Below, in pieces: positions 1 through 64,000 of a DNA stretch of 64,000 nt; the stretch's first letter is position 1; every line of letters begins with the position of its first letter. The stretch comes from Bacillota bacterium. Lineage in GTDB: Bacteria > Bacillota > UBA4882 > UBA10575. Where the stretch lies: contig DUOH01000044.1 in assembly GCA_012838955.1 (NCBI GenBank), forward strand, positions 62,001 to 126,000, written 5' to 3'. The notes under the pieces were generated by a model. It was not told where the DNA came from. It worked only from the letters and a program-made list of their open reading frames with translations, and did no database searches. The translations under genes and the position numbers were made by a program.

Positions 1-79
1 GTCTCTTAATCTTCTGTAGTGGTTGAGATTTAGTAGGCTGATTCAGACTGGATTTTTTCCCGCTATAATTTTTTATGAT

Positions 80-112
80 ACCAAGAGTCAAAATGCCATC
101 ACCCCTCTTGGT
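80..112. other. 8-bp hairpin downstream of first gene
   Basis: Arms ACCAAGAG (80-87) and CTCTTGGT (105-112) are perfectly complementary around a 17-nt loop. The hairpin lies about 27 nt past the stop of the minus-strand gene at 139-369. No clean T-run follows on the minus strand, so it may be a transcript-end stabiliser rather than a true intrinsic terminator. Confidence 0.3.
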
Positions 113-138
113 GAATAGCATTCCTTCCTTTTTTAATT

Positions 139-369
139 TTATTCCATAAAATGAGGGATGGCTTCAGTGCCTTTCTTTCTTTTTTTTTGCCGTTCCGGTT
201 CTGCGCTTGGTTTAATCCTCACTTCACTCGCGGCGCACGCTTCTTTAGAAAAGCTCAATTCTTTGGCTAATTCACCCGCGGTTTCCTTGGTTTTTTTAAT
301 GTAAGCCGGAACTTTCGGACTGCGAAAATCAATGGTTTGTCCCTTTTTTATTGTAATCACATTGCTCAC
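139..369 (-). CDS. Small basic hypothetical protein (76 aa)
   Basis: I do not recognise this protein. It is hydrophilic, has no signal peptide or membrane segment, and ends in a very basic patch (QKKRKKG near residues 61-67), which could bind nucleic acid or be disordered. The start used is GTG at 369, preceded by a short AAAGG; a second in-frame GTG three codons later has better spacing to that AAAGG. It is the first of two minus-strand genes, about 170 nt downstream of the membrane protein at 540-1367. It reads as a plausible but unproven gene. Confidence 0.45.
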   Translation of the reverse strand: MSNVITIKKGQTIDFRSPKVPAYIKKTKETAGELAKELSFSKEACAASEVRIKPSAEPERQKKRKKGTEAIPHFME

Positions 370-539
370 ATCCTTTGGTCTCGTAAACGCGTGTAGCGCT
401 CACGCATAATACCTCTTTGTCTATATTATATAATTTTCGTGACAAATTTACAAATTCCTGAAACCTTCTGTAGATTAACGGAAATTTAACCATAATTTTA
501 CACAAAAAATATAAGCCCGGGGAAATAGAGAAATTAAAA

Positions 540-1367
540 TTATCTGGCACGTATCGCCCAATGTACGGCTGTGGCAATGGAAACAAAGAGAGAACCCGCT
601 GAACAGATCTCCGCATCGGAGATTTGATAGTTTTCTCCGCTGGTATCAATGACAATAGCAGTACCCAGGTCCTTCAAGCCGGGAATGAGGCCAATCCCGA
701 TGGTGTGTCGTTCGATGGTGGTCAGGGCCCGGTTTTCCAAAGCTAAAGGCCTAATATATGCGGTTAATTCTTCTCCTAAGGTTTGGAAGCCTCTTTCGTG
801 TAAAGGAACGACATAGATCTTCACTGCCGGATGATTGGCATAGGATTTGACCAGGATATCCTTGACTATGGCACGAATCAGATCCGCCTGATTTCCAGCG
901 TGGATGATGCTTTCTTCGAAAGGCTTCAATAAAAAGTCAAAGATATTCCGGTTCAGTTCCACAATCAAGTCCATTTGCCGGTCGGCTTTATCGGCATTAT
1001 CCTCGATTTCCTTGGCTTTTCGTGCGTACTCGCTGTACACCTCCACACCGAGAAGCTTGGCGCCATACTTGGCGATCCGCTCCGGGTTGATGATTCCGGT
1101 GGCGATGGCGACCAGCCAATAAAAGATTAAGAATTTGACCAGAACGTTAAAGAAGAAGATTAATTGGGGATTTAGTAGGGAAAGAGGGCGTAATTGACCG
1201 GGATCAAATGGTTGAAAAAGTATTTCATAGGAACTGACGACAGAAAGGGTCAGGGTAACAAGGCAGATTACCAGAGTGATTAGTCTCACCTTATCGCGAA
1301 CATTATTTATGAGTAGGACTATGATTATTACTGCCAGGAGAATGGTTCCGACAACCAGGTAAATCAT
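540..1367 (-). CDS. Membrane protein with cytoplasmic GAF-like C-terminal domain
   Basis: The 275-aa protein starts with two hydrophobic helices (about residues 2-20 and 27-45) and a third near residues 68-92. A charged helical linker follows (about 110-140), then a soluble C-terminal half. The last stretch (VIDTSGENYQIS followed by a helix) resembles the end of a GAF-type sensory fold; that is an impression from pattern, not a search. The family is not recognised. GGGGTGATGAG just upstream provides a ribosome-binding site. A membrane-anchored sensor or scaffold would fit. It probably shares transcription with the short peptide encoded 114 nt upstream. Confidence 0.7.
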   Translation of the reverse strand: MIYLVVGTILLAVIIIVLLINNVRDKVRLITLVICLVTLTLSVVSSYEILFQPFDPGQLRPLSLLNPQLIFFFNVLVKFLIFYWLVAIATGIINPERIAKYGAKLLGVEVYSEYARKAKEIEDNADKADRQMDLIVELNRNIFDFLLKPFEESIIHAGNQADLIRAIVKDILVKSYANHPAVKIYVVPLHERGFQTLGEELTAYIRPLALENRALTTIERHTIGIGLIPGLKDLGTAIVIDTSGENYQISDAEICSAGSLFVSIATAVHWAIRAR

Positions 1368-1480
1368 CTCATCACCCCTTTTTTTAGCCTCAGGAATTTT
1401 ACATTATATAAAAATTATACCATAAAAAGGTAACAATTGTCATAATACGATCGGTGTGTAAAATAAATTTTCCCCCAAAT

Positions 1481-1594
1481 TCATCCACCCAGACCAGAAA
1501 CGATCCCCTCTTCTCTGGCATAGAGCGGAGCCCGGGTGAACAAGGAGACGCTGAGTATAATTCCGAATATGATTAAGATCAAAACCTTCCGCAA
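1481..1594 (-). CDS. Candidate 37-aa membrane or secreted peptide
   Basis: A short reading frame starts at TTG (1594), ten nucleotides after a good AAGGAG site. It encodes a basic start (MRKV), a hydrophobic stretch of about 15 residues, and an Ala-rich cleavage-like site followed by REEG, which is the shape of a signal peptide or one-helix membrane peptide. It lies in an otherwise empty 500-base gap, in the same direction as the membrane protein at 540-1367. The ribosome-binding site and the peptide character are the only support. The rest of the gap (1595-1866) shows only an isolated TATAAT at 1745-1750 without a convincing -35 box. Confidence 0.35.
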   Translation of the reverse strand: MRKVLILIIFGIILSVSLFTRAPLYAREEGIVSGLGG

Positions 1595-1866
1595 GAAATG
1601 GTCACTCCTTCTTCAAGAGCATAATTAAGTAATTCCTCATGATCTTTAACATCTCACTATTTATATCAGTTTTTTTGACCGTGGTTGAACTTGATCTCTT
1701 TAGTTCCTTGATTTACGTCGCGGATCACAGTAAAATTATGTTTGTATAATAAAGAAAAATAAACTATTGTTTGGGGACGACCTTTTCCAGCATGTCCCGG
1801 TTTGCAAGTCTAAGTAAAGATTATAGGAAATAACATAGTAAGAAACGAGTAAACGAAGGTGACAAC

Positions 1867-2877
1867 ATGAGTCTACTGCGCAGACTAGTACTTATCCTGG
1901 CACTGGTCATAGCAAGTTTTTGTCCAGAAGCGTCCGGGGATCATTATCCGCTGAGGGTACATTTTCTAGATGTCGGACAAGCTGATTGTATTTTGATCCA
2001 AACGCCTAATCAGCGAAGTATGTTGATTGACGCGGGTAATAATGGGGATGAAGAGTTTGTCCTCTCCTATCTTGCACAGGAAAATATTGAAGAATTGGCA
2101 GTGGTTGTCGGCACTCACCCCCACGAAGACCACATCGGTAGTATGGATGCGGTGATTGACCGTTTTTCCGTGGGGAGGATATACCTTCCTCCAGTAGTCA
2201 CCACCACCGAGACCTTTGCCTCTCTGCTCTCGGCAATCAAACGGAAGGGACTGAACATTAATACTGCCAAAGCCGGAGTGGAGATTGATCTTGACCCGGC
2301 CCTATCTGTGAAGATCGTCGCTCCACACAGCGGTCCTTACGAAGATTTGAACGATTATAGTGTGGTCATAAAACTCACCTACAATAGAGTGTCATTCTTA
2401 TTTACCGGCGACGCCGAAGCTTCTTCGGAAAGGCGGATGGTGACCGAGGGAACGGACTTACAGGCCGACCTCCTCAAAGTAGGACATCACGGTAGTACCA
2501 CCTCTACTTCCAAGCAGTTCTTGGCAAGGGTTAAACCCAAATATGCCGTGATTTCCGTAGGTACGGGCAATAGGTATGGCCATCCGGATCGCGAGATCAT
2601 AAACAGGCTTTCAAGATTTCAAGTGGAAGTGCACAGAACGGATGAAGAAGGCACAATCCTCGCAGTGAGTGATGGGGAGAGCATCAAGATTATACCGGGG
2701 AAGCCGGCGCCGCGCTCCGTTGTTTCCGATGAGATTATTGTTTACATCACCAAATCCGGGAGGAAGTATCATCAGTGGGGATGTGGATTTTTGCAGAATA
2801 GCGCGATCCCCAGAACTCTTCAGCAGGCGAAAAAAGAGGGATATATGCCCTGTAGCGCTTGCCGGCCGCCCCAATGA
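1867..2877 (+). CDS. Secreted ComEC-like metallo-beta-lactamase-fold hydrolase with Cys-rich tail
   Basis: The N-terminus is a signal peptide (about residues 1-25). The MBL core carries THPHEDH (83-89), GDAE (181-184) and GHHGS (206-210), the pattern of the hydrolase part of competence protein ComEC/Rec2, but without its channel domain. Free-standing secreted members of this family are common in Firmicutes and are thought to act on nucleic acid or phosphodiesters outside the cell. The last about 40 residues add H302, C306, C329 and C332 (CSAC), a likely small metal-binding module. AAGGTGA precedes the ATG. It is a single-gene unit ahead of azlCD; the substrate is unknown. Confidence 0.85.
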   Translation: MSLLRRLVLILALVIASFCPEASGDHYPLRVHFLDVGQADCILIQTPNQRSMLIDAGNNGDEEFVLSYLAQENIEELAVVVGTHPHEDHIGSMDAVIDRFSVGRIYLPPVVTTTETFASLLSAIKRKGLNINTAKAGVEIDLDPALSVKIVAPHSGPYEDLNDYSVVIKLTYNRVSFLFTGDAEASSERRMVTEGTDLQADLLKVGHHGSTTSTSKQFLARVKPKYAVISVGTGNRYGHPDREIINRLSRFQVEVHRTDEEGTILAVSDGESIKIIPGKPAPRSVVSDEIIVYITKSGRKYHQWGCGFLQNSAIPRTLQQAKKEGYMPCSACRPPQ

Positions 2878-2991
2878 AGAAAGCAGCCTTCGGCTTCTGA
2901 AAACCTATGTATACTTGCTGTTTACTTGACAGTGTTTCCTTTTTACTCTAAACTATTCTTTTAATAGCTAGTGGTTTGGAGGTTTCTGAAA

Positions 2992-3750
2992 GTGACTTTT
3001 TTGAAGCAGAAGACCTCCGGAGCCGAACCGTCCAGGCAAACCAATTCCGTTGGCCCGGTGGCGGATTTTCGCTCCGGGTTACGGAAAGGGATTCCGATTG
3101 CCCTGGGTTATATACCGGTGGCTTTTACCTTTGGGGTGCTAGCCGTCAACGGCGGGCTTTCACCTTGGATCGCTGTGGTGATTTCCTTAACCAACTTGAC
3201 CTCGGCCGGGCAGTTCGCCGGTACTAACCTGATCATTGCCGGGGCGCCGCTCCTTGAGATTACCGTCACTACCTTTATGATTAATATCAGGTATTTATTG
3301 ATGTCGCTTTCTTTATCACAGAAGATCGTCCCCGGGACTGCCATACTCAAAAGGGGGATCATGGCTTTCGGGATTACAGACGAAACGTTTGCTGTGGCTT
3401 CCTTGGAGCAGAAGGATATTTCTTTCTGCTATATGCTGGGTTTGATCTCCTGTCCCTATTGGGGATGGGCCGGTGGCACGGCTTTAGGCGCTCTGATTTG
3501 TTCGGTTTTACCTCCTGCTGTACAAAACTCCATGGGGATTGCTTTATATGCCATGTTCATCGCTTTGCTGGTTCCCAGCGCTAAACAGTCGCGGGCTGCT
3601 TTAACCGTGACATTGATTGCTGTTGCCATCAGTTCTTTGCTTACTTGGGCGCCTTACTTAAAGCAAATTTCCTCAGGATGGAGTATTATTATAACAACGG
3701 TTATTACCTGTCTATGCGGGGCGCTCTTCTTCCCCAGAGAGGATGTATGA
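2992..3750 (+). CDS. azlC: AzlC-family amino-acid exporter, large subunit
   Basis: This is a multi-helix membrane protein of the AzlC family, the large subunit of the two-component AzlCD exporter of branched-chain amino acids and analogues. The family block following GIPIALGYIPVAFTFGVLA and the conserved region around NLTSAGQFAGT are visible. GTG at 2992 is chosen because GGAGG sits 9 nt upstream; an in-frame GTG at 2971 lies before that site. The gene overlaps azlD by 8 nt, implying translational coupling. Whether the substrate here is leucine/isoleucine or another compound cannot be read from the sequence. Confidence 0.9.
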   Translation: MTFLKQKTSGAEPSRQTNSVGPVADFRSGLRKGIPIALGYIPVAFTFGVLAVNGGLSPWIAVVISLTNLTSAGQFAGTNLIIAGAPLLEITVTTFMINIRYLLMSLSLSQKIVPGTAILKRGIMAFGITDETFAVASLEQKDISFCYMLGLISCPYWGWAGGTALGALICSVLPPAVQNSMGIALYAMFIALLVPSAKQSRAALTVTLIAVAISSLLTWAPYLKQISSGWSIIITTVITCLCGALFFPREDV

Positions 3751-4054
3751 GATGGATCAGACCCTCATCGCTGTGTTATTGATGGCGGTGGTCACCTATC
3801 TTCCGCGCGTTGTGCCGATGATTTTTGTAAGGAAGAGGCTGGAATCACCCTTTTTGCGTTCGTTCTTATATTATGTGCCATATGCCGCTTTAGGGGCAAT
3901 GACTTTTCCGGGAATTCTCTATTCAACCGGGGATCTCTCTTCAGCGATCGCCGGGATGAGCGTAGCCCTGCTTCTGTCCTTCTATGGAAAGGGTTTACTG
4001 CCAGTGGCGGTGGGCGCTATTGCCGCAGTTTATGCAATACAATTTTTTCTGTAA
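3743..4054 (+). CDS. azlD: AzlD-family small subunit of amino-acid exporter
   Basis: The 103-aa hydrophobic protein has about four membrane helices and the AzlD pattern (an N-terminal helix, TYLPRVVPMIF, then YVPYAALGAMTFPGIL). It partners AzlC to form the exporter. Its ATG lies 8 nt inside the end of azlC; a second ATG at 3752 is also possible. The lysA gene follows after about 30 nt with its own GGAGAGG site, so a three-gene transcript is likely. Confidence 0.9.
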   Translation: MYEMDQTLIAVLLMAVVTYLPRVVPMIFVRKRLESPFLRSFLYYVPYAALGAMTFPGILYSTGDLSSAIAGMSVALLLSFYGKGLLPVAVGAIAAVYAIQFFL

Positions 4055-4085
4055 ATGATACCGGGCGTGGATAGGAGAGGAAACG

Positions 4086-5333
4086 ATGTCAAAAAGTATA
4101 ACTGAGGTCTTTTGGGGCGATCTTAACCCCGAACAATTACTGGATAAGTACGGAAGCCCGCTTTATATCTATAACGAACAGATAATCAGAGAGCGCTGCC
4201 GGGAATTGAAGAACCTCCTTCCTTATCCTTGGTTTACTGTAAATTATTCCGCCAAGGCCAATTCCAATTTGGAATTATTGCGCCTGATCAAAGAGGAAGG
4301 AATTAACGCCGACGCCGTCTCCAGCGGCGAGATCTATCTATTGCTTAAGGCCGGCTTTGAACCTGACCAGATTCTATTTGTCGCCAATAACATCTCCGCT
4401 GAGGAGATGAAGTTCGCCATCGATCAAGGAGTCACGATCAGTCTGGATTCCTTATCGCAACTGGTGACCTTTGGCCGGATTAATCCCGGCGGGCGGGTTG
4501 CCGTTCGTTTCAATCCCGGGGTGGGAGCGGGGCATCATGAAAAAGTGATGACCGGAGGGAGGAACACCAAGTTCGGGGTGGACGCCGAATTGGTGGAGGA
4601 GGTCAAGAAGATCGCTGCGGAATACGCTTTATGGATCGTTGGTGTCAACCAGCATATCGGTTCTCTGTTTTTAGATGGCGAACCGTACCTGACGGGGGTA
4701 AGAGCCCTGCTGGAGATTGCCGCGGAATTTCCGGAGTTGGAGTTCATCGATTTCGGCGGCGGATTCGGTATTCCGTATCATTGGTCAGCTGGAGAAGAAC
4801 GTCTGGATCTGCCTGCCCTGGCTGCGGAGTTGGAGCAGATTCTCCCCGCCTGGAGGCGGAATTATGGCCGGGAGGTTAAGATGAAGATCGAGCCCGGCAG
4901 ATATTTGGTGGCGGAGAGCGGAGTCCTCCTGGGCCGGGTGCTTAATGTGAAGCAGAATCATACCAAGAAATTTATCGGTACTGATCTCGGCTTTAATGTA
5001 TTGATGCGGCCGGTTTTGTACGACTCTTATCATGAAATCACCGCTTTTCGGCAGGGTATTCCGCTCAGCGGCGGGCCACAGGAGATAGTAACTGTGGTTG
5101 GCAATATCTGTGAGAGTGGGGATATTCTCGGCCGGGACCGGGAACTTCCGCCGCTGAAGGTGGGAGATGTATTGGCAGTTTGGGACGCGGGTGCTTATGG
5201 TTATGCCATGGCTTCGAATTATAATTTAAGGTTGAGACCGGCGGAGGTCTTGATTACCGCAGACGGAAGAGAAAAGCTGATTCGGAAGAGGGACACCTTT
5301 GAGGATCTGTTGCGAAACTTCCTCACCCTTTGA
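4086..5333 (+). CDS. lysA: Diaminopimelate decarboxylase (PLP enzyme)
   Basis: This fold-type III PLP enzyme converts meso-diaminopimelate to lysine and CO2, the last step of lysine synthesis. The PLP lysine lies in VNYSAKAN (K58), the phosphate-binding loop in FGGGFGIPY, and the active-site Cys/Glu segment in CESGDILGRD with GAYGYAM downstream. The length of 415 aa is normal. AGGAGAGG precedes the ATG. A strong intrinsic terminator follows at once, closing the azlC-azlD-lysA unit. Co-location with an amino-acid exporter suggests coordinated amino-acid balance, though that is inference. Confidence 0.93.
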   Translation: MSKSITEVFWGDLNPEQLLDKYGSPLYIYNEQIIRERCRELKNLLPYPWFTVNYSAKANSNLELLRLIKEEGINADAVSSGEIYLLLKAGFEPDQILFVANNISAEEMKFAIDQGVTISLDSLSQLVTFGRINPGGRVAVRFNPGVGAGHHEKVMTGGRNTKFGVDAELVEEVKKIAAEYALWIVGVNQHIGSLFLDGEPYLTGVRALLEIAAEFPELEFIDFGGGFGIPYHWSAGEERLDLPALAAELEQILPAWRRNYGREVKMKIEPGRYLVAESGVLLGRVLNVKQNHTKKFIGTDLGFNVLMRPVLYDSYHEITAFRQGIPLSGGPQEIVTVVGNICESGDILGRDRELPPLKVGDVLAVWDAGAYGYAMASNYNLRLRPAEVLITADGREKLIRKRDTFEDLLRNFLTL

Positions 5334-5356
5334 TTTGCTGGAGAAGCCGTTTTTTT

Positions 5357-5388
5357 AAAAAACTATCTCGTTTTGGGATAGTTTTTTT
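5357..5388 (+). terminator. Rho-independent terminator after lysA
   Basis: AACTATC and GATAGTT form a stem flanked by an A-run on the left and seven Ts on the right, directly after the lysA stop. The A-run and T-run can extend the stem, so it may also work on the opposite strand. Confidence 0.85.
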
Positions 5389-5410
5389 ATGTGGGTAGTT
5401 TGTCATACCA

Positions 5411-5452
5411 TTGATATTATTTGGAAACATGGTATAATAGAACATGTGTTCT
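5411..5452 (+). promoter_or_regulatory. Sigma-A promoter overlapped by a DinR/LexA-type SOS box
   Basis: TTGATA (5411-5416) and TATAAT (5433-5438) are spaced by 16 nt. Immediately after the -10 box is AGAACATGTGTTCT (5439-5452), which contains GAAC-N4-GTTC and fits the Bacillus DinR box core GAACRNRYGTTY. A repressor bound there would cover the transcription start. The gene at 5482 follows about 30 nt downstream, so damage-inducible expression is the simplest reading. Confidence 0.65.
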
Positions 5453-5481
5453 AATAAATACCAGAAAAGGGAGGAAATGGT

Positions 5482-6078
5482 ATGGATGCCAAGACCAAAA
5501 ATTTTTTAGAGAAGATCTGCGCAGAATTCCAGGAGGTCCAAGCAGAAGTCAGCGCGGGATTGGCTGAGCACAGACGAGAGAATGCGGAGGAGTTAAAGGT
5601 ACTCTTTGGCGCAGTAGAAAAACTATCCGAATCCGTCGAACGGATCGGTAGGGAACAAAAGGCCTTCACTGAACAGCTGGCGGTAATCCAAAGAATGCTG
5701 ACTGCCCACTCTGGTTATTCGACGGCCAAGGATTTTGTCATTACTGCTGAGGAGAAGGCGCAGGTGGTTCTGCCGGAAGGCAAGATCGGTGTCACGGAGT
5801 TCGCCCGGTGTATAAATGCGGTAATTGACTTGAATAAAAGCAAGAGACTGACTGGAGTAGAGTTGAATAAACAACTAAAGAAGATGGGGATCTTAAGTGA
5901 AAAAGAGCTCGAGGACGGGAAGAAGAGGACAATAGTTAATGAACAGTCCCATAAGTATGGAATAGAAACAGAAATTCGTACTTTCAACGGGGTTGACTAT
6001 GAGAAGGTGGTCTTTAATGAGCAAGGTAAAGAGTTTCTCTTAGAGAATTTGGAGAAGATTATGTCCTATTCCCCATAA
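5482..6078 (+). CDS. Coiled-coil protein of unknown function, apparently SOS-controlled
   Basis: The 198-aa soluble protein is not a member of a family I can name. Residues 1-75 are heptad-like and strongly charged (coiled coil). The C-terminal half (about 110-195) looks like one or two winged-helix units and recalls the DNA-binding tail of phage antirepressors (KilA-C-like), a resemblance by eye only. GGGAGG precedes the ATG. It is monocistronic, bounded by the lysA terminator and a 200-base gap. The LexA-type box on its promoter suggests a role in the DNA-damage response or in regulation of a mobile element; no integrase or phage genes are adjacent. Confidence 0.75.
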   Translation: MDAKTKNFLEKICAEFQEVQAEVSAGLAEHRRENAEELKVLFGAVEKLSESVERIGREQKAFTEQLAVIQRMLTAHSGYSTAKDFVITAEEKAQVVLPEGKIGVTEFARCINAVIDLNKSKRLTGVELNKQLKKMGILSEKELEDGKKRTIVNEQSHKYGIETEIRTFNGVDYEKVVFNEQGKEFLLENLEKIMSYSP

Positions 6079-6287
6079 AGAAAGTGGATGGTTTGTACGC
6101 CTTTCCTCTATCCGTGTTGAACCGAGTATTTCAAGTTCTTATGAACAGATTTGTAAAGTAGTGATGATTTGAGAGTTGCTCCGGTTAATTTAAAACGTTA
6201 CTTTACAGAAACCAATCAATAAAGAGATTTATGATATAATCACTTTTATATAAGGAAGTACCAAGATGGGGAGGAAGGAGCCAAGCT

Positions 6288-6887
6288 ATGAACCGTCATC
6301 AGATCATCACTATCGCCCGGGAATACGGCTCCGGTGGCAGGTTAATCGGACAACGATTGGCAGAGGAGTTGGGTTTGGCCTTTTATGACAAAAAACTCAT
6401 TACTTTGGCTGCGGAAGAAAGCGGTTTTGCCGAAGAATTTATTGCCCAGACGGAACAGAAAAGAACTTTCAACTTCTTTTATAATCTTTATATGACCAGT
6501 AATGAGTTACCCGTCGCCGAACAGGTTTTTCTTGTACAATCTCAAGTCATCAGAAGGCTTGCCCAAGAAAGGTCCTGCGTGATTGTGGGCAGATGCGCTG
6601 ATTATATTCTGCGGGATTTCCCGAACTGCCTGCGTATTTTCGTCTATGCGCCGCTGGAGTGGAGGGTTCAGTGCGTACGGGATATATACCATGAGAATGT
6701 GGATAATTACGAAGATTACCTCCAAAAGCAGGATAAAAACCGGGCTGGTTATTACAATTATTTTACGCAAAACAAATGGGGGAAGGCTCAAAACTATCAT
6801 ATCTCCATAGACAGCAGTATCGGAATCGCCTCGACTGTGCGTGTGCTAAAGGAAATGACAGCTGTTTTTTTTGAGGGTGAACGTTGA
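6288..6887 (+). CDS. Cytidylate-kinase-like P-loop protein
   Basis: The protein begins with ITIAREYGSGGRLIGQRLAE, the signature of the cytidylate-kinase-like family, in which the P-loop lysine is replaced by the GSGGR form. It is followed by YDKKLI and VGRCADYIL. At 199 aa it has the usual family length. These proteins are distinct from Cmk; their substrate is generally unknown. GGAGGAAGGAG precedes the ATG. Its stop overlaps the start of the MATE exporter by 4 nt (ATGA), so the two are translationally coupled and may serve one process. A TATAAT at 6235-6240 could be its -10 element. Confidence 0.8.
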   Translation: MNRHQIITIAREYGSGGRLIGQRLAEELGLAFYDKKLITLAAEESGFAEEFIAQTEQKRTFNFFYNLYMTSNELPVAEQVFLVQSQVIRRLAQERSCVIVGRCADYILRDFPNCLRIFVYAPLEWRVQCVRDIYHENVDNYEDYLQKQDKNRAGYYNYFTQNKWGKAQNYHISIDSSIGIASTVRVLKEMTAVFFEGER

Positions 6888-8257
6888 TGACAGTGACGTT
6901 AGAACGACCGGCCGAAAACAAAATGGGCGTGATGCCGATCCACCGCTTACTGATTACCATGTCAGTACCGATGATGATCTCCATGATGGTGCAAGCCCTT
7001 TATAACGTGGTGGACAGCATTTTCGTCGCTCAAATCAGCGAAAACGCTCTAACCGCCATCTCCTTGTCCTTTCCTATTCAGAATTTTATGATTGCCGTAG
7101 GTAGCGGTACCGGGGTGGGAATCAATGCGTTATTATCACGGAGTTTAGGGGAGAAGAATATTGAAAATGCCAATAAAGCAGCGACCAACGGCATTTTTCT
7201 GGCTTTCTCGAGTTGTTTGGTGTTTATGGCTTTTGGTTTTTTAGGTGTACGGCCATATTTCAGCACCCAGACCAATGTGGCGGAAATTATCGAATATGGC
7301 TGTGATTATTTATTCATTTGTTCGGTGTTTTCCTTTGCAGTTTTCGGACAGATCACCTTTGAGCGGTTGCTGCAATCTACAGGGAAGACATTTTACACCA
7401 TGATTACTCAAGCAACCGGGGCAATTGTCAATATTATTCTCGATCCGATACTGATCTTCGGCTATTTTGGCCTACCTAGGATGGAGATGACCGGAGCAGC
7501 CGTGGCTACGGTGATTGGGCAGACTATCGCGATGTTGCTGGCCATTTACTTCAATATCACTAAAAACCGGGAAATTGAAGTGATTAGTAAAGGATTTAGG
7601 CCTGAGCGGGAAGTAATCAAAAGAATATATGCTGTTGGTATTCCTACTATCTTTATGATCTCCATCGGTTCTTTGATGACCTTTGGGATGAACAAGATAT
7701 TATTATCTTTTACCTCGACCGCTGTTGCCGTCTTTGGAGTCTATTTCAGAGTACAAGGTTTTGTTTTTATGCCGGTTTTTGGACTAAACAATGCTATGGT
7801 GCCGATTCTTGCCTACAATTTAGGGGCGAGAAAACGGGCGCGGATCACCGGAACAATCAAATTGAGTATGACCTATGCCATCTGCTTTATGTTGACAGGC
7901 TTCTTCATTTTGCAGTTGATCCCCGATCAACTACTGCTTTTCTTTAATGCTTCCACTGAGATGCTGAATATTGGGGTTCCCGCTTTTCGCACCATCAGTC
8001 TTAGCTTTATATTTGCCGGGTTTTGTGTGATTGCGGGCTCGGTCTTTCAGGCTATGGGGAACGGGATGATGAGCCTGTTTGTTTCTTTAGCCAGACAAAT
8101 CGGTGTGCTCTTGCCCTCCGCTTATTTATTGGCCAAATCTGGGTCGGTTAATGCGGTCTGGTGGGCTTTTCCGATCGCGGAGATTGCCTCCCTTATCTTC
8201 AGTGGTATTTTCATGAAGCAGATTTATGACCAGGAAATCCGGTCACTTCCGAAGTAA
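6884..8257 (+). CDS. MATE-family efflux transporter (MepA/DinF-like)
   Basis: The 457-aa protein is predicted to have twelve transmembrane helices with the internal two-fold repeat of MATE exporters. Family blocks include MMISMMVQALYNVVDSIFVA near the start and GSGTGVGINALLSRSLG. Such proteins extrude cationic drugs or metabolites in exchange for Na+ or H+. The first gene of the pair, a nucleotide-kinase-like protein, overlaps it by 4 nt. A weak terminator-like hairpin lies about 70 nt downstream. The substrate cannot be inferred. Confidence 0.9.
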   Translation: MMTVTLERPAENKMGVMPIHRLLITMSVPMMISMMVQALYNVVDSIFVAQISENALTAISLSFPIQNFMIAVGSGTGVGINALLSRSLGEKNIENANKAATNGIFLAFSSCLVFMAFGFLGVRPYFSTQTNVAEIIEYGCDYLFICSVFSFAVFGQITFERLLQSTGKTFYTMITQATGAIVNIILDPILIFGYFGLPRMEMTGAAVATVIGQTIAMLLAIYFNITKNREIEVISKGFRPEREVIKRIYAVGIPTIFMISIGSLMTFGMNKILLSFTSTAVAVFGVYFRVQGFVFMPVFGLNNAMVPILAYNLGARKRARITGTIKLSMTYAICFMLTGFFILQLIPDQLLLFFNASTEMLNIGVPAFRTISLSFIFAGFCVIAGSVFQAMGNGMMSLFVSLARQIGVLLPSAYLLAKSGSVNAVWWAFPIAEIASLIFSGIFMKQIYDQEIRSLPK

Positions 8258-8323
8258 GGAGCAAGCACGGTTTTTACCTGAGGAAAGTAGACAGCTCCTC
8301 CTATCGCCATTATAAATGAGATG

Positions 8324-8348
8324 ATCACTCACTAACTGGTGGTTTTTT
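8324..8348 (+). terminator. Weak terminator-like hairpin after the MATE gene
   Basis: ATCACT (8324-8329) can pair with GGTGGT (8338-8343), including two G-U pairs, and a run of six Ts follows. The stem is short, so efficiency is doubtful. The remaining gap to the preQ1 riboswitch (about 8349-8654) shows nothing that I can identify. Confidence 0.4.
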
Positions 8349-8654
8349 AACGCAGGATCTTGCCACAAGCGGGGAAGGATGAGTTACTTTCTTTACAGGT
8401 GGAGAATGAGCCGAGCCTCATAGCAAATTCTGAAGGTTAGTAGATGGTCTCTCGCTAACTTCTTATAAAACAAAGAAGGTCCGGGGTAGTTATTCACAAT
8501 CAAGAAGATTCCAGTGTAAGCTGTGCAGAAGGTAGGTAAGTCATATGTCGTCAAAACGTTTATGCAGTCGTCCGTCATGGTGGTTCCCGGGCTTAAATTG
8601 AAAATAAAATGTCCCTCAAAAAGTGACACTATGGTCTGTGCTTTAGCTTAGCTA

Positions 8655-8683
8655 TTGTTGAAACCAAAAAAGTATGTTATCAT
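8655..8683 (+). promoter_or_regulatory. Promoter for the preQ1-controlled transporter
   Basis: TTGTTG (8655-8660) and TATCAT (8678-8683) are 17 nt apart. The expected transcription start is about 8689-8691, which is exactly the 5' end of the preQ1 aptamer. The match of position to aptamer start is the main support. Confidence 0.55.
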
Positions 8684-8689
8684 TTCCAT

Positions 8690-8727
8690 CTGCGGTAGTC
8701 CAGCAACCCGCAAAAACAAAACTGGAG
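8690..8727 (+). promoter_or_regulatory. preQ1-I riboswitch
   Basis: P1 is TGCGG (8691-8695) with CCGCA (8708-8712). The loop ends in CAGCAAC and the stem is followed by the A-rich tail AAAAACAAAACT, closely resembling the compact preQ1-I aptamer of Thermoanaerobacter. The Shine-Dalgarno GGAGG (8724-8728) lies directly at the end of the tail, so ligand-stabilised pseudoknot formation would hide it: translational control. The gene it precedes encodes a queuosine-precursor transporter, which agrees fully. Confidence 0.88.
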
Positions 8728-8735
8728 GTTTTTTT

Positions 8736-9425
8736 ATGTCTAAAAAATGTAACACTCAGATAACACCGATCTTCCTCGTTTTGGCTTGCTTCTTTGTAAC
8801 CTCGCTACTCGTCTCGAACATCATCGCCGGGAAGCTAATTACCTTATTGGGAATTACTCTACCGGCCGCTGTCATTCTTTTTCCAGTGACCTATATCTTC
8901 GGAGATATCTTAACCGAAGTCTATGGTTTTAAAAGAACCCTCCTTGTCATCTGGACCGGATTCGGCGCCAACCTCTTTATGGCCTTGGTTTTTATGGTCA
9001 CTATCGCTCTACCATACCCGGAGTTTTGGGCAGGACAACCGGCATACGTCGCTGTTTTGGGGTTCACTCCCCGTGTGGTCACAGCTTCATTGGTCGGCTA
9101 TTTTTTAGGAGAGTTTTCCAACTCTATAGTCTTATCCTGCTTAAAAGTTAAGACACAAGGAAGAAACCTTTGGTTACGGACGCTCGCTTCAACTGTAGTG
9201 GGTGAAGGAATTGATACGGTTATCTTCATCGCCATTGCCTTTGGCGGCGTTATATTCCTGGAAACACTGGCCAGAATGATGCTGGCTCAATATCTTTGGA
9301 AGGTAGCCTATGAGGTGCTTTTAACCCCTCTTACGTATCTGGTGGTAAACTGGGTCAAGAGGAAAGAGGGCTTGGATATTTATGACACAAAAGTCAAATA
9401 TAACCCATTTAGCTTGCAAGTTTAG
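8736..9425 (+). CDS. yhhQ: Queuosine precursor transporter (YhhQ/DUF165 family)
   Basis: The 229-aa membrane protein has about six helices, with family blocks SNIIAGKLI, FPVTYIFGDILTEVYGF and the late TLASTVVGEGIDTVIF. This family imports preQ0/preQ1-type 7-deazaguanine precursors for tRNA queuosine. The start is ATG at 8736, 7 nt after GGAGG; a longer in-frame reading upstream would run through the promoter and the aptamer and is not credible. It is followed 134 nt later by queF, giving a queuosine locus. No terminator is visible between the two genes. Confidence 0.93.
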   Translation: MSKKCNTQITPIFLVLACFFVTSLLVSNIIAGKLITLLGITLPAAVILFPVTYIFGDILTEVYGFKRTLLVIWTGFGANLFMALVFMVTIALPYPEFWAGQPAYVAVLGFTPRVVTASLVGYFLGEFSNSIVLSCLKVKTQGRNLWLRTLASTVVGEGIDTVIFIAIAFGGVIFLETLARMMLAQYLWKVAYEVLLTPLTYLVVNWVKRKEGLDIYDTKVKYNPFSLQV

Positions 9426-9559
9426 CTAATGCCTAGCTAATGCCCTTGTATAGTAATTTAGTATAAAAGCTGAAAAGGACTCAGCGATTAAGTGTGCCAA
9501 TTGGGCAAATTATTTATTTGCGTCGCAGGGTTGCGACGAAACGGAGGGATAGAGAGAAA

Positions 9560-9961
9560 ATGAGCGAGTTGAAGTTTGCCGCTTTAGGAAAGACTGTGCG
9601 TAATCCCAGTAAGAGTTTGGATGTTTTTCCAAAGCCCGCGGGAGTGGTGACTGTGGTCATGGAGAGTGATGAAGTAACCAGTTTATGTCCTGTCACCGGC
9701 CAGCCGGACTGGGAGACGGTTACTATTGAATACGCACCGAAAGATCTTTGTATAGAAAGCAAGAGTTTAAAACTTTATCTATGGAGTTTTCGGGAAGAAG
9801 GGGTCTTTTGTGAAGCTCTAGCCTCGCAAATCGCCAAGGATATCGCAGAAGCCTGTCATCCCCTTTGGGTGGAAGTCATCGTGACACAGAAACCGCGCGG
9901 AGGCATTAAGATAGTGGCTAAGTCAAGAGTGGATGAAGGCAGTGATTCAACTGAGGGATGA
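9560..9961 (+). CDS. queF: NADPH-dependent 7-cyano-7-deazaguanine reductase
   Basis: QueF reduces the nitrile of preQ0 to the amine preQ1, the committed step to queuosine. The protein is the short (unimodal, about 133 aa) form. The catalytic Cys and Asp lie in SLCPVTGQPDW (C43, D50), and ESKSLKLYLWSFR is the family signature. The ATG at 9560 follows ACGGAGGG; the in-frame GTG upstream has no ribosome-binding site. A 7-bp hairpin (CGTCGCA/TGCGACG, 9521-9538) ends just before that site and could affect translation. Together with the transporter upstream this cell can both import precursor and convert preQ0. Confidence 0.95.
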   Translation: MSELKFAALGKTVRNPSKSLDVFPKPAGVVTVVMESDEVTSLCPVTGQPDWETVTIEYAPKDLCIESKSLKLYLWSFREEGVFCEALASQIAKDIAEACHPLWVEVIVTQKPRGGIKIVAKSRVDEGSDSTEG

Positions 9962-10193
9962 CTTAAAGACGGGAACCTGCATCACGCGGCTTCCTCTTGG
10001 TCAAATAGTGTTTAGTTATAGTGAAATAAATTTGAAGGTCATACCTTGGCCTCCTTAATCAGTTGTATGAGACCATACAGTAATGGATCAAAAATTGACT
10101 CTGGAAAAACCTTGTTTTACCGATACTGATCATAGGAGCATCGGTAATTACTGCATAGAAATGCTTGCCACAGTTGTAAAATTATGACCTGAG

Positions 10194-10220
10194 ACTCCGG
10201 TTCACTGACCCGGAGTTTTT
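10194..10220 (+). terminator. Rho-independent terminator downstream of queF
   Basis: ACTCCGG (10194-10200) pairs with CCGGAGT (10210-10216), and five Ts follow. It lies about 230 nt after queF, so either a long 3' region or a separate short RNA ends here. An 8-bp hairpin (TTACCGAT/ATCGGTAA) precedes it at about 10114-10149. Confidence 0.7.
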
Positions 10221-10340
10221 GCATTAAGGAGAGAATCAGTGAGAGAGCATGCGGAATAGGGCAAATCCGGTTGGACTACATTGAAATAGCTGAGTGTGAC
10301 GTTTAAACATCATAAGCACTGACAAAGGCATAAAATCTAT

Positions 10341-10367
10341 ACCGCCCGGTAGACGGCGGTTTTTTTG
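10341..10367 (+). terminator. Second rho-independent terminator in the 10 kb gap
   Basis: ACCGCC (10341-10346) pairs with GGCGGT (10355-10360), followed by T7. It stands between the queF terminator and the ABC/GTPase/FeS operon. As no gene is seen between the two terminators, the 10221-10340 stretch may be a small RNA or a leader that ends in premature termination. Confidence 0.7.
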
Positions 10368-10372
10368 TAAAG

Positions 10373-10435
10373 AGAGGAGGTCAAGTCGTTGGAATTCTGC
10401 ATACATTATACAAAAATCAGAATACCACCTCCTCT
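10373..10435 (+). repeat. Long interrupted inverted repeat upstream of the ABC-GTPase-FeS operon
   Basis: The outer arms AGAGGAGGT (10373-10381) and ACCTCCTCT (10427-10435) are perfect. After an 8-nt bulge, the inner arms TGGAATTCTG (10390-10399) and CAGAATACCA (10418-10427) pair with one mismatch. The structure starts 5 nt after a terminator and ends 72 nt before the operon start. It could be a regulatory leader or an operator-like element. No known riboswitch consensus was matched. Confidence 0.5.
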
Positions 10436-10507
10436 TTCCTATTAGTCATAGTATATTCATCAAGTGAAATTAGAAAGGACGGGGAGTAGAAAGGGGTAAA
10501 TCATCTA

Positions 10508-11287
10508 ATGCTGCATGAACTAACAGTCCTCTCCGGATTTGATAAAACCGGAAAGCGTGAGGAATATGAGAGCATTGTCATTCACGCCGGTGAAACCATC
10601 TCGATTGTGGGACCGACAGGTAGTGGGAAGACCGCCTTTATTACAGACATTGAGTTGCTCGCCCAAGGAGACACCTTCACCAAGCGGAAGATTTTAATTA
10701 ACGGTCAGCCTCCGGGATCTGGAATTCGTAATAATCCAGCCTTGAAACCGATTGCCATGATCACGCAGAATACTAAGTGTTTCGCAGATCTGACCGTGGA
10801 AGAATTCCTAAAGATACACGCCAGGGCCAGAGGGATATATTCTTCAAAAATCATCGATGAAACTATTGCCTTAGCCAATAACTTCACAGGAGAAAAGATA
10901 CATCGAGATCACCGGGTCACCATTTTGTCCGGAGGTCAAACCCGCTCGCTGTTGATTGCGGATGCCATCTTAATCGGGGCGGCGCCGGTCATCCTCTTGG
11001 ATGAGATTGAAAACGCCGGTATCTTTAAGCAGGAAGTGATGGAAATCATCCAGGACACTGGGAAAATTATCATCTTTGTGACACATGATCCGGTGATCGC
11101 CCTGCATACTCAGAAACGAATTATTATGGAAAACGGCGCGGTGAAGGCCGTTCTCGTCCAAAATGAGTTAGAGGTCTTTGCCGCACAGAGGTTGAGTGAT
11201 CTTGATCGCAAAATCGGGGCAATCAGGGAAGAATTACGTGCCGACCGGGTAATCACTAGGGAATTAATGAATTTGAAATTCGCGTAG
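10508..11287 (+). CDS. Stand-alone ABC-type ATPase, first gene of a putative metallo-cofactor operon
   Basis: This 259-aa protein is an ABC ATPase: Walker A GPTGSGKT (35-42), signature LSGGQ (140-144), Walker B VILLDE (161-166) and switch His H193 in VTHD. There is no membrane domain and no permease gene nearby. The C-terminal about 50 residues form a charged helix. The two following genes encode a HypB-type GTPase and an iron-sulfur protein, so this is unlikely to be a transporter subunit. Soluble ABC ATPases acting on metalloenzymes are known, such as the component A2 protein that helps activate methyl-coenzyme M reductase. A role in reductive activation or cofactor insertion is inference. 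Confidence 0.85.
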   Translation: MLHELTVLSGFDKTGKREEYESIVIHAGETISIVGPTGSGKTAFITDIELLAQGDTFTKRKILINGQPPGSGIRNNPALKPIAMITQNTKCFADLTVEEFLKIHARARGIYSSKIIDETIALANNFTGEKIHRDHRVTILSGGQTRSLLIADAILIGAAPVILLDEIENAGIFKQEVMEIIQDTGKIIIFVTHDPVIALHTQKRIIMENGAVKAVLVQNELEVFAAQRLSDLDRKIGAIREELRADRVITRELMNLKFA

Positions 11288-11302
11288 GAGGTAGTGAAAA
11301 AG

Positions 11303-12013
11303 ATGAAACTACTGGTAGTAGCAGGACCGCCTTCTGCCGGTAAAACCGCACTCATAAAACAGATTATCCGGCATTTCCATCATCAACTAAGGATCGCCTT
11401 TCTCAAAATCGATGTTGTAAAAGCATATGAAGACGAGGAACTGCAGCGCGAGTTTGGGATTCCCACGAAAAAAGTGTATTCCGGGGATTTATGTCCGGAT
11501 CACGCCGGTGTGATGATTCTCGGCGATGCGGTGGAGTGGGCGGAAAAAACAGGGGCCGATTTGTTTATTATGGAAAGCGCCGGTCTTTGTCTACGATGCT
11601 CTCCCTATCTTACTCAAGGATTGGGAGTAGTGGTGCTCAGTTCGATCTCGGGAATTCATACTCCGGAAAAGATGGGCGCCATGGTGAGTTTAGCCGACAT
11701 TGCTGTGGTCACCAAGATTGACCTGGTGAGCCAGGCGGAGAGGGAGGTATTGATCCAAAAGATCCGGGATCTTCACCCCAAGATACTGCTGATGGAGACG
11801 AATGCCCTGCAAGGTACTTCCTTGCAACGGCTTTATAGTGTAATTTTGGAATCTGAAGAGATCCGCCAGGCTGATCTGATGCTAAAAGGTAATCCTCCGA
11901 TCGGAACTTGTACGATCTGTGTTGGCAAGAAAGAAGTCGGATGGAGACACCATTTCGGCGTTGTAAAGAAGCTGGACGGGGCCATCGCGGATTATCTGTA
12001 TCGAGGTGAATAA
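11303..12013 (+). CDS. HypB/CobW-type P-loop GTPase with metal-binding Cys/His motifs
   Basis: This is a 236-aa P-loop GTPase of the HypB/UreG/CobW group: Walker A GPPSAGKT (8-15) and the base-recognition motif TKID (137-140). Potential metal ligands are numerous: C64/D66/H67, ESAGLCLRC (91-99), CTIC (203-206) and HH (216-217). HypB and UreG deliver nickel to hydrogenase and urease, and CobW proteins deliver Co or Zn. No hydrogenase, urease, CODH or cobalamin gene is in the window. ATG at 11303 is preferred (GGAGG 11 nt upstream); the GTG at 11294 is too close to that site. The next gene begins 2 nt after its stop. Confidence 0.85.
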   Translation: MKLLVVAGPPSAGKTALIKQIIRHFHHQLRIAFLKIDVVKAYEDEELQREFGIPTKKVYSGDLCPDHAGVMILGDAVEWAEKTGADLFIMESAGLCLRCSPYLTQGLGVVVLSSISGIHTPEKMGAMVSLADIAVVTKIDLVSQAEREVLIQKIRDLHPKILLMETNALQGTSLQRLYSVILESEEIRQADLMLKGNPPIGTCTICVGKKEVGWRHHFGVVKKLDGAIADYLYRGE

Positions 12014-12014
12014 A

Positions 12015-12671
12015 GTGAAACAGATAGCCACTTGGAATCCTCCGGGGAAAAACTGTGGACTGTGCGGGGAAGAAGACTGTCGCAGCTTTCTTCTACGAGT
12101 GAACGATGGCGGTGGTAAGGAATACGCAGACTGCCCGTATTATAGCCCGAAAATCGGAGAAAAAGTGAAATACAGTGATCATCCGCTACTCGCTGAATAT
12201 GGAAGAACAGACATACTCCAACATCCGTATGATTTTGTTCTGTCCCCTTTACCTGGTGAGGTCTCGGCACGTAAGATTGTTTTACCATTCCGTCCGGATT
12301 TGGTGGAAAGGATCAAGATTCAAACCGGGGATTATGTCTTAGGACGGCCGATGGGAGCTGGTTGTCCTATCCCTCATATTCTGCAAGTAATAGAAGCGGA
12401 TTTGGTAACAGGCGTCTTAACTACTTGGGTGGTGGGACCAAAATATGCGAGAGAGGGAAGAGTGAAAGATGTAAAGGCTTATCATATGTTGGGGTTCGAG
12501 GGAATAGCCACCTGCCTCCGAAAAGTGCCGGAGTTTGGCTGCAGAGTCACTTTTTTGCCGGGTTTTTGCATGATGTCTTTGAACCATACGGGTCTGGTCA
12601 ATATGATCCTGGAAAAAGAGGATGGAATTCATCTACGGCTGGAAGATATCCGGATTTTAGCCGGTAAGTAG
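12015..12671 (+). CDS. 4Fe-4S protein with CFeSP-like N-terminal cluster domain
   Basis: Residues 1-42 hold C14-x2-C17-x4-C22 and C40-P, the cluster motif seen at the start of the corrinoid iron-sulfur protein large subunit and in electron-transfer subunits of the Fe-S family PF04060. The following about 175 residues are not recognised; they include a conserved-looking GAGCPIPHI and a Cys near FGCRVTFLPGFC. GTG at 12015 follows GAGGTG by 6 nt; the GTG at 12006 is also possible. It is tightly coupled to the GTPase gene and followed by hairpins. A cluster that passes electrons to an ATP- or GTP-driven partner would suit the operon. Confidence 0.8.
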   Translation: MKQIATWNPPGKNCGLCGEEDCRSFLLRVNDGGGKEYADCPYYSPKIGEKVKYSDHPLLAEYGRTDILQHPYDFVLSPLPGEVSARKIVLPFRPDLVERIKIQTGDYVLGRPMGAGCPIPHILQVIEADLVTGVLTTWVVGPKYAREGRVKDVKAYHMLGFEGIATCLRKVPEFGCRVTFLPGFCMMSLNHTGLVNMILEKEDGIHLRLEDIRILAGK

Positions 12672-12695
12672 AGATGATATGACAGCGAAGAAGAT

Positions 12696-12723
12696 AAGAA
12701 GAGTGTCCGGGGACGCTCTTCTT
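12696..12723 (+). terminator. Hairpin after the FeS gene
   Basis: AAGAAGAG (12696-12703) pairs with CTCTTCTT, with an inner GTCC/GGAC extension. There is no immediate T-run, but ATTCTTTTT follows some 10 nt later. It probably contributes to transcript end formation. Confidence 0.5.
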
Positions 12724-12766
12724 AATATCATATTCTTTTTGGAAAGAGATCTCTGTGTTACTCCAT

Positions 12767-12810
12767 GACAGCAAGCAACCACCACCCGGGTGGCTGCTTG
12801 CTGTCGTTTT
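12767..12810. terminator. Strong hairpin between convergent units
   Basis: GACAGCAAGCA (12767-12777) pairs perfectly with TGCTTGCTGTC (12795-12805), with a GC-rich inner stem (CACC/GGTG) and GTTTTAC after it. It lies between the plus-strand FeS operon and the minus-strand LysM gene and may serve both. Confidence 0.6.
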
Positions 12811-12862
12811 ACTGTTTGTAACAACCGTTTCATGTTGGGATTCTAAAAATCTCAGATGGCAG

Positions 12863-13912
12863 TTATTGAGTTTGACCCGGGATGCAAATCATCCTGCCGA
12901 CCTGGAGATTGTTGGGATCCAGACCGGGGTTGGCGGCTAGTATAGCAGCGACTGTAGTACCGAAACGCTGAGCTAAGGCAAAGAGCGTATCTCCGGCTCT
13001 GATTGTATAGAGTGTTCCACCAGGGCACCCTACAGGTGGAGCAGTCGGGATACAGATTTGTTGTCCAATCATTAGTCGATTCGGATCCACTCCGGGGTTC
13101 GCGGCTGCCAACTGTTGTACAGTCACATTAAAACGCGCTGCTAAACTGAAGAAGGTATCTCCGGCTCTGATTGTATAAAGGAACCCTCCTGGACAGGGAC
13201 CCGGCCCCGGAGCTTGTGTAGGGATACAAATCTGTTGACCGATCTGTAGTCTATTGGGGTCAACTCCCGGGTTGGCATTGATTAATTGCTGGACTGTCAC
13301 ATTAAAGCGGGCGGCTAAGCCAAAGAAAGTGTCGCCTGCCCGGATGGTGTAGAAGAAGCCGCCGGGGCACTGAGCAGGCGGGGCGGTAGGGATACAAATC
13401 TGTTGACCGATCTGTAGTCTATTGGGGTCAACTCCCGGGTTGGCATTGATTAATTGCTGGACCGACACATTAAAGCGGGCGGCTAAGCCAAAGAAAGTGT
13501 CGCCTGCCTGGATGGTGTAGAAGAAGCCGCCGGGGCACTGAGCAGGCGGGGCAGTAGGAACACAGATCTGTTGCCCGATTTGAAGTCTGTCCGGATCCAC
13601 TCCTGGGTTAGCTTGAACTAGCGCATCTACGGAGATGTTAAAACGATTAGCAATGGAAAAGAAGGTATCACCGGCTCTGATCGTATAGAGGAATCCGCCT
13701 GGACACGCTCCTGGTCCGGGCGCCACCGGAATACAGATTTGTTGGCCGATCTGAAGATTGTTGGGATTTATGCCCGGATTGGCGTTTATAATCGCCTGTA
13801 CGGTCGTATTGAACCGTGAGGCGAGGTTGAATAAGGTGTCTCCTGCCCTGATGGTGTAGACGGTTCCACCCGGACAGGTTACCTGGCTGGTAAAGACAGT
13901 CTGTATGCTCAT
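12863..13912 (-). CDS. Six-LysM-repeat cell wall or spore-coat-type protein
   Basis: The 349-aa protein consists almost only of six LysM modules of about 56 aa. Each begins with CPGG followed by the module core ([10 protein letters not shown], then [19 protein letters not shown]), separated by short Pro/Ala linkers. LysM binds N-acetylglucosamine chains of peptidoglycan. The paired Cys in each module (CPGG and QICIP) may form a disulfide. There is no classical signal peptide, and similar clostridial proteins are attached to the wall or spore coat by unknown means. ATG at 13912 follows GGAGG by 10 nt; an ATG at 13921 is too close. Near-identical DNA repeats show recent internal duplication. 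Confidence 0.88.
13221..13556 (-). repeat. Two near-identical 168-bp tandem units inside the LysM gene
   Basis: Positions 13221-13388 and 13389-13556 differ at only a few bases (for example TGTC/CGAC and CCCGG/CCTGG), whereas the other LysM modules differ much more. The unit length of 168 bp equals 56 codons, one LysM module, so the copy number can change without shifting the frame. Confidence 0.9.
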
Positions 13913-14102
13913 AAGTATCATTCCTCCATTAGAAGGTTATGCTCTAGGATATGTAGATAAAGCACGGATCGGGACAAGGCCCGAAGCACATTTTAGGACA
14001 GCAGTTTCTGAGACGTTATTTCCCCCCGGTAACTCGGGAAAGAGGTTTTTGCCAAAATAAAGCGAAAAAATTAAACCTAGTGTCTACGGTAGGGGTGAAA
14101 TA

Positions 14103-14855
14103 ATGCAGAAGCTTGGGATAGAAGTAACATACCTTTTTAATAGTGGGTTTTTTGTAGAAACCCAGCAATATCTTTTTCTCTTCGATTACTTTAAAGATCA
14201 AGCACACCCATTGTCTTCAGGGAAGAAAAGGCCAGATCAGAGTGGAGTTCAGAAGATTACGAACACAGACAAGCACGTTCTGATCTTTGTTTCCCACAGC
14301 CATAGGGATCACTTCAATTCAGTGATTTTGCAGTGGATAGCCTTTAATAATAAGATTAATTATGTTTTGAGTAATGATATCAAAACGCCCCGGCTTGAGG
14401 AGACGCTCATGAAGAGGGTAAAAATGATCAGCGCCTATGAAGAATTGGAGTGGGATGGGGCCGAGATCAAAACATTCGGTTCAACTGATCAGGGGGTTTC
14501 CTTTCTTGTGCGGGCGGATGGTTTGAACATTTTTCACGCTGGTGATATGAATTGGTGGGACTGGAGTGACGATCCGCAAGAGGAAAGGAGATGCGCCGAA
14601 CGCCGTTTTAAAGAGGAAATTGCAAAGCTGAAGGGAGAAGAAGTTGATCTGGCCTTTTTCCCGGTTGATCCGCGTTTGGGGCATAACTACGCCAGCGGGG
14701 GGAAGCACTTGATCAAAGAGTTGCGTCCAAAGGTCTTTATCCCAATGCATTTTGGAGTGAATTATGAGATTATTAACAGGTTTGCCGAGGAGGTAAAGAA
14801 CTTAGGCTCCAAGGTGATTAGGATCAACAGTAGCCCGCAGCGGATCTTGATCTAA
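14103..14855 (+). CDS. MBL-fold metal-dependent hydrolase (UlaG-like)
   Basis: This 250-aa cytoplasmic protein has a metallo-beta-lactamase fold: SHSHRDHF (HxHxDH ligands), FHAGDMNWWDW (the second metal-site Asp) and PMHFGVN (terminal His). The arrangement resembles the UlaG-like branch, whose members hydrolyse lactones or phosphodiesters. AGGGGTG precedes the ATG. It is monocistronic with its own terminator. The substrate is unknown. Confidence 0.85.
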   Translation: MQKLGIEVTYLFNSGFFVETQQYLFLFDYFKDQAHPLSSGKKRPDQSGVQKITNTDKHVLIFVSHSHRDHFNSVILQWIAFNNKINYVLSNDIKTPRLEETLMKRVKMISAYEELEWDGAEIKTFGSTDQGVSFLVRADGLNIFHAGDMNWWDWSDDPQEERRCAERRFKEEIAKLKGEEVDLAFFPVDPRLGHNYASGGKHLIKELRPKVFIPMHFGVNYEIINRFAEEVKNLGSKVIRINSSPQRILI

Positions 14856-14892
14856 CTGCCGGTGGAGAGTTTCATAGTCTGTGATAAACATA

Positions 14893-14919
14893 AAACCTTC
14901 CGTGAAGCGGAAGGTTTTT
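14893..14919 (+). terminator. Rho-independent terminator after the MBL gene
   Basis: AAACCTTCCG (14893-14902) pairs with CGGAAGGTTT (14908-14917), with T5 at the end. The remaining gap to 15155 has a possible small structured leader (CGGAT/ATCCG hairpin around 15018-15037) but no recognised motif. Confidence 0.85.
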
Positions 14920-15155
14920 CCCTTTATTAATCGAATTTTAAATCTATATTGAAATTTGGACGGGATGGTTTTTGGTAAGGGTAGATTAGGACGCCACTTT
15001 AAAACAAAGGGGAAAGCGCCGGATAACCAGAATAATCCGAAACTCGTCGATCAGGCGGACTTTTGCTATTATCTTTCCTCTCTAAAGTGTACGGGGTTGC
15101 AGTCTTGATTTACCGGTTAGACTCTGGAAAAACAAGAAAGAAGGGTCTGTTGCCT

Positions 15156-16361
15156 ATGCAGAAGTTGTGGAACATTCTAAAATCAATGCTCGTACCGAGT
15201 GTATTGCTATTAGTAGCGCATTGTCTCGTGGTGTATGGTTTTTTAGACAACTTCTCCATACAATCACTCAACTACTTTGTAATAAGCATCTTCCTCATGT
15301 CTTTGGTTTTATGCGCTTGGTTTGGGAAATCACGCTACTTTTTTATTTTCTTGTTATGCTTGGCTGTTTATTTGTTTCGTTATTACTTTTTCAACCTCCT
15401 TTATGGTATGAACCAACAAATGGCGCAGGCTGTTTTCTCCGTTTTAATCTTCCTTAACCTGCTGGTCTTCTCCTTGATTAAGGAGAGAGGGATCTTTTCT
15501 TTCTGGGGAAGGATACGCTTTTTATTTCTCTTCTTGCAAGGTGTTGGGTGGTGGCTGTTTCTAACCTACTCCAGCTTCTTCAATGGCCTTTACGAGCAGT
15601 ACATGCAGACACAGTTCTATCTGAACTTCCCGTATCTCCAAATTACCTTGGCTACTTTAGGAATGGTGCTTTTTCTCCTCCTGAGTCTGCGTACGGATTA
15701 TCATTATACTTCCTTCATCGGCTTTCTAATCGCCCCTCTGCTTCCGCTTTTTTATGACAATCAGTTACAGGCTTGGATAGTCTTTTATTCAACAATAGCC
15801 ATTATAGGGTTGACACAAGTAATCATGGATCTGTACAGCCTGGCCTATCTTGATGAGTTGACCGGTTTGGCGGGGAGGCGGGCTTTACGCCAGGATACCA
15901 TGAAGCTTAGTGGGGCATACACCATTGCCATGCTGGATATAGACTTTTTCAAGAAAGTCAATGACACGTACGGACATGATGTGGGGGATCAGGTTTTAAA
16001 ATTCGTTTCCGGAATCGCCAAAAAAGTGACAGGTGGTGGGAAACCTTATCGGTACGGCGGCGAAGAATTTACCCTGGTTTTCCCAGGAAAGAAAAAGAAC
16101 GAAGTCATACCGCATCTTGAAGCTTTACGTAAAAGCATTGGCGAGCGGCCCTTTGTGATCAGAGCGAAGAACAGATCCGGGCAGAAACCGGAAGAGATCA
16201 AGAAGAAAAGGAAGGGTGATGCGCTTAAAATTAATGTCACGGTAAGTATCGGCGTGGCGGATAATGTCCAAAAAAATGTTACTCCTCAAGACGTAATCAA
16301 AGAAGCGGACCGTGCCCTGTACAAAGCCAAAAAGACCGGTAGAAATAGAGTGTGTGTTTAG
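15156..16361 (+). CDS. Membrane-bound diguanylate cyclase (GGDEF)
   Basis: The N-terminal about 230 residues form seven or eight membrane helices with no recognised ligand domain, followed by a GGDEF domain that makes c-di-GMP from two GTP. The metal/catalytic segments are MLDIDFFKKVNDTYGHDVGD and RYGGEEF; the A-site is intact (GGEEF), and no RxxD inhibitory site precedes it, so product feedback may be absent. A charged insertion (RAKNRSGQKPEEIKKKRKG) interrupts the domain before VSIGVA. ATG at 15156 follows AAGGG by 10 nt. The TPR gene follows after a perfect hairpin. Confidence 0.88.
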   Translation: MQKLWNILKSMLVPSVLLLVAHCLVVYGFLDNFSIQSLNYFVISIFLMSLVLCAWFGKSRYFFIFLLCLAVYLFRYYFFNLLYGMNQQMAQAVFSVLIFLNLLVFSLIKERGIFSFWGRIRFLFLFLQGVGWWLFLTYSSFFNGLYEQYMQTQFYLNFPYLQITLATLGMVLFLLLSLRTDYHYTSFIGFLIAPLLPLFYDNQLQAWIVFYSTIAIIGLTQVIMDLYSLAYLDELTGLAGRRALRQDTMKLSGAYTIAMLDIDFFKKVNDTYGHDVGDQVLKFVSGIAKKVTGGGKPYRYGGEEFTLVFPGKKKNEVIPHLEALRKSIGERPFVIRAKNRSGQKPEEIKKKRKGDALKINVTVSIGVADNVQKNVTPQDVIKEADRALYKAKKTGRNRVCV

Positions 16362-16392
16362 GATAATTGTTGACAATTGTTATGACATGTAT

Positions 16393-16432
16393 CTGTATTG
16401 TCACTTGCTATGCGCCACAAGTGACAATACAG
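16393..16432. repeat. Perfect 15-bp inverted repeat between GGDEF and TPR genes
   Basis: CTGTATTGTCACTTG (16393-16407) and CAAGTGACAATACAG (16418-16432) are exact reverse complements with a 10-nt loop. No T-run follows, so it is not a standard terminator; it ends 32 nt before the TPR start codon. A regulatory hairpin or protein-binding palindrome is possible. Confidence 0.8.
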
Positions 16433-16464
16433 GTTGTAACGATCAGCGGAAAGAAGGTTTTAGA

Positions 16465-17811
16465 GTGAAGAGAATACTAAAGATCATCTTACCGGTGTTC
16501 CTTTTATGCGCTTTATCTTCACTGACTTGGGCTACTGGTGAAGAGGAGTTTTGGCATTCAATTGAAGCAGGGGATTATCAAAAAGCTGCGGAAACAGCAG
16601 TAGTGCTGGGAAGGGATACCCCTGAGTATTATTACTTGGCCGGGGTGTGCTTCCAAAATGTCTTTAATTATGAGGAGTCTAATATTTATATTAATTGCTA
16701 CAAGAAAAACAGCGCCTCTGGAAAGCTAAAAGAACTTCTTGTGGAAAAGGCAGAAGAACGGAATAACCACCCACAAATTCTTTTGTTGGAAGGGATCATC
16801 GCCACTATAGAGCCGGATTTGGGATTGGGAGATCCCAATTACTATCTGAAAAAGGCCCAAAAAAAACTGAGAAATAATGCATATGTCTATAATTATCTTG
16901 GCCTTTGCGCAATGAACCAGAACAATTACTCGAAGTCTGTGGAGAATTATATCGAAAAAGCCATGCGCTTAAAGCCTGACTTTCCAGAACCCTATAATAA
17001 TCTGGCTGTCATTCGGCATAGAAATGGCCAAGATGAAGAGGGCGTTGAGATACTAATAGCTTCATTGGAAAAGTGTAAGTTGGTTCCGATTAATACCTAT
17101 CAGAACCTCGTCGCATTGGCTAGTTTTCCAGTTGGTTTGATAATTAGTCCTTGTGATGGCGGGGGAGAGTTCTATCAATGTTTCGCCCCTGCCCTAAAAG
17201 ATGAGTATTTTGAGAGAATCAAATCCCTCCCTAATAGTATAAATTTATTGGAACTAGCTGAAGTCTATGTACGGCAGGGCAACTCCAGAACCGCCGCAGC
17301 TTTAATTAGGGATCGGGATTTTACTGATGATTCAGGGTTATACCATTATCTTCGTTTTTATATCGCTAACATTGACGGAGACCATGAGCGTTTAAGAACA
17401 TATGCGAATATGATTCTACAAGAGGGTAAACTGGATTATCGCAGACTGTTTGAATGCGGAAACATCCTTATGCACAGTAAATGCCATGATTTAGCCACGC
17501 TATTTTATCAAACCGCTGCAGAGAAAGTTCACCCTGATGATGCTCACTACAAATTGATTATCTTCTCCAACATGGGGACAAGCTACTATCATAGTAAAGA
17601 ATATACACTGGCTATTGAAACCTTGGAAAAGGCTTTGGCGTATAAACCTGATGATGTAATCACCTTGGAAAACCTGGGCCTCTCCTATCGTGATCTTGGA
17701 GATAAACTCAAAGCAGTCGAGTGTTTTGAAAAAGCTCTATCCTGTGTCAGTGATCCGGAACACCAAGCTTATTTGGAAAAACTACTGGTTGAACTAGAAG
17801 CAGATAAATGA
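16465..17811 (+). CDS. Secreted TPR-repeat protein
   Basis: The 448-aa protein begins with a signal peptide (KRILKIILPVFLLCALSS, ending near TWA). Tetratricopeptide units are spread over the chain, clearest at YVYNYLGLCAMNQNNYSKS, PEPYNNLAVIRHRNG and at the C-terminus around SNMGTSYYHSKEYTLAIE and LENLGLSYRDLGDKLKA. TPR proteins are protein-protein scaffolds. GTG at 16465 is chosen because AAGAAGG lies 7 nt upstream and the signal peptide starts there; longer in-frame readings enter the GGDEF gene. It may share function with the cyclase upstream, but that is only proximity. Confidence 0.82.
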   Translation: MKRILKIILPVFLLCALSSLTWATGEEEFWHSIEAGDYQKAAETAVVLGRDTPEYYYLAGVCFQNVFNYEESNIYINCYKKNSASGKLKELLVEKAEERNNHPQILLLEGIIATIEPDLGLGDPNYYLKKAQKKLRNNAYVYNYLGLCAMNQNNYSKSVENYIEKAMRLKPDFPEPYNNLAVIRHRNGQDEEGVEILIASLEKCKLVPINTYQNLVALASFPVGLIISPCDGGGEFYQCFAPALKDEYFERIKSLPNSINLLELAEVYVRQGNSRTAAALIRDRDFTDDSGLYHYLRFYIANIDGDHERLRTYANMILQEGKLDYRRLFECGNILMHSKCHDLATLFYQTAAEKVHPDDAHYKLIIFSNMGTSYYHSKEYTLAIETLEKALAYKPDDVITLENLGLSYRDLGDKLKAVECFEKALSCVSDPEHQAYLEKLLVELEADK

Positions 17812-18034
17812 GAAATCCACATTGCTTACCACCGACGCGAAGAACGCACTGAGTATTCTGTATTGAACGGCTTTAGTTGAACTAAGGACCTTGAGATAAA
17901 TAGTATTGACTATTGAGATCCGATTCTATATACTACAAATGGACCTAGTTTTCAAGTTTCGGTCCACAGGTTGATGCTCTTTGCCCAAACTATTAGTAGA
18001 CATATCGTATGATGAATAATTATGATAATTTTAT

Positions 18035-18101
18035 CCAATATAATTTAGGCGATATGGGCCTAAAGTCTCTACCGAGCAACCGTAAATTGTTCGACTATTG
18101 G
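18035..18101 (+). promoter_or_regulatory. Guanine-type purine riboswitch aptamer
   Basis: P1 is CCAATA (18035-18040) with TATTGG (18096-18101). P2 (TTAGGC/GCCTAA) encloses GATATGG. J2/3 reads GTCTCTACC, L3 is CCGTAAA, and J3/1 is GACTAT. The specificity base is C in GACTA, which selects guanine/hypoxanthine over adenine. The downstream gene is a purine permease, as expected for this class. Confidence 0.93.
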
Positions 18102-18165
18102 AGTATTTTGACTGTTGGAGCCTGACATTGATTTTTGGCGCGGGCAAATTACTCATTGAATTTAC

Positions 18166-18194
18166 GGCTATTGGTATATACCAATTGCCTTTTT
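18166..18194 (+). terminator. Riboswitch expression-platform terminator
   Basis: GGC-ATTGGTAT and ATACCAAT-GCC form a hairpin (18166-18189) followed by T5. The 3' strand of P1 (TATTGG) could alternatively pair with CCAAT of this terminator, so ligand binding would favour termination. A further perfect hairpin TTAAGAGC/GCTCTTAA (18217-18236) precedes the ribosome-binding site. Confidence 0.8.
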
Positions 18195-18262
18195 CTTTTG
18201 ATGTAGGCTTGTCCTCTTAAGAGCGGACGCTCTTAAAAATATAAAAATGGAGGGAACCCTGG

Positions 18263-19687
18263 ATGGATAAGTTTTTCAAACTACAAGAAAACGGCACAAA
18301 GGTGTCAACAGAGATTATTGCCGGATTGACCACGTTTTTCGCCATGTCCTATATCATCTTTGTTAACCCGGCCATGCTCTCACAGACCGGTATGCCTTGG
18401 GGGGCTGTGTTTCTGGCCACCATCATTGCTTCAGTCATCGGTACACTGGTGATGGGTCTTTTTGCCAATGTACCCTATGCGCAAGCCCCCGGTATGGGAT
18501 TGAACGCCTTCTTTACCTATACCGTCTGCTTTGCTTTGGGTTTTAGTTGGCAACAAGCTCTGGGCATGGTCTTCATCTGTGGTCTGGTGAACATTATTAT
18601 AACTGTCACTAAGATTCGGAAGTCTATTATTAAGTCCATCCCTGTCAGCTTACAGAATGCCATCGGCGGCGGAATCGGAATCTTCATTGCTTACATTGGT
18701 GTGAAGAGCGCCGGACTGATTAATTTTACATCCGACCCTGGAAAAAATATTATCTTGGACAGCGGTACGGTTATTGCTGACGCCAGCGCTGTTCCGGCGT
18801 TGGTCGCTCTGAACGATCCCGCTGTTCTGCTGGCTATCATCGGCCTTATTCTAACCATAGTTTTGTTAGTGTTAAAGGTTAGGGGCGCAATCTTACTCGG
18901 GATTCTCGGCACCACTTTAATTGGAATTCCCATGGGTGTTGTTGATCTTTCCTCGATTGGAACTGGAGCAACCTCCGGAATTGCCGAAATATTCCAGGAA
19001 TTAGGCGTCACTTTCGGCGTGGCTTTGGGTAAGGATGGTTTGCTTTCCTTGTTTGCCGATCCGGCGAAGATCCCCTTGGTTTTAATGACCATTTTTGCCT
19101 TTAGCTTATCTGATACCTTTGACACCATCGGCACTTTCATCGGGACGGGTCGTAGAAGCGGAATCTTCAGCGCTGAAGATGAAAGACTGATGCAGACCAG
19201 CTCCGGTTTTAAATCCAAGATGGATAAGGCTTTATTTGCCGACGCCATCGCTACCTCGGTGGGCGCCTTATTCGGTACTTCTAATACCACAACCTATGTA
19301 GAAAGTGCAGCCGGAATCGGCGCTGGCGGTCGTACCGGGTTAACTAGTGTTACCACGGCTGTACTCTTTATTGCTTGTATTTTCTTGGCGCCCATCGCTG
19401 GTCTTGTACCTGCTGCGGCTACAGCTCCTGCTCTGATCGTGGTTGGGATTATGATGATGTCCGCCTTTAAGGAGATCAAATGGGACGACCTGAATGAGGC
19501 GATTCCCGCTTTCTTTGCCGGCGTCTTCATGGCTCTCTGCTATAGTATTTCTTATGGGATCGCTACTGGCTTTATCTTCTATTGCGTAGTGAAACTCTGT
19601 AAAGGAGAGTTCAAAGAGGTTCATCCTATATTGGCCGTTTCTACCCTCTTGTTCATTGTAAACTTTATCCTGCTGGCTGTGATCTAG
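18263..19687 (+). CDS. Purine permease (AzgA/PbuG-type, NCS2-like)
   Basis: The 474-aa protein has about 12-13 membrane helices with AzgA-family blocks: EIIAGLTTFFAMSYIIFVNP, APGMGLNAFFTYTVCFALG, FSLSDTFDTIGTFIGTGR and GTSNTTTYVESAAGIGAGGRTG. These proteins import guanine, hypoxanthine or adenine with protons. The upstream guanine riboswitch points to guanine/hypoxanthine. GGAGGG precedes the ATG. It is monocistronic with a strong terminator after it. Confidence 0.93.
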   Translation: MDKFFKLQENGTKVSTEIIAGLTTFFAMSYIIFVNPAMLSQTGMPWGAVFLATIIASVIGTLVMGLFANVPYAQAPGMGLNAFFTYTVCFALGFSWQQALGMVFICGLVNIIITVTKIRKSIIKSIPVSLQNAIGGGIGIFIAYIGVKSAGLINFTSDPGKNIILDSGTVIADASAVPALVALNDPAVLLAIIGLILTIVLLVLKVRGAILLGILGTTLIGIPMGVVDLSSIGTGATSGIAEIFQELGVTFGVALGKDGLLSLFADPAKIPLVLMTIFAFSLSDTFDTIGTFIGTGRRSGIFSAEDERLMQTSSGFKSKMDKALFADAIATSVGALFGTSNTTTYVESAAGIGAGGRTGLTSVTTAVLFIACIFLAPIAGLVPAAATAPALIVVGIMMMSAFKEIKWDDLNEAIPAFFAGVFMALCYSISYGIATGFIFYCVVKLCKGEFKEVHPILAVSTLLFIVNFILLAVI

Positions 19688-19770
19688 GTCAGCTTGGCGC
19701 CAGAACTGTATCAGCAGGTAGTTGTCGACTGTCCCGCTTGAGACTACACTTCATAATTATAGGCCCAGTG

Positions 19771-19802
19771 CCCCTAGACCCAACGGGTTTAGGGGTTTTT
19801 TT
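19771..19802 (+). terminator. Rho-independent terminator after the purine permease
   Basis: CCCCTAgACCC (19771-19781) pairs with GGGTtTAGGGG (19785-19795), followed by T7. It lies about 85 nt downstream of the permease stop. Confidence 0.9.
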
Positions 19803-19910
19803 CACTGCCTACTCCGACATTTTCTTCTTTACAGAACGAAACCTAAATACAGTGATCCAATATTTTTGAAAAAGGTAAATCTTGATTTTCCTGTTTTATA
19901 CGGGCGTAGA

Positions 19911-20045
19911 ATGTTAAAAATAAGTAAGAATGGAGTATACTTAGGAAAAAGGGTTTACCGGAAGCTATTTCTGTATTATATTAATACTGGGGAAAAATTT
20001 GATTATCTGCCTGATTCATCGGTATTTAGTAATCTTTCTCTTTGA
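19911..20045 (+). CDS. Possible 44-aa small protein or gene remnant
   Basis: An ATG at 19911 opens a 44-codon frame encoding a basic, Tyr-rich peptide (KNGVYLGKRVYRKLFLYY). No ribosome-binding site is visible, and in-frame coding continues upstream into the terminator, so it may be the tail of a decayed gene. Otherwise the gap 19803-20115 holds nothing I recognise. Confidence 0.2.
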   Translation: MLKISKNGVYLGKRVYRKLFLYYINTGEKFDYLPDSSVFSNLSL

Positions 20046-20115
20046 AACATCGCTTTAGGATCACTTTTTCCTCATACTAAACAATACACTACTATTTACA
20101 GGAAGGAGATCTTTG

Positions 20116-21909
20116 ATGACTTCAAACAAGAAACTGCAAGAATGGGTTAGAGAAATGGCGGAGTTATGCCAACCGGACCAGATTTACTGGTGTGATGGTT
20201 CTCAAGAAGAATATGACCGCCTCCTCCAAGAAGCGGTTGCGTCCGGCGCCGCGGTTGCTTTGAACCCAGAGAAACGACCGGGCTGTTATTTATTCCGTAG
20301 CCACCCGTCGGATGTGGCTAGAGTTGAGCAACGGACTTATATTGCATCAAAAAAACAGGAGGATGCCGGTCCGACTAATAACTGGATTGATCCGGTAGAG
20401 CTGAAGAAGACCATGACCGATTTGTACAAGGGATGTATGAAAGGCCGTACCATGTATGTGATCCCCTTTTCTATGGGGCCGATCGGCTCTCCCATCTCCA
20501 AGATTGGCGTAGAGCTGACCGACAGTCCGTATGTAGTAATGAACATGAGGATTATGACCAGAATGGGTCAGCAGGTTTTGGATGTGTTGGGCGCAGATGG
20601 CGAATTTGTTCCTTGCCTGCATTCGGTCGGTTCTCCGTTGGCTGCCGGAGAAAAAGACGTAGCATGGCCGTGCGCTCCCATGGAGGAGAAGTATATCAGC
20701 CATTTTCCGGAGGAGAGGACCATCTGGTCATATGGATCCGGTTATGGCGGAAACGCTCTTTTAGGCAAGAAGTGTTTTGCGCTCCGAATCGCTTCTGTTT
20801 TAGCCCGTGATGAAGGATGGTTGGCCGAGCATATGCTGATTCTCGGTATCACTAATCCCCAGGGTGTCAAGAAGTATGTGGCCGCCGCCTTCCCCAGCGC
20901 CTGTGGAAAGACGAATCTGGCGATGATGATTCCGACGATTCCCGGCTGGAAGGTGGAGACAATCGGAGATGATATCGCCTGGATGAAGTTTGGCGCAGAT
21001 GGACGGTTGTACGCCATTAATCCGGAAGCTGGTTTCTTTGGGGTGGCGCCTGGAACTTCTTACCACTCTAATCCTAATGCCATGGAATCCGTAGCCAAAA
21101 ACACCATCTTTACCAACGTGGCCTTAACCGACGATGGTGATATATGGTGGGAAGGAATTGACGGTGATACTCCGGACCACTTAATTGATTGGACCGGTAA
21201 TGATTGGAATCCTGATTCTGGCAAGCCGGCGGCGCATCCCAATGCCCGCTTTACCGCTCCGGCCAGCCAGTGTCCGTCCATCGCTCCGGAATGGGAAGAT
21301 CCCAATGGTGTGCCCATCTCGGCGATTCTCTTCGGGGGTCGTCGTCCAAGCACCATCCCGTTGGTACACGAGAGTTTTGATTGGAAACATGGCGTCTTCT
21401 TAGGCTCAATCGTAGGTTCTGAGATCACCGCCGCCACCATCTCCTCAAAAATCGGGCAGGTACGGCGCGATCCCTTTGCCATGTTGCCTTTCTGTGGTTA
21501 TCACATGGGAGACTACTTCCGGCATTGGTTGAACATCGGCGCAAAAGCTGGTTCCGATAAGTTACCTAAGATCTTCTATGTGAACTGGTTCCGCAAAGAC
21601 AAGGATGGAAGATGGCTCTGGCCGGGCTTTGGTGAAAACAGCCGTGTCTTGAAATGGATCTTTGAACGGATAGAAGGGGAGGGTAAAGCAGAGAAGACCG
21701 CTATCGGCTATATGCCTACTATTGACGCGATTGACCGGGATGGACTTGACGTCAGCGACGCCGATATGACGGAACTGCTTAAAGTGAATACTGAAGAATG
21801 GTTGGAGGAGGTCGCTTCCATCCGTGAGCATTATGCCAAATTTGGCGACCGGCTTCCCCAAGAATTACAGGCGGAATTGGATGCGTTGGAAAAACGCTTG
21901 CGGAATTGA
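20116..21909 (+). CDS. pckG: Phosphoenolpyruvate carboxykinase (GTP)
   Basis: PckG interconverts oxaloacetate + GTP and PEP + CO2 + GDP. The 597-aa length is that of the GTP enzyme, not the ATP one. Motifs: [20 protein letters not shown], the kinase-1a P-loop PSACGKTN (260-267), and the metal-binding kinase-2 region GDDIAWM. In a fermenter it may run in the PEP-carboxylating direction or serve gluconeogenesis. GGAAGGAG precedes ATG at 20116 by 7 nt; the TTG one codon before is less likely. It is flanked by terminators, so it forms a single transcription unit. Confidence 0.96.
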
Positions 21910-21994
21910 GTGTTTCGACCTTTCATGTAAACGGCAAAAGGCGACCCCCCGGTCGCCTCTCTTGCTAAGCAGACAACCATAGGCCAGTGCAGAG

Positions 21995-22025
21995 AAGGTT
22001 GCCCCGGGTAACCTTCTTTCTTTTT
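21995..22025 (+). terminator. Rho-independent terminator after pckG
   Basis: AAGGTTgCCC and GGGtAACCTT form the hairpin (21995-22015), followed by CTTTCTTTTT. A GC-rich hairpin GGCGACC/GGTCGCC (21940-21957), with TCTCTT after it, lies just before and may assist. Confidence 0.75.
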
Positions 22026-22184
22026 GGGTAAAGTGAAAAGGTGTTTTTTCCGATTTCGGATATTTCCCGATTCTGCTGACATACAACGTATAAAGGATGT
22101 TTTGATTTACTGAAAGGAATCCGGAACTTCATCGGGAATATATTTTTAATATTATGTCTCGATCTTCAGCTGGAGGGATGTTTG

Positions 22185-23111
22185 ATGCAGAATCCGGACT
22201 GGGTTAAGTTTTTATCTAAAACTAAAAGTGCACTCCTTTTCCTTTTTTTCATGATGGCGATTCAAGGCTGTCAAGGAGACATACCACAGGATGCTTCCAT
22301 AGAGATCTCTCTGCAGCTTAAGACAGGGGGTCAACCATATCTTCTACTGAGCGAAGAGAAGAAGACACGGGTCATCAATTTAAACGGTTTTTATGAAATG
22401 GAAGACTTGATTCCGGATTTGGCCTTGGAAAAAGAGTTTACTGTGGCAGGTAACGTGTATATTGTGACTTCCCTTTTTGGACAGGTGCCAGCGGCTGACT
22501 TTGATTCACCCCGAAAGAAACTATATGAATACTACTTGGAGATCTATGACTCCGGTCGTGAGTTGGCTGACCTGAATTACTTGCATAGAGATGAGGAGAA
22601 TGATTGGTCGATCATTTTTGACAAGAACTTTTCCCAGCTGAATCAGGAAGGATATTGTCTGCTTACCTTCAAGGATTCAATTTCGGGAGTAGACTGCCTA
22701 GTCCGGGGAAATTACAGTCTCTTCTGCCGTTCGGGAGAAAAAACCGTTGAACATGAAGGGCGGCAAGCCATCGCCATCACTACCGCCCGGTTGATGGTGG
22801 GCAATAGAGAATACCTGGAAGGCGGAGGAGTGCTGGCCGGAACAGCGGGTGGCAATTATCTGCTGATCGCAAAAGTAGTTGATTGGAATTTGGATGGCCG
22901 TTTTGACCAGGAGGATCGGGTAGTCTTCCCAAATTTGGCGGCAGAACAATATTATCCCTTCGGAGAAAAACTGGAGCTACCCTTCATTGACTTGCTTACC
23001 AGTTCTTTTGAGGGCCAGATCAGCAAACGCCGTTATGTACTGAAACTCTCTTCCTCGTCTAAAAAAGGGGAGACACCGGAGTATACTTTAAAGATACAGA
23101 GTAGAAGGTAG
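22185..23111 (+). CDS. Lipoprotein of unknown function
   Basis: The N-terminus is a lipoprotein signal with a lipobox ending in IQGC (Cys29), so it should be anchored outside the membrane. The rest is a soluble, probably beta-rich domain. DWNLDGRFDQEDRVVF near residue 235 is a Ca-loop-like Asp-rich motif similar to that in dockerin or EF-hand-type loops. No family is recognised. ATG at 22185 follows GGAGGG by 7 nt. It is 14 nt upstream of the FapA-like gene, so the two are probably cotranscribed. Confidence 0.75.
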   Translation: MQNPDWVKFLSKTKSALLFLFFMMAIQGCQGDIPQDASIEISLQLKTGGQPYLLLSEEKKTRVINLNGFYEMEDLIPDLALEKEFTVAGNVYIVTSLFGQVPAADFDSPRKKLYEYYLEIYDSGRELADLNYLHRDEENDWSIIFDKNFSQLNQEGYCLLTFKDSISGVDCLVRGNYSLFCRSGEKTVEHEGRQAIAITTARLMVGNREYLEGGGVLAGTAGGNYLLIAKVVDWNLDGRFDQEDRVVFPNLAAEQYYPFGEKLELPFIDLLTSSFEGQISKRRYVLKLSSSSKKGETPEYTLKIQSRR

Positions 23112-23125
23112 GAGTGTAGTACAGA

Positions 23126-24523
23126 ATGACGGATAAAGTGAGAGATAAAGTGAGGATTGAAATTTCCCCAGATAAGCTCCGGGCTTATCTGGAAATCTCG
23201 ATTCCTACCATCGTTCAATGGCCGTCTTTCGCAGAGCTTATACAGTTCTTAGAAGAGGCCGGAGTTAAGTACGGCATCGACACCGATCTGCTCCGGAAGA
23301 TACTGCGGGATAAAAACCAAGACCGGGTAGTTATTGCCGAGGGTACGTCGGAAGTTCATGGGGAAGATGCGGAGATCAAGTTCTATTTTAATCCTGAGCC
23401 GAAACCGACACCAAAGGAATTGGCGGACGGATCGGTTGATTTTAAAAATATCGATCTCATCCGGCAGGTATCAAAAGGAGATGTTCTTTTGGAGAAGATC
23501 CCGCCTACTGCGGGTATTCCCGGGAAAGATGTGACCGGGGCTGTTTTGAAGCCTCTCACCGGCAGAGATCTCCACTTGATCTTGGGTAAAAATGTCAAGT
23601 GGGATGGGATGCGCGTACAAGCTATGGCAGATGGCATCCCCGTGCTGGAAGGGCGAAGAATTGAGGTGCGCACGGTCTATGAAGTAAGAGGCAATGTGGA
23701 CTATAAAACCGGAAACATTTCTTTTGATGGAGATGTTCTAGTGAAGGGAGATGTTCAATGCGACTTCTCCGTACAGGCTACCGGCAGTATTTTTGTCATC
23801 GGAAATATCGATGGCGGTTCTTTGCAAGCGGGAGAAGACATCTCGGTCAGCGGTGGCATCATCGGCTATGGTAAATCAAGAATCATTTGCTCTACATTAT
23901 ATGCTGGTTATATCAATAACGCCATTATTGAAGCAGAAAAAGAAGTAAAAGTACGTGATGCTGTATTGCACAGCCAGGTTACTGCCGGGCAGAGGATAAT
24001 TGTCAAAGGCAAAAAAGGCTGCATCTATGGAGGTGTAGTTAAAGCCGGAGAATCAATCGAGACTCTATATTTAGGATCAAAGATGGGTACCACCACTGAG
24101 GTCGAGTTAGGGGTGAAGCCCGGTTTTCGTCTGGAGCTCGAGGATCTGGACCGCCAATTAACGGAGGTAGAGGCAGGTATTGCTCTTCTCAAGCAGCAAA
24201 TGGAGGGTATGGATGGGCGTTTTTCAAAACTCACCCCGGAGGAACAAGAGACCAAAGTGGGGCTCGTCCGCAACCTCCAGTATTACCAAAGGTTTCAACA
24301 GGAGTTAATCACGAAGAAAAATGCTCTGCTTTATGAGATGAAAGAATTTCTCGCAGAGACCGGATACATAAAAGCGCACCGCCGGATATATCAGGGCGTA
24401 AAAGTAAAGATTGGCGCAGCCGCCTTACCAATCAAGTATGAAGTTCCGTTTACGGCTTTGATCAGCTGTAAAAAAGGGGAGATCGTGATTTGGCAACAAA
24501 GCTCCAGACGCTTGGCGCCTTAG
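23126..24523 (+). CDS. FapA-domain (DUF342) polymer-forming-type protein
   Basis: The 465-aa protein has the DUF342/FapA layout: an N-terminal alpha/beta part, the segment EKIPPTAGIPGKDVTG typical of the family, a right-handed beta-helix (about residues 190-310, with runs such as GDVLVKGDVQ and GSIFVIGNIDGGSLQAGEDI), then a coiled coil (about 340-420) and a short end domain. Such proteins are linked to cell-surface, motility or envelope functions in many bacteria, but the biochemical role is unsettled. It is cotranscribed with the lipoprotein and converges on the Bat operon 18 nt away. Confidence 0.85.
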   Translation: MTDKVRDKVRIEISPDKLRAYLEISIPTIVQWPSFAELIQFLEEAGVKYGIDTDLLRKILRDKNQDRVVIAEGTSEVHGEDAEIKFYFNPEPKPTPKELADGSVDFKNIDLIRQVSKGDVLLEKIPPTAGIPGKDVTGAVLKPLTGRDLHLILGKNVKWDGMRVQAMADGIPVLEGRRIEVRTVYEVRGNVDYKTGNISFDGDVLVKGDVQCDFSVQATGSIFVIGNIDGGSLQAGEDISVSGGIIGYGKSRIICSTLYAGYINNAIIEAEKEVKVRDAVLHSQVTAGQRIIVKGKKGCIYGGVVKAGESIETLYLGSKMGTTTEVELGVKPGFRLELEDLDRQLTEVEAGIALLKQQMEGMDGRFSKLTPEEQETKVGLVRNLQYYQRFQQELITKKNALLYEMKEFLAETGYIKAHRRIYQGVKVKIGAAALPIKYEVPFTALISCKKGEIVIWQQSSRRLAP

Positions 24524-24541
24524 GCACAACTATCTAGAACT

Positions 24542-25411
24542 TTAGAGGGCGGCGATGTATTCTTTCTTCACCCAACCCCGTTTTCCGTCAAGTGTTTTAA
24601 TTAAGCGCCATTCATCATGTTCCTCCAAGATCAGCAGGCGAGCGCCTTCATTCAGGTGAAAATAGAGGGTTCCCTCTTCATCAGGTGCATAGCGTACTTC
24701 TCCGCCAGCCTGGATAGCCACGCCCAGCTTTTGGTGGTGGTGGTGATAGGTGAGGCTGGTCAGGGAAGAAAGGAAGACTAGGAGAACCAGTAAGCCAAGG
24801 GATAGTGGGCGGATGGTACGGAGGAGAAGGCAACGCCAATCGTCGGTTTTATCACGGGTATAGCCGGTGGCAAGCAGTGTTTTGACCGCTCCTGCCAGCA
24901 TGATCAAGCAAAAGGTTACTGCGGTATAAATAAAGAGTTTTTCCAGAGAGCAGAGGGAAGACAGAAAAAGACAGTAACAGGTCCACCCGTGGACTTCCCC
25001 TTCCTCCACCTCTTCGGTGACGAAAGAAAGATTTGCCTTTAAGTCGGCGTCCTGTGGCATGAATCTTCTTGCCTTTTCGTAGTATAGAATGGCCATGCCC
25101 TTTTTCCCCAGTTTATAATAGGTGTTTCCCAGATTATAGTAGAGGTTGCCGCTTTCCAACCCCTGTTCGATCAGTTTCTCATAGCTTTCACGGGCCGCTT
25201 GGTAATTTCCTTCGTCATAATAGGTATTACCCGCGAAAAAGAGCGCATAAGCGCGTCCGCGTAACTGCTCGTCTGCGGTGTTTGTTTTTTCCTCCGCAGC
25301 CAACCCTGGAGATGATCTCATTGAAAAAATCGAGAAGAACAGCGCCAAGAGGAGCAAATACCGAGCGATCCTGTAGTAAACCATAGATCTATCTTGATCG
25401 GCTTTCATCAT
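24542..25411 (-). CDS. batE: BatE-like protein: TPR, membrane helices and SH3 domain
   Basis: This last gene of the Bat operon encodes 289 aa. A signal/anchor helix comes first, then TPR units (around GNTYYDEGNYQAARESYEKL and GNLYYNLGNTYYKLGKKG), two membrane helices, and a C-terminal bacterial SH3 domain (around GARLLILEEHDEWRLIK). This is the BatE plan. The start ATG at 25411 overlaps the batD stop (ATGA) and follows GGAGGG. The SH3 end may bind peptidoglycan outside the membrane. Confidence 0.82.
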   Translation of the reverse strand: MMKADQDRSMVYYRIARYLLLLALFFSIFSMRSSPGLAAEEKTNTADEQLRGRAYALFFAGNTYYDEGNYQAARESYEKLIEQGLESGNLYYNLGNTYYKLGKKGMAILYYEKARRFMPQDADLKANLSFVTEEVEEGEVHGWTCYCLFLSSLCSLEKLFIYTAVTFCLIMLAGAVKTLLATGYTRDKTDDWRCLLLRTIRPLSLGLLVLLVFLSSLTSLTYHHHHQKLGVAIQAGGEVRYAPDEEGTLYFHLNEGARLLILEEHDEWRLIKTLDGKRGWVKKEYIAAL

Positions 25412-27240
25412 TCTTCCCTCCGTTCTCCGTTGTTTGCTACCGTCCACTTCTGCGTACGCGCTTTACGCGGACGTTCTTCAGCTGCTAAGTGGCTAACGAT
25501 TTTATATAATTTCCCCCAGAGAGCTTCCACTTCTTTTCGATCGATGGTGGCGGCGGTAAATTGGTAGTAGTCATAACTACTGAAGAAATCTTTTATTTCC
25601 TCCAGAATCTCTCCGGTCACACCCAAAGCTTCCAAGTCCGTGCAGACCTCTACGGTGATCCCCGCCGGTGAAAGATTGAATTTTCCGCCGAGATACTCCC
25701 GTAACAAGCGGTGCAAAGCCGTAAGCAACTGCTGTGGATGATCCTTTGCCATCCTCTCTTTAATCTCGCCCAATTCCTTTTCAGCGGCTTTTTGGGCCCG
25801 TAAAGCTCGCCCATGCGCTGTATCAGAGGATAACAGTTCTTGACGCCTTCGATAGCAGAGGGTAAAGACGAAAAGTAGAACCGGGAGGAGTTGCCAGCCC
25901 CAAAACCAGAGATTTTTATAAATTTCCGTACCCTGTTGGCGTAAATTTCCAGGCTGGGTTTTGATATAAACCAGATCCCTTCCGGTAAGCGCTGTCACGT
26001 CTTTTTTTGCTGAAGGCGGCATGTTTCCGGAAAAATCCGGATTGGGCAGGACTGTGATGGGGAGCGGTTCAGTCCAGACTCTCCGGTATTCCTTGGCTTC
26101 CGGGTCAAAGTAAGAGAGAGAAAGCGCTGGGATGGCCTGTACTTCCGGATGCAAGGGGATGACTACTTGTTCATAAAGGACTTCCTGGCGGTCGGCTTCC
26201 GGATTAGGCTGGTCTATTCTCTGTGGATCATAGATTTTAAACCCGGCATCTGCCGGAAAAGAGGGTGGTCTGGTTGAGGTGAGATTTCCTTCTCCGGTGA
26301 TGGAGATCCGCACAGTAAGCGGATCTCCTGCCTGCACAGTGAGGGGAGAGGCAGTGAGCTTAAGATTGAAGTGACCAATGCCCCCGGAAAAGTCGTTGGG
26401 TCGCTGAGTGGCCGGTAAAGGCAATACCTCCAGAGCCAGGTGGTTTGTTCTTAAGGTAACCGGTCTTTTTTCATACCGCTCGAAAAGGTTAAAAAAGGGG
26501 TCGTTGCTGATTGGTCCTTCAATAACATTACAACTCAGTTCGACCGGACCTAGCGTAAAGGCGCCGGTTTTCACCGGAGTCACGGTCCGGGAAAAGGTGA
26601 GGATCTGGTAAGGCATACCATTTATAATCTTCTTTTGTTCAGTAGGTTTCGTCGCCTCACTGACGATTACTTCCGCTTGTGGGGGTATAGTGGGGTAGGT
26701 GAGATCTTGTACGGAAACATTACCGATATATAATCTGACTTGAATCGGTAAACTTTCCCCCAAAAACAACTGAGTTTTGGCTGCTGTCAGCTCCAAGAAG
26801 AGCGCTTTGTCTTTTTGCTTCTCCGGAACCAGTTGATCGGCCGTTTGTGGCTGGTCGTTGACGGTCAGTTCCAGACTATTGGTGGTAAGTTCTTCCTTTC
26901 CACAGGATAGTGTATAGGGACCAAGTTGGTAGACGCCGCTCTTCTTTGCTTGCACGGAATAGTTATATGTAATCTGTACGGTTGATACGCCGTTAACGAA
27001 CTGGCGCTGGGTAAAAGGGCCGAGATACTTGATGAGCAATCCAGGTTGCTGTGGGATTTCCGGACGGGAGGTTAACAATGATCCATAAACGGTAATGCGT
27101 ATCTGAGTAATGGCCCCGATTTCCAGTTGGTTGTGATCAATGGTTAATTCTGCGGATAAGGCCAGAACAGGCGAGGGACACCACCAAAAAGCGCACAGAA
27201 CTAAGATGAGCAGGACACTAGCTTTGCGGAGATATGACAT
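25408..27240 (-). CDS. batD: BatD-like membrane protein with repeated extracytoplasmic Ig-like domains
   Basis: The 610-aa protein starts with a signal peptide (ending near VLA), followed by a long exported region of several beta-sandwich-like domains. A membrane helix lies near residue 450 (WGWQLLPVLLFVFTLC), and the cytoplasmic tail is helical with DHPQQLLTALHRLLREYL. This matches BatD (oxygen-tolerance protein) of the Bacteroides-type Bat operon. ATG at 27240 follows GGAGG by 7 nt. In the MoxR/Bat system BatD is a scaffold with the VWA proteins at the membrane; its exact role is unproven. Confidence 0.85.
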   Translation of the reverse strand: MSYLRKASVLLILVLCAFWWCPSPVLALSAELTIDHNQLEIGAITQIRITVYGSLLTSRPEIPQQPGLLIKYLGPFTQRQFVNGVSTVQITYNYSVQAKKSGVYQLGPYTLSCGKEELTTNSLELTVNDQPQTADQLVPEKQKDKALFLELTAAKTQLFLGESLPIQVRLYIGNVSVQDLTYPTIPPQAEVIVSEATKPTEQKKIINGMPYQILTFSRTVTPVKTGAFTLGPVELSCNVIEGPISNDPFFNLFERYEKRPVTLRTNHLALEVLPLPATQRPNDFSGGIGHFNLKLTASPLTVQAGDPLTVRISITGEGNLTSTRPPSFPADAGFKIYDPQRIDQPNPEADRQEVLYEQVVIPLHPEVQAIPALSLSYFDPEAKEYRRVWTEPLPITVLPNPDFSGNMPPSAKKDVTALTGRDLVYIKTQPGNLRQQGTEIYKNLWFWGWQLLPVLLFVFTLCYRRRQELLSSDTAHGRALRAQKAAEKELGEIKERMAKDHPQQLLTALHRLLREYLGGKFNLSPAGITVEVCTDLEALGVTGEILEEIKDFFSSYDYYQFTAATIDRKEVEALWGKLYKIVSHLAAEERPRKARTQKWTVANNGERREE

Positions 27241-27254
27241 TCTAGAACCTCCAT

Positions 27255-28100
27255 TTACCAATCTTTCTCCGGTTGTTTACTTACGCCCTGATTCGCTTCG
27301 TCATTATTCTGGGGCGTATAATATTCTTCCTCCATTTTCGTCAGGTCAAGAAGGTATACGGCCTCCTCTTTACTCATTCCTTCTTCACCAGTGGCGTTTT
27401 TTTCAGGCGCAGATGATTGATCTTGTAGAGCTGCGGAGGGGGAGTCATGGTCGTCCGTTCGGTCCCGGCTGTCTTCTTCATCGTTTTTTCCCTGGTTATT
27501 TTGGTTTTTGTCGTCATTTTGCGTCTGACCCGGTTCTTCTCCGGCTTCGTCCGGCCTCTTTTCATCCTGGAGTTGCAGATGGAGTTTGGTTAATTCGTAA
27601 TTGTATTTGGCGTCCGGATCCGAAGCATCGATCAGCAGCGCCTTTTGGTAATGGTCTAAAGCGGCTTCAAGGTATTGCCGTCTCTGCGTATCTGCCAGTT
27701 TTCCCTCCTCCGCTAACTTAAAATTGGTATTTCCCAGATGATACCGGTATTTATAGGTTAATTCCTGCGGCCCGCGGGAGGAGAGAGGTGATCCGTTTTC
27801 CGGCTTTTCCAGTTTAGCCAGGCCGTCTGTGAATACTTCTAAAGCTTGGGTAAAGCGATGATTCTCATAGGTGGAAAGGGCCAAGTTGTGGAGGATGTGC
27901 GGAGAATCCGGATGCTTGACGGCCAGATCCGCATAGATCCTGTTTGCTGCCTGTACTCTGCGTTCATTGGTAAGAAGCGCGTTAGCTCTGGCCATCCGCA
28001 TGCTATCCCCCCAGACCTGAAAGACCAAGACCAGCAGGAAGCAGAGGATGACCAAGACGAATAGAACCATTTTTACCTGTGGATTCAGACGCAAGACCAA
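27255..28100 (-). CDS. batC: BatC-like TPR protein with acidic, disordered tail
   Basis: It has an N-terminal membrane helix (MVLFVLVILCFLLVLVF), then TPR units around residues 50-175 (SPHILHNLALSTYENHRF and YRYHLGNTNFKLAEEG), then a low-complexity Asn/Asp/Glu/Gln-rich tail (about 185-245). That is the usual plan of BatC in Bat operons. It sits 14 nt upstream of batD. The tail is likely unstructured and may mediate binding within the complex. Confidence 0.8.
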   Translation of the reverse strand: MVLRLNPQVKMVLFVLVILCFLLVLVFQVWGDSMRMARANALLTNERRVQAANRIYADLAVKHPDSPHILHNLALSTYENHRFTQALEVFTDGLAKLEKPENGSPLSSRGPQELTYKYRYHLGNTNFKLAEEGKLADTQRRQYLEAALDHYQKALLIDASDPDAKYNYELTKLHLQLQDEKRPDEAGEEPGQTQNDDKNQNNQGKNDEEDSRDRTDDHDSPSAALQDQSSAPEKNATGEEGMSKEEAVYLLDLTKMEEEYYTPQNNDEANQGVSKQPEKDW

Positions 28101-28123
28101 CCCTCCTTGCCTAAAACGATGAA

Positions 28124-29134
28124 TCAGGTATGAGCTTGTTCTTTTCCGCTGACCAAGATAAATTCGGCGCCTAAAACGAGCAAAGCGAAGAAGAGGGGGA
28201 TTTGGTAACGGTTGATGTATTTTTTCTCCATGGAACTATGGAGATCCGCCTGTTCCAGATGGGCCAGTTCGGTTTGGTAGAGTAGGTCCAAACCCAATAC
28301 TGGACCGGTTCCTTTAAAATAAGCCCCTCCTCCGGCCTTCGCGATCTCCTTTAATGCTCCTTCCTGGAGGACGGTTTTGACCACATGGCCGCGGTCATCC
28401 TTTAAATATAAGGTGTTGCCTTTTTCATCCCGTACGGGAATGAGTTCCCCTTCCTGACTGCCAAGGCCGATGGTGTAGATAGTGATCCCTTCTTCCTGCG
28501 CCTTCCGGGCTTGGGCCAGAGGATCACCTTCATGATTCTCCCCGTCGGTAATGAGGATCAGGATCTGATGCCCGTTTCCCCCGGATTGAAAGGCCGCTCT
28601 GGCCGTGTCAATCGCCTTCCCGATCGCTGTTCCGCCTCGGGGCAGGGTATATACGTCCAAAGCATCCAAGGCGATTTGAAAAGCATTGTAATCCATGGTT
28701 AGGGGGGCTTGTAAAAAACCGGTTCCGGAGAAAGCAACCAAACCAACTTGATGGCCGGGAATTTGTTTCAGAAAATCCCTGATTGCTAGTTTGGCCCGTT
28801 CTAGCCGGTTGGGACGGAGATCAGTGGCAAGCATACTTTTTGAGGTGTCCAGGGCGATAATTATCTCCAGTCCACGACTGCGTACCTCTTGCCACCGGTA
28901 CCCCCATTCCGGGCCCAGCAGGGCCAGGATTAAGAAGCAGAGTCCACAAATTTTCAAGAACATTGCCTGGCGGTCTTGGCGTAATCCTCGCAGGTTGGTA
29001 TATTTTCTTAATAAAGCCGGGTTGGCGAAGGCGTTTAAAGCCTTTGCCTTGCTCTTTTGGGTCCAAGCATAGAAGCAGACTAGAAAAAGGAGGAGTACAA
29101 AGAGCACACTGTAAGAAGGACTTATAAACCTCAT
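28124..29134 (-). CDS. batB: BatB-like von Willebrand A protein
   Basis: The 336-aa protein has two N-terminal membrane helices, a VWA domain and a C-terminal helix. The metal-ion-dependent adhesion site is complete: DTSKS, a Thr in RGGTAIG and ITDGENHEGD. VWA proteins pair with MoxR-type AAA+ ATPases, which here is the first gene of the operon. ATG at 29134 overlaps batA by 4 nt and follows GGAG. A longer in-frame start is inside batA and is not needed. Confidence 0.87.
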   Translation of the reverse strand: MRFISPSYSVLFVLLLFLVCFYAWTQKSKAKALNAFANPALLRKYTNLRGLRQDRQAMFLKICGLCFLILALLGPEWGYRWQEVRSRGLEIIIALDTSKSMLATDLRPNRLERAKLAIRDFLKQIPGHQVGLVAFSGTGFLQAPLTMDYNAFQIALDALDVYTLPRGGTAIGKAIDTARAAFQSGGNGHQILILITDGENHEGDPLAQARKAQEEGITIYTIGLGSQEGELIPVRDEKGNTLYLKDDRGHVVKTVLQEGALKEIAKAGGGAYFKGTGPVLGLDLLYQTELAHLEQADLHSSMEKKYINRYQIPLFFALLVLGAEFILVSGKEQAHT

Positions 29135-30132
29135 GGCAGTCTCCTTAATACCGTTCTTCTGAAGACTTCTTCCAACAGGAGCAGAGTCAGAGCGCAAATG
29201 ATCAAAACCGGATACAAGTCTTTATACTCATGATAGTGCCGCATTTCGATTACAGTCTTATTCATCTGATCAATCTGAGCAAAAGTTTCTCGTAGAGACA
29301 CGGTATCTATAGCAGAAAAATAACGGCCTCCGGTTAGCTCAGCAATTTTTTGCAGTAAGGCTTCGTCCAGATCAATTCGGACATTTCGATAAACCTTCCT
29401 CCCCCATAGATCAGTGGTTGGGTAGGGGACCGGTCCTTTGGAACCCGCCCCAATGGTGTAGATGGTAATTCCCAAGGCCTGCGCAGCTTCGGCTGCGGTT
29501 AAAGGATGTATGTGGCCGGCGTTGTTGACTCCGTCGGTCAAAAGAATCACTACTTTACTCTCGGCTTCTGACTGACGGAGGCGGTTGATAGCAGTGGCCA
29601 GCGCCGAACCGATGGCGGTTCCGTCCTCAACCATCCCGGCTTGCACCTGGGCCAAGCGGGTGACGGTGAAGTTCTTGTCCCACGTCAGCGGGGAGAGGAT
29701 GTAAGGTTTTTCTCCGAAGATGACGATCCCCAGCCGGTCGTGGCGCCGGTTCTGGATGAAATTATCAGTCACTTCTTTCACAATCTCCAGGCGGTTTCGG
29801 CGTCCGCCCCTGACCTCAAAATCCTCTGCAAGCATGCTGGTGGAGACATCAAGCACCAGGATGAGATCGATGCCTTCTTTTCTCTCCCAGGATTCTTTCA
29901 GCCCTACTTGCGGACGGGCTAAAGCCAGAATAATCAGGATTAAGGCGAAAAACTGCAACCAAGGGAGGAGAGGCAGTAGGCGAATCCGCCAAGAGGAAGG
30001 AAGCGCCTTGAAGTGGCTAAGGCTGGAATAACCGATGCTTACCTGCTTCTTCCCTCTTTTTTTGCCTGTACGAAGCCAGAGGAAGAGCAGAACCGGGATT
30101 AGCGTTAAGAACCATGGATTACGAAAGATCAT
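29131..30132 (-). CDS. batA: BatA-like von Willebrand A protein
   Basis: This is the paralogue of the next gene with the same plan: an N-terminal helix pair, VWA with DVSTS, DGTAIGSAL and LTDGVNN, then a C-terminal helix (LYPVLIICALTLLLLEEV). In Bacteroides the BatA/BatB pair is linked to aerotolerance, and in other bacteria to envelope integrity. It overlaps the previous gene by 14 nt and the next by 4 nt, so translation is tightly coupled. Confidence 0.88.
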   Translation of the reverse strand: MIFRNPWFLTLIPVLLFLWLRTGKKRGKKQVSIGYSSLSHFKALPSSWRIRLLPLLPWLQFFALILIILALARPQVGLKESWERKEGIDLILVLDVSTSMLAEDFEVRGGRRNRLEIVKEVTDNFIQNRRHDRLGIVIFGEKPYILSPLTWDKNFTVTRLAQVQAGMVEDGTAIGSALATAINRLRQSEAESKVVILLTDGVNNAGHIHPLTAAEAAQALGITIYTIGAGSKGPVPYPTTDLWGRKVYRNVRIDLDEALLQKIAELTGGRYFSAIDTVSLRETFAQIDQMNKTVIEMRHYHEYKDLYPVLIICALTLLLLEEVFRRTVLRRLP

Positions 30133-31261
30133 GCTTGTCGCTCCCTTGATCCGCCTGGGCGCCGGTTACACGCGCCTGGGCTGTTTCTTCTTCCTCTTTT
30201 TCCTCCTTAGTCTCTATAATGATGTTCCAGGCCAGCTCCCAGGCGGACTCTGCCTGGGAGACACTGGGGTAATATTGAGCGAATTTGACCAAATCAGCCG
30301 AAGCAAGCAGATCGGCCAGGCTTTTCCGGTGTTTTTCTTCCAGACTACCGCAATCCCGCCAGCGGTGAAGAGCGCAGAGAAACTCCTCTGTCGTCATTTC
30401 CCTGGCCTTAATCGAGAACCGGCGCTCAAAGTATTCCCGCAGGCACTCTGTTAACTCGCTGTAATATAGTTTAAATTGGCGTTTGCCGAGATAATTCCCT
30501 TCCTTAATCTCTTCCAACCGGCGCAAAGCAATGAGGTGTGCTGCTTCTGTGGCCGGGGGTAGTTCAGCAGAAGCATGGGCGGTGCTTTTCTTTTTTCTTC
30601 TGTAGATCAGCCAAAGCAGGCAAAATAGGATGAAGATAAGAAAGAAGGTGATAACCTTGGACAGCAGAAGGTAGTCTCCGGGAAGGCTCACCGGATCCTT
30701 GGCCGGTTGAATCGGTAGAGCCAGTAATTCTGCTCTGGTTTTATTCTCCGGCAAGACTGAGCTAATTTCCAGCTTGGGGCCGGGAATGGTTAACACTTGT
30801 CTCACCGGGTCTTGGCCGGTCCCGGCCTTCGTATATTCGATCCTGGTGGCGGGAAGGGAAAAGACACCTACCTCCCAGCCGACGAGGGTAAAATCAACGT
30901 ATTTTTTTTCACCGCCGCGTAGACGTTGTTTGCCGGGTTTTTCTGTGCTTAAAACCTCCAAGACGTTCCCTTCCGGTAAAGAGAGGCCGGGCAGGTGAGG
31001 AGTAGTCTCTGCTCTGCTCTCCACTTCCAGTCGGATTCGGATCTTGTCCCCTATATAATAGGGGGGAGGGTTTAACATGATAAATCTGGCTTTAATCTCT
31101 TCGTTCTCCGTCAAGCACAGCGGAGGTGGAAATATTCGTCTTCGCGTAGACGGACATGCGACCATAAGCAAGAATAGAGTAAGTAAAACGAGGAGGAATA
31201 CGGTAATCCGGGAAGACAAGACTAGAGACGCCAAAGGGTGCGCGGATTTTTTGCGTGTCAT
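30119..31261 (-). CDS. Membrane protein of the Bat operon (DUF4381-like tail)
   Basis: The 380-aa protein has an N-terminal helix, an exported beta-rich region with the ADP-like phrase PPPYYIGDKIRIRLEVESR (similar in style to BatD domains), a second helix near residue 215 (ITFFLIFILFCLLWLIY), and a cytoplasmic helical tail (FKLYYSELTECLREYFERRF) like the DUF4381 family that accompanies VWA proteins. Its role is likely scaffold-like. It is 15 nt downstream of the DUF58 gene and overlaps batA. I am confident of the context, less of the family name. Confidence 0.75.
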   Translation of the reverse strand: MTRKKSAHPLASLVLSSRITVFLLVLLTLFLLMVACPSTRRRIFPPPLCLTENEEIKARFIMLNPPPYYIGDKIRIRLEVESRAETTPHLPGLSLPEGNVLEVLSTEKPGKQRLRGGEKKYVDFTLVGWEVGVFSLPATRIEYTKAGTGQDPVRQVLTIPGPKLEISSVLPENKTRAELLALPIQPAKDPVSLPGDYLLLSKVITFFLIFILFCLLWLIYRRKKKSTAHASAELPPATEAAHLIALRRLEEIKEGNYLGKRQFKLYYSELTECLREYFERRFSIKAREMTTEEFLCALHRWRDCGSLEEKHRKSLADLLASADLVKFAQYYPSVSQAESAWELAWNIIIETKEEKEEEETAQARVTGAQADQGSDKHDLS

Positions 31262-31276
31262 CTCTCCACCTCCGGT

Positions 31277-32158
31277 CTATCCGATTCTGCGTTCTCTTTT
31301 CAGAAAGAGTTTTTGCAATGGTTCCAGATACGAGTAACCCGTGGAGACAGTGATATAGTCGATCTTATTCTTTCTGAACAGCCTCTCCAGTTTTTTGCGT
31401 TGGACAAAGACTCGGGCCTGAATCTCCGCTCTGACCTTTTTCTCTGACGTATCAATCATTGTCCTGTATCCGGTCTCCAGATCCTGCAAACAGAGTAAGC
31501 CTATCTCCGGCAGACTCTCTTCTCTGGGGTCTTCGATCCGAATGGCGATCACATCGTGGCGTCTCTTCAATCCTTGCAATGCTTTTTCAAAGCGGGTGTC
31601 AAAGAAATCCGAGAGGATAAAGACGATACTGCGCCGCTTCAAGATGGTATTCAGGTAGCCTAAAGCCGCAGCCAGATCGGTTTTCTTTCCGGACGGGCGG
31701 TAGCCAAGGATCTCCCGGATTACCCGCAAAACATGCCTCCTTCCTTTTTGGGGAGGAAGATACTTCTCACAGCAGTCGCTAAAAAGTAGCAATCCCACTT
31801 GATCATTGTTTTTGATGGCCAGGAAAGAAAGGAGAGCGGCGATCTCCGCTGTTAAATCTGATTTTAGCGCATTAACACTTCCAAAGTATTGAGAGGCGCT
31901 CAGATCAACCAGCAGCATTACCGTGAGTTCGCGTTCTTCAACATACCGTTTTATATAAGGCTTTCCGGTCCGGGCTGTTACATTCCAGTCGATGGCGCGG
32001 ATGTCATCTCCCGGCTGATAAAGGCGTACCTCCTCAAATTCAATGCCGACACCCTTAAATACACTGGCGTATTGCCCGCAGAGCACACTATTGATTAGTC
32101 GATCGGTTTTGAATTGAATCTTTTTTACTTTTGCCCAGATTTCTTTGGCTGTCGGCAT
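31277..32158 (-). CDS. DUF58 domain protein (VWA-like)
   Basis: The DUF58 signature is plain: EFEEVRLYQPGDDIRAIDWN followed by ARTGKPYIKRYVEERELTV and the VWA-like start LLVDLSASQYFG. Almost all moxR loci carry this gene next to the ATPase. ATG at 32158 follows GTGAGG by 7 nt; a TTG two codons earlier is weaker. The gene is 52 nt downstream of moxR. Confidence 0.9.
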   Translation of the reverse strand: MPTAKEIWAKVKKIQFKTDRLINSVLCGQYASVFKGVGIEFEEVRLYQPGDDIRAIDWNVTARTGKPYIKRYVEERELTVMLLVDLSASQYFGSVNALKSDLTAEIAALLSFLAIKNNDQVGLLLFSDCCEKYLPPQKGRRHVLRVIREILGYRPSGKKTDLAAALGYLNTILKRRSIVFILSDFFDTRFEKALQGLKRRHDVIAIRIEDPREESLPEIGLLCLQDLETGYRTMIDTSEKKVRAEIQARVFVQRKKLERLFRKNKIDYITVSTGYSYLEPLQKLFLKRERRIG

Positions 32159-32210
32159 TTTCAAACCTCACTCCATCTTTGCCGGTCAGGTCTTTTCCCG
32201 CGCAAACAAA

Positions 32211-33200
32211 TCAAGGGACCTCCACTCCGTTTAAGATCCGGTCGATTAGGTCCTCCACAGTGAGCTCTTCCGCTTCCGCCTCATAGGTGATGATGATCCG
32301 GTGACGCAATATATCATGAGCAATGACTTTGATATCGTTCGGAACCACGTATCCTCGTCCCTGAATAAAGGCATAGGCCTTGACGGCCAGCGCAAAACTG
32401 ATGGTGGCCCGGGGAGAGGCGCCGTATTCAATGTACGGAGAGAGGTTCAAGGCATAATCCTCCGGTTTTCTGGTGGCCATGACGATATTTACTATGTATT
32501 CCTTGATTTTGGGGTCCATATAGATCTGATCCACCACACCTCTTGCTCTTAGAATATCCTGAGGAGAGATTACCGGGGTTACTTCCATCTTCTTCTCTGT
32601 GCGCGCCATCTTCTCCATAATCTTGATTTCCTCTTCTTTACTGGGATAACCAAGTTTCAATTTTAGTATAAATCTGTCCAGTTGCGCTTCGGGTAAAGGA
32701 TAAGTGCCCTGTTGTTCCAGGGGATTTTGCGTAGCCAAAACCATAAAAGGTTCACCCAAGGGAAAAGTGTTTTCACCGATGGTCACCTGTTTTTCCTCCA
32801 TCGCTTCCAACAGAGCGCTTTGCACTTTGGCGGGCGCTCTGTTTATTTCATCCGCCAAAATGATCTGGGCGAAGATCGGTCCTTTTTTGGTAATGAAGTC
32901 TCCGGTTTGCGGGTTATAGATCAGAGTGCCAAGCAGATCAGCTGGTAACAGATCCGGGGTAAACTGGATCCGTTGAAAATCCGCTTTTATGGTGGAGGCC
33001 AGGATTTTGACGGCGAGAGTTTTGGCCAGACCGGGCACGCCCTCCAAGAGAATATGTCCATTGGCTAGAAGTCCGATGAGAAGACCGTTAATCAACTTTT
33101 CCTGGCCGACCAGGACTTTTTCCATTTCTTCCTTTATTTGCGAAACAAAACGGCTCTGCGTGTTAATGGCCTCTGTAATCGCGGATAAATTATCCAGCAT
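32211..33200 (-). CDS. moxR: MoxR-family AAA+ ATPase
   Basis: The 329-aa ATPase has Walker A GVPGLAKT, Walker B ILADEINRAP, sensor-1 TQNP and the arginine region QLDRFILKL, typical of MoxR (APE2220/MRP groups). MoxR proteins act as chaperones with VWA partners for enzyme or envelope-complex assembly. It is first in the eight-gene unit. The start is set at ATG 33200, 8 nt after GGAGG; two earlier in-frame ATGs overlap or abut that site. A promoter-like pair is seen about 120 nt upstream. Confidence 0.92.
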   Translation of the reverse strand: MLDNLSAITEAINTQSRFVSQIKEEMEKVLVGQEKLINGLLIGLLANGHILLEGVPGLAKTLAVKILASTIKADFQRIQFTPDLLPADLLGTLIYNPQTGDFITKKGPIFAQIILADEINRAPAKVQSALLEAMEEKQVTIGENTFPLGEPFMVLATQNPLEQQGTYPLPEAQLDRFILKLKLGYPSKEEEIKIMEKMARTEKKMEVTPVISPQDILRARGVVDQIYMDPKIKEYIVNIVMATRKPEDYALNLSPYIEYGASPRATISFALAVKAYAFIQGRGYVVPNDIKVIAHDILRHRIIITYEAEAEELTVEDLIDRILNGVEVP

Positions 33201-33322
33201 GAGCATAACCTCCATACTTTAACTGAATTGGTCCGTCATTGACTAGAGCGCGAATGGGCAAAAGGCGGCTGTGCGCAGTCTGTAATGTATGGTGACAGAT
33301 CGTAGCAGCGCCTCCTCTATTA

Positions 33323-33351
33323 ATCTTAGTAACGTTCTAATTTTACCGCAA
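33323..33351 (-). promoter_or_regulatory. Putative promoter of the moxR-bat operon
   Basis: Reading on the minus strand, TTGCGG (33346-33351) and TAAGAT (33323-33328) are separated by 17 nt. The leader would be about 115 nt. The remainder of the 33201-33534 gap holds no identified feature; the promoter of the divergent SDR gene must also lie there. Confidence 0.4.
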
Positions 33352-33534
33352 GTTCCAAAAAAAGACCAATTCATCAGCTAAATACCTTACGGAGCAACTC
33401 AAGAAAATAAGTCTCTTTTTCCGGTCAGGAGAGGAAGCTGTTCCGCAGGTTTAAAATTCTTAAGCCGCCCGGAGATCTATATGTTAAAATAACAGTATAA
33501 ACAGTAAAAGAAAGTAACAGGAGAGGTGATCAAA

Positions 33535-34287
33535 GTGGCTCATACTATTCTAATTACAGGCGCTGGCAATGGTCTGGGTCTGGATCTAACCAAAAAATTT
33601 CTGGAACTTGGCTGGCAGGTTTTTGCCGGTTATCACCGGAGTGCCGAACGGCTTAAAGCTTTAACTCCGGTTGCGTCCGGCGCCGCTGGCTCGAACCTTA
33701 TGGTCGTTCCTTTGGACGTTACGAAGACGGAGTCGATTCGAAGAGCATTTGAGACTGTGTCTTCCGCCACACCTGCTTTGGATATTCTCTTGAATAATGC
33801 CGGTGTGCATTTGGAGGATAAACACACCCCCTTTGCAGAATTGGATTTTACCGACGGACACCTGGAAAAGAGTATGGCAGTGAACGCCTTTGGTCCGCTC
33901 CGGGTTGTTCAACAATTCTTGCCCTTATTGGAAGCAGGTGAAGGGAGACAGATCATCAATATTTCTTCGGAAGCTGGCAGTATTGGTGATTGTTGGCGAA
34001 AACAGGAATTCGCTTATTGTATGTCCAAGGCGGCTTTAAACATGCAAACCAAGATCTTGCACAATTGCTTGCAACCACATGGTTTTCGCCTTTTAGCCAT
34101 TCATCCCGGTTGGATGCGTACAGATATGGGCGGCGCGGATGCGGATATAGAGGCGGAAGAGGCGGCAGAGGGTATTGTCAAATTAATCACCGCACGTGAC
34201 AGAGGCGCCCGGCAGGGCCAAAACTTAGATGACGAGCCCGGCGATGGATTGTACTGTGATTACCAAGGAAAACCTTTACGGTGGTGA
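33535..34287 (+). CDS. Short-chain dehydrogenase/reductase (SDR)
   Basis: The Rossmann-fold oxidoreductase has TGAGNGLG (cofactor loop), NNAG, the catalytic Ser in ISSEAGS, and YCMSK (Tyr-x3-Lys). The length of 250 aa is that of a classical SDR. Its C-terminal end (EPGDGLYCDYQGKPLRW) resembles SDRs that act on sugars or related polyols, but substrate is not known. GTG at 33535 follows GAGGTG by 6 nt; a GTG at 33526 is too close to the site. It is coupled to the ThuA-like gene, which starts 5 nt later. Confidence 0.88.
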   Translation: MAHTILITGAGNGLGLDLTKKFLELGWQVFAGYHRSAERLKALTPVASGAAGSNLMVVPLDVTKTESIRRAFETVSSATPALDILLNNAGVHLEDKHTPFAELDFTDGHLEKSMAVNAFGPLRVVQQFLPLLEAGEGRQIINISSEAGSIGDCWRKQEFAYCMSKAALNMQTKILHNCLQPHGFRLLAIHPGWMRTDMGGADADIEAEEAAEGIVKLITARDRGARQGQNLDDEPGDGLYCDYQGKPLRW

Positions 34288-34292
34288 GGGCG

Positions 34293-34946
34293 ATGAAACA
34301 GAAAAAGATACTGCTCCTGTTGGGCGGCAGATGGCATGATTTTTCCGGTTTTGCCCGGGCCATGGATGATCTGCTTAATACCGGAGAATTTATCATTGAA
34401 CCCACCTATGACCCGGCAAAACTTTTACGCCTGTCTGAAGATGGTTATGATCTGGTTATCAATTATACCTGTTTCGCGCAACCGGATCCTCGAGCCTCGT
34501 TGGTTGGCAGTGACCGGCTGAATGAGGAGGAGGTAACTGCTTGTGGTAAATGGGTACGGGAGGGAGGAAACCTTTTGTCCGTCCATGCCTCCACAGTCTT
34601 AGGTGAATCTTATCCGGGTCTTAAGAAATTGCTGGGAGGCGCTTTTCTCTTCCATCCCGAGCCTTTTTCCTTCATGGTTTATCCTTTGGTTGAGCAACAC
34701 CCTATTACCGATGGGATAGAAGCCTTCGCCGTGTATGATGAATTTTTCCAACAAGAAATTGATCCCACTGTTCGCCTGCATATGGTGGCCATGGATCGGG
34801 GAAAGGCTTATCCTATGGTGTGGAGCAAACCGGAGGGCCGGGGCAAAGTGGCGCATATTGCTATGGGCCATGAGGCACAAGTTTGGCGGAACCCTTCCTA
34901 TCAGCGCCTAATCCTCCAAACAATCAACTGGCTATTGTCTGTTTAA
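34293..34946 (+). CDS. ThuA-like (trehalose-utilisation) glutamine-amidotransferase-fold protein
   Basis: The protein of about 217 aa matches the ThuA fold: ILLLLGGRWHDFSGF, VNYTCF-like beta strand, GGNLLSVHAST, and the C-terminal GRGKVAHIAMGHE. ThuA proteins belong to the class I amidotransferase fold and act in sugar (e.g. keto-trehalose) metabolism. With the upstream SDR this suggests oxidised-sugar handling, an inference. ATG at 34293 has GAGGG just before it with tight spacing; the GTG at 34281 would overlap the SDR end. Confidence 0.8.
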   Translation: MKQKKILLLLGGRWHDFSGFARAMDDLLNTGEFIIEPTYDPAKLLRLSEDGYDLVINYTCFAQPDPRASLVGSDRLNEEEVTACGKWVREGGNLLSVHASTVLGESYPGLKKLLGGAFLFHPEPFSFMVYPLVEQHPITDGIEAFAVYDEFFQQEIDPTVRLHMVAMDRGKAYPMVWSKPEGRGKVAHIAMGHEAQVWRNPSYQRLILQTINWLLSV

Positions 34947-35086
34947 AATAGTAAAACTTACGCAAACTACAATCATTCCTGTTTGATCTCTGATCCGCTG
35001 TCTTTCTGGCCGGCTGACCATGAGACCGCTGGTGTAAGGTTTCTTCTTAAATAATCATAATCAGTAAGGACGGGAAGATAAAGCAA

Positions 35087-35721
35087 ATGAAGACTGTCAG
35101 ACTAAATTCCGTCATCATCTTGGGTCTGCTGTTTATAAACAGTCTGCTTTTAACCGGATGTACTACATACAGCGGACTTTGGGATCGTTTCTGGGAACGG
35201 TTTGGCTTCAATCAGCCACGAATGGAAGAAAGGCAGGAGAGGCCTGAATGGTCTGGGCGTCCCGGGAATACGGAAAAGGAAGAAAACCTAGGTGACCATG
35301 GAGAACTGGTAGAAGAGGCGCAAAGAACCTTAAATGAATTGGAAGAAAAGGTCTTTACCCAGATCAATGATTACCGGATCTCCAAAGGTTTAAATACGTT
35401 AGCCAGTGATGAGCGTCTGGTGGAGCAGGCTAGAATACACAGTAGGAATATGGGCCGGGGTACGGTAGCCTTTGGCCATCAAGGCTTCCAGGAGAGAATC
35501 AAGGCAGCGGCCATTCCGTATAAATCTGCTGCCGAGAATGTGGCCTACACAAATCAATCCGATCCTGCCTCTGCTGCAGTAGAGGCAGGATCGCCAGTGA
35601 GGGGCACCGGTGGAATATTGAAGGCCGCTTTGACCTGACCGGTATCGGAGTGGTCCGGAACGAAGAGGGGATTTACTACTTTACTCAGTTGTTTCTCCTG
35701 TCCGGTGGGGGAGACGGTTGA
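35087..35721 (+). pseudogene. CAP/SCP-domain (YkwD-like) lipoprotein split by a one-base frameshift
   Basis: The frame from 35087 encodes a lipoprotein signal (lipobox LTGC, Cys25), a charged linker and a CAP domain (INDYRISKGLNTL, FGHQGF, AAENVAY). The domain then runs out of frame near 35589 and stops at 35638. The expected end of the domain (HRWNIEGRFDLTG, then YYFTQLFL) continues in another frame to TGA at 35721. One missing base in GAGGCAGGATC, where a Trp codon is expected, explains it. The break lies in a perfect palindrome. It may be a true mutation or an assembly error. CAP proteins of this type act at the cell surface; function is unclear. Confidence 0.85.
35560..35593. repeat. Perfect 13-bp-arm palindrome at the frameshift
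   Basis: CGATCCTGCCTCT (35560-35572) and AGAGGCAGGATCG (35581-35593) are exact reverse complements around GCTGCAGT, which itself contains the palindrome CTGCAG. The right arm holds the one-base loss that breaks the CAP gene. Confidence 0.95.
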
Positions 35722-35748
35722 GAGAAGAATGTATTATTGAATTTTGAA

Positions 35749-35784
35749 AGCAAACACTCCTGCGCTCTGTTAGGAGTGTTTGCT
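35749..35784. terminator. Strong hairpin between convergent genes
   Basis: AGCAAACACTCCT (35749-35761) pairs perfectly with AGGAGTGTTTGCT (35772-35784). No T-run follows on the plus strand, but the 13-bp stem between the CAP gene and the convergent glutamine synthetase suggests transcript end formation. Confidence 0.55.
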
Positions 35785-35878
35785 ATTGCCAATGATAAAG
35801 TATAAGTGTGGTGAAAACCTAAACACAGCCGTCAGTTGGCAACTGCGTTTATTACACTTTGCCATCCGGCGGCGGTTT

Positions 35879-37771
35879 CTAGAAGAAATTTCGCCGGTAT
35901 TCCGCGTAGAGCTTCTTGAGGATCTGCATTTTTTCGGCGATCACCAATTGCAAGCGGGAGACCTCCGGGTAATTTTTGTCGTCGATCGCCTGCCGTAACT
36001 GGGTAAATAAGGACAGCGACTCTGGACGATCTTTCATCAATTCCCGCTTCAGACCTTGAATTTTCTCAGCGCGCGCTTCGTCCAGGGCGGTTACTTCACC
36101 GTCATCCAGTAAGCGTAGGGAACGGATGACTTCCATGTTTTCCGGGAGGATGCGGTCTTTGAGTTCCATCACCCATTGATTCAGCATAGCCAGAGAATAG
36201 GATTGAATAATCTTGGAATCGAAGATATCTCCCTGCATGAGAACCCAGGTCTTTTCGGCGTATTTTTGTAGATTATCAATGGCCTCCCATACCGTAGACG
36301 GCGGTGTGCCGAAGAGCTTGTTCCTTTCCTCTTGGCCGTAGGCGTGAAAGACATCCTCTTCACTCCGGTACATCCGGTCGGTCTCCAAGTATTTTCCGGT
36401 TTCACCCGCGGCTTTGGAGAACTCTCGCTCCAATTCTGCGCTGGCACGTTTCTCTCTCACTACGTGGTTGATCCCATCCATAATTCCTTGATATAAGGCT
36501 GCTAAGGCCAGATAGGTGTTGGTGTGGGGGTTTGGCGCCCGGACTTCAAACCGAGTGGCCAGTGGATTATCGGTTTCCCGGATTAAACCTACCAGGACCG
36601 TACGGTTGCGGGAAGGGGTATTGACATCGTGTCCGACAGAAGCCACAATACAGACAGGAGCTTCAAAGCCGGGCTTCAACCGGTTGAAAGCGTCATTGGA
36701 GGCGGTGATAAAAGTGCCAATCACCTCATAGTTCTTTAGAATGCCCATTAGTGCGCCCCAACCCAGCGGACTGAGGTAGTCTTTACCGGGGTTTGCCGGG
36801 GAAAAAAGGTTCCGCACAGTACCGTCTTTTAAGCGTATAGCCAGTCCCACATGAGTATGTTCTCCGTTTCCGGCGATCTCCTCCATGGGTTTGGCCATAA
36901 AGGTCACTTCCAGGCCGTGCCGACGGAAGGTCTCTTTAATGATAATCCTGGCTACCAGTTCATTATCGGCTGCTTGTAAGGCTTCGGCGTATTTCCAATC
37001 AATCTCCAACTGTTCCATAACATGGGTCAAGCCGCCGTCCTGGGTAATTTGGGCCTTGATCCCACCGACTTCTTTGTGTCCCATCTCCGGCTCTAAACCA
37101 TATTTTTCCAGAAGAAGCAGAGAATGCTCAAGGGCTGTCCTGACCACGCCTTTTGTTCGTTTCCAGTATTGTTCCTGTAACACCTGGGAGACAGTGAGCT
37201 GTTCTATTTCTGCTTTTTCATTAGGAGTTTTAACCCAGAATTCAAGCTCTGTAGCTGAGGTCAAGGTGACGTCCTGGATTTCATCGGCTTTGAAACCGTA
37301 CGCTTCGGCAAACTCCGGGTTGGCTCTAAGTAATTCCGGGACTTCTTTCTTTACCCTTTCCATCGCTCGGAGCAGGATGGAGCGGGAATCGATCCGTTTT
37401 CCCGAATGAATCAAAAAAGATGGAATGCGTAGGGTGCCAATGGGCTTACCGGAGGAGTCCAGGTGTTCAAAGTTATAATCGATGAACCAATTTACGGAAT
37501 GGTCAGCCTCAAAGTCCACTTTTCCATTGTTCAAGGTGGCGATTCCGGGTAGGACCACGCTTGAACCGTCTGTTTGCACTCCACCGGTGAGGAATTTATC
37601 CGGATCTTTCAAAAAATTAGAGATTGGGATCTTTTCGTCCGTATCATTACCGCCCAAGTCCACCCCGACCATGGAGACGAATTTTATCTCCGGATGGGCG
37701 GTGAGCAATTTCTTCAGTTCTTTGACATTTCGACATTCCGGCGGGATTATATAGATCAGCTCATCAGTCAT
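35879..37771 (-). CDS. Large (630 aa) glutamine synthetase-type enzyme
   Basis: The catalytic GS motifs are present: ATELEFWV, NGEHTHVGLAIR, PSRNRTVLVG-like, and TRFEVRAPNPHTNTYLALAA. GS makes glutamine from glutamate, ammonia and ATP. The protein is longer than GSI (about 450-470 aa) and shorter than GSIII (about 700 aa), with an added C-terminal helical region (about 520-630). Such long GS forms occur in anaerobic Bacillota; whether it is the assimilatory enzyme is not certain. It has its own promoter and no neighbour in nitrogen metabolism. Confidence 0.85.
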   Translation of the reverse strand: MTDELIYIIPPECRNVKELKKLLTAHPEIKFVSMVGVDLGGNDTDEKIPISNFLKDPDKFLTGGVQTDGSSVVLPGIATLNNGKVDFEADHSVNWFIDYNFEHLDSSGKPIGTLRIPSFLIHSGKRIDSRSILLRAMERVKKEVPELLRANPEFAEAYGFKADEIQDVTLTSATELEFWVKTPNEKAEIEQLTVSQVLQEQYWKRTKGVVRTALEHSLLLLEKYGLEPEMGHKEVGGIKAQITQDGGLTHVMEQLEIDWKYAEALQAADNELVARIIIKETFRRHGLEVTFMAKPMEEIAGNGEHTHVGLAIRLKDGTVRNLFSPANPGKDYLSPLGWGALMGILKNYEVIGTFITASNDAFNRLKPGFEAPVCIVASVGHDVNTPSRNRTVLVGLIRETDNPLATRFEVRAPNPHTNTYLALAALYQGIMDGINHVVREKRASAELEREFSKAAGETGKYLETDRMYRSEEDVFHAYGQEERNKLFGTPPSTVWEAIDNLQKYAEKTWVLMQGDIFDSKIIQSYSLAMLNQWVMELKDRILPENMEVIRSLRLLDDGEVTALDEARAEKIQGLKRELMKDRPESLSLFTQLRQAIDDKNYPEVSRLQLVIAEKMQILKKLYAEYRRNFF

Positions 37772-37863
37772 GGTTCTTCACTCAACTTCCTTTACGATAT
37801 CGAAGAATACTTCATTGGATTATTTCCCGGAATTACTCCAATTTCAGTGAAGTTAATAATTGT

Positions 37864-37892
37864 ATTATAACAGGAAGAGTTAAGCCAGTAAA
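37864..37892 (-). promoter_or_regulatory. Promoter of the glutamine synthetase gene
   Basis: On the minus strand TTTACT (37887-37892) and TATAAT (37864-37869) are 17 nt apart, giving a leader of about 85 nt. The leader contains TTGG..TAATT/AAT.ATCCAA, a weak stem. No clear GlnR box was seen. Confidence 0.6.
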
Positions 37893-37970
37893 ATGGATCA
37901 GTTATTTTTGCAAAGATTTAAAGAAGCGAGTAACCTTTATTCATTGTTATTCGGTAAAGTCCGGTTCCGC

Positions 37971-38570
37971 TCAGGACTTTTTCCGGACAAAAGGCACAAA
38001 GCGGACAAACCCGTGATTTTCCTTGTGATATATGCCGTTGCGGCGGAGAATCCGCCACAGGATCTGGATGGCGTTAGCAGGACCTACAGGTAAAACCAGA
38101 CGGCCACCTTCAGCCAACTGTTTTTGTAGGGGGGAAGGGATCTCCTCATGGGCGGCTGTGACAATAATGGCTTCAAAGGGGGCTGCTTCTTCCCAGCCAT
38201 AGTAACCGTCACCGATCCTAAATTCTATATTGGTGTAACCCAAGGATTCAAGGGTTTGGCGGGCTTTATGAGCCAGAGGTGGTATAATCTCGATGGTATA
38301 TACCTTTCTGGCAATTTCAGCCAGAATAGCCGTTTGATAGCCGGAACCCGTTCCCACTTCTAAAACACGATCCGTATCTTTCAATTCAAGGAGTTGGGTC
38401 ATGAGGGCGACAATATAAGGTTGGGAGATGGTTTGTCCATAGCCGATGGGTAAAGGTTGATCTTCATAAGCATAGGAAAGATCATCCGGCAAGACAAAAC
38501 GATGGCGGGGAACTTTTGCCATGGCCGTCAATACTTGCGGATCCTTTATTCCTTTCTCCTCCATATCCAT
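37971..38570 (-). CDS. pcm: Protein-L-isoaspartate O-methyltransferase
   Basis: Pcm methylates isoaspartyl residues to start their repair. The family blocks AMAKVPRHRFV, YGQTISQPYIVALMTQLL, LEVGTGSGYQTAILA and VTAAHEEIPSPL are present. At 199 aa it is a little short, as the usual N-terminal helix is abbreviated (start MDMEEKG). No strong ribosome-binding site is seen at ATG 38570. It stands between glutamine synthetase and the amidase-domain gene. Confidence 0.9.
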   Translation of the reverse strand: MDMEEKGIKDPQVLTAMAKVPRHRFVLPDDLSYAYEDQPLPIGYGQTISQPYIVALMTQLLELKDTDRVLEVGTGSGYQTAILAEIARKVYTIEIIPPLAHKARQTLESLGYTNIEFRIGDGYYGWEEAAPFEAIIVTAAHEEIPSPLQKQLAEGGRLVLPVGPANAIQILWRILRRNGIYHKENHGFVRFVPFVRKKS

Positions 38571-38773
38571 CTTTAGACCCCGGAATCATTGCTTTATCTT
38601 TAACTTGTGCGTGCTGAAGATTTTCTCACAGTAAGCCACTAGTTTACTTGGTGACTTTTCTGTTTTTCCTAATTCCGGGTAGTTTCACCTCCCCATTTAC
38701 CACTATTACCCGGCAGTTGAATTCTATACGCTCTTCAAAAAACCTCTTCCCGAATTTACCGGTGTCACTCCGT

Positions 38774-38804
38774 ATTTTATTAATAAAATATGTTTTATTA
38801 ATAA
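38774..38804. repeat. AT-rich palindrome with direct repeat
   Basis: ATTTTATTAATAAAAT (38774-38789) is a perfect palindrome, and TTTTATTAATAA recurs at 38793-38804, overlapping the stop of the amidase-domain gene. It might act in transcript end formation on the minus strand. Confidence 0.5.
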
Positions 38805-39934
38805 TCTACCCTGACCAGCCAGAACTTTATCCCGCGGTCACTCCATCCTAGATCCCAAGGAACGTGATACCTGTCGGCATTATGACTATTGACAAAGGTA
38901 TATCCTTTGCTGTCGGCTCCAGTTACCACGGAAATATGCGTGACCCTTCCCTTTTTCTCATAGGCGATAAAATCGCCGGGCAATAACTGATAAGAAGCCT
39001 CCAAGACCTGGTCGTAGGTACCATAGGTGATCAGGGAGGCTCTTTTACTGCTCAACATAAAGTCTTTGAAGGCTTGCGCGTTGACCCAGGCTTGACTTCC
39101 GCCCCGTTGATAATTCCAAACGCTGGTCTTCCGAAACTTCCCCCCCTCATGCAGAATTTGTGAAGCAAAGTTGGCGCAGTCACCACCGAAAGGATTATAG
39201 TTTCTGTATTTTTTATTATAAGCATATTCATACTCCTCATCCGCAGCTGCTCCGCAATAACGGTCCGCATAAGCCACAGCCTCGAGTCTTCTCTGCTCAA
39301 GTTGGGAAAAGTCCCGTGCGTTCCCGGCTTTAATGCGCTCCTTGTTTTCTTTGGTCTTAATATTGTCCAGCCGTAGAGAATCGGCGAAGGGATCCGTATA
39401 CCATTCCCTACCAATCAGCCACTTTTGGTCGAGTATTTTCAAATCAAGCAGGTGATAGGTACCGATCCTAAACATATTTACTTTAGCGGTTAAAGCTTGC
39501 GGAAGAGCATCTTCATAAATGTATTTGTACTCTGTTGAAGCCACAATGTTTGAGGTGATGGTGTCTTTCTTCTTCTTAACCCACCTAACGCGCAGCTTGG
39601 TTTTTATATCAATAAAACGGACCCCCTGTTTATCTGCCCAGTTATGCAAGTATCTCATTCTGCGGGCCTGATGTTCGAAAGCCCAACGTCCTACCGTTTG
39701 CCCGGTGTCATATAGGAGTTCAATCTTCTTTATGTCATTGGCTAAGAGCATTCGATTGCGATAATTAAAGAGTTCTTGGAGGATTACGGACATTTCCTCT
39801 TGATCAATCAAGTCTTTGTTGGAAGGGAGGGAATGTTCTGAATTCAGCTTCAGTAAAAATACAGCACAGAAGATGATGAGGATGAAGAATAAGCCATGGA
39901 TGGCAAATGTTTTCAGTTTTATAACCAGAAACAT
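38798..39934 (-). CDS. Membrane-anchored amidase-domain protein (Amidase_6, cell-wall type)
   Basis: It has an N-terminal membrane helix (about residues 10-32) and an exported body of 340 aa. The C-terminal domain has the papain-like amidase_6 pattern: YNPFGGDCANFASQ (catalytic Cys) and RVTHISVV (His), with PGDFIAYE and NSHNADRYHVPW. Such proteins are predicted cell-wall amidases or peptidases. The middle part (about 60-200) is helical, unassigned. ATG at 39934 follows GGAGGAG. It is likely monocistronic; the upstream gap of 400 bases contains a GC-rich structured segment serving the opposite strand. Confidence 0.85.
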   Translation of the reverse strand: MFLVIKLKTFAIHGLFFILIIFCAVFLLKLNSEHSLPSNKDLIDQEEMSVILQELFNYRNRMLLANDIKKIELLYDTGQTVGRWAFEHQARRMRYLHNWADKQGVRFIDIKTKLRVRWVKKKKDTITSNIVASTEYKYIYEDALPQALTAKVNMFRIGTYHLLDLKILDQKWLIGREWYTDPFADSLRLDNIKTKENKERIKAGNARDFSQLEQRRLEAVAYADRYCGAAADEEYEYAYNKKYRNYNPFGGDCANFASQILHEGGKFRKTSVWNYQRGGSQAWVNAQAFKDFMLSSKRASLITYGTYDQVLEASYQLLPGDFIAYEKKGRVTHISVVTGADSKGYTFVNSHNADRYHVPWDLGWSDRGIKFWLVRVDY

Positions 39935-40159
39935 CCTTTCTCCTCCCGGGTTTGTTTTTTCTCTGCTTTATATGCATACTTTTTTAATTTATATGTGTTT
40001 AATTTTAGAGTAAGAAGTCTATTTCGTACTTCATCTTCAAATTTTACCATTTGAAAGTGGCGTTGCTCAGGCAGTATGGAGTAGTCACTGGTGGAGGGTA
40101 CGCATAGACTATTTAAGCAAAAAATGGTATTATTAAGTTGCGCTTAGGCCAAAGCATCT

Positions 40160-40336
40160 TGATTGTAAAACCGTGTCGAACCTTGTTGGGATCAATTTGT
40201 GGTTCAAGGGGTGTGGCCCGTGCAGGAGCGCGTAGTGGACCCGGCGCCCCCTAGACCAGTGTGGAAGCGTTGGATTTATAAAACCGGCTCAGCGAAGTGG
40301 GTCGCGTTAGTAGCGCATGCCGGAATCAGGTGAATC
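40160..40336 (+). other. GC-rich, hairpin-rich leader before the hydantoinase-like gene
   Basis: Unlike the AT-rich DNA before it (39935-40159), this stretch has several stems: CCTTG/CAAGG, GGGGTG with CGCCCC (about 40207-40249), and CCGGC with GCCGG (40284-40322) enclosing GCGA/TCGC. It runs to the ribosome-binding site of the next gene. No tRNA fold and no known riboswitch consensus was found. Confidence 0.4.
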
Positions 40337-40339
40337 GTG

Positions 40340-42082
40340 ATGAGATATATAATTGGAATTGATGTAGGCGGTACGAACACCAATGCCTGCTTATTACAGA
40401 TCGATGAAGCACACCAAGGCCAAGTGGTGAAGATGGCCAAGACCCCTACTGTCCACGAAAATCTACTCTTCAGCACCAAACAGGTGTTGGCTGAGATTAG
40501 TAGGGACTTAACTGTTCAGGACTGGACTGCTTTGGAAATCCACTTAAGCACCACCTTGATTACTAATGCCATTGTGGAAGGTAAAGGTGATCCCGTGGCA
40601 ACCATTGTCAGTCCCGGCCCCGGCCTTTGCCTGGCAGACGCGGGGCTTTCCATCCCCCTTTCTTCTGTGGGCGGGGCCATTGACCACCGGGGCAGGGAGA
40701 CCGCTCCTCTTGACATGGATGAAATCCGGAACGCCCTGCGCGGAGCAGACCGCCAGGGTGCAAAGGTAGTGGCGGTTGTGGGAAAATTCTCGCCCAGAAA
40801 TCCAAAGCACGAATTGGCCATAGAAGATCTGATTAAACGGGAGTTTCCAGAGTTTTACCCGCCAACCCTTGGGCACAGGCTCTCCGGTAGGCTAAATTTT
40901 CCCCGGCGGGTGAACACCAGTTACCTTAATGCGATGGTAGCCAGATTGCAGCGGGAATTCATCGTCAAGATCAGCCAGACTTTGCAGGAAAAAGGGTTGA
41001 GTCTATCCCCGGACCCCCGGGAAGTTCCGGAGCGGCCAAGACGGAAAGTTTTTTTACTAAAGGCGGACGGCGGAACCATCAGTCTGGAAAAGAGTGTGAC
41101 CCGCCCCATCGAGACCATCCTGTCTGGACCGGCCGCCAGTGTGATGGGGGCGTTGGCCTTGACTGAGGCGCGAGACTCCTGTACGGTGGTGCTGGATATT
41201 GGTGGGACCACTACTGATCTTTCCATTCTGGTTCATGGTAAACCCTTGGCGGAAAAAGACGGGGCTGAAGTCGGTGGCTATAAAACTGTTGTTCCGGCCT
41301 TTTTCTCCCGTTCAATCGGTTTGGGAGGAGACAGTGTAGTTCGGTACCAAGCCGGCCGGATTAGAATCGGACCGGAACGGGCGGGAAAAGCCGCTGCCTT
41401 AGGCGGAGACTCCTTGACTCCGACTGACGCGATCGTCCTTACGGACGGTGGCTCTTTTGGTGATCGCCACCGGGCGTTGGCAGTGATGAAGGAGTTTTGC
41501 CAAAAAACCGGCGGTTCTCTGCAGGAAAGAGCGGAAGAGATTAATCAAGCCTTTTGTCAGCAGGTTGTCCAAGCGATAAACGGGATTTTTGCCTATCTAA
41601 ATTCGAGACCTGTATATACAGTTTCCGAAGTTTTGACGCCCCGGGAGCTGAAGCCGGAGAAACTAATCGGCCTGGGCGGCCCGGCCGCTTACTATCTACC
41701 GAGAATCGCCCGGCTGTTGGCTGTACCTTATGAGGTCTTACCCCATTATGAAGGAGCGAATGCCATTGGCGCCGCGGCTAGCAGGCCGACGGCCTCCATA
41801 TCCTTGCGCGTGGATACCGCATTCGGAAGAGCGATGGTTCCGGAGTTGGATTTTGTTTCAAGCTTGTCCCACCCGGCGCTCTTCGATCGCAAAAAAGCCG
41901 AACAATTAGCCATTAAGAGTGTGAAAGAATACGCCGGACAAATCGGGGCGCTTCATCCCGGAGCTCGGTTTGAAGTGGATGAAGAAGAAGTCTTCAATAT
42001 GGTCAGGGGTTTTCGTACAGTTGGTAAACTCTTTTCCTTACGAGCCCAAGTAAAACCGGAGGTGATCAAGGTATCACCTTGA
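40340..42082 (+). CDS. Hydantoinase/oxoprolinase-family protein (HyuA-like, ASKHA fold)
   Basis: The 580-aa protein belongs to the hydantoinase A/5-oxoprolinase group: IGIDVGGTNTNACLL (first phosphate loop), STTLITNAIVEGKGD, GPAASVMGALAL, VLDIGGTTTDLS, IGLGGDS and the late GLGGPAAYYLP. These ATP-using enzymes open cyclic imides such as hydantoins or 5-oxoproline, normally with a partner subunit (HyuB), which is absent here. Some act instead in acetone or acetophenone carboxylation. ATG at 40340 follows AGGTGA. A histone-deacetylase-like gene follows after 33 nt; their common substrate is unknown. Confidence 0.88.
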   Translation: MRYIIGIDVGGTNTNACLLQIDEAHQGQVVKMAKTPTVHENLLFSTKQVLAEISRDLTVQDWTALEIHLSTTLITNAIVEGKGDPVATIVSPGPGLCLADAGLSIPLSSVGGAIDHRGRETAPLDMDEIRNALRGADRQGAKVVAVVGKFSPRNPKHELAIEDLIKREFPEFYPPTLGHRLSGRLNFPRRVNTSYLNAMVARLQREFIVKISQTLQEKGLSLSPDPREVPERPRRKVFLLKADGGTISLEKSVTRPIETILSGPAASVMGALALTEARDSCTVVLDIGGTTTDLSILVHGKPLAEKDGAEVGGYKTVVPAFFSRSIGLGGDSVVRYQAGRIRIGPERAGKAAALGGDSLTPTDAIVLTDGGSFGDRHRALAVMKEFCQKTGGSLQERAEEINQAFCQQVVQAINGIFAYLNSRPVYTVSEVLTPRELKPEKLIGLGGPAAYYLPRIARLLAVPYEVLPHYEGANAIGAAASRPTASISLRVDTAFGRAMVPELDFVSSLSHPALFDRKKAEQLAIKSVKEYAGQIGALHPGARFEVDEEEVFNMVRGFRTVGKLFSLRAQVKPEVIKVSP

Positions 42083-42115
42083 CAGAGCGTTGAGTTATTA
42101 GGAAGGAAGAGTTAT

Positions 42116-43459
42116 TTGGAAGAGAAAGAAGCATGCACCGTTCACGACTTAGGGCTTGTCTTTTTCCCCGCCTTTGACTGGGCGATCTCTCCGGATCACC
42201 CGGAGAGGGAGGAACGTCTGCTTTATACTCGCGATCAACTGATGGAGGAAGGTCTTCTGGATCTGCCGGGCATCATTGAATACAGGCCGGAGATTGCCAC
42301 GGAGGATGATCTGAAGCGTACCCATATTTGTATACCGTCGGTTCCTGTTGTGGCCTCCAAGTCCCATTTAATTGCGGCCGGGGGAAGTATTACCGCAGCC
42401 AAAGCAGTGATGGAGGGCAGGGTGAAGAAGGCCTTTGCTCTGTTGCGCCCTCCCGGACATCATGCTATGCGCCTTGTTCACGGCTCACGGGGTTTTTGCA
42501 CAATCAATAATGAAGCGATCCTTATTGAGTATTTACGTAAAAATTATGGCTCCCGTTTAAAAATCGCGGTGGTCGATACAGACGCCCACCACGCCGATGG
42601 TACGCAGGATATTTACTATAACGATCCGGACGTCCTGCACATCTCAGTGCATCAGGACGGCCGGACACTCTATCCCGGTAGTGGCGGCCCGGATGAACTG
42701 GGAGGGCCCGGGGCGTACGGGATGACCATAAATATTCCTTTGCCGCCGGGAAGCGGCGATCGGGAATTACTTTTTGTCACGAAGCACCTAATCTTGCCGA
42801 TCCTCCAAGAATATCAGCCGGATATAATAATCAACGGTGCCGGCCAGGATAACCACTATTCGGATCCGTTAACCCATATGCAAGTCACCGCCGAGGGGTA
42901 CGCCGAATTGACCAGGTTGTTGCAACCTGATATCGTTGTTTTAGAGGGCGGATATGCCATTGAAGGCGCGCTTCCCTATGTTAATTTAGGAATTATTCTA
43001 GCCTTATTGGGTATGGACTACTCCCGGGTGCAGGAACCCAATAAAGAAAGAGACCTAGTTATAGCGGCGCCGGAGGTGTTAGAAACGGTGAAGCAAGTAG
43101 TAGGCTTCCTCCAAGAAGTGTGGAGTAAACGAAGAGATATTAACCTGGACAAAATCTTCGGTTCCGATCCCTGTTGGCGGAGAAAACGTTTTATCTATTA
43201 CGATACAGATGATATTCACGAACAGCAAGGGGATCAGATCAGAAGATGCGCTCTGTGTAGCGGGTATCGGGTTATTCACTCTTGGGCGCAAAAAAGAAAC
43301 GCCAGGGAAAGTAGGGTGGCTGTGGTACATCTTCCTTGGCACGCTTGTACGGAATGCCGGAACAAAGCAGAGGAAGCATATGACCGGTTAAATCCCGGCG
43401 CCCAACTGGATCGGGTTTATCTGCAAGATGTGGAGAACGATCTTTTTCTGGAAAAATGA
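42116..43459 (+). CDS. Histone-deacetylase-like (AcuC/aminohydrolase) protein with C-terminal zinc ribbon
   Basis: The first about 320 aa form an HDAC fold with the catalytic and zinc ligands LRPPGHHA (H115, H116), DTDAHHADGT (D154, D156, H158), D245 and EGGY. In bacteria these proteins deacetylate polyamines, acetyl-lysine or acetoin-type substrates. Unusually the protein adds a tail with C378/C381 and C411/C414, a treble-clef or zinc-ribbon-like module. TTG at 42116 follows GGAAGGAAGAG by about 8 nt. Its final codons overlap, antisense, a truncated radical SAM gene. Confidence 0.85.
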   Translation: MEEKEACTVHDLGLVFFPAFDWAISPDHPEREERLLYTRDQLMEEGLLDLPGIIEYRPEIATEDDLKRTHICIPSVPVVASKSHLIAAGGSITAAKAVMEGRVKKAFALLRPPGHHAMRLVHGSRGFCTINNEAILIEYLRKNYGSRLKIAVVDTDAHHADGTQDIYYNDPDVLHISVHQDGRTLYPGSGGPDELGGPGAYGMTINIPLPPGSGDRELLFVTKHLILPILQEYQPDIIINGAGQDNHYSDPLTHMQVTAEGYAELTRLLQPDIVVLEGGYAIEGALPYVNLGIILALLGMDYSRVQEPNKERDLVIAAPEVLETVKQVVGFLQEVWSKRRDINLDKIFGSDPCWRRKRFIYYDTDDIHEQQGDQIRRCALCSGYRVIHSWAQKRNARESRVAVVHLPWHACTECRNKAEEAYDRLNPGAQLDRVYLQDVENDLFLEK

Positions 43460-43899
43460 TCATGGGCTAGGTTGTTCTGGGCAGAGAGGAACTGCGGCAG
43501 GTAATGGGAGGGGGAGACCAGGTTGATGTTGTGGCAACCTCTCTCCTCCAAACACAGCATGATTTCTCCCAGTCTTTGAGTAGAGAAAGTCTCTCCTTCC
43601 CGTAGCTGGCTGATGTCCCAGTTCTGACAGAAGACACACTGAAGATTACAACCTGTAAAAAATATCGTACCGGAGCCTCCCGTCCCCACCAGCACATCTT
43701 CTTCACTGTAATGCGGGCCGTAACCGGAGATTTGTACGTTATCTCCGGCCTGACGGACCCCTTTTTCTCCTCTTAACCTGTTGACTCCGCAGAGGTGTGC
43801 GCATAAAGCACAATATTCCGACTCTTTCCAGGCCTTCTCCTTTCTGACCGATAGTTCACCGGTATGTGCCAAAGCACGGTAAATAAGATATTCTTTCAT
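43417..43899 (-). pseudogene. Truncated radical SAM (PflA-type activating enzyme) gene
   Basis: The N-terminal half of a radical SAM protein of the putative PFL-activase-like group is clear: CALCAHLC (30-37), FFTGCNLQCVFCQNW (C84-x3-C88-x2-C91 cluster), and INLVSPSHYLPQFL. The usual about 300 aa are missing beyond residue about 145, where the frame runs antisense into the end of the HDAC-like gene and stops. A deletion or rearrangement at about 43460-43490 has therefore removed the 3' half. The product cannot be a complete enzyme. Confidence 0.8.
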
Positions 43900-44122
43900 A
43901 ATAATATCCCCGTGATGACCCGAAGATTTGTTGAGCCTTTCCCATTCAGGCCGTCCAACGGTTGTTAAGATGAAAAGTGAAGCGGAAGAGGGCTTTAATC
44001 AGATTGTCCAAACCGGCCGGAGTTTTATCTTCCCCATACTTGGAGTATACCAGAGAAAAGTCTGTTACAGAGGATACGATTCACATAGTCAGTAAGTCAT
44101 TGATGAAAATTTGAGTAAATTA

Positions 44123-44163
44123 TTGACATTTATTAGTATGATTAGTATAGTTAATCTATACTA
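44123..44163 (+). promoter_or_regulatory. Promoter with palindromic operator for the GntR gene
   Basis: TTGACA (44123-44128) and TATAGT (44146-44151) are exactly 17 nt apart. The palindrome TAGTATAG (44143-44150) / CTATACTA (44156-44163) covers the -10 box, the place for an autoregulating GntR repressor. The rest of 43900-44122 shows nothing else. Confidence 0.75.
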
Positions 44164-44209
44164 TTTCTTTTGGGTTGATGATTTTTACTCTTGGTAAGGA
44201 GAGAATGTG

Positions 44210-44644
44210 ATGTTGCCTATAAGCTTAAATCCGCTTTCTACGGACTCACTAACTGTACAGATCGTTACCGGTATTGAAGAACTAATGATGAAAGGAGTTT
44301 TAGTGGAAGGAAGCAGGTTGCCCTCCTGTGAAGAACTGGCTAAGAAGATTGGAGCTCACCGGCTTACCGTGTTAGCGGCTTATCAGGAATTAAGACGGCG
44401 CGGGCGGGTGGTTTCTACCCCGGGGCGGGGAACTGTTGTTATTCAAGATCCGAGAAGTTTAAGACGGGAGGTCTTACGGAAATTAGCGGCGGAATTCAGA
44501 AAGAAAGGTAAGAATCTTGGCTTTTCACCCCAGGAGATGGCGGAAGCCGTTATTGGTCCGGAGAAAGCTGGAGCAGAGAATAAGGTGGCGTCTGTGCCTT
44601 ATGCTACAGAATGGGATCTGTTCGCTCCCATCACCCTAAACTAG
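44210..44644 (+). CDS. GntR-family (YtrA-like) transcription regulator
   Basis: The 144-aa regulator has the GntR winged helix (SLTVQIVTGIEELMMKGVLVEGSRLPSCEELAKKIG region, then HRLTVLAAYQELRRRGRVVS and PGRGTVV) and a short tail without an effector domain, as in the YtrA subfamily. ATG at 44210 follows AAGGAG by 8 nt. A palindrome overlaps its own promoter. The next gene is ilvE, after about 80 nt, so it may control branched-chain amino-acid metabolism, although YtrA-type regulators usually control ABC exporters. Confidence 0.85.
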   Translation: MLPISLNPLSTDSLTVQIVTGIEELMMKGVLVEGSRLPSCEELAKKIGAHRLTVLAAYQELRRRGRVVSTPGRGTVVIQDPRSLRREVLRKLAAEFRKKGKNLGFSPQEMAEAVIGPEKAGAENKVASVPYATEWDLFAPITLN

Positions 44645-44722
44645 AAATGAAAGATACCAGGTGAAACTGGCGGCTTTCATCTATAGAAGTCTAAAAACCA
44701 TAAGAATCAGGAGGAATTATGA

Positions 44723-45784
44723 ATGATTGTGGTAAACACATGTGAAGAAAGGAAACCAAAGCCCGCTCCAGATCAGCCATTGCCTTTTGGCCGATATTTT
44801 ACCGACCATATACTGGTGATGGAGCATACACCAGAAAAAGGATGGAGTGATCCGGTTATAGAGCCGTATAGGCCGCTCAGTCTGGACCCTGCCTCTTTGG
44901 TCTTCCATTATGGGCAAGCCATCTTTGAGGGAATGAAAGCCTTCCGCGGTGTAGACGGAAAACTTCGGCTCTTTCGGCCAGAGTGTCACCTGGCCAGGTT
45001 GAATAGATCGGCCAGACGGATTTGTATTCCGGAAGTGAACGAAGAAGTTTTGCTGGAAGGCATTTGTACATTGGTGAAAGTTGATGCGGACTGGATTCCT
45101 CCGGCCGAAGTAGGGGCTTTATACATCCGGCCGTTTATTATCGCCGATGATCCCCTTCTTGGGGTGCGTGCCGCAGATCATTATCAATTATTGGTGATCG
45201 CCTCTCCGGTTGGCTCCTATTTTGCCAATGGGTTCGAACCGGTTAAGATTAAAGCCTGTACGGAGTATGCCCGGACTTGCCCCGGCGGGGTGGGCGAGGC
45301 TAAGGTGGCCGGTAACTATGCCGCCAGTTTACTCGCTGGTGAAGAGGCGAAAAAAGAAGGTTATGAACAAGTTCTCTGGTTGGATGGAGCAGAAAGGAAG
45401 TATGTGGAAGAAGTAGGTTCGATGAATATCTTTTTTAAGATTAAAGATGAGGTTGTCACCCCGGAACTGTCGGGAACGATCCTTCCCGGTGTAACCAGAC
45501 GCTCATCCATTGAATTATTGAAGAAATGGGGGGTTCCGGTTTCAGAGAGAAGAATTACCCTTCAAGAACTTTTTGCTGCTTCAGAAAGCCGGGAATTGAA
45601 GGAGATCTTCGGGACCGGTACTGCGGCGGTGATCTCCCCGGTCGGAGAGATTGCGTGGGGAGATCGCAGGATTACTCCGGAAAGCCCGGAGGTAGGGGAG
45701 GTTACTGCCAAACTTTTCCAGGCGATCACGGATATACAGTATGGTAAGGCTGTGGACGAAATGGGCTGGACCAAAGTGTTATAG
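44723..45784 (+). CDS. ilvE: Branched-chain amino-acid aminotransferase
   Basis: This fold-type IV PLP aminotransferase interconverts leucine, isoleucine and valine with their 2-oxo acids. Motifs: HYGQAIFEGMKAFRG, YIRPFI, GGVGEAKVAGNYAAS with the PLP lysine (K in EAKVAGNY), and SGTILPGVTRRSSIELL. It is the long BCAT form (353 aa). AGGAGGAAT precedes the ATG. The azlCD exporter at the window start may exchange its products. Confidence 0.94.
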   Translation: MIVVNTCEERKPKPAPDQPLPFGRYFTDHILVMEHTPEKGWSDPVIEPYRPLSLDPASLVFHYGQAIFEGMKAFRGVDGKLRLFRPECHLARLNRSARRICIPEVNEEVLLEGICTLVKVDADWIPPAEVGALYIRPFIIADDPLLGVRAADHYQLLVIASPVGSYFANGFEPVKIKACTEYARTCPGGVGEAKVAGNYAASLLAGEEAKKEGYEQVLWLDGAERKYVEEVGSMNIFFKIKDEVVTPELSGTILPGVTRRSSIELLKKWGVPVSERRITLQELFAASESRELKEIFGTGTAAVISPVGEIAWGDRRITPESPEVGEVTAKLFQAITDIQYGKAVDEMGWTKVL

Positions 45785-45864
45785 GTCATTCTCTGTAATT
45801 GCCTGTTTTTTGTTGGTTTTACGGATAGGAGATTTATGAAGATTTTTTTCGTCTTTATCATATT

Positions 45865-45904
45865 AAAGCCCCTCTTGCCGGGACTCTCCGGTTTGAGGGG
45901 CTTT
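45865..45904. terminator. Terminator-like hairpin after ilvE
   Basis: AAAGCCCCTC (45865-45874) and GAGGGGCTTT (45895-45904) form a 10-bp stem with an internal GCCGG/CCGGT-type hairpin. The rest of the gap 45905-46177 is AT-rich and featureless. Confidence 0.6.
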
Positions 45905-46177
45905 GGTATCAGGTATTCAGCTATTGCTCTTCTAAGTAAACGTGGTCTTATGAGGTGTCTGTAACAGTAAAACATTTGCGCAATTATATACTCATTTTAT
46001 CTGGGAAAGTATCAATAAAATATAAGGGAAAGCAGGAAGTCTAATCAAGAATAGATAATTAATAAAAGTAAAAGGCGCTTAACTTTATTTGCAAAAGGCG
46101 GAAGACAATATGAAATGCGCTGTGTGTGTCACATAAAAAGAACAAGGCGCGTGTGACCCGCGCGGAGGAGGGATAGA

Positions 46178-46384
46178 ATGAGTTTTTCCAGAATCGTCAG
46201 GAACGCCAAAGGAATACCTTGTATCAGGAATACCAATATTCCGGTGACCGCCATTGTTCAGATGGCGACTAGCAGAATAACTGTGCCGGGTATACGAGCG
46301 AAGTATCCGGAATTAAGCGAAGAAGATATTTATGAAGCATTGGCTTTTGCTACTGATGCTTTACTGAGGAACAGCGATGATTGA
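46178..46384 (+). CDS. DUF433 antitoxin-like protein (orphan)
   Basis: The 68-aa protein has the DUF433 core: NAKGIPCIRNTNIPV-type start, IRAKYPELSEEDIYEALAFA. DUF433 proteins are winged-helix antitoxins, normally followed by a PIN- or DUF5615-type toxin gene. No such toxin follows here; the next 240 bases (46385-46624) are empty. GGAGGAGGG precedes the ATG. It may be an orphan antitoxin or have been recruited for another role. Confidence 0.8.
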   Translation: MSFSRIVRNAKGIPCIRNTNIPVTAIVQMATSRITVPGIRAKYPELSEEDIYEALAFATDALLRNSDD

Positions 46385-46624
46385 ACCGATCATACCCTGA
46401 ACCAAGCAGGGCTGGACAAAGTTACTTTGATTTGATAATAAAATCCGGATCGGGGAGAGCCTATCCGACAATCAGACGATAAAAACTGGAAAAAAGCATT
46501 ATAACGATTTCACCTTTGCCCTATACTGTACCTTAAACCTCTGTTGTAAAGTTAAAGCCCGTTGAAAAAAAAAGAGGGCGCGCCCCCAAATTTCACAAGA
46601 GATCCGAATTTGTTTATGCTTTCT

Positions 46625-46990
46625 TTATTGTATCCCTTCCGGCGAAAGCATACCGGTCCGTTCTTCCAACCTTTTTATCCTCTCTTCCAGCGCATATAGA
46701 TCATCTTTGGTTACTATGCCCATACTTTTACGAAGATCCTCCATTTGTCTTGAGACCATCTCTTTGAGGATCACTTTTTCTTCTTCACCGCGCTCCACTA
46801 GCTCACCAGCAAGTCTCCGGGCTTCTTCCGAAGTGGCTTCCCCCTTTTCCACCAGTTCCTGAGCGAATTTTTCCGCCCTTTCTTTAGTGAGGGAAATGGC
46901 GCCCAAACCCATTAAGATTGACTTTTCCACTAAACTCTTTATCTTCTTCACCTCCAATTTATACAGGCACTCTTTACATATTATTTTCAT
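46625..46990 (-). CDS. Phasin-like small helical protein
   Basis: After an odd start (MKIICKECLYK with CxxC) the protein shows the phasin-type pattern: KSILMGLGAISLTKERAEKF, a long amphipathic helix with ELVEKGEATSEEARRL, and a coiled-coil end (EERIKRLEERTG). Such proteins coat PHA granules or regulate PHA synthesis in other bacteria, and are widespread in Firmicutes with unclear roles. ATG at 46990 (121 aa) follows GGAG; a GTG at 46951 would remove the CxxC. It is divergent from the GntR-ABC operon. Confidence 0.7.
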   Translation of the reverse strand: MKIICKECLYKLEVKKIKSLVEKSILMGLGAISLTKERAEKFAQELVEKGEATSEEARRLAGELVERGEEEKVILKEMVSRQMEDLRKSMGIVTKDDLYALEERIKRLEERTGMLSPEGIQ

Positions 46991-47066
46991 GTTTCTCCGT
47001 AAATATTGAGGAAACATTGACAGGCGTAAATTACATCTCACAGTGGACGAATTTATCCAAAACCCC

Positions 47067-47127
47067 TTGACACCTGGGAAGTTGAGGTGTAAGATTTTAG
47101 TAAAATTGTTCATTGTATTAATACAAT
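47067..47127 (+). promoter_or_regulatory. Promoter and palindromic operator of the gntR-ABC operon
   Basis: TTGACA (47067-47072) and TAAGAT (47090-47095) are 17 nt apart. A perfect 16-bp palindrome ATTGTATTAATACAAT (47112-47127) lies just after the expected start of transcription and 20 nt before the start codon, where a repressor would block the transcript. Confidence 0.72.
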
Positions 47128-47147
47128 AAACAAAACAGGTGATGCCA

Positions 47148-47552
47148 GTGAAGTTCTTTATCAATCCTGAAAGTGGAGTGCCTTTTTATAAACAGATAAT
47201 GCAACAAATCGAGAAAGGACTGGCCAGAGGGGTTATTCAGCCTGGAATGAAGCTCCCCACTGTACGGGAAGTCGCCTCGGAACTGAAGATTAACCCTAAT
47301 ACAGTGGCCAGGGCTTATCGGGAGTTGGAAGCAAAAGGGATTATCCAAAGTATGCAGGGAAGAGGTACCTTTATCTCTACTGAACTTGCTTTGGCCAATC
47401 AAGGGGTAATTCGCCGGGGAGCTCATACTCTGGTGAAGGATCTCGCCAGGCAACTAGTGCAAGAGGCCAATCAATTGAATATTCCCCCGGAAGAAATCAG
47501 GGAAGTTTTTTTGGATGAATTAAGACTCTGGCAACATGGAAGGGTGGAATAG
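47148..47552 (+). CDS. GntR-family YtrA-type regulator of an ABC exporter
   Basis: This 134-aa GntR regulator begins FFINPESGVPFYKQIMQQIE and carries KLPTVREVASELKINPNTVARAYRELEAKG and QGRGTF, the typical YtrA pattern (short, no effector domain). It overlaps or abuts the ATPase gene, as in the Bacillus ytrA-type operon. The start could be GTG 47148 (AGGTGA 5 nt upstream) or ATG 47142 (site overlapped). Similar operons respond to cell-wall antibiotics or other stresses; the signal here is unknown. Confidence 0.9.
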   Translation: MKFFINPESGVPFYKQIMQQIEKGLARGVIQPGMKLPTVREVASELKINPNTVARAYRELEAKGIIQSMQGRGTFISTELALANQGVIRRGAHTLVKDLARQLVQEANQLNIPPEEIREVFLDELRLWQHGRVE

Positions 47553-47553
47553 C

Positions 47554-48462
47554 ATGGAACCGATGATTGTGATTAAGGACTTGAAAAAAGTCTTTTCCAA
47601 AAAAAATGTGCTACAGAGCGTAACCTGTAATCTAAAGGCCGGAGAAGTGTTTGGGTTAAGTGGTCCACAGGGGGCGGGTAAGTCCATACTTTTACGAGCC
47701 TTAGCCGGATTGGTCAAACCAACCTCTGGGCAGATTAAAATCTTCGGTAAAGACCTGGCCGCCTTGACCGTAGAAGAAAAGAGAAAGATTTGTTATGTTG
47801 CGTCTGAAAGCGTTCTTTATGAATATATGACTGTTGCGGAAATAGTAAAGTTCAGTAAGGGATTCTACCCGAACTGGGATGTTCAAAGCTGCGAACGCTA
47901 CTTGAAACGGTTTTGTCTGCCCCCGGAGGAGAAGATTAAGGATTTTTCCATCGGAATGAAGTCCCAGTTAGCGCTGATTCTGGCCCTAGCTGCCCGGCCT
48001 AGCCTGCTCTTATTGGATGAGCCTTTCTCCGGGCTCGATCGCTACAAACGAATGGACTTAGTTGATTTACTGCTGGAGGATTATTTAGCGCGCAAAGAGC
48101 ATACTGTAATTATCGCCACCGACTATCTGGAGGAAATGGAGAAACTCTCCGATCGGATGGGATTCCTGCAAGACGGCTACCTGATTAGAATCGCGCCCAC
48201 AACTCAATTACGCGGGAAAGAGAAGCTGATTAGAGTAAATTTTAAGCGTCAACCGCCTGCTTATCTTTTTGAAATGCCCGGAGTGCGTAGGGTGGAACGA
48301 GAGGGTAGACGCTATTATTTATTTACGGTTGTGGATAATTTTACTGAAATCTATGAATCTTGCGCCAAAGTACCCCATGTTGTGCTGGATGTCTACCATA
48401 AAAACATGGCAAGGGGTTTTCAAGATTATAGCAGCGACAGTCCGACCATAGAGATTAGGTAA
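47554..48462 (+). CDS. ABC transporter ATP-binding protein (YtrB-like)
   Basis: The ATPase has Walker A SGPQGAGKS, a degenerate signature FSIGMKSQL, Walker B LLLLDEPFSGLD, and a C-terminal about 80-aa extension after GYLIRIA. This matches exporter ATPases of the ytr/ecs type. It starts 2 nt after the gntR stop (ATG 47554) and is followed 50 nt later by the permease gene. An ATG at 47536 is possible but sits inside gntR. Confidence 0.9.
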   Translation: MEPMIVIKDLKKVFSKKNVLQSVTCNLKAGEVFGLSGPQGAGKSILLRALAGLVKPTSGQIKIFGKDLAALTVEEKRKICYVASESVLYEYMTVAEIVKFSKGFYPNWDVQSCERYLKRFCLPPEEKIKDFSIGMKSQLALILALAARPSLLLLDEPFSGLDRYKRMDLVDLLLEDYLARKEHTVIIATDYLEEMEKLSDRMGFLQDGYLIRIAPTTQLRGKEKLIRVNFKRQPPAYLFEMPGVRRVEREGRRYYLFTVVDNFTEIYESCAKVPHVVLDVYHKNMARGFQDYSSDSPTIEIR

Positions 48463-48511
48463 GGCCGCACCGATCATAAAAAACATTCCATCCGTTTTGG
48501 AGGTATGACAG

Positions 48512-49282
48512 ATGGTTTTCAGAAATCTATTATGCAAAGAACTTCGTCAGTATCGTTGGCTATTCTGGATTAGCTTGGGACTTGCCCTCCTTAATGTGTT
48601 TCTTGTGGTCTTAAGCCACGAATTGCTGGGCGGCATCATCAAAGAGGTATCTGTTGATATCTGGGAAAAATTTCTGATTAGCGAGGCGGATCTGGCGACG
48701 CTGGATGAATTCTCATATTACCTTTGGAGCCAGTGGAACGCCAAAAGCCTTTATCAATTGGGCCTAATTATGATCACGGTTCTGGCGGCGGCGCAATTTG
48801 CCGGTGAAAGCAGTAAGCGAAACATGAGTTTTCTCCTGTCACGGCCCGCGACGAGAAGACAGATCTTTGCCGGAAAAAGCGGGGCCGGCCTGATCCTCAT
48901 TTATCTGGTCTTAGGGGTGAGTACCTTGTTTCTCTGCGTGTTTTCATTACTCGTTAACCATCAGGCGCTCTGGACTAAACTACTGTTTTCAAGTGTAATC
49001 AGCCTACTCTGGCTGACTGTTCTTTATTTATTAGGTTGTCTGCTCTCCATTCTCACCCCTTTCCCCTTACTGGCCGGTCTGGCTTTACTCGGAGTGGTGG
49101 CAATTCTTGCTGTTCCCGGTTGTTTTCTTCCGACCCGGGCCTTATCCATTTTTTACCACATAAAAGCCGTCGGTTATTTCTTGAAAGGTGATTTGTTGTT
49201 ATTAAGTGTCTTGCCAGCTCTTTTGCTTTCCGGATTGTTATATTATTATACGATGAAAGTGTTTGAGCAGAAAGACTTTTAA
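48512..49282 (+). CDS. ABC-2-type permease
   Basis: The 256-aa protein has six predicted membrane helices, starting with LCKELRQYRWLFWISLGLALL and the ABC-2-type core FLLSRPATRRQIFAGKSGAG. It forms the membrane part of the exporter with the preceding ATPase. GGAGG precedes the ATG. The substrate is unknown. No second permease gene follows. Confidence 0.88.
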   Translation: MVFRNLLCKELRQYRWLFWISLGLALLNVFLVVLSHELLGGIIKEVSVDIWEKFLISEADLATLDEFSYYLWSQWNAKSLYQLGLIMITVLAAAQFAGESSKRNMSFLLSRPATRRQIFAGKSGAGLILIYLVLGVSTLFLCVFSLLVNHQALWTKLLFSSVISLLWLTVLYLLGCLLSILTPFPLLAGLALLGVVAILAVPGCFLPTRALSIFYHIKAVGYFLKGDLLLLSVLPALLLSGLLYYYTMKVFEQKDF

Positions 49283-49300
49283 TCCTGCTTCGTAATCATG

Positions 49301-49348
49301 CTTACTAATCCAGCGTACGCAGGATTAGTAAGTTTGCAACCGCAAACT
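49301..49348. repeat. Adjacent palindromes downstream of the ABC operon
   Basis: CTTACTAATCC (49301-49311) and GGATTAGTAAG (49322-49332) enclose GCGTACGC, making a 32-nt perfect-arm palindrome. Directly after it AGTTTGC/GCAAACT (49331-49348) forms a second hairpin. AGTTTG with CAAACT recurs once more near 49580-49600. No coding sequence is convincing between 49283 and 49673. Confidence 0.75.
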
Positions 49349-49673
49349 AATTAAGCCTACGTCTTTACGTTTGTATGACTTGCATGCTTGCAACAGCAAA
49401 TTACTACCTACACTGAGGTAATCCAATACCCCGGCTTGACTGTATCCGGACGAGCTTCCAATAGTTTACAGGCCCCGCAGGCAGGTAAAGAAAGAAATAT
49501 GTCGAAACTAGAGAGTGTTCCGGTAGAGGGGAGAGAGGGATGGTTTGTGACTGCAAAAAAAGAAAACCTGATGGGTTAGTTAGTTTGCAGTGGTCAAACT
49601 GGAAAATACCGTTTGGCGGTGTTATGATTACAAACCCCAATAATCTCTGGTAGTGGAGGTTAAATACAATCAT

Positions 49674-50117
49674 ATGTATATCTTACCTAAGAACAACGCA
49701 CACAAGACTAACGGAAGAAACATGAGCAATACCTGGTTGTTTAAGAAGAACTCCACCAGGAATAACACAGATCAAGTAGGTCTTTTCCTCGCAGAGAAAG
49801 TACAGTATACTGAGAAAGCCGGGGAATTATTAGCAAAACTGGAAGAAAACCCAGCTGTCTACTTGGAGAGGCATGAGGCTGGAGATTGGGGCCTGGTCAG
49901 CGAATTTGAGTGTAAAAAGAATGAAAAATCTCTCCGTGAAAACTCCCGGATCGTCAGTATCTATCAGGTATCTTCCGGAGAACAAGTGATGTTAATTACA
50001 GATCTGGAGCAGAGGATCTCTACTTTTTTGGCACCTGAAGAGTATAACGGAAATTCTCAAGATCCGATATGTCAACCGAGTTCATTACGAACTTGGTATT
50101 GGATACATTATGAATAA
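49674..50117 (+). CDS. Small plasmid/accessory-type protein of unknown function
   Basis: The 147-aa protein contains NPAVYLERHEAGDWGLVSEFE followed by NSRIVSIYQVSSGEQVMLITDLEQRISTFLAPEEY. I recall this as a family of small proteins found on plasmids and islands (consensus around RHxxGDWG and TTILLPSEY). The function is not known. Three starts compete (GTG 49653, ATG 49674, ATG about 49722 with GGAAG close by). A strong terminator follows. Confidence 0.6.
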   Translation: MYILPKNNAHKTNGRNMSNTWLFKKNSTRNNTDQVGLFLAEKVQYTEKAGELLAKLEENPAVYLERHEAGDWGLVSEFECKKNEKSLRENSRIVSIYQVSSGEQVMLITDLEQRISTFLAPEEYNGNSQDPICQPSSLRTWYWIHYE

Positions 50118-50154
50118 AGACTTCTTGACGGTTTAAAGCTCCCTGTAGAACCTG

Positions 50155-50179
50155 AAAGCTCCTGGCGGAGCTTTTTTTC
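50155..50179 (+). terminator. Rho-independent terminator after the accessory gene
   Basis: AAAGCTCC (50155-50162) pairs with GGAGCTTT (50167-50174), followed by further Ts. The remaining gap to 50354 shows nothing. Confidence 0.9.
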
Positions 50180-50354
50180 TTCTCGAAGTACTCCGATGCT
50201 TTGGGTATTTCTTTCCATATTAAAACTTTTTCACTACTGGCTTAGCAGGAAAACATGGCAGGGTGTGGAAGAAAATCAATACTTAAATTTACATAAAACT
50301 ACACCTGTTACGATGAAAGATATTACTTTTCAATTTGTAGAGAGGTGGAGATAG

Positions 50355-50708
50355 TTGAAGATCAGATTAAAAGGTTACTCATTTTCCGGTCCGTGGGAGC
50401 TTCAGGAGTGGTCAGCTCAAGCGGGTCCAGGGATTTTTGCCATATTGATCAAGCCGGATCCGGTCAATAAGCCTAACGTCTATTCAGTAATTTACGTGGA
50501 AGAGGCCGCAGATTTTCTGGACTGTGGTCTTCCTTGGGGCCATCCCTTGAGCAGTGCCTGGCTACGGGAGGCAAGAATCAAGAATAATTTATACGTTGCT
50601 TTTTTTAAAATGCCCAGGTCTTCCAAGAAGAAGCGTACCCAAATCTGCGAATTATTGATCAAAAAATATAAGCCGATCTGCAACTTACTCAAGAGCTATA
50701 AAGCATAG
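50355..50708 (+). CDS. GIY-YIG-like small protein, possibly degenerate
   Basis: The 117-aa protein ends with RTQICELLIKKYKPICN, which resembles the R...E..LI..Y.P.CN end of GIY-YIG nucleases. The first half has GIFAILIKP and NVYSVIYV, where GIY and YIG would stand, but the consensus is weak, so it may be inactive. TTG at 50355 follows GGTGGAG. It belongs to a small accessory patch with the preceding gene. Confidence 0.5.
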   Translation: MKIRLKGYSFSGPWELQEWSAQAGPGIFAILIKPDPVNKPNVYSVIYVEEAADFLDCGLPWGHPLSSAWLREARIKNNLYVAFFKMPRSSKKKRTQICELLIKKYKPICNLLKSYKA

Positions 50709-50744
50709 ATTCTGTCATAACACTTTTTTGAGGAAGGCGAGGAA

Positions 50745-50831
50745 ATGATCATCGTATTAAATAGAATGTCTCCGGGGATGACTGAAGAAGGTAAAGGTGA
50801 GAATGGCGTTCCCGAGCTCTTGACTCCATAA
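50745..50831 (+). CDS. Possible 28-aa peptide, DAHP-synthase-start-like
   Basis: An ATG with GCGAGGAA before it opens a 28-codon frame beginning MIIVLNRMSPGMTEEG, which resembles the N-terminus of DAHP synthase (MIIVMxPGATEE) but stops soon after. It may be a gene remnant or coincidence. The rest of the 50709-51025 gap is featureless. Confidence 0.2.
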   Translation: MIIVLNRMSPGMTEEGKGENGVPELLTP

Positions 50832-51025
50832 GAACCAAGAGAAATAAAAAAAGGGTAAAGAATACTTTTGTAGAAAAGAATTTGGGAAAAATAAGTACTA
50901 CTATTTAACCTTTAGTGTAAGACCACCAGTCATGGATCTTCCAAATAGTATTCAGCATCTTCTTAGCTACATAAGACAGACGCTGTTCCAATGTTTGGTA
51001 GTATGCAAAGGAGTGAAGATTTCCC

Positions 51026-51934
51026 ATGAAACGCATCGTCAGTGTTAGTCTTGGTTCTTCAACCCGTAATCACCAAGTGAAAATAGAGGTATTAGGAGAG
51101 ACCTTTCTCATTGAACGCCTGGGAATGGATGGCGATTTTGCCAAGTTGAGACAGACCATTGCCGAACTTGACGGGAAAGTGGATGCTTTAGGTTTAGGGG
51201 GTATCACCATGACGATGCCGGTGGCCGGACGCACATATACCATCCGGAGCGCCTCCCCGCTCATGAAGATCGCCAAACAAACCCCGATAGTGGATGGAAC
51301 GGAGTTACGTACCGTACTGGAGAGACAAGTCATTCTTGATCTGGACCGCTCCGGAAGTGTGCCGATGGAAGGGAAAAAGGTCTTGGTGGTCACAGCGGTT
51401 GACCGGTACAGTATGGCTCAGGCCTTTCGCGAACTAGACTGCGAAGTGCTTTTCGGCGATCTCATTTTTGCCTTAGGCGTGCCAAAGATTATCCGCGGGT
51501 TTAATACTTTTCACTCAGTCGTCAGGATCTTTGCTCCACTGGCCTGTTTGTTGCCTTTTAGTATGCTTTACCCGACCGGTACTAAAGAGGAGAAAGTAGA
51601 GGATGCTGAGCGGTATAGCAAATACTATCATGAAGTTGACATTATTGCCGGGGATTTTAATTATATCCACCGCTATATGCCGAATGACTTAAAGGGAAAG
51701 ATTATTGTGACAAATACAGTGACTGGTGATAATATCGAGGAGCTGAGGAGCAGAGGAGTAAAGACTTTGGTCACGACCACCCCGAATCTGGGTGGACGAT
51801 CCTTTGGCACCAATGTGATTCAGGCCACGATTGTGGCGGCCTTAGGGAAAAAACCTACCGAAATTAGTGATGTTGAGTATCTATCTACCGCCAAAAGCAT
51901 AGGCTTTTTACCCAGAGTGGAACATTTCGCTTAA
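51026..51934 (+). CDS. Conserved Rossmann-like protein, often labelled quinate 5-dehydrogenase
   Basis: This 302-aa protein belongs to a conserved family of anaerobic Bacillota commonly given that label without evidence. Visible features are VSLGSSTRNHQV at the start, ALGLGGITMTMP, KVLVVTAVDRYSMAQAF and VTTTPNLGGRSFGTNV near the end. It may be an oxidoreductase or a nucleotide-binding regulator. GGAGTGAAG lies before the ATG. The Prc-type protease follows after 39 nt; the pair may be one unit. Confidence 0.7.
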   Translation: MKRIVSVSLGSSTRNHQVKIEVLGETFLIERLGMDGDFAKLRQTIAELDGKVDALGLGGITMTMPVAGRTYTIRSASPLMKIAKQTPIVDGTELRTVLERQVILDLDRSGSVPMEGKKVLVVTAVDRYSMAQAFRELDCEVLFGDLIFALGVPKIIRGFNTFHSVVRIFAPLACLLPFSMLYPTGTKEEKVEDAERYSKYYHEVDIIAGDFNYIHRYMPNDLKGKIIVTNTVTGDNIEELRSRGVKTLVTTTPNLGGRSFGTNVIQATIVAALGKKPTEISDVEYLSTAKSIGFLPRVEHFA

Positions 51935-51973
51935 TTCCAGGGGCCAATTATTATTTGTTAAGGGGATTTTATA

Positions 51974-54127
51974 ATGAAACGACGACAACTGATTCGTTTA
52001 TCCACAATCATCTTGGGCTTGATTTTAGTAATTATCACGGCGATCGCCAGCCCAGAATTAGGCGAAAGAGCTTTGTATATGCAGTACATGACCCTCCTTA
52101 CTTTGCAGGGTCACTATGAACCACTGGGGCTGGATGATGAATTCTCCGTGCGGGTTTTTGACCTATACATGAAGTATCTTGATTATAATAAGCGATTTTT
52201 TACAAAGCGTGATTATAACAAACTCAAAGCAGAACAAAGGAAGATTGATGATCAGATCAAAAACGGCGAAATTGATTTCTTTCTTCGAGCAATCAACCTC
52301 TTGGATCAAAGGATTACGGATGTGAAAAAAATTACCCAGGAGATTTTAGAAGAGCCTTTGGATTTTTCGGTTCAAGAAGCCCTGGAGCTCGATGTGGAGA
52401 AGAGGGATTACCCAAAAAACCAACACGAATTGCGGGACTTATGGCGGAAGATTGCAAAACACCAAGTTTTACTGGCTTACTATGATGAATGGAAGAACCA
52501 AAAAGCGGAGGATCAGTCTTTGCCTGCGGTAGGATCTTCCGTTCCTGATGAAAAGCTTTTGAAAGAGGCGAAAGAAAAGGTTAAAAAGAATATCACCGCC
52601 AGCCTTGACCGGATGTTGGAGGGGACCATAGAAGAAAAGTTCTATCTGTACCTGGATGCTATAGCCAATAGTTATGACCCGCATACGGAATACATTCCTC
52701 CACAGGAAAAGGATGATTATGACATTCATCTCTCCGGCGCTTTTTATGGAATCGGCGCTACTCTGCAAAAAGAAGGGGAAAACATTAAAGTGGTGGAGAT
52801 TATTCCCGGGGGACCATCATGGAAACAGAAGGAGCTTCAGGTTGGTGACCACATCCTCCAGGTGGCCCAGGAGAATGAGGAACCGGTGGATATCATCAAT
52901 ATGTCGCTGAACGATGCGGTTCGTTTGATCAGGGGAGAAAAAGGCACCACCGTCCGTTTGACTGTGAAAAAACCCGACGGTCAGATTACCGTCATCTCCA
53001 TAGTCCGGGATTTGGTTGTGTTAGAGGAGGCTTATGCCAAGTCCGCCATAGTCAAGAATGCCCAAAACCAGGAGCAATATGGTTATATCTATCTGCCCTC
53101 GTTTTACCATGACTTTCAGCGGACAGAAGGGCGTAGTTCCGCTCAGGATGTGAAGGATCAATTAAAGGAACTGAAAAAAGCAGGCGTATCCGGAGTCATC
53201 CTTGACTTGCGCAACAACACCGGAGGTTTGCTCTCGGATGCGGTGGAGATGGCCGGACACTTTCTACAGACCGGCCCCGTAGTACAGGTCAAAGAGAGAA
53301 ATGGAAAGATCAGGGTCTTACAGGATACCGACCCTGAAGTTACTTACGAAGGGCCGCTGGTTGTCCTGATCAACTCTTTCAGCGCCTCGGCTTCAGAAAT
53401 TTTAGCTGCGGCTTTACAAGACTATGGCCGTGCCGTAATTGTGGGTAGCGCACGTACTTTCGGCAAAGGCACGGTGCAAGTGGTCTATGTTAGCCTGGAT
53501 GACATCTTAGACTATATTTTTCCGGAGAAACAAGATTTAAAACCCTTAGGATATATTAAATATACTATAGAAAAGTTTTACCGGATCACAGGAGGTTCTA
53601 CCCAATTGAAAGGGGTTGAACCGGACATTATCCTACCCGATCTCTACAGCTACCTGGATTACGGAGAAAAAGCCACGGATTATCCATTACCTTGGGATGA
53701 AATCCAGACTCTACCTTTTGAAAAATGGCATAATCAGCTGTCAGTGGCTGATTTGAAAAAATTAACCGCCAATAGTGGACAGCGGGTAGCGCAGAATCAA
53801 GGATTTCAGTTAGTTAACAAGAATATCCAACGCGTTCTGGCTGAAAAACAGTCGAGCGCTCAGTCCTTGAAGTTCGAGACTTTTCTGGATCAAAGAGAGG
53901 TAGAAGAAGCGGAAAAAAGCGCCTTCGAGAATCTGAAGACGCAAGAATCAGAGTATCTTTTTACAGCTATGAATAGAATGGTTGATGTAGGGCATGGAGC
54001 AGAAGGAGACGAGGTCTTTCAGGCAAATGCCGAATGGATAAAGGCTTTAAGTGAAGATTTCTATCTGGTAGAGGCTATAAATATTCTTCAGGATCTGATC
54101 GCCATACAAGCCGCAGATGCTCTATAG
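51974..54127 (+). CDS. Tail-specific protease of the Prc (S41/PDZ) type
   Basis: The 717-aa protein has a signal anchor (STIILGLILVIITAIA), a long N-terminal helical domain (about 30-230), a PDZ domain around GIGATLQKEGENIKVVEI, and an S41 protease domain with FSASASE (469-475, catalytic Ser) and TFGKGT (K498). A C-terminal helical domain follows (DUF3340-like). Bacillus CtpA/CtpB are only about 460-480 aa; this size and SDPHTEY-like block fit Prc of Gram-negative bacteria, which degrades proteins by their C-termini at the envelope. It overlaps the end of pflA on the other strand by 40 nt. Confidence 0.9.
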   Translation: MKRRQLIRLSTIILGLILVIITAIASPELGERALYMQYMTLLTLQGHYEPLGLDDEFSVRVFDLYMKYLDYNKRFFTKRDYNKLKAEQRKIDDQIKNGEIDFFLRAINLLDQRITDVKKITQEILEEPLDFSVQEALELDVEKRDYPKNQHELRDLWRKIAKHQVLLAYYDEWKNQKAEDQSLPAVGSSVPDEKLLKEAKEKVKKNITASLDRMLEGTIEEKFYLYLDAIANSYDPHTEYIPPQEKDDYDIHLSGAFYGIGATLQKEGENIKVVEIIPGGPSWKQKELQVGDHILQVAQENEEPVDIINMSLNDAVRLIRGEKGTTVRLTVKKPDGQITVISIVRDLVVLEEAYAKSAIVKNAQNQEQYGYIYLPSFYHDFQRTEGRSSAQDVKDQLKELKKAGVSGVILDLRNNTGGLLSDAVEMAGHFLQTGPVVQVKERNGKIRVLQDTDPEVTYEGPLVVLINSFSASASEILAAALQDYGRAVIVGSARTFGKGTVQVVYVSLDDILDYIFPEKQDLKPLGYIKYTIEKFYRITGGSTQLKGVEPDIILPDLYSYLDYGEKATDYPLPWDEIQTLPFEKWHNQLSVADLKKLTANSGQRVAQNQGFQLVNKNIQRVLAEKQSSAQSLKFETFLDQREVEEAEKSAFENLKTQESEYLFTAMNRMVDVGHGAEGDEVFQANAEWIKALSEDFYLVEAINILQDLIAIQAADAL

Positions 54128-54837
54128 GCTTTCATCTGCGCATATACTATTCTCTCCGCTTCTTTTATGTCTTCTTCAGTGACCACCGGCTTCTGATCCT
54201 GAGTGAAGCGGAACTCCCAACCCAGGTCCGCCCATTTATTCTCGGCCAGACCGTTAAAGGGTAGGATCTCGATTTTTTGCAGGTTGGGCAGTTCCGCCGC
54301 GAGGTTCCCCAAGGCTTTCAAAGCTTCCGGCTGATCAGTCCAACCGTTGATTAAGACATACCGGAGCCATACCGGAACCGTCAACCCGGCTAAGAAGCGC
54401 AAGTTTTCCAAGACCGGTTCGAGCTTGATTCCGGTGATTCTTTCCTGGTGGAGGGGATGTTTGATGGAGAACATTACTAAATCGACTTCTTTAACTACCC
54501 GCGCGAAGTCCATCCTTGACCCATAGCCGGAGGTGTCTAGCGCCACATGCCAACCTTCCGCTCGCGCTTTCTTTCCTATTTCCACCGCAAATTCCACTTG
54601 TGCCAGCGGTTCCCCGCCGCTCAATGTCAAGCCCGGAGGCGACGGTAGAAAAGGACGAAATCGGTCCACCCGGCGCATTAAGTCAGTGACGCTAATCTCT
54701 TCTCCACCAAAGAAATTCCAAGAGTCCGGGTTATGACAGAAGATACAACCCACCGGGCACCCTTGGAAAAAAACCACCGTGCGGGCGCCCGGACCGTCGA
54801 CCGTACTGAAACTATAGATGGACTGGATACGCCCCAT
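54088..54837 (-). CDS. pflA: Pyruvate formate-lyase activating enzyme (radical SAM)
   Basis: PflA installs the glycyl radical on PFL, using SAM and a 4Fe-4S cluster. The cluster motif is C27-x3-C31-x2-C34 (GCPVGCIFCHN); FSTVDGPGARTVVF precedes it, and LSGGEPL binds SAM. ATG at 54837 (249 aa) follows AAGGAG by 8 nt; a longer reading extends into pflB. It sits 19 nt downstream of pflB, so both come under the ZTP riboswitch. The 3' end overlaps the end of the Prc-type gene. Confidence 0.95.
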   Translation of the reverse strand: MGRIQSIYSFSTVDGPGARTVVFFQGCPVGCIFCHNPDSWNFFGGEEISVTDLMRRVDRFRPFLPSPPGLTLSGGEPLAQVEFAVEIGKKARAEGWHVALDTSGYGSRMDFARVVKEVDLVMFSIKHPLHQERITGIKLEPVLENLRFLAGLTVPVWLRYVLINGWTDQPEALKALGNLAAELPNLQKIEILPFNGLAENKWADLGWEFRFTQDQKPVVTEEDIKEAERIVYAQMKAYRASAACMAIRS

Positions 54838-54856
54838 TTGCCTTACTCCTTTTTCT

Positions 54857-57076
54857 TTACATGCGTTCATGAATCGTCCGCTCAATTACTTCCTGTTGTT
54901 GTTCTTTGCTTAACTTGGTGAAGTGCACCGCATAGCCGGATACACGAATAGTCAGATTTGGATATAACTCGGGGCGCTTCATAGCGTCAATCAATGTCTC
55001 CCTGCTGTAAACATTGATATTGACGTGATGGCCGTGGGCTCCAAAGTATCCGTCCAGTAGGCGGCTGAGGTTTTTCACTCGTTCGTCTGTGTTCTCTCCT
55101 AAAGCCCGCGGGGTAATGGAGAAGGTATAAGAAATTCCATCCCTGCAGATTTCATAGGGTAGTTTGGCCACAGAGCGCATAGACGCGATGACTCCATTTT
55201 TTTCCCGGCCATGCATGGGGTTGGCGCCCGGAGCAAACGGTTTTCCTGCTTGGCGGCCGTCCGGGGTCGCGCCGGTCTTCTTTCCGTATACCACATTTGA
55301 GGTTATTGTTAGGATCGAGAGAGTAGGCACGGCATTTCTATAGATGGGCTGTTTGGCCAGGGAGGCGGAGAAGTGTCTGAGCACTTTAACAGCTAGCCCG
55401 TCCACGCGATCATCGTCATTGCCAAAGCACGGGAAGGCGCCCTCAATTTCAAAACTCTCGGCTATTCCCTGTTCATTTCGGATCGGCTTTACCCGGGCAT
55501 AGCGAATTGCGCTTAAAGAATCGGCTACTACGGATAGGCCGGCTACCCCAAAAGCCATATGCCGATGGGGATTGGAATCAATCAAGGCCATCTGGGCGCG
55601 TTCATAATTGTATTTATCATGCATGTAGTGGATACAGTTCATGGTGCGGCTGTATAAAACCGACAGCCAGGTTAAGACTTTTTCGTAGTTGTTCCATACT
55701 TGATCCCATTCCAAGTATTCTCCGTCCAGTTTGGGAAGGTCCAGAACTTGTTCTCCGGTTTTCTCGTCTTTTCCTTGATTAATCGCTAAGAGTAAAGCTT
55801 TGGCCAGGTTGACCCGGGCTCCGAAGAATTGCATATCATGACCGGTCCGGGTAGCTGAAACGCAGCAAGAGATGGCATAGTCGTCTCCGAAGATTGGACG
55901 CATCAGTTCATCGTTCTCAAATTGCAGAGCGGAAGTTTCAATGGCCAACTCTACGCTGAAATCCCGGAAAGCTTGAGGCAGCCGCGGGCTCCAGAGAATG
56001 GTCAGGTTCGGTTCTGGAGATGGCCCCAGATTCCGAAGAGTCTGTAACCACCGGTAATCGGTTTTAGTCACCAACGGGCGCCCGTCTTCCCCCATCCCGC
56101 CTAAGGCCTCTGTGGCCCAGACTGGATCACCGGCGAAGAGTTCATCATACTCCGGAGTGCGCAGATGCCTGATTAACCTAATCTTAATTGCTAATTGATC
56201 GATTAATTCCTGGGCGAATTCCTCAGTGATCTTCCCTTCCGCCAGATCCCGTTGAATATAAATATCCAAAAACGGACTGGTATGTCCGAGGGACATGGCC
56301 GCTCCGTTCTGTTCCTTCAATCCCGCAAGATAAGCAAGGTATAACCATTGTACTGCTTCATGGGCGGAAGCGGCCGGACGGGAAAGATCGCAACCGTAGG
56401 ATTGACCCATTTCAACCATGCGTTCCAAAGCACGAATCTGGTCGGCGATGTCTTCCCGTAGATGGATGGTAGTGTCATCCACATTATCCAAGGAATATAA
56501 ATCTTTTCTTTTTTCTTCAATCAGATAATTAATGCCATAGAGGGGAACTCTACGATAATCTCCGATTAGGCGTCCGCGTCCATAAGCATCAGGTAACCCG
56601 GTAATCAGTCCCAGGTGTCTTGCTTGTCTCATCGCCGGAGTATAAATCCGGAAGATGGCCTCATTCTGTGTCCGGCGGTATCTGGTGAAAATCTTTTTCA
56701 TGCCGGGATCAGGTTCCACGCCCCTGGCTTGACAGGCGGCTTCCACCATCCGCCAGCCACCCCACGGGTTCACCATCCGTTTTAATGGTTTGTCGGTTTG
56801 TAGCCCAACAATTAATTCCCTGTTTTGGTCGATGTAGCCCGGACCCCAGGCTGTGATGCCTGCCACTCGCTTGGTATCAATCTCCAATACGCCGTTGGCT
56901 TTTCGCTCTTCCTCCATCAACGCTTGGCATTTATCCCAGAGACCTTTGGTACGCTCTGCAGGACCTGATAGAAAGGTGGGAACATCATAATAAGGCTCGT
57001 AATTTTCCCGGACAAAATCTGAGACATCAATACGCTGTCGCCAAGCAGTCCCCTTAAAGGAACGCCATGGATCCAT
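54857..57076 (-). CDS. pflB: Pyruvate formate-lyase
   Basis: PflB cleaves pyruvate with CoA into acetyl-CoA and formate, the core fermentation and one-carbon step in anaerobes. The catalytic pair C404-C405 (AISCCVSA) and the radical glycine G714 in RVSGYAV are intact. The 739-aa length is normal. ATG at 57076 is preferred (AAGGG about 10 nt upstream); an earlier start at 57106 lacks a site. The leader carries a ZTP riboswitch with its terminator, so formate production is coupled to folate one-carbon status. Confidence 0.96.
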
Positions 57077-57107
57077 ATTCACCAATCCCTTCATCATTAG
57101 TGACAAT

Positions 57108-57146
57108 AAAAAAACCGTCTGGACAATTTTATTTTGCCCAGGCGGT
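57108..57146 (-). terminator. ZTP-riboswitch terminator in the pflBA leader
   Basis: On the minus strand ACCGCCTGGGCAA pairs with TTGTCCAGACGGT (one C-A mismatch, one G-U), followed by T7. The 5' arm is the conserved CCGCCTGGGC of the ZTP aptamer, so aptamer folding and terminator folding exclude each other. Confidence 0.88.
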
Positions 57147-57207
57147 CGACATTTACTTATCCGTACTCCATCGTGGTTACGCCCACATATCCGCCAGTCA
57201 TACGGAT
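57136..57207 (-). promoter_or_regulatory. ZTP (pfl-motif) riboswitch controlling pflBA
   Basis: On the minus strand the outer stem is ATCCGTA (57201-57207) with TACGGAT (57159-57165). Inside are TGACTGGCG, the hairpin GTGGG-CGTA-ACCAC and GATGGAGTACGG. After the linker comes CCGCCTGGGCA. These are the conserved elements of the ZTP/ZMP riboswitch. ZTP accumulates when 10-formyl-tetrahydrofolate is short; binding should free the operon from termination. The gene family it regulates here (PFL) makes formate for that folate pool. Confidence 0.92.
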
Positions 57208-57320
57208 GCTTTTATTTTAAAAGCAAATAGTGGTAGAGTCAAGATCTTTTTAAAGGACTTATAAAGTAGCTGAGGAATTGAGAATAAATCACCTCTTTGA
57301 GGATGAGGGGGGAAGTCCTA

Positions 57321-57839
57321 TTGGAGGAGTATACGTGTTATTACAAAAGCCCCCTTGGGGTTTTGGCCATTACCGGAACTGCCGACGGGGTCAGCACCAT
57401 CCGATATGTTCATCACTTTTGTCCGGGAGAGCTGATCACTTCTGAGTTTGGCCGCAGGTTCAGAGCAGATAAATTAGACCTACTGCCCTCACCAGTGTAT
57501 ACCTGTCTGGTTGAACTTGACCGGTATTTTGCTGGAGAATTGAAGGAATTTTCAGTGAAGATTCTACCGGCTGGAACGGAATTTCAGAAAAAAGTCTGGC
57601 GGGCGGTGCAGGAGATCCCTTATGGATGTACTGTCTCTTACGAAGAAATCGCGCGCATGATTGAGAACCCCAAAGCCACTAGAGCAGTAGGTAACGCCAA
57701 TCATCGAAATAAGCTTCCCCTGCTTATTCCGTGCCATCGCGTAATTGGAAAAAACCGGCGCCTAACCGGATATAACGGAGGCTTATGGAGGAAAGAATGG
57801 CTTTTGGCCCATGAAAAAACTCACAAAGACCGCAACTGA
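57321..57839 (+). CDS. ogt: Methylated-DNA--protein-cysteine methyltransferase
   Basis: The protein of about 172 aa removes methyl groups from O6-methylguanine onto its own Cys. The acceptor motif IPCHRVIG, YEEIARMI (helix-turn-helix) and GNANHRNKLPLLIPCHR are visible, as is the YNGGLWRKEWLL end. TTG at 57321 follows GGGGGG by 8 nt; the ATG at 57303 has a weaker site. It is divergent from pflB and converges with the small gene at 57840. Confidence 0.9.
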   Translation: MEEYTCYYKSPLGVLAITGTADGVSTIRYVHHFCPGELITSEFGRRFRADKLDLLPSPVYTCLVELDRYFAGELKEFSVKILPAGTEFQKKVWRAVQEIPYGCTVSYEEIARMIENPKATRAVGNANHRNKLPLLIPCHRVIGKNRRLTGYNGGLWRKEWLLAHEKTHKDRN

Positions 57840-58067
57840 CTAATTGACTTTGTCTGTAGAAAGCTTCGCGTTAAAATCTCCAATCTGTAATGTTCTGCGC
57901 CAGCATTCATTGTAAAGCAGATCCGGATCTACTTCCGGAAAAAGTCTCTTGGCGCTTAAATATAGAAGCAGGGCGGCTGTTCGAAATCTCCCGGCGGACA
58001 AATGTTTTTGAAATTGTTCATAGTCATCCTGCCGAAAAAAGATGGTCTTTCTCAAACTAAAAGCCAC
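57840..58067 (-). CDS. Small hypothetical protein (75 aa)
   Basis: I do not recognise this protein. It starts AFSLRKTIFFRQDDYEQF, which has the look of a CopG- or Arc-like N-terminal strand, followed by helices (RFRTAALLLYLSAKRLF). GTG at 58067 follows AAGGAG by 8 nt. A palindrome lies in its upstream region. A DNA-binding or antitoxin-like role is possible but unsupported. Confidence 0.55.
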   Translation of the reverse strand: MAFSLRKTIFFRQDDYEQFQKHLSAGRFRTAALLLYLSAKRLFPEVDPDLLYNECWRRTLQIGDFNAKLSTDKVN

Positions 58068-58124
58068 ATCAACCACTCCTTATTACTTAAATAATAGAAC
58101 TATAAAAATAGTATATTTATCTTC

Positions 58125-58142
58125 GTAGTAATTTATTACTAC
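58125..58142. repeat. Operator-like palindrome upstream of the small gene
   Basis: GTAGTAA (58125-58131) and TTACTAC (58136-58142) surround TTTA, in an AT-rich stretch about 60 nt upstream of the 75-aa gene. The rest of 58068-58341 is AT-rich with no further feature. Confidence 0.6.
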
Positions 58143-58341
58143 CTACTATAATTAATTATGACAAAATATGGAGCCAATGATCATTTCAATGTTCATTCAA
58201 TGACCACGACCACAGACAAGACATACAAACAGAAGAAGGAGTTTTCCCATTTATGACTAATTCTTTTTTTGGAAGATATCTTTCTCTCGCACACTTTCTC
58301 CAAAAAGAAAAGGGCCAGGCCCCGGTCTTGGGTGGTGAAAA

Positions 58342-58620
58342 ATGCTTACCAGAAAAAATGAGGCGACCAAAGTCAATCGGGTTACTGTAAAGATTATGGG
58401 GGAAGATTATACCATTATCGGTCCTGATGCACCCGATTATATCCGAAGCATGGTTCAGCTCTTCGAAGCACAGGTTAGGCAGGTACAAGAAGCACACGGT
58501 GAGGCAAAGCTGTCCAAGACGCAACTGGCTGTACTGGTGGCTTTACAAATGACCGATAAATATCAGAAATTAAGTATGGAACATGAGAAAATGGTAAAAT
58601 TAATACAGGAAGCAAAATAA
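58342..58620 (+). CDS. zapA: Cell division protein ZapA
   Basis: The 92-aa protein carries the ZapA pattern: VTVKIMGEDYTIIGPDAPDYI and a long helix ending AVLVALQMTDKYQKL. ZapA stabilises the FtsZ ring. GGTGG precedes the ATG. Its neighbours (CvpA-type, U32 peptidase) are common companions of zapA in clostridia. Confidence 0.92.
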   Translation: MLTRKNEATKVNRVTVKIMGEDYTIIGPDAPDYIRSMVQLFEAQVRQVQEAHGEAKLSKTQLAVLVALQMTDKYQKLSMEHEKMVKLIQEAK

Positions 58621-58703
58621 TGGCATTAAGCAATAGATCTGAATCTGCGTGAATTGGTCTTCCGCACGCGCGGATGAGTTTTCCTACCCATGAGGAGGGA
58701 AAA

Positions 58704-59708
58704 ATGAACTTCAATGGATTGGATTGGGCCATCGTCGGCACAGTGATTTTTTGTATTTATCGCGGATATATCAGCGGTTTTGTCCAACAAATCTTTGGAT
58801 TCTTCGGAACGATCTTCGCCCTAATTATGGCTTTTCATTTTTACAATGATTTAGGTTATGTCTTCTCCGGATGGCTGAATATCTCAGAAAGCCTTGGTAA
58901 TATAATAAGTTTTATCTTAATCGCCGTCGGAGTCAGTGGAATAATGGGTTTTTTGGGCATGAAGTGGCGGGAACATACGGAGACTTCTACGATTTCAGTG
59001 GTTGACGGAATAGCAGGGGCAATTTTCGGCGGGGTTAAGGTCTTACTGATCTGGGTGATGATCTTGTTATTAATCTCTGCACTGCCTTGGGAGTTTCTAC
59101 ATGATTTTATATATGATTCACAATTGGCCGAAGATGTATTAAAACTGGCGCCGGTCTTTTTTTTCCTTCAGGAACAAGCGCTTCCCACAAATGTGCCGCG
59201 CCTTTTCCTTTCCCCTGAAGGACTTCAATTGCGAAAAATCAAATACGAAGACCTGGACCTGTCTACTTGCATCGCCTGTGGGGGAGTCGTAAAGTATCAA
59301 GGGCTGGTCAGAAAAGGTCTTTTTTATTTTCCCCGGTTTGCTTGTATGGGGTGTGGCAGGGTGAGTGATGGCTGCCAAACCTTCGAAGGTTACCATCTCT
59401 TCTACCGCCGTTGTCCGTGGGAGGGCCGCACTTCCCACCGGGGTACAAATTGTCAGGTGTGGCCGAATCCAGCTCCAGCCTTTCCCATCATTCCTTGCCC
59501 GGTCTGTGGGAAATATGGTTCCGAAGAACACCCGCCAATTTTACCAGGGGAATACAGTGAAGACTATGAGAATGTCTATGATGAATACTTTGAATTAGTC
59601 CCCCAGCCCATGCAGGAACTTTTTCATGATTATTCCGAACTAGACCTTCAAATAATACGAGACCTTTATCAGCACGGGGGCCAATTAATAGAAGACAAGA
59701 ATCGGTGA
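58704..59708 (+). CDS. CvpA-family membrane protein fused to a Cys-rich, zinc-ribbon-like domain
   Basis: The first about 130 aa form four helices of the CvpA family (LDWAIVGTVIFCIYRGYISGF and DGIAGAIFGGVKVL). Then comes an about 200-aa extension with nine cysteines: C189/C192, C214/C217, C224, C237, C250, C265/C268, suggesting at least two zinc ribbons (CIACGG, CMGCGR, CPVCGK). CvpA proteins normally end after the helices. ATG at 58704 follows GAGGAGGG; an earlier ATG at 58674 has no site. It is 83 nt after zapA, so likely cotranscribed. Confidence 0.85.
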   Translation: MNFNGLDWAIVGTVIFCIYRGYISGFVQQIFGFFGTIFALIMAFHFYNDLGYVFSGWLNISESLGNIISFILIAVGVSGIMGFLGMKWREHTETSTISVVDGIAGAIFGGVKVLLIWVMILLLISALPWEFLHDFIYDSQLAEDVLKLAPVFFFLQEQALPTNVPRLFLSPEGLQLRKIKYEDLDLSTCIACGGVVKYQGLVRKGLFYFPRFACMGCGRVSDGCQTFEGYHLFYRRCPWEGRTSHRGTNCQVWPNPAPAFPIIPCPVCGKYGSEEHPPILPGEYSEDYENVYDEYFELVPQPMQELFHDYSELDLQIIRDLYQHGGQLIEDKNR

Positions 59709-59712
59709 ATTC

Positions 59713-59743
59713 AAATTCAGGAGGAATAAAATTCAGGAGGAAT
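59713..59743 (+). repeat. Duplicated Shine-Dalgarno region
   Basis: AAATTCAGGAGGAAT occurs twice in tandem (59713-59727 and 59729-59743), so two GGAGG sites precede the U32 peptidase start at 59754. The second is 13 nt from the ATG. Confidence 0.9.
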
Positions 59744-59753
59744 TAGTAATCTG

Positions 59754-62321
59754 ATGAAACAACCGGCGAACAAGATGGAACTCCTGGCTCCGGCCGGAGA
59801 CTGGGAGGCGCTCAAAGCAGGTGTGGCTGGAGGAGCCGATGCCTTTTATCTCGGGGGTAAGCTTTTCAGCGCCAGGCAGAACGCGGTCAATTTTGACTTG
59901 GCTGACCTGGCTGAAGTAGCCGACTATCTGCATCTACGCGGGAGGAAAATGTATGTTACCGTCAATACCTTAATCAAAGAGGATGAGCTGACGCCGGCTT
60001 TGGACTACATTGCCGCTTTGTATGAGTTGGGAGTTGATGCCCTGATCATCCAGGATATGGGGCTTTTATATCTGATCCGCCGTCTATGGCCGGATTTGGA
60101 AGTTCATGCCAGTACGCAAATGACTGTGACAGATGTGGCCGGTGTCCGTCTTCTCCAAGATCTTGGAGTGAAAAGAGTAGTATTAGCCAGAGAAGTTTCT
60201 GTAGGAGAAATGGCGGAGATTTATAGGGAAACCGGAATGGAACTTGAAGTTTTTGTGCATGGAGCTTTATGCGTCTCTTACTCTGGAGCCTGTCTCTTCA
60301 GCAGTCTAATTGGGGGCAGGAGTGGTAACCGCGGGCGGTGCGCCCAACCATGCCGGATGGAGTATCAATTAATCCGCGCCTGTTCGCAGACGGTTCCGGG
60401 ATTTAAAGAAAAAGACCTATCCCAAGTACCGACCGAAGGTGCCCATCTGCTTTCTCCCAAGGATATCTCGCTCTTGCCGTATCTACCGGCGCTGGCCGCA
60501 GCCGGGGTTAAATCCCTGAAGATTGAAGGCAGAATGAAGAGTCCGGAATATGTTGGGACGGTAGTGCGGGTCTATAGAAACGCTCTGCATCGCCTGGAAG
60601 CGGGGGCAGAAAACTTTACGGTTGAACCTGATGAACTCCAAAACATAGAGACCGTCTTTAACCGCGGCCTGTCCGCTGGCTATCTACATCAGGATCTGGG
60701 ACCGGAACTGATGAGCGCTCGCCGGCCCAGTAACAGAGGGCGTTTTTTAGGCCGGGTCAAGGATTATAACCAGCAGAAAGGCCGGGTGACCGTGGCGCTA
60801 GAAGCCGGGGTCAGGGAAGGAGACGGAATTGAAGTCTGGGTCAAAAAAGGGGGGCGGTTGGGTGCCATCGTTGAAGATCTGAGACTCAACGGGGTTAGAG
60901 TGGAAGAAGCCGCCTCCGGAGACAATGTAGTATTTGCTTTACCAAAATCTGCCCAGCCCGGAGACAGGGTCTTTCTCACCTCATCCCGAAAAATTACCGA
61001 GCAGATACGGCAGATGCTCAGGAATGATTTTGCCGAAAGCAGGCTGCCCTGCCATCTCAAGGCCTGGCTGGCCCCGAATCAACCTTTGGTCGCGACCTGT
61101 TGGGACCAGGAAGGGCATTCCGTCACCGTCACATCGGAAGAAAAGGCCGGTGTGGCCAAGAAAAGGCCGGTTACAGAAGAAGTATTGAAAGAACATTTAA
61201 CCAGAATGGGGGATTCCCCTTTCATTGTAGAAGACTTTCAAGCAGAGATTACCGGAGAACCGATCTTCCCCTATGGTAAAATCCATGAACTAAGAAGAAG
61301 AATCGTCCAAGAACTCAGTGTCAAAAGGTTGGAAAGGTACAAAACACGTCGAAGTAGGCCCGCTGCCCTGCAAGAAGTGAGGAACGAGGCCGAACAGAGA
61401 CGAACTGGTCGGCGCCGCACTGGGAAATCTTATTTTACAGTCTATGCCGGTGATCTAAAAACTCTTGAAGTAGCGCTTTCCCTGGGAGTCACTAGTTTTT
61501 TAATTGGTGGAGAGAGTTATCAGCCAAGTTTTCGGTGGAATAAAGCGGCTTTAGAGCAAGCGGCGGAAATTATTGGACAGGCAGGAGCGGAGCTTACTGT
61601 TGCTTTACCTAAGATCACCAGACAAAGAGAGCGGGCCTATCTCACTGATTATCTGAATTTTATTCAAGAATTAAACCCCGCTGCCGTGCTGGTTACTTTC
61701 CCCGGCAGTTTACAGAGGGTCCTGGCGGAGACGAAACTTCCGATCTATCTGGACTGTGGCTTTCATACTCTGAATAGTTACGGTGCGACTCTCCTTGCTG
61801 AAAGGACCGTGAAAGGCTTTACCTTCTCACCGGAGCTTTCCCGGGAGGAGATCATTTCTCTGCTTCAAAATACCGAATTAAACCGGTATGATTTGGAATT
61901 AGTCGTCTTCGGGGCCATCGAATTAATGGTCTCGCAATTTTGTCCGATTGGCGCTTGGGCCGGGGAGAGTTCTCCGCAAGAGTGTAAAGGAACTTGTCGC
62001 GAAGGACGCTTTTTCTTAAGGGATCGAAAAGGAATAGATTTTCCGGTGTTAACGGATGAATTTTGCCGGATGCATTTGTTAAACAGTAGGGACCTTTGTT
62101 TGGTTAGAGAAGTACCGGACTTAACTAACCAGGCGTTACGCTTGCGGTTGGATTTACGCTATTACCCAGCCCAGACCAACGGAGAGATTATCCGGATCTT
62201 TCAAGAGGCCTACGCACAGGAAACGACCGACGAGAAGTGGCGGGTTAGAGTCTGGACGGAACTGGAGCGAATTACCGGCCGGAAGTTGACCAGAGGACAT
62301 TATCATCGCGGTATTATATAA
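59754..62321 (+). CDS. Peptidase U32 family protein (RlhA/YrrO-like, long form)
   Basis: The 855-aa protein begins MELLAPAGDWEALKAGVAGG (the U32 signature) and has EVFVHGALCVSYSGACLFSS and RGRCAQPCR, the four-Cys cluster region of the family, then DISLLPYLPALAAAGVKSLK. Family members act in tRNA and rRNA hydroxylation (RlhA, TrhP) rather than proteolysis. The long second half (about 380-855) matches the DUF3656 extension. It follows the CvpA-fusion gene after 45 nt. Confidence 0.88.
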   Translation: MKQPANKMELLAPAGDWEALKAGVAGGADAFYLGGKLFSARQNAVNFDLADLAEVADYLHLRGRKMYVTVNTLIKEDELTPALDYIAALYELGVDALIIQDMGLLYLIRRLWPDLEVHASTQMTVTDVAGVRLLQDLGVKRVVLAREVSVGEMAEIYRETGMELEVFVHGALCVSYSGACLFSSLIGGRSGNRGRCAQPCRMEYQLIRACSQTVPGFKEKDLSQVPTEGAHLLSPKDISLLPYLPALAAAGVKSLKIEGRMKSPEYVGTVVRVYRNALHRLEAGAENFTVEPDELQNIETVFNRGLSAGYLHQDLGPELMSARRPSNRGRFLGRVKDYNQQKGRVTVALEAGVREGDGIEVWVKKGGRLGAIVEDLRLNGVRVEEAASGDNVVFALPKSAQPGDRVFLTSSRKITEQIRQMLRNDFAESRLPCHLKAWLAPNQPLVATCWDQEGHSVTVTSEEKAGVAKKRPVTEEVLKEHLTRMGDSPFIVEDFQAEITGEPIFPYGKIHELRRRIVQELSVKRLERYKTRRSRPAALQEVRNEAEQRRTGRRRTGKSYFTVYAGDLKTLEVALSLGVTSFLIGGESYQPSFRWNKAALEQAAEIIGQAGAELTVALPKITRQRERAYLTDYLNFIQELNPAAVLVTFPGSLQRVLAETKLPIYLDCGFHTLNSYGATLLAERTVKGFTFSPELSREEIISLLQNTELNRYDLELVVFGAIELMVSQFCPIGAWAGESSPQECKGTCREGRFFLRDRKGIDFPVLTDEFCRMHLLNSRDLCLVREVPDLTNQALRLRLDLRYYPAQTNGEIIRIFQEAYAQETTDEKWRVRVWTELERITGRKLTRGHYHRGII

Positions 62322-62328
62322 GGAAAGA

Positions 62329-62350
62329 AACCGGCCGGAGCCGGTTGTTT
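62329..62350 (+). terminator. Possible terminator after the U32 gene
   Basis: AACCGGC (62329-62335) pairs with GCCGGTT (62340-62346) around CGGA, followed by GTTTCATT. The T-run is poor. The gap 62351-62522 shows no feature. Confidence 0.5.
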
Positions 62351-62522
62351 CATTGATCTGAACGTACATTTTATTAGCGCATAGTGGCGCGTTTTACAAT
62401 GCGTTGAAAACAAATGGTTTACACTGGATGTGAACTGTGGTAAAATTTATTCTGGCGCGCGCGAGCCGGTCTTTTTTCAAAAAAGAGTATGCTTTATACA
62501 TTTTAATCTCAACCCCATCTGG

Positions 62523-62588
62523 GATAACCGCTCCTCCAACGGTTATCGCGGTTGGGGGGGTAGTGGACAAAGAGGAGGTGAATTAGAC
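62523..62588 (+). promoter_or_regulatory. rpsO leader hairpin with potential anti-Shine-Dalgarno loop
   Basis: GATAACCG (62523-62530) pairs with CGGTTATC (62540-62547), and its loop contains CTCCTCC, complementary to the Shine-Dalgarno GAGGAGG just before rpsO. This would let S15 or structure switch translation off, as S15 autoregulation does in other bacteria. The exact fold is inferred. Confidence 0.5.
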
Positions 62589-62858
62589 ATGGCTTTGAAC
62601 CAAGAAACAAAGAGACAAATCATTGAGAAGTACCAGACCCATGAGGGTGATACAGGTTCCCCGGAAGTTCAGATCGCTATTTTGACCGAACGCATTAATT
62701 ACCTTACTGAACATTTGAAGATTCACAAGAAAGATCACCATTCACGCAGAGGATTACTGAAAATGGTGGGTCAAAGACGCGGTTTGCTGAACTACTTGTC
62801 TAAAAAGGATATCCAGCGTTACAGGGCGATAATTGACCGTCTTGGTCTGCGTAAATAA
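62589..62858 (+). CDS. rpsO: Ribosomal protein S15
   Basis: The 89-aa sequence is a full S15 ([12 protein letters not shown] start, [43 protein letters not shown]). S15 binds 16S rRNA early in 30S assembly. ATG at 62589 follows AGAGGAGGTG. A terminator hairpin follows, then pnp, the usual order. Confidence 0.97.
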
Positions 62859-62884
62859 AGAAAAGCGGGTTGACCGCTTTTCTT
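62858..62884 (+). terminator. Terminator after rpsO
   Basis: AAGAAAAGCGG pairs with CCGCTTTTCTT, ending in Ts, immediately after the rpsO stop. It probably attenuates read-through into pnp. Confidence 0.8.
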
Positions 62885-63168
62885 TTAATTAAATTCGTTT
62901 AGTGGCAAACTAAACAAGAACGGGAAGAACCGCTTCGGACAATTCCGGACTGAATATTAGATTCCCGTGATCGTTATGGCGCGATAGCGCGGTGGGAGGG
63001 CTGCCCACCATTACCAGAGACGCAGCTGAGTATTAGGACGAGAATTCCGGCAAAGACCCAAAACAGGTTGCGCCCTGGTGAAAGCGGCGAAAGCTATGTT
63101 AAGTAATTAAAGGGCCAGAGACAGATGGCTAGATTTTCTGAACCGTACTGGAAAGGAGGTACATAAAT
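62885..63168 (+). other. Structured leader of pnp
   Basis: The 285-base gap has a GGTGGG/CCCACC hairpin (about 62990-63009), CGCGATAGCGC just before it, and GC-rich stems further on. A strong GGAGG (63155-63159) ends it. It may hold the pnp promoter and a 5' structure for its autoregulation. Confidence 0.4.
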
Positions 63169-64000
63169 TTGCATATTTGGGAAAAAGAGTTAGCAGGTAG
63201 ACCACTTATTATGGAAATCGGTAAAGTAGCTAAACAGGCTAATGGTTCAGTTATGGTTAGATATGGAGATACCGTTGTCTTGGTAACAGCAGTATTAGCT
63301 GCCCAACCCAGGGAAGGAATTGATTTCTTTCCTTTATTAGTCGATTATGAAGAGAGGCTTTATGCAGTCGGTAAGATTCCTGGAAGTTTCCTCCGCAGGG
63401 AAGGCCGGCCTCCGGAAAGCGCTATCCTGGCGGCCAGAACGATTGACCGTCCGCTCCGTCCGCTTTTTCCGAAGGGCTTCCGTAATGATGTGCAGATCGT
63501 TGCCACGGTGCTTTCTGCGGATCCGAATAACCCTTCCGATACTACCGCAATGTTCGGCGCCTCATTGGCCTTGACAATTTCGGAGATTCCGTTTGCCGGG
63601 CCGATCGCAGGTGTTCATGTAGGACGGGTTGACGGACGTCTGATCATCAATCCTTCAGTGGAAGAGGATGCCAAGAGCGATTTTAACATCGTTGTTGCTG
63701 GCACCAAGGATGCTATTATGATGGTAGAGGCAGGCGCCAATGAAGTACCTGAAGAAGAGTTGTTGGAGGCGATCCTCTTCGGGCATGAGGAAATAAAAAA
63801 ACTGGTAGCCATCCAGGAAGAAATCCAACAGGAGATCGGTAAACCCAAAATTGAGGTAGAATTATATGAACCGGATCCGGAGATCGCACGTGAGGTTGAG
63901 GAGTACGCAGCCAACAAAATGACAGAGGCGCTGAAAACAGCAGAAAAACTGGAACGGGAAGCAAAAATTGATCAGGTCAAGGAAGAAACACACCTGTTTT
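63169..64000 (+). CDS. pnp: Polynucleotide phosphorylase (5' part, runs off the window)
   Basis: PNPase degrades RNA 3'-5' phosphorolytically. The 277 codons here show the first RNase PH domain: [84 protein letters not shown] at 63169 follows GGAGG by 9 nt. The gene continues past the end of the window. Confidence 0.95.

Follow-up and report, generated by a model that had tools for sequence, protein, structure and literature searches.

A compact operon of two NTPases and an Fe-S protein

The window, that is, the whole stretch of 64,000 nucleotides that was analysed, encodes a soluble ABC ATPase, a HypB/UreG-type GTPase and a COG2000-like [4Fe-4S] protein in three consecutive genes, hereafter called the trio (Table 1). 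The tight packing described in the original prediction is borne out by the reading frames, all of which are found at the listed positions on the forward strand. The ABC ATPase and GTPase genes are spaced by 6 bp, and the GTPase and Fe-S reading frames overlap by 8 bp in the window sequence. The three genes form one operon. Judging from homologues, the true start of the GTPase may be the ATG at 11303.

Table 1. Genes of the trio and adjoining sequence features in the window.
Feature	Position	Strand	Basis or remark
Terminator-like hairpin 5' of the trio, probably the end of the preceding unit	10341..10360	+	
Soluble ABC ATPase gene	10508..11287	+	ORF listing, Pfam, alignment
HypB/UreG-type GTPase gene	11294..12013	+	ORF listing, Pfam, alignment
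[4Fe-4S] protein gene, COG2000-like	12006..12671	+	ORF listing, Pfam, alignment
11-pair inverted repeat just 3' of the Fe-S gene, a possible operon end	12696..12723	+	By eye, absent from the scan list

Neither an ABC permease (by reading frames and Pfam) nor coenzyme M or sulfonate genes were found in the flanks of the trio within the window. No Rfam match was obtained near the trio, and riboswitch control of the operon was dropped.

Several other features of the window were recorded. On the 5' side of the trio, a gene for a Vut_1 (YhhQ-type) transporter is followed by queF (8655-9961, forward strand), likely a queuosine-precursor pair, and just after the trio a protein of about six LysM-like repeats is encoded on the opposite strand (12863-13921, reverse strand). 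A purine riboswitch (18016-18117, forward strand, 87.6 bits) lies 5' of a permease-like gene at 18263. A ZMP/ZTP riboswitch (57129-57211, reverse strand, 60.9 bits) lies 5' of a large reading frame (54857-57106, reverse strand), which resembles pyruvate formate-lyase and is followed by an activase-like gene. Inspection of the reading frames by eye also revealed a MoxR/DUF58/VWA/BatD-like cluster at 24542-33215 on the reverse strand.

Conserved residues of the three proteins

The ABC ATPase comprises 259 residues with a single ABC domain (Pfam ABC_tran, 55.8 bits). Its catalytic set consists of the Walker A motif GPTGSGKT, Q87, LSGGQTR, the Walker B motif LLDE with E166, and H193. In the alignment of 59 ABC sequences of the trio, the Walker A motif, Q87, LSGGQ, E166 and H193 are all invariant, and the protein appears to be catalytically complete. 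The residues E-N-A-G-I following the Walker B motif (DEIENAGI) are unusual and equally invariant in the 59 sequences. Given that the ABC fold is like that of transporter ATPases, the protein could in principle serve a transporter with its permease gene at another site, its present neighbours being incidental. However, the region after Walker B is atypical, and the ABC gene is followed by those of the GTPase and the Fe-S protein in almost all genomes. Moreover, a conserved permease is absent from the relatives' loci as well as from the flanks in the window, in keeping with the soluble, permease-free ATPase that had been predicted, and we regard the transporter reading as extremely improbable. 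A ZnuC-like ABC gene present in 11 loci was also considered and rejected, as these genes encode generic ABC ATPases and vary in both distance and strand.

The ABC protein had further been likened to the MCR activation component A2 (AtwA). The likeness is one of principle, namely a soluble ABC ATPase in methanogen cofactor chemistry, and it did not hold up in the details. A2 has two ABC domains, whereas the trio protein has only one, no specific similarity between them was found, and the trio protein occurs in clostridial bacteria, in which MCR is not known to occur.

The GTPase matches Pfam cobW (CobW/HypB/UreG) with 50.6 bits and, by its sequence, is a HypB/UreG-like GTPase of the SIMIBI type. 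Besides the TKxD motif, it contains the invariant motifs C67-P-D-H70, C99-x-R-C102 and, at the C-terminus, C206-T-x-C209. Residues C67, D69, H70, C99, C102, C206 and C209 are identical in all 49 aligned GTPases. The C67/H70 and C99/C102 pairs align to the metal-site region of HypB and are putative metal ligands, which agrees with the earlier HypB-type assignment. The metal motifs CTIC and ESAGLCLRC that had been pointed out are indeed conserved, while of the two histidines in the supposed HH motif the second (His 220) alone is nearly invariant. The protein thus resembles the nickel-insertion GTPases HypB and UreG in its SIMIBI G-domain and in its CxxH and ExxGxxxxC regions, which align with the HypB metal site. 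On the other hand, it falls below the equivalog cut-offs of both HypB (TIGR00073, 70.9 versus 121.2 bits) and UreG (TIGR00101, 31.5 versus 204.2 bits), it bears the additional C-terminal CTxC motif, and the hydrogenase or urease context is absent. The CobW-related selenoprotein family NF041053 was likewise discarded (26 versus 180 bits).

The Fe-S protein matches Pfam FeS (PF04060, 26.9 bits), and its N-terminal [4Fe-4S] motif consists of C17, C20, C25 and C43. Among 46 Fe-S proteins, C43, C120, H124, C188 and H194 show no variation, and C17, C20 and C25 hardly any. This pattern suggests that C120, H124, C188 and H194 constitute a possible Cys2His2 metal site beside the one [4Fe-4S] site. The resemblance of the N-terminus to CFeSP was recovered (E 2.7e-5), confined to about 40 residues. 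The match to the large subunit of CFeSP (the CO dehydrogenase corrinoid/Fe-S protein) is limited to profile positions 8-54 and reflects the shared [4Fe-4S] motif, whereas the remainder of the trio protein is unmatched and the corrinoid and TIM-barrel parts are absent. The first structure model was weak (pLDDT 75), and the addition of distant homologues raised the value to 85.8, with a beta-rich C-terminal domain, which contains C120, H124, C188 and H194, predicted at high confidence. No fold match for the model was found in the PDB or in the viral library at E<=0.001.

Conservation of the trio and its genomic neighbours

Genome-by-genome sampling covered the window's phylum and one archaeal phylum. 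Among 149 genomes of the window's phylum, 14 genomes from 8 families carry the trio, and two additional weak matches were to the [4Fe-4S] motif alone. An independent scan of 84,980 species genomes yielded 42 loci, a figure that under-counts distant carriers because exact peptide patterns were used. Nearly all of the 42 loci and the sampled genomes have the genes in the order ABC-GTPase-FeS on a single strand. The exceptions are one locus without the GTPase gene (L051) and two loci, near a contig end, with only the GTPase and Fe-S genes (L050 and L010). Given this near-constant order and strand, the conservation of the trio as a unit is far beyond chance. The three genes thus stay together across genomes, as the original prediction had supposed, and neither a constant association with a permease nor a scattering of the genes was seen.

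The bacterial carriers include Thermincola, Pelotomaculum, Desulfotomaculaceae and heliobacteria, and the archaeal carriers, at about 52% identity, belong to Methanomethylophilus and Methanoplasma. In the same archaeal phylum as these two genera, deeper archaeal relatives were also found. A quick tree places the methanogen sequences as sister to those of the bacteria, with the sequences of the loci L137, L138 and L139 outside.

In the archaeal locus L139, the gene order is cysteate synthase, ABC, GTPase, FeS, ComD and ComE, with MMP16 convergent, and the genes between cysteate synthase and comDE overlap or nearly touch. In three other archaeal loci (L057, L058 and L140), the trio is followed directly by MMP16 and cysteate synthase, and in L058 and L140 ComDE and then UPF0280 come next. 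In the genome G217, the trio lies apart from the coenzyme M genes, and cysteate synthase scores above the cut-off elsewhere in the genome. In bacteria, the trio adjoins comA and comB, the genes for phosphosulfolactate synthase and phosphatase. ComA, or ComA with ComB, is encoded immediately upstream and in the same orientation in L024, L029, L030, L031 and L039, with 33-36 bp between the ComB and ABC genes in L024 and L030, and ComA lies 5-6.4 kb downstream of the trio in L028, L036, L038 and L046. These ComA-linked loci represent more than one clade. In the window's own genome, comA is located on another contig (C49), away from the trio. The claim that no known substrate enzyme adjoins the trio therefore stands for the window, but fails elsewhere, where comA/comB or cysteate synthase, comDE and MMP16 are the neighbours. 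The neighbourhood of comA itself is conserved in the phylum (L090-L100 and L148-L184) and includes an MFS transporter, a DUF441-like protein and a membrane protein of about 92 residues, which possibly serve sulfolactate export.

The trio had been presented as undescribed-looking, which holds only in part. In their report on the coenzyme M synthase MMP16, Chadwick et al. (2025) state, in the portion concerning these genes, that the coenzyme M biosynthesis genes are frequently accompanied by those for an ATPase, a Ni-binding GTPase and a COG2000 Fe-S protein, and they call the role unknown (PMC12068725). The two sets agree in comprising three adjacent genes for the same protein types beside coenzyme M genes in methanogens, and our COG2000 label for the Fe-S protein expresses this correspondence, made through the matching operon context in L057, L058 and L139. 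That portion of the report deals with archaea, whereas here the trio is found in bacteria as well, a link to comA/comB is described and a role in sulfite supply is proposed. Furthermore, the locus in the window is not colocalised with coenzyme M genes, in contrast to those of its archaeal relatives. The bacterial link of the trio to comA/comB is new here.

A probable role in sulfonate biosynthesis and a proposed supply of sulfite

Co-occurrence was assessed among the 149 genomes by Fisher tests, which ignore kinship and were post hoc, ComA having been picked after the linkage was seen. On this basis, ComA is present in 13 of the 14 trio genomes as compared to 46 of the 135 others (p=2.3e-5). 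The association persists within the SpoIVA-positive spore-formers (p=2.4e-4), and spore formation was accordingly rejected as a confounder. The frequency of CODH does not differ between genomes that have the trio and those that lack it (6/14 versus 61/135, p=1), and neither CODH nor the corrinoid-type partner that had been suggested is supported as a target; this reading was rejected. Two genomes are exceptions and count against a dedication to sulfonates: in G059 the trio is present with ComA and cysteate synthase undetected, and the fragmentary genome G279 also has the trio and neither enzyme. The trio very probably serves sulfonate biosynthesis.

One alternative, which is closest to the original idea, assigns to the trio the maturation or reductive activation of a metalloenzyme in the sulfonate or thiol pathway. 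The coenzyme M-forming sulfurtransferase of the COG1900/MMP16 family would be an example, and the Fe-S protein would act as a carrier or electron donor and not as the enzyme. The position of the trio directly 5' of MMP16 in L057, L058 and L140, the metal-chaperone type of the HypB/UreG-like GTPase and the enrichment of HcyBio (COG1900-type) in trio genomes (10/14 versus 41/135, p=0.005) are consistent with such a function. However, HcyBio is missing from 4 of the 14 trio genomes, the majority of HcyBio genomes lack the trio, and the copy in the window's genome lies in a homocysteine set at a distance from the trio, with a score of 140.5, well below the MMP16 cut-off of 363.95. These observations dismiss MMP16/HcyBio as an obligatory partner, and maturation of such an enzyme seems rather unlikely to us. 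The homocysteine set of the window's genome (L089, 6273-8770) consists of adjacent DUF39/HcyBio, NIL-ferredoxin and COG2122-like genes, a sulfide-based route to homocysteine.

The linkage to ComA/ComB in bacteria and to coenzyme M genes in archaea would also suit an action on a downstream sulfonate (sulfolactate or sulfopyruvate), or a non-canonical route to coenzyme M in bacteria. This is quite unlikely, as ComDE (sulfopyruvate decarboxylase) exceeded the cut-off in none of the 149 bacterial genomes, which also eliminates bacterial coenzyme M synthesis by the classic route, and ComA was detected in none of the five archaeal genomes tested. Since the tested trio archaea lack ComA, sulfolactate is not a common intermediate. 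Both ComA and cysteate synthase use sulfite as a substrate (PMC12713407, PMC5695019), and with no ComDE above the cut-off in the bacteria, sulfite is the reactant that the two enzymes have in common.

The best explanation of the whole, to which we assign a probability of roughly 0.4, is that the trio is a sulfonate module of strict anaerobes that most likely makes sulfite available to C-S synthases. Observed are the genes, their constancy as a unit, their genomic linkage and co-occurrence, and the conserved ligands; the scheme that follows is inferred throughout, from the role in sulfite supply and the choice of metal to the direction in which transfer runs and each catalytic step. In this scheme, the HypB-like GTPase would bind a metal ion and load it onto the Fe-S protein, while the ABC ATPase would drive a conformational or assembly step during the loading. 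The Fe-S protein, with its [4Fe-4S] cluster and a second site formed by C120, H124, C188 and H194, would then form or deliver sulfur at the +4 level. The sulfite would reach enzymes that add it to a C3 phosphate. In bacteria the recipient would be ComA, on the way to sulfolactate, and in archaea it would be cysteate synthase, on the way to coenzyme M.

It is doubtful that the sulfite is formed by the Fe-S protein itself. Equal reserve applies to the broader proposal that the trio is an unrecognised anaerobic sulfite-forming system, in which an NTP-driven Fe-S/mononuclear-metal protein would oxidise reduced sulfur to sulfite without oxygen or sulfate activation, and which would be common to methanogens, where it would serve coenzyme M, and to spore-forming clostridial relatives, where it would serve sulfolactate. 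By our reasoning, low-potential acceptors make the oxidation of sulfide to sulfite an uphill reaction, and this would account for the presence of two NTPases. The same reasoning would apply if the trio activated or energised a separate sulfite reductase that turns sulfide into sulfite by running in reverse. In 2018, a paper on anaerobic methanotrophs called the in situ source of sulfite unclear, and named a small sulfite reductase acting in reverse as a candidate source for coenzyme M (PMC6286981). Nevertheless, a sulfite reductase adjoining the trio was not noticed in any of the loci that were read, and we consider this variant very unlikely.

The supply of sulfite by the trio is consistent with the distribution of sulfate-activating enzymes. 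Among the ComA-positive genomes, ATP sulfurylase occurs in 1 of the 13 with the trio and in 20 of the 46 without it (p=0.02, by the same post hoc test). The single genome with ComA, the trio and ATP sulfurylase is the window's own, in which comA is not adjacent to the trio; this speaks against the sulfite role, as do the 26 ComA-positive genomes with neither the trio nor ATP sulfurylase and the absence from the trio of a domain known to make sulfite.

Sulfite-providing modules adjoining ComA have a precedent. In the trio-free genome G128, ComA, a PAPS/APS reductase and ATP sulfurylase are encoded within about 4.5 kb. The Bacillus subtilis genes yitA, yitB and yisZ encode ATP sulfurylase, PAPS reductase and APS kinase. 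Both yitCD and yitBA-yisZ, which have consecutive gene numbers, were inferred to act in phosphosulfolactate synthesis (PMC517825). The trio resembles these sulfate-to-sulfite partners of ComAB in its placement, but the partners are ATP sulfurylase and PAPS/APS reductase, which are unrelated to the trio proteins. In two other trio-free genomes, a sulfonate-type ABC importer was seen by eye beside ComA. At another locus (L150, 7647-7949), a 100-residue protein like the N-terminal piece of ATP sulfurylase (PUA_2) is encoded beside comAB and a sulfonate-type ABC importer, and may be a broken gene or a separate small protein.

To make coenzyme M or sulfolactate, a cell requires sulfur at the +4 level, yet sulfide is what many of the strict anaerobes considered here live on. 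A conserved trio tied to both of the sulfite-using entry enzymes is a candidate for this gap in the source of sulfite that can be tested by knock-out, and the linkage gives a pathway to three protein families that were previously without one.
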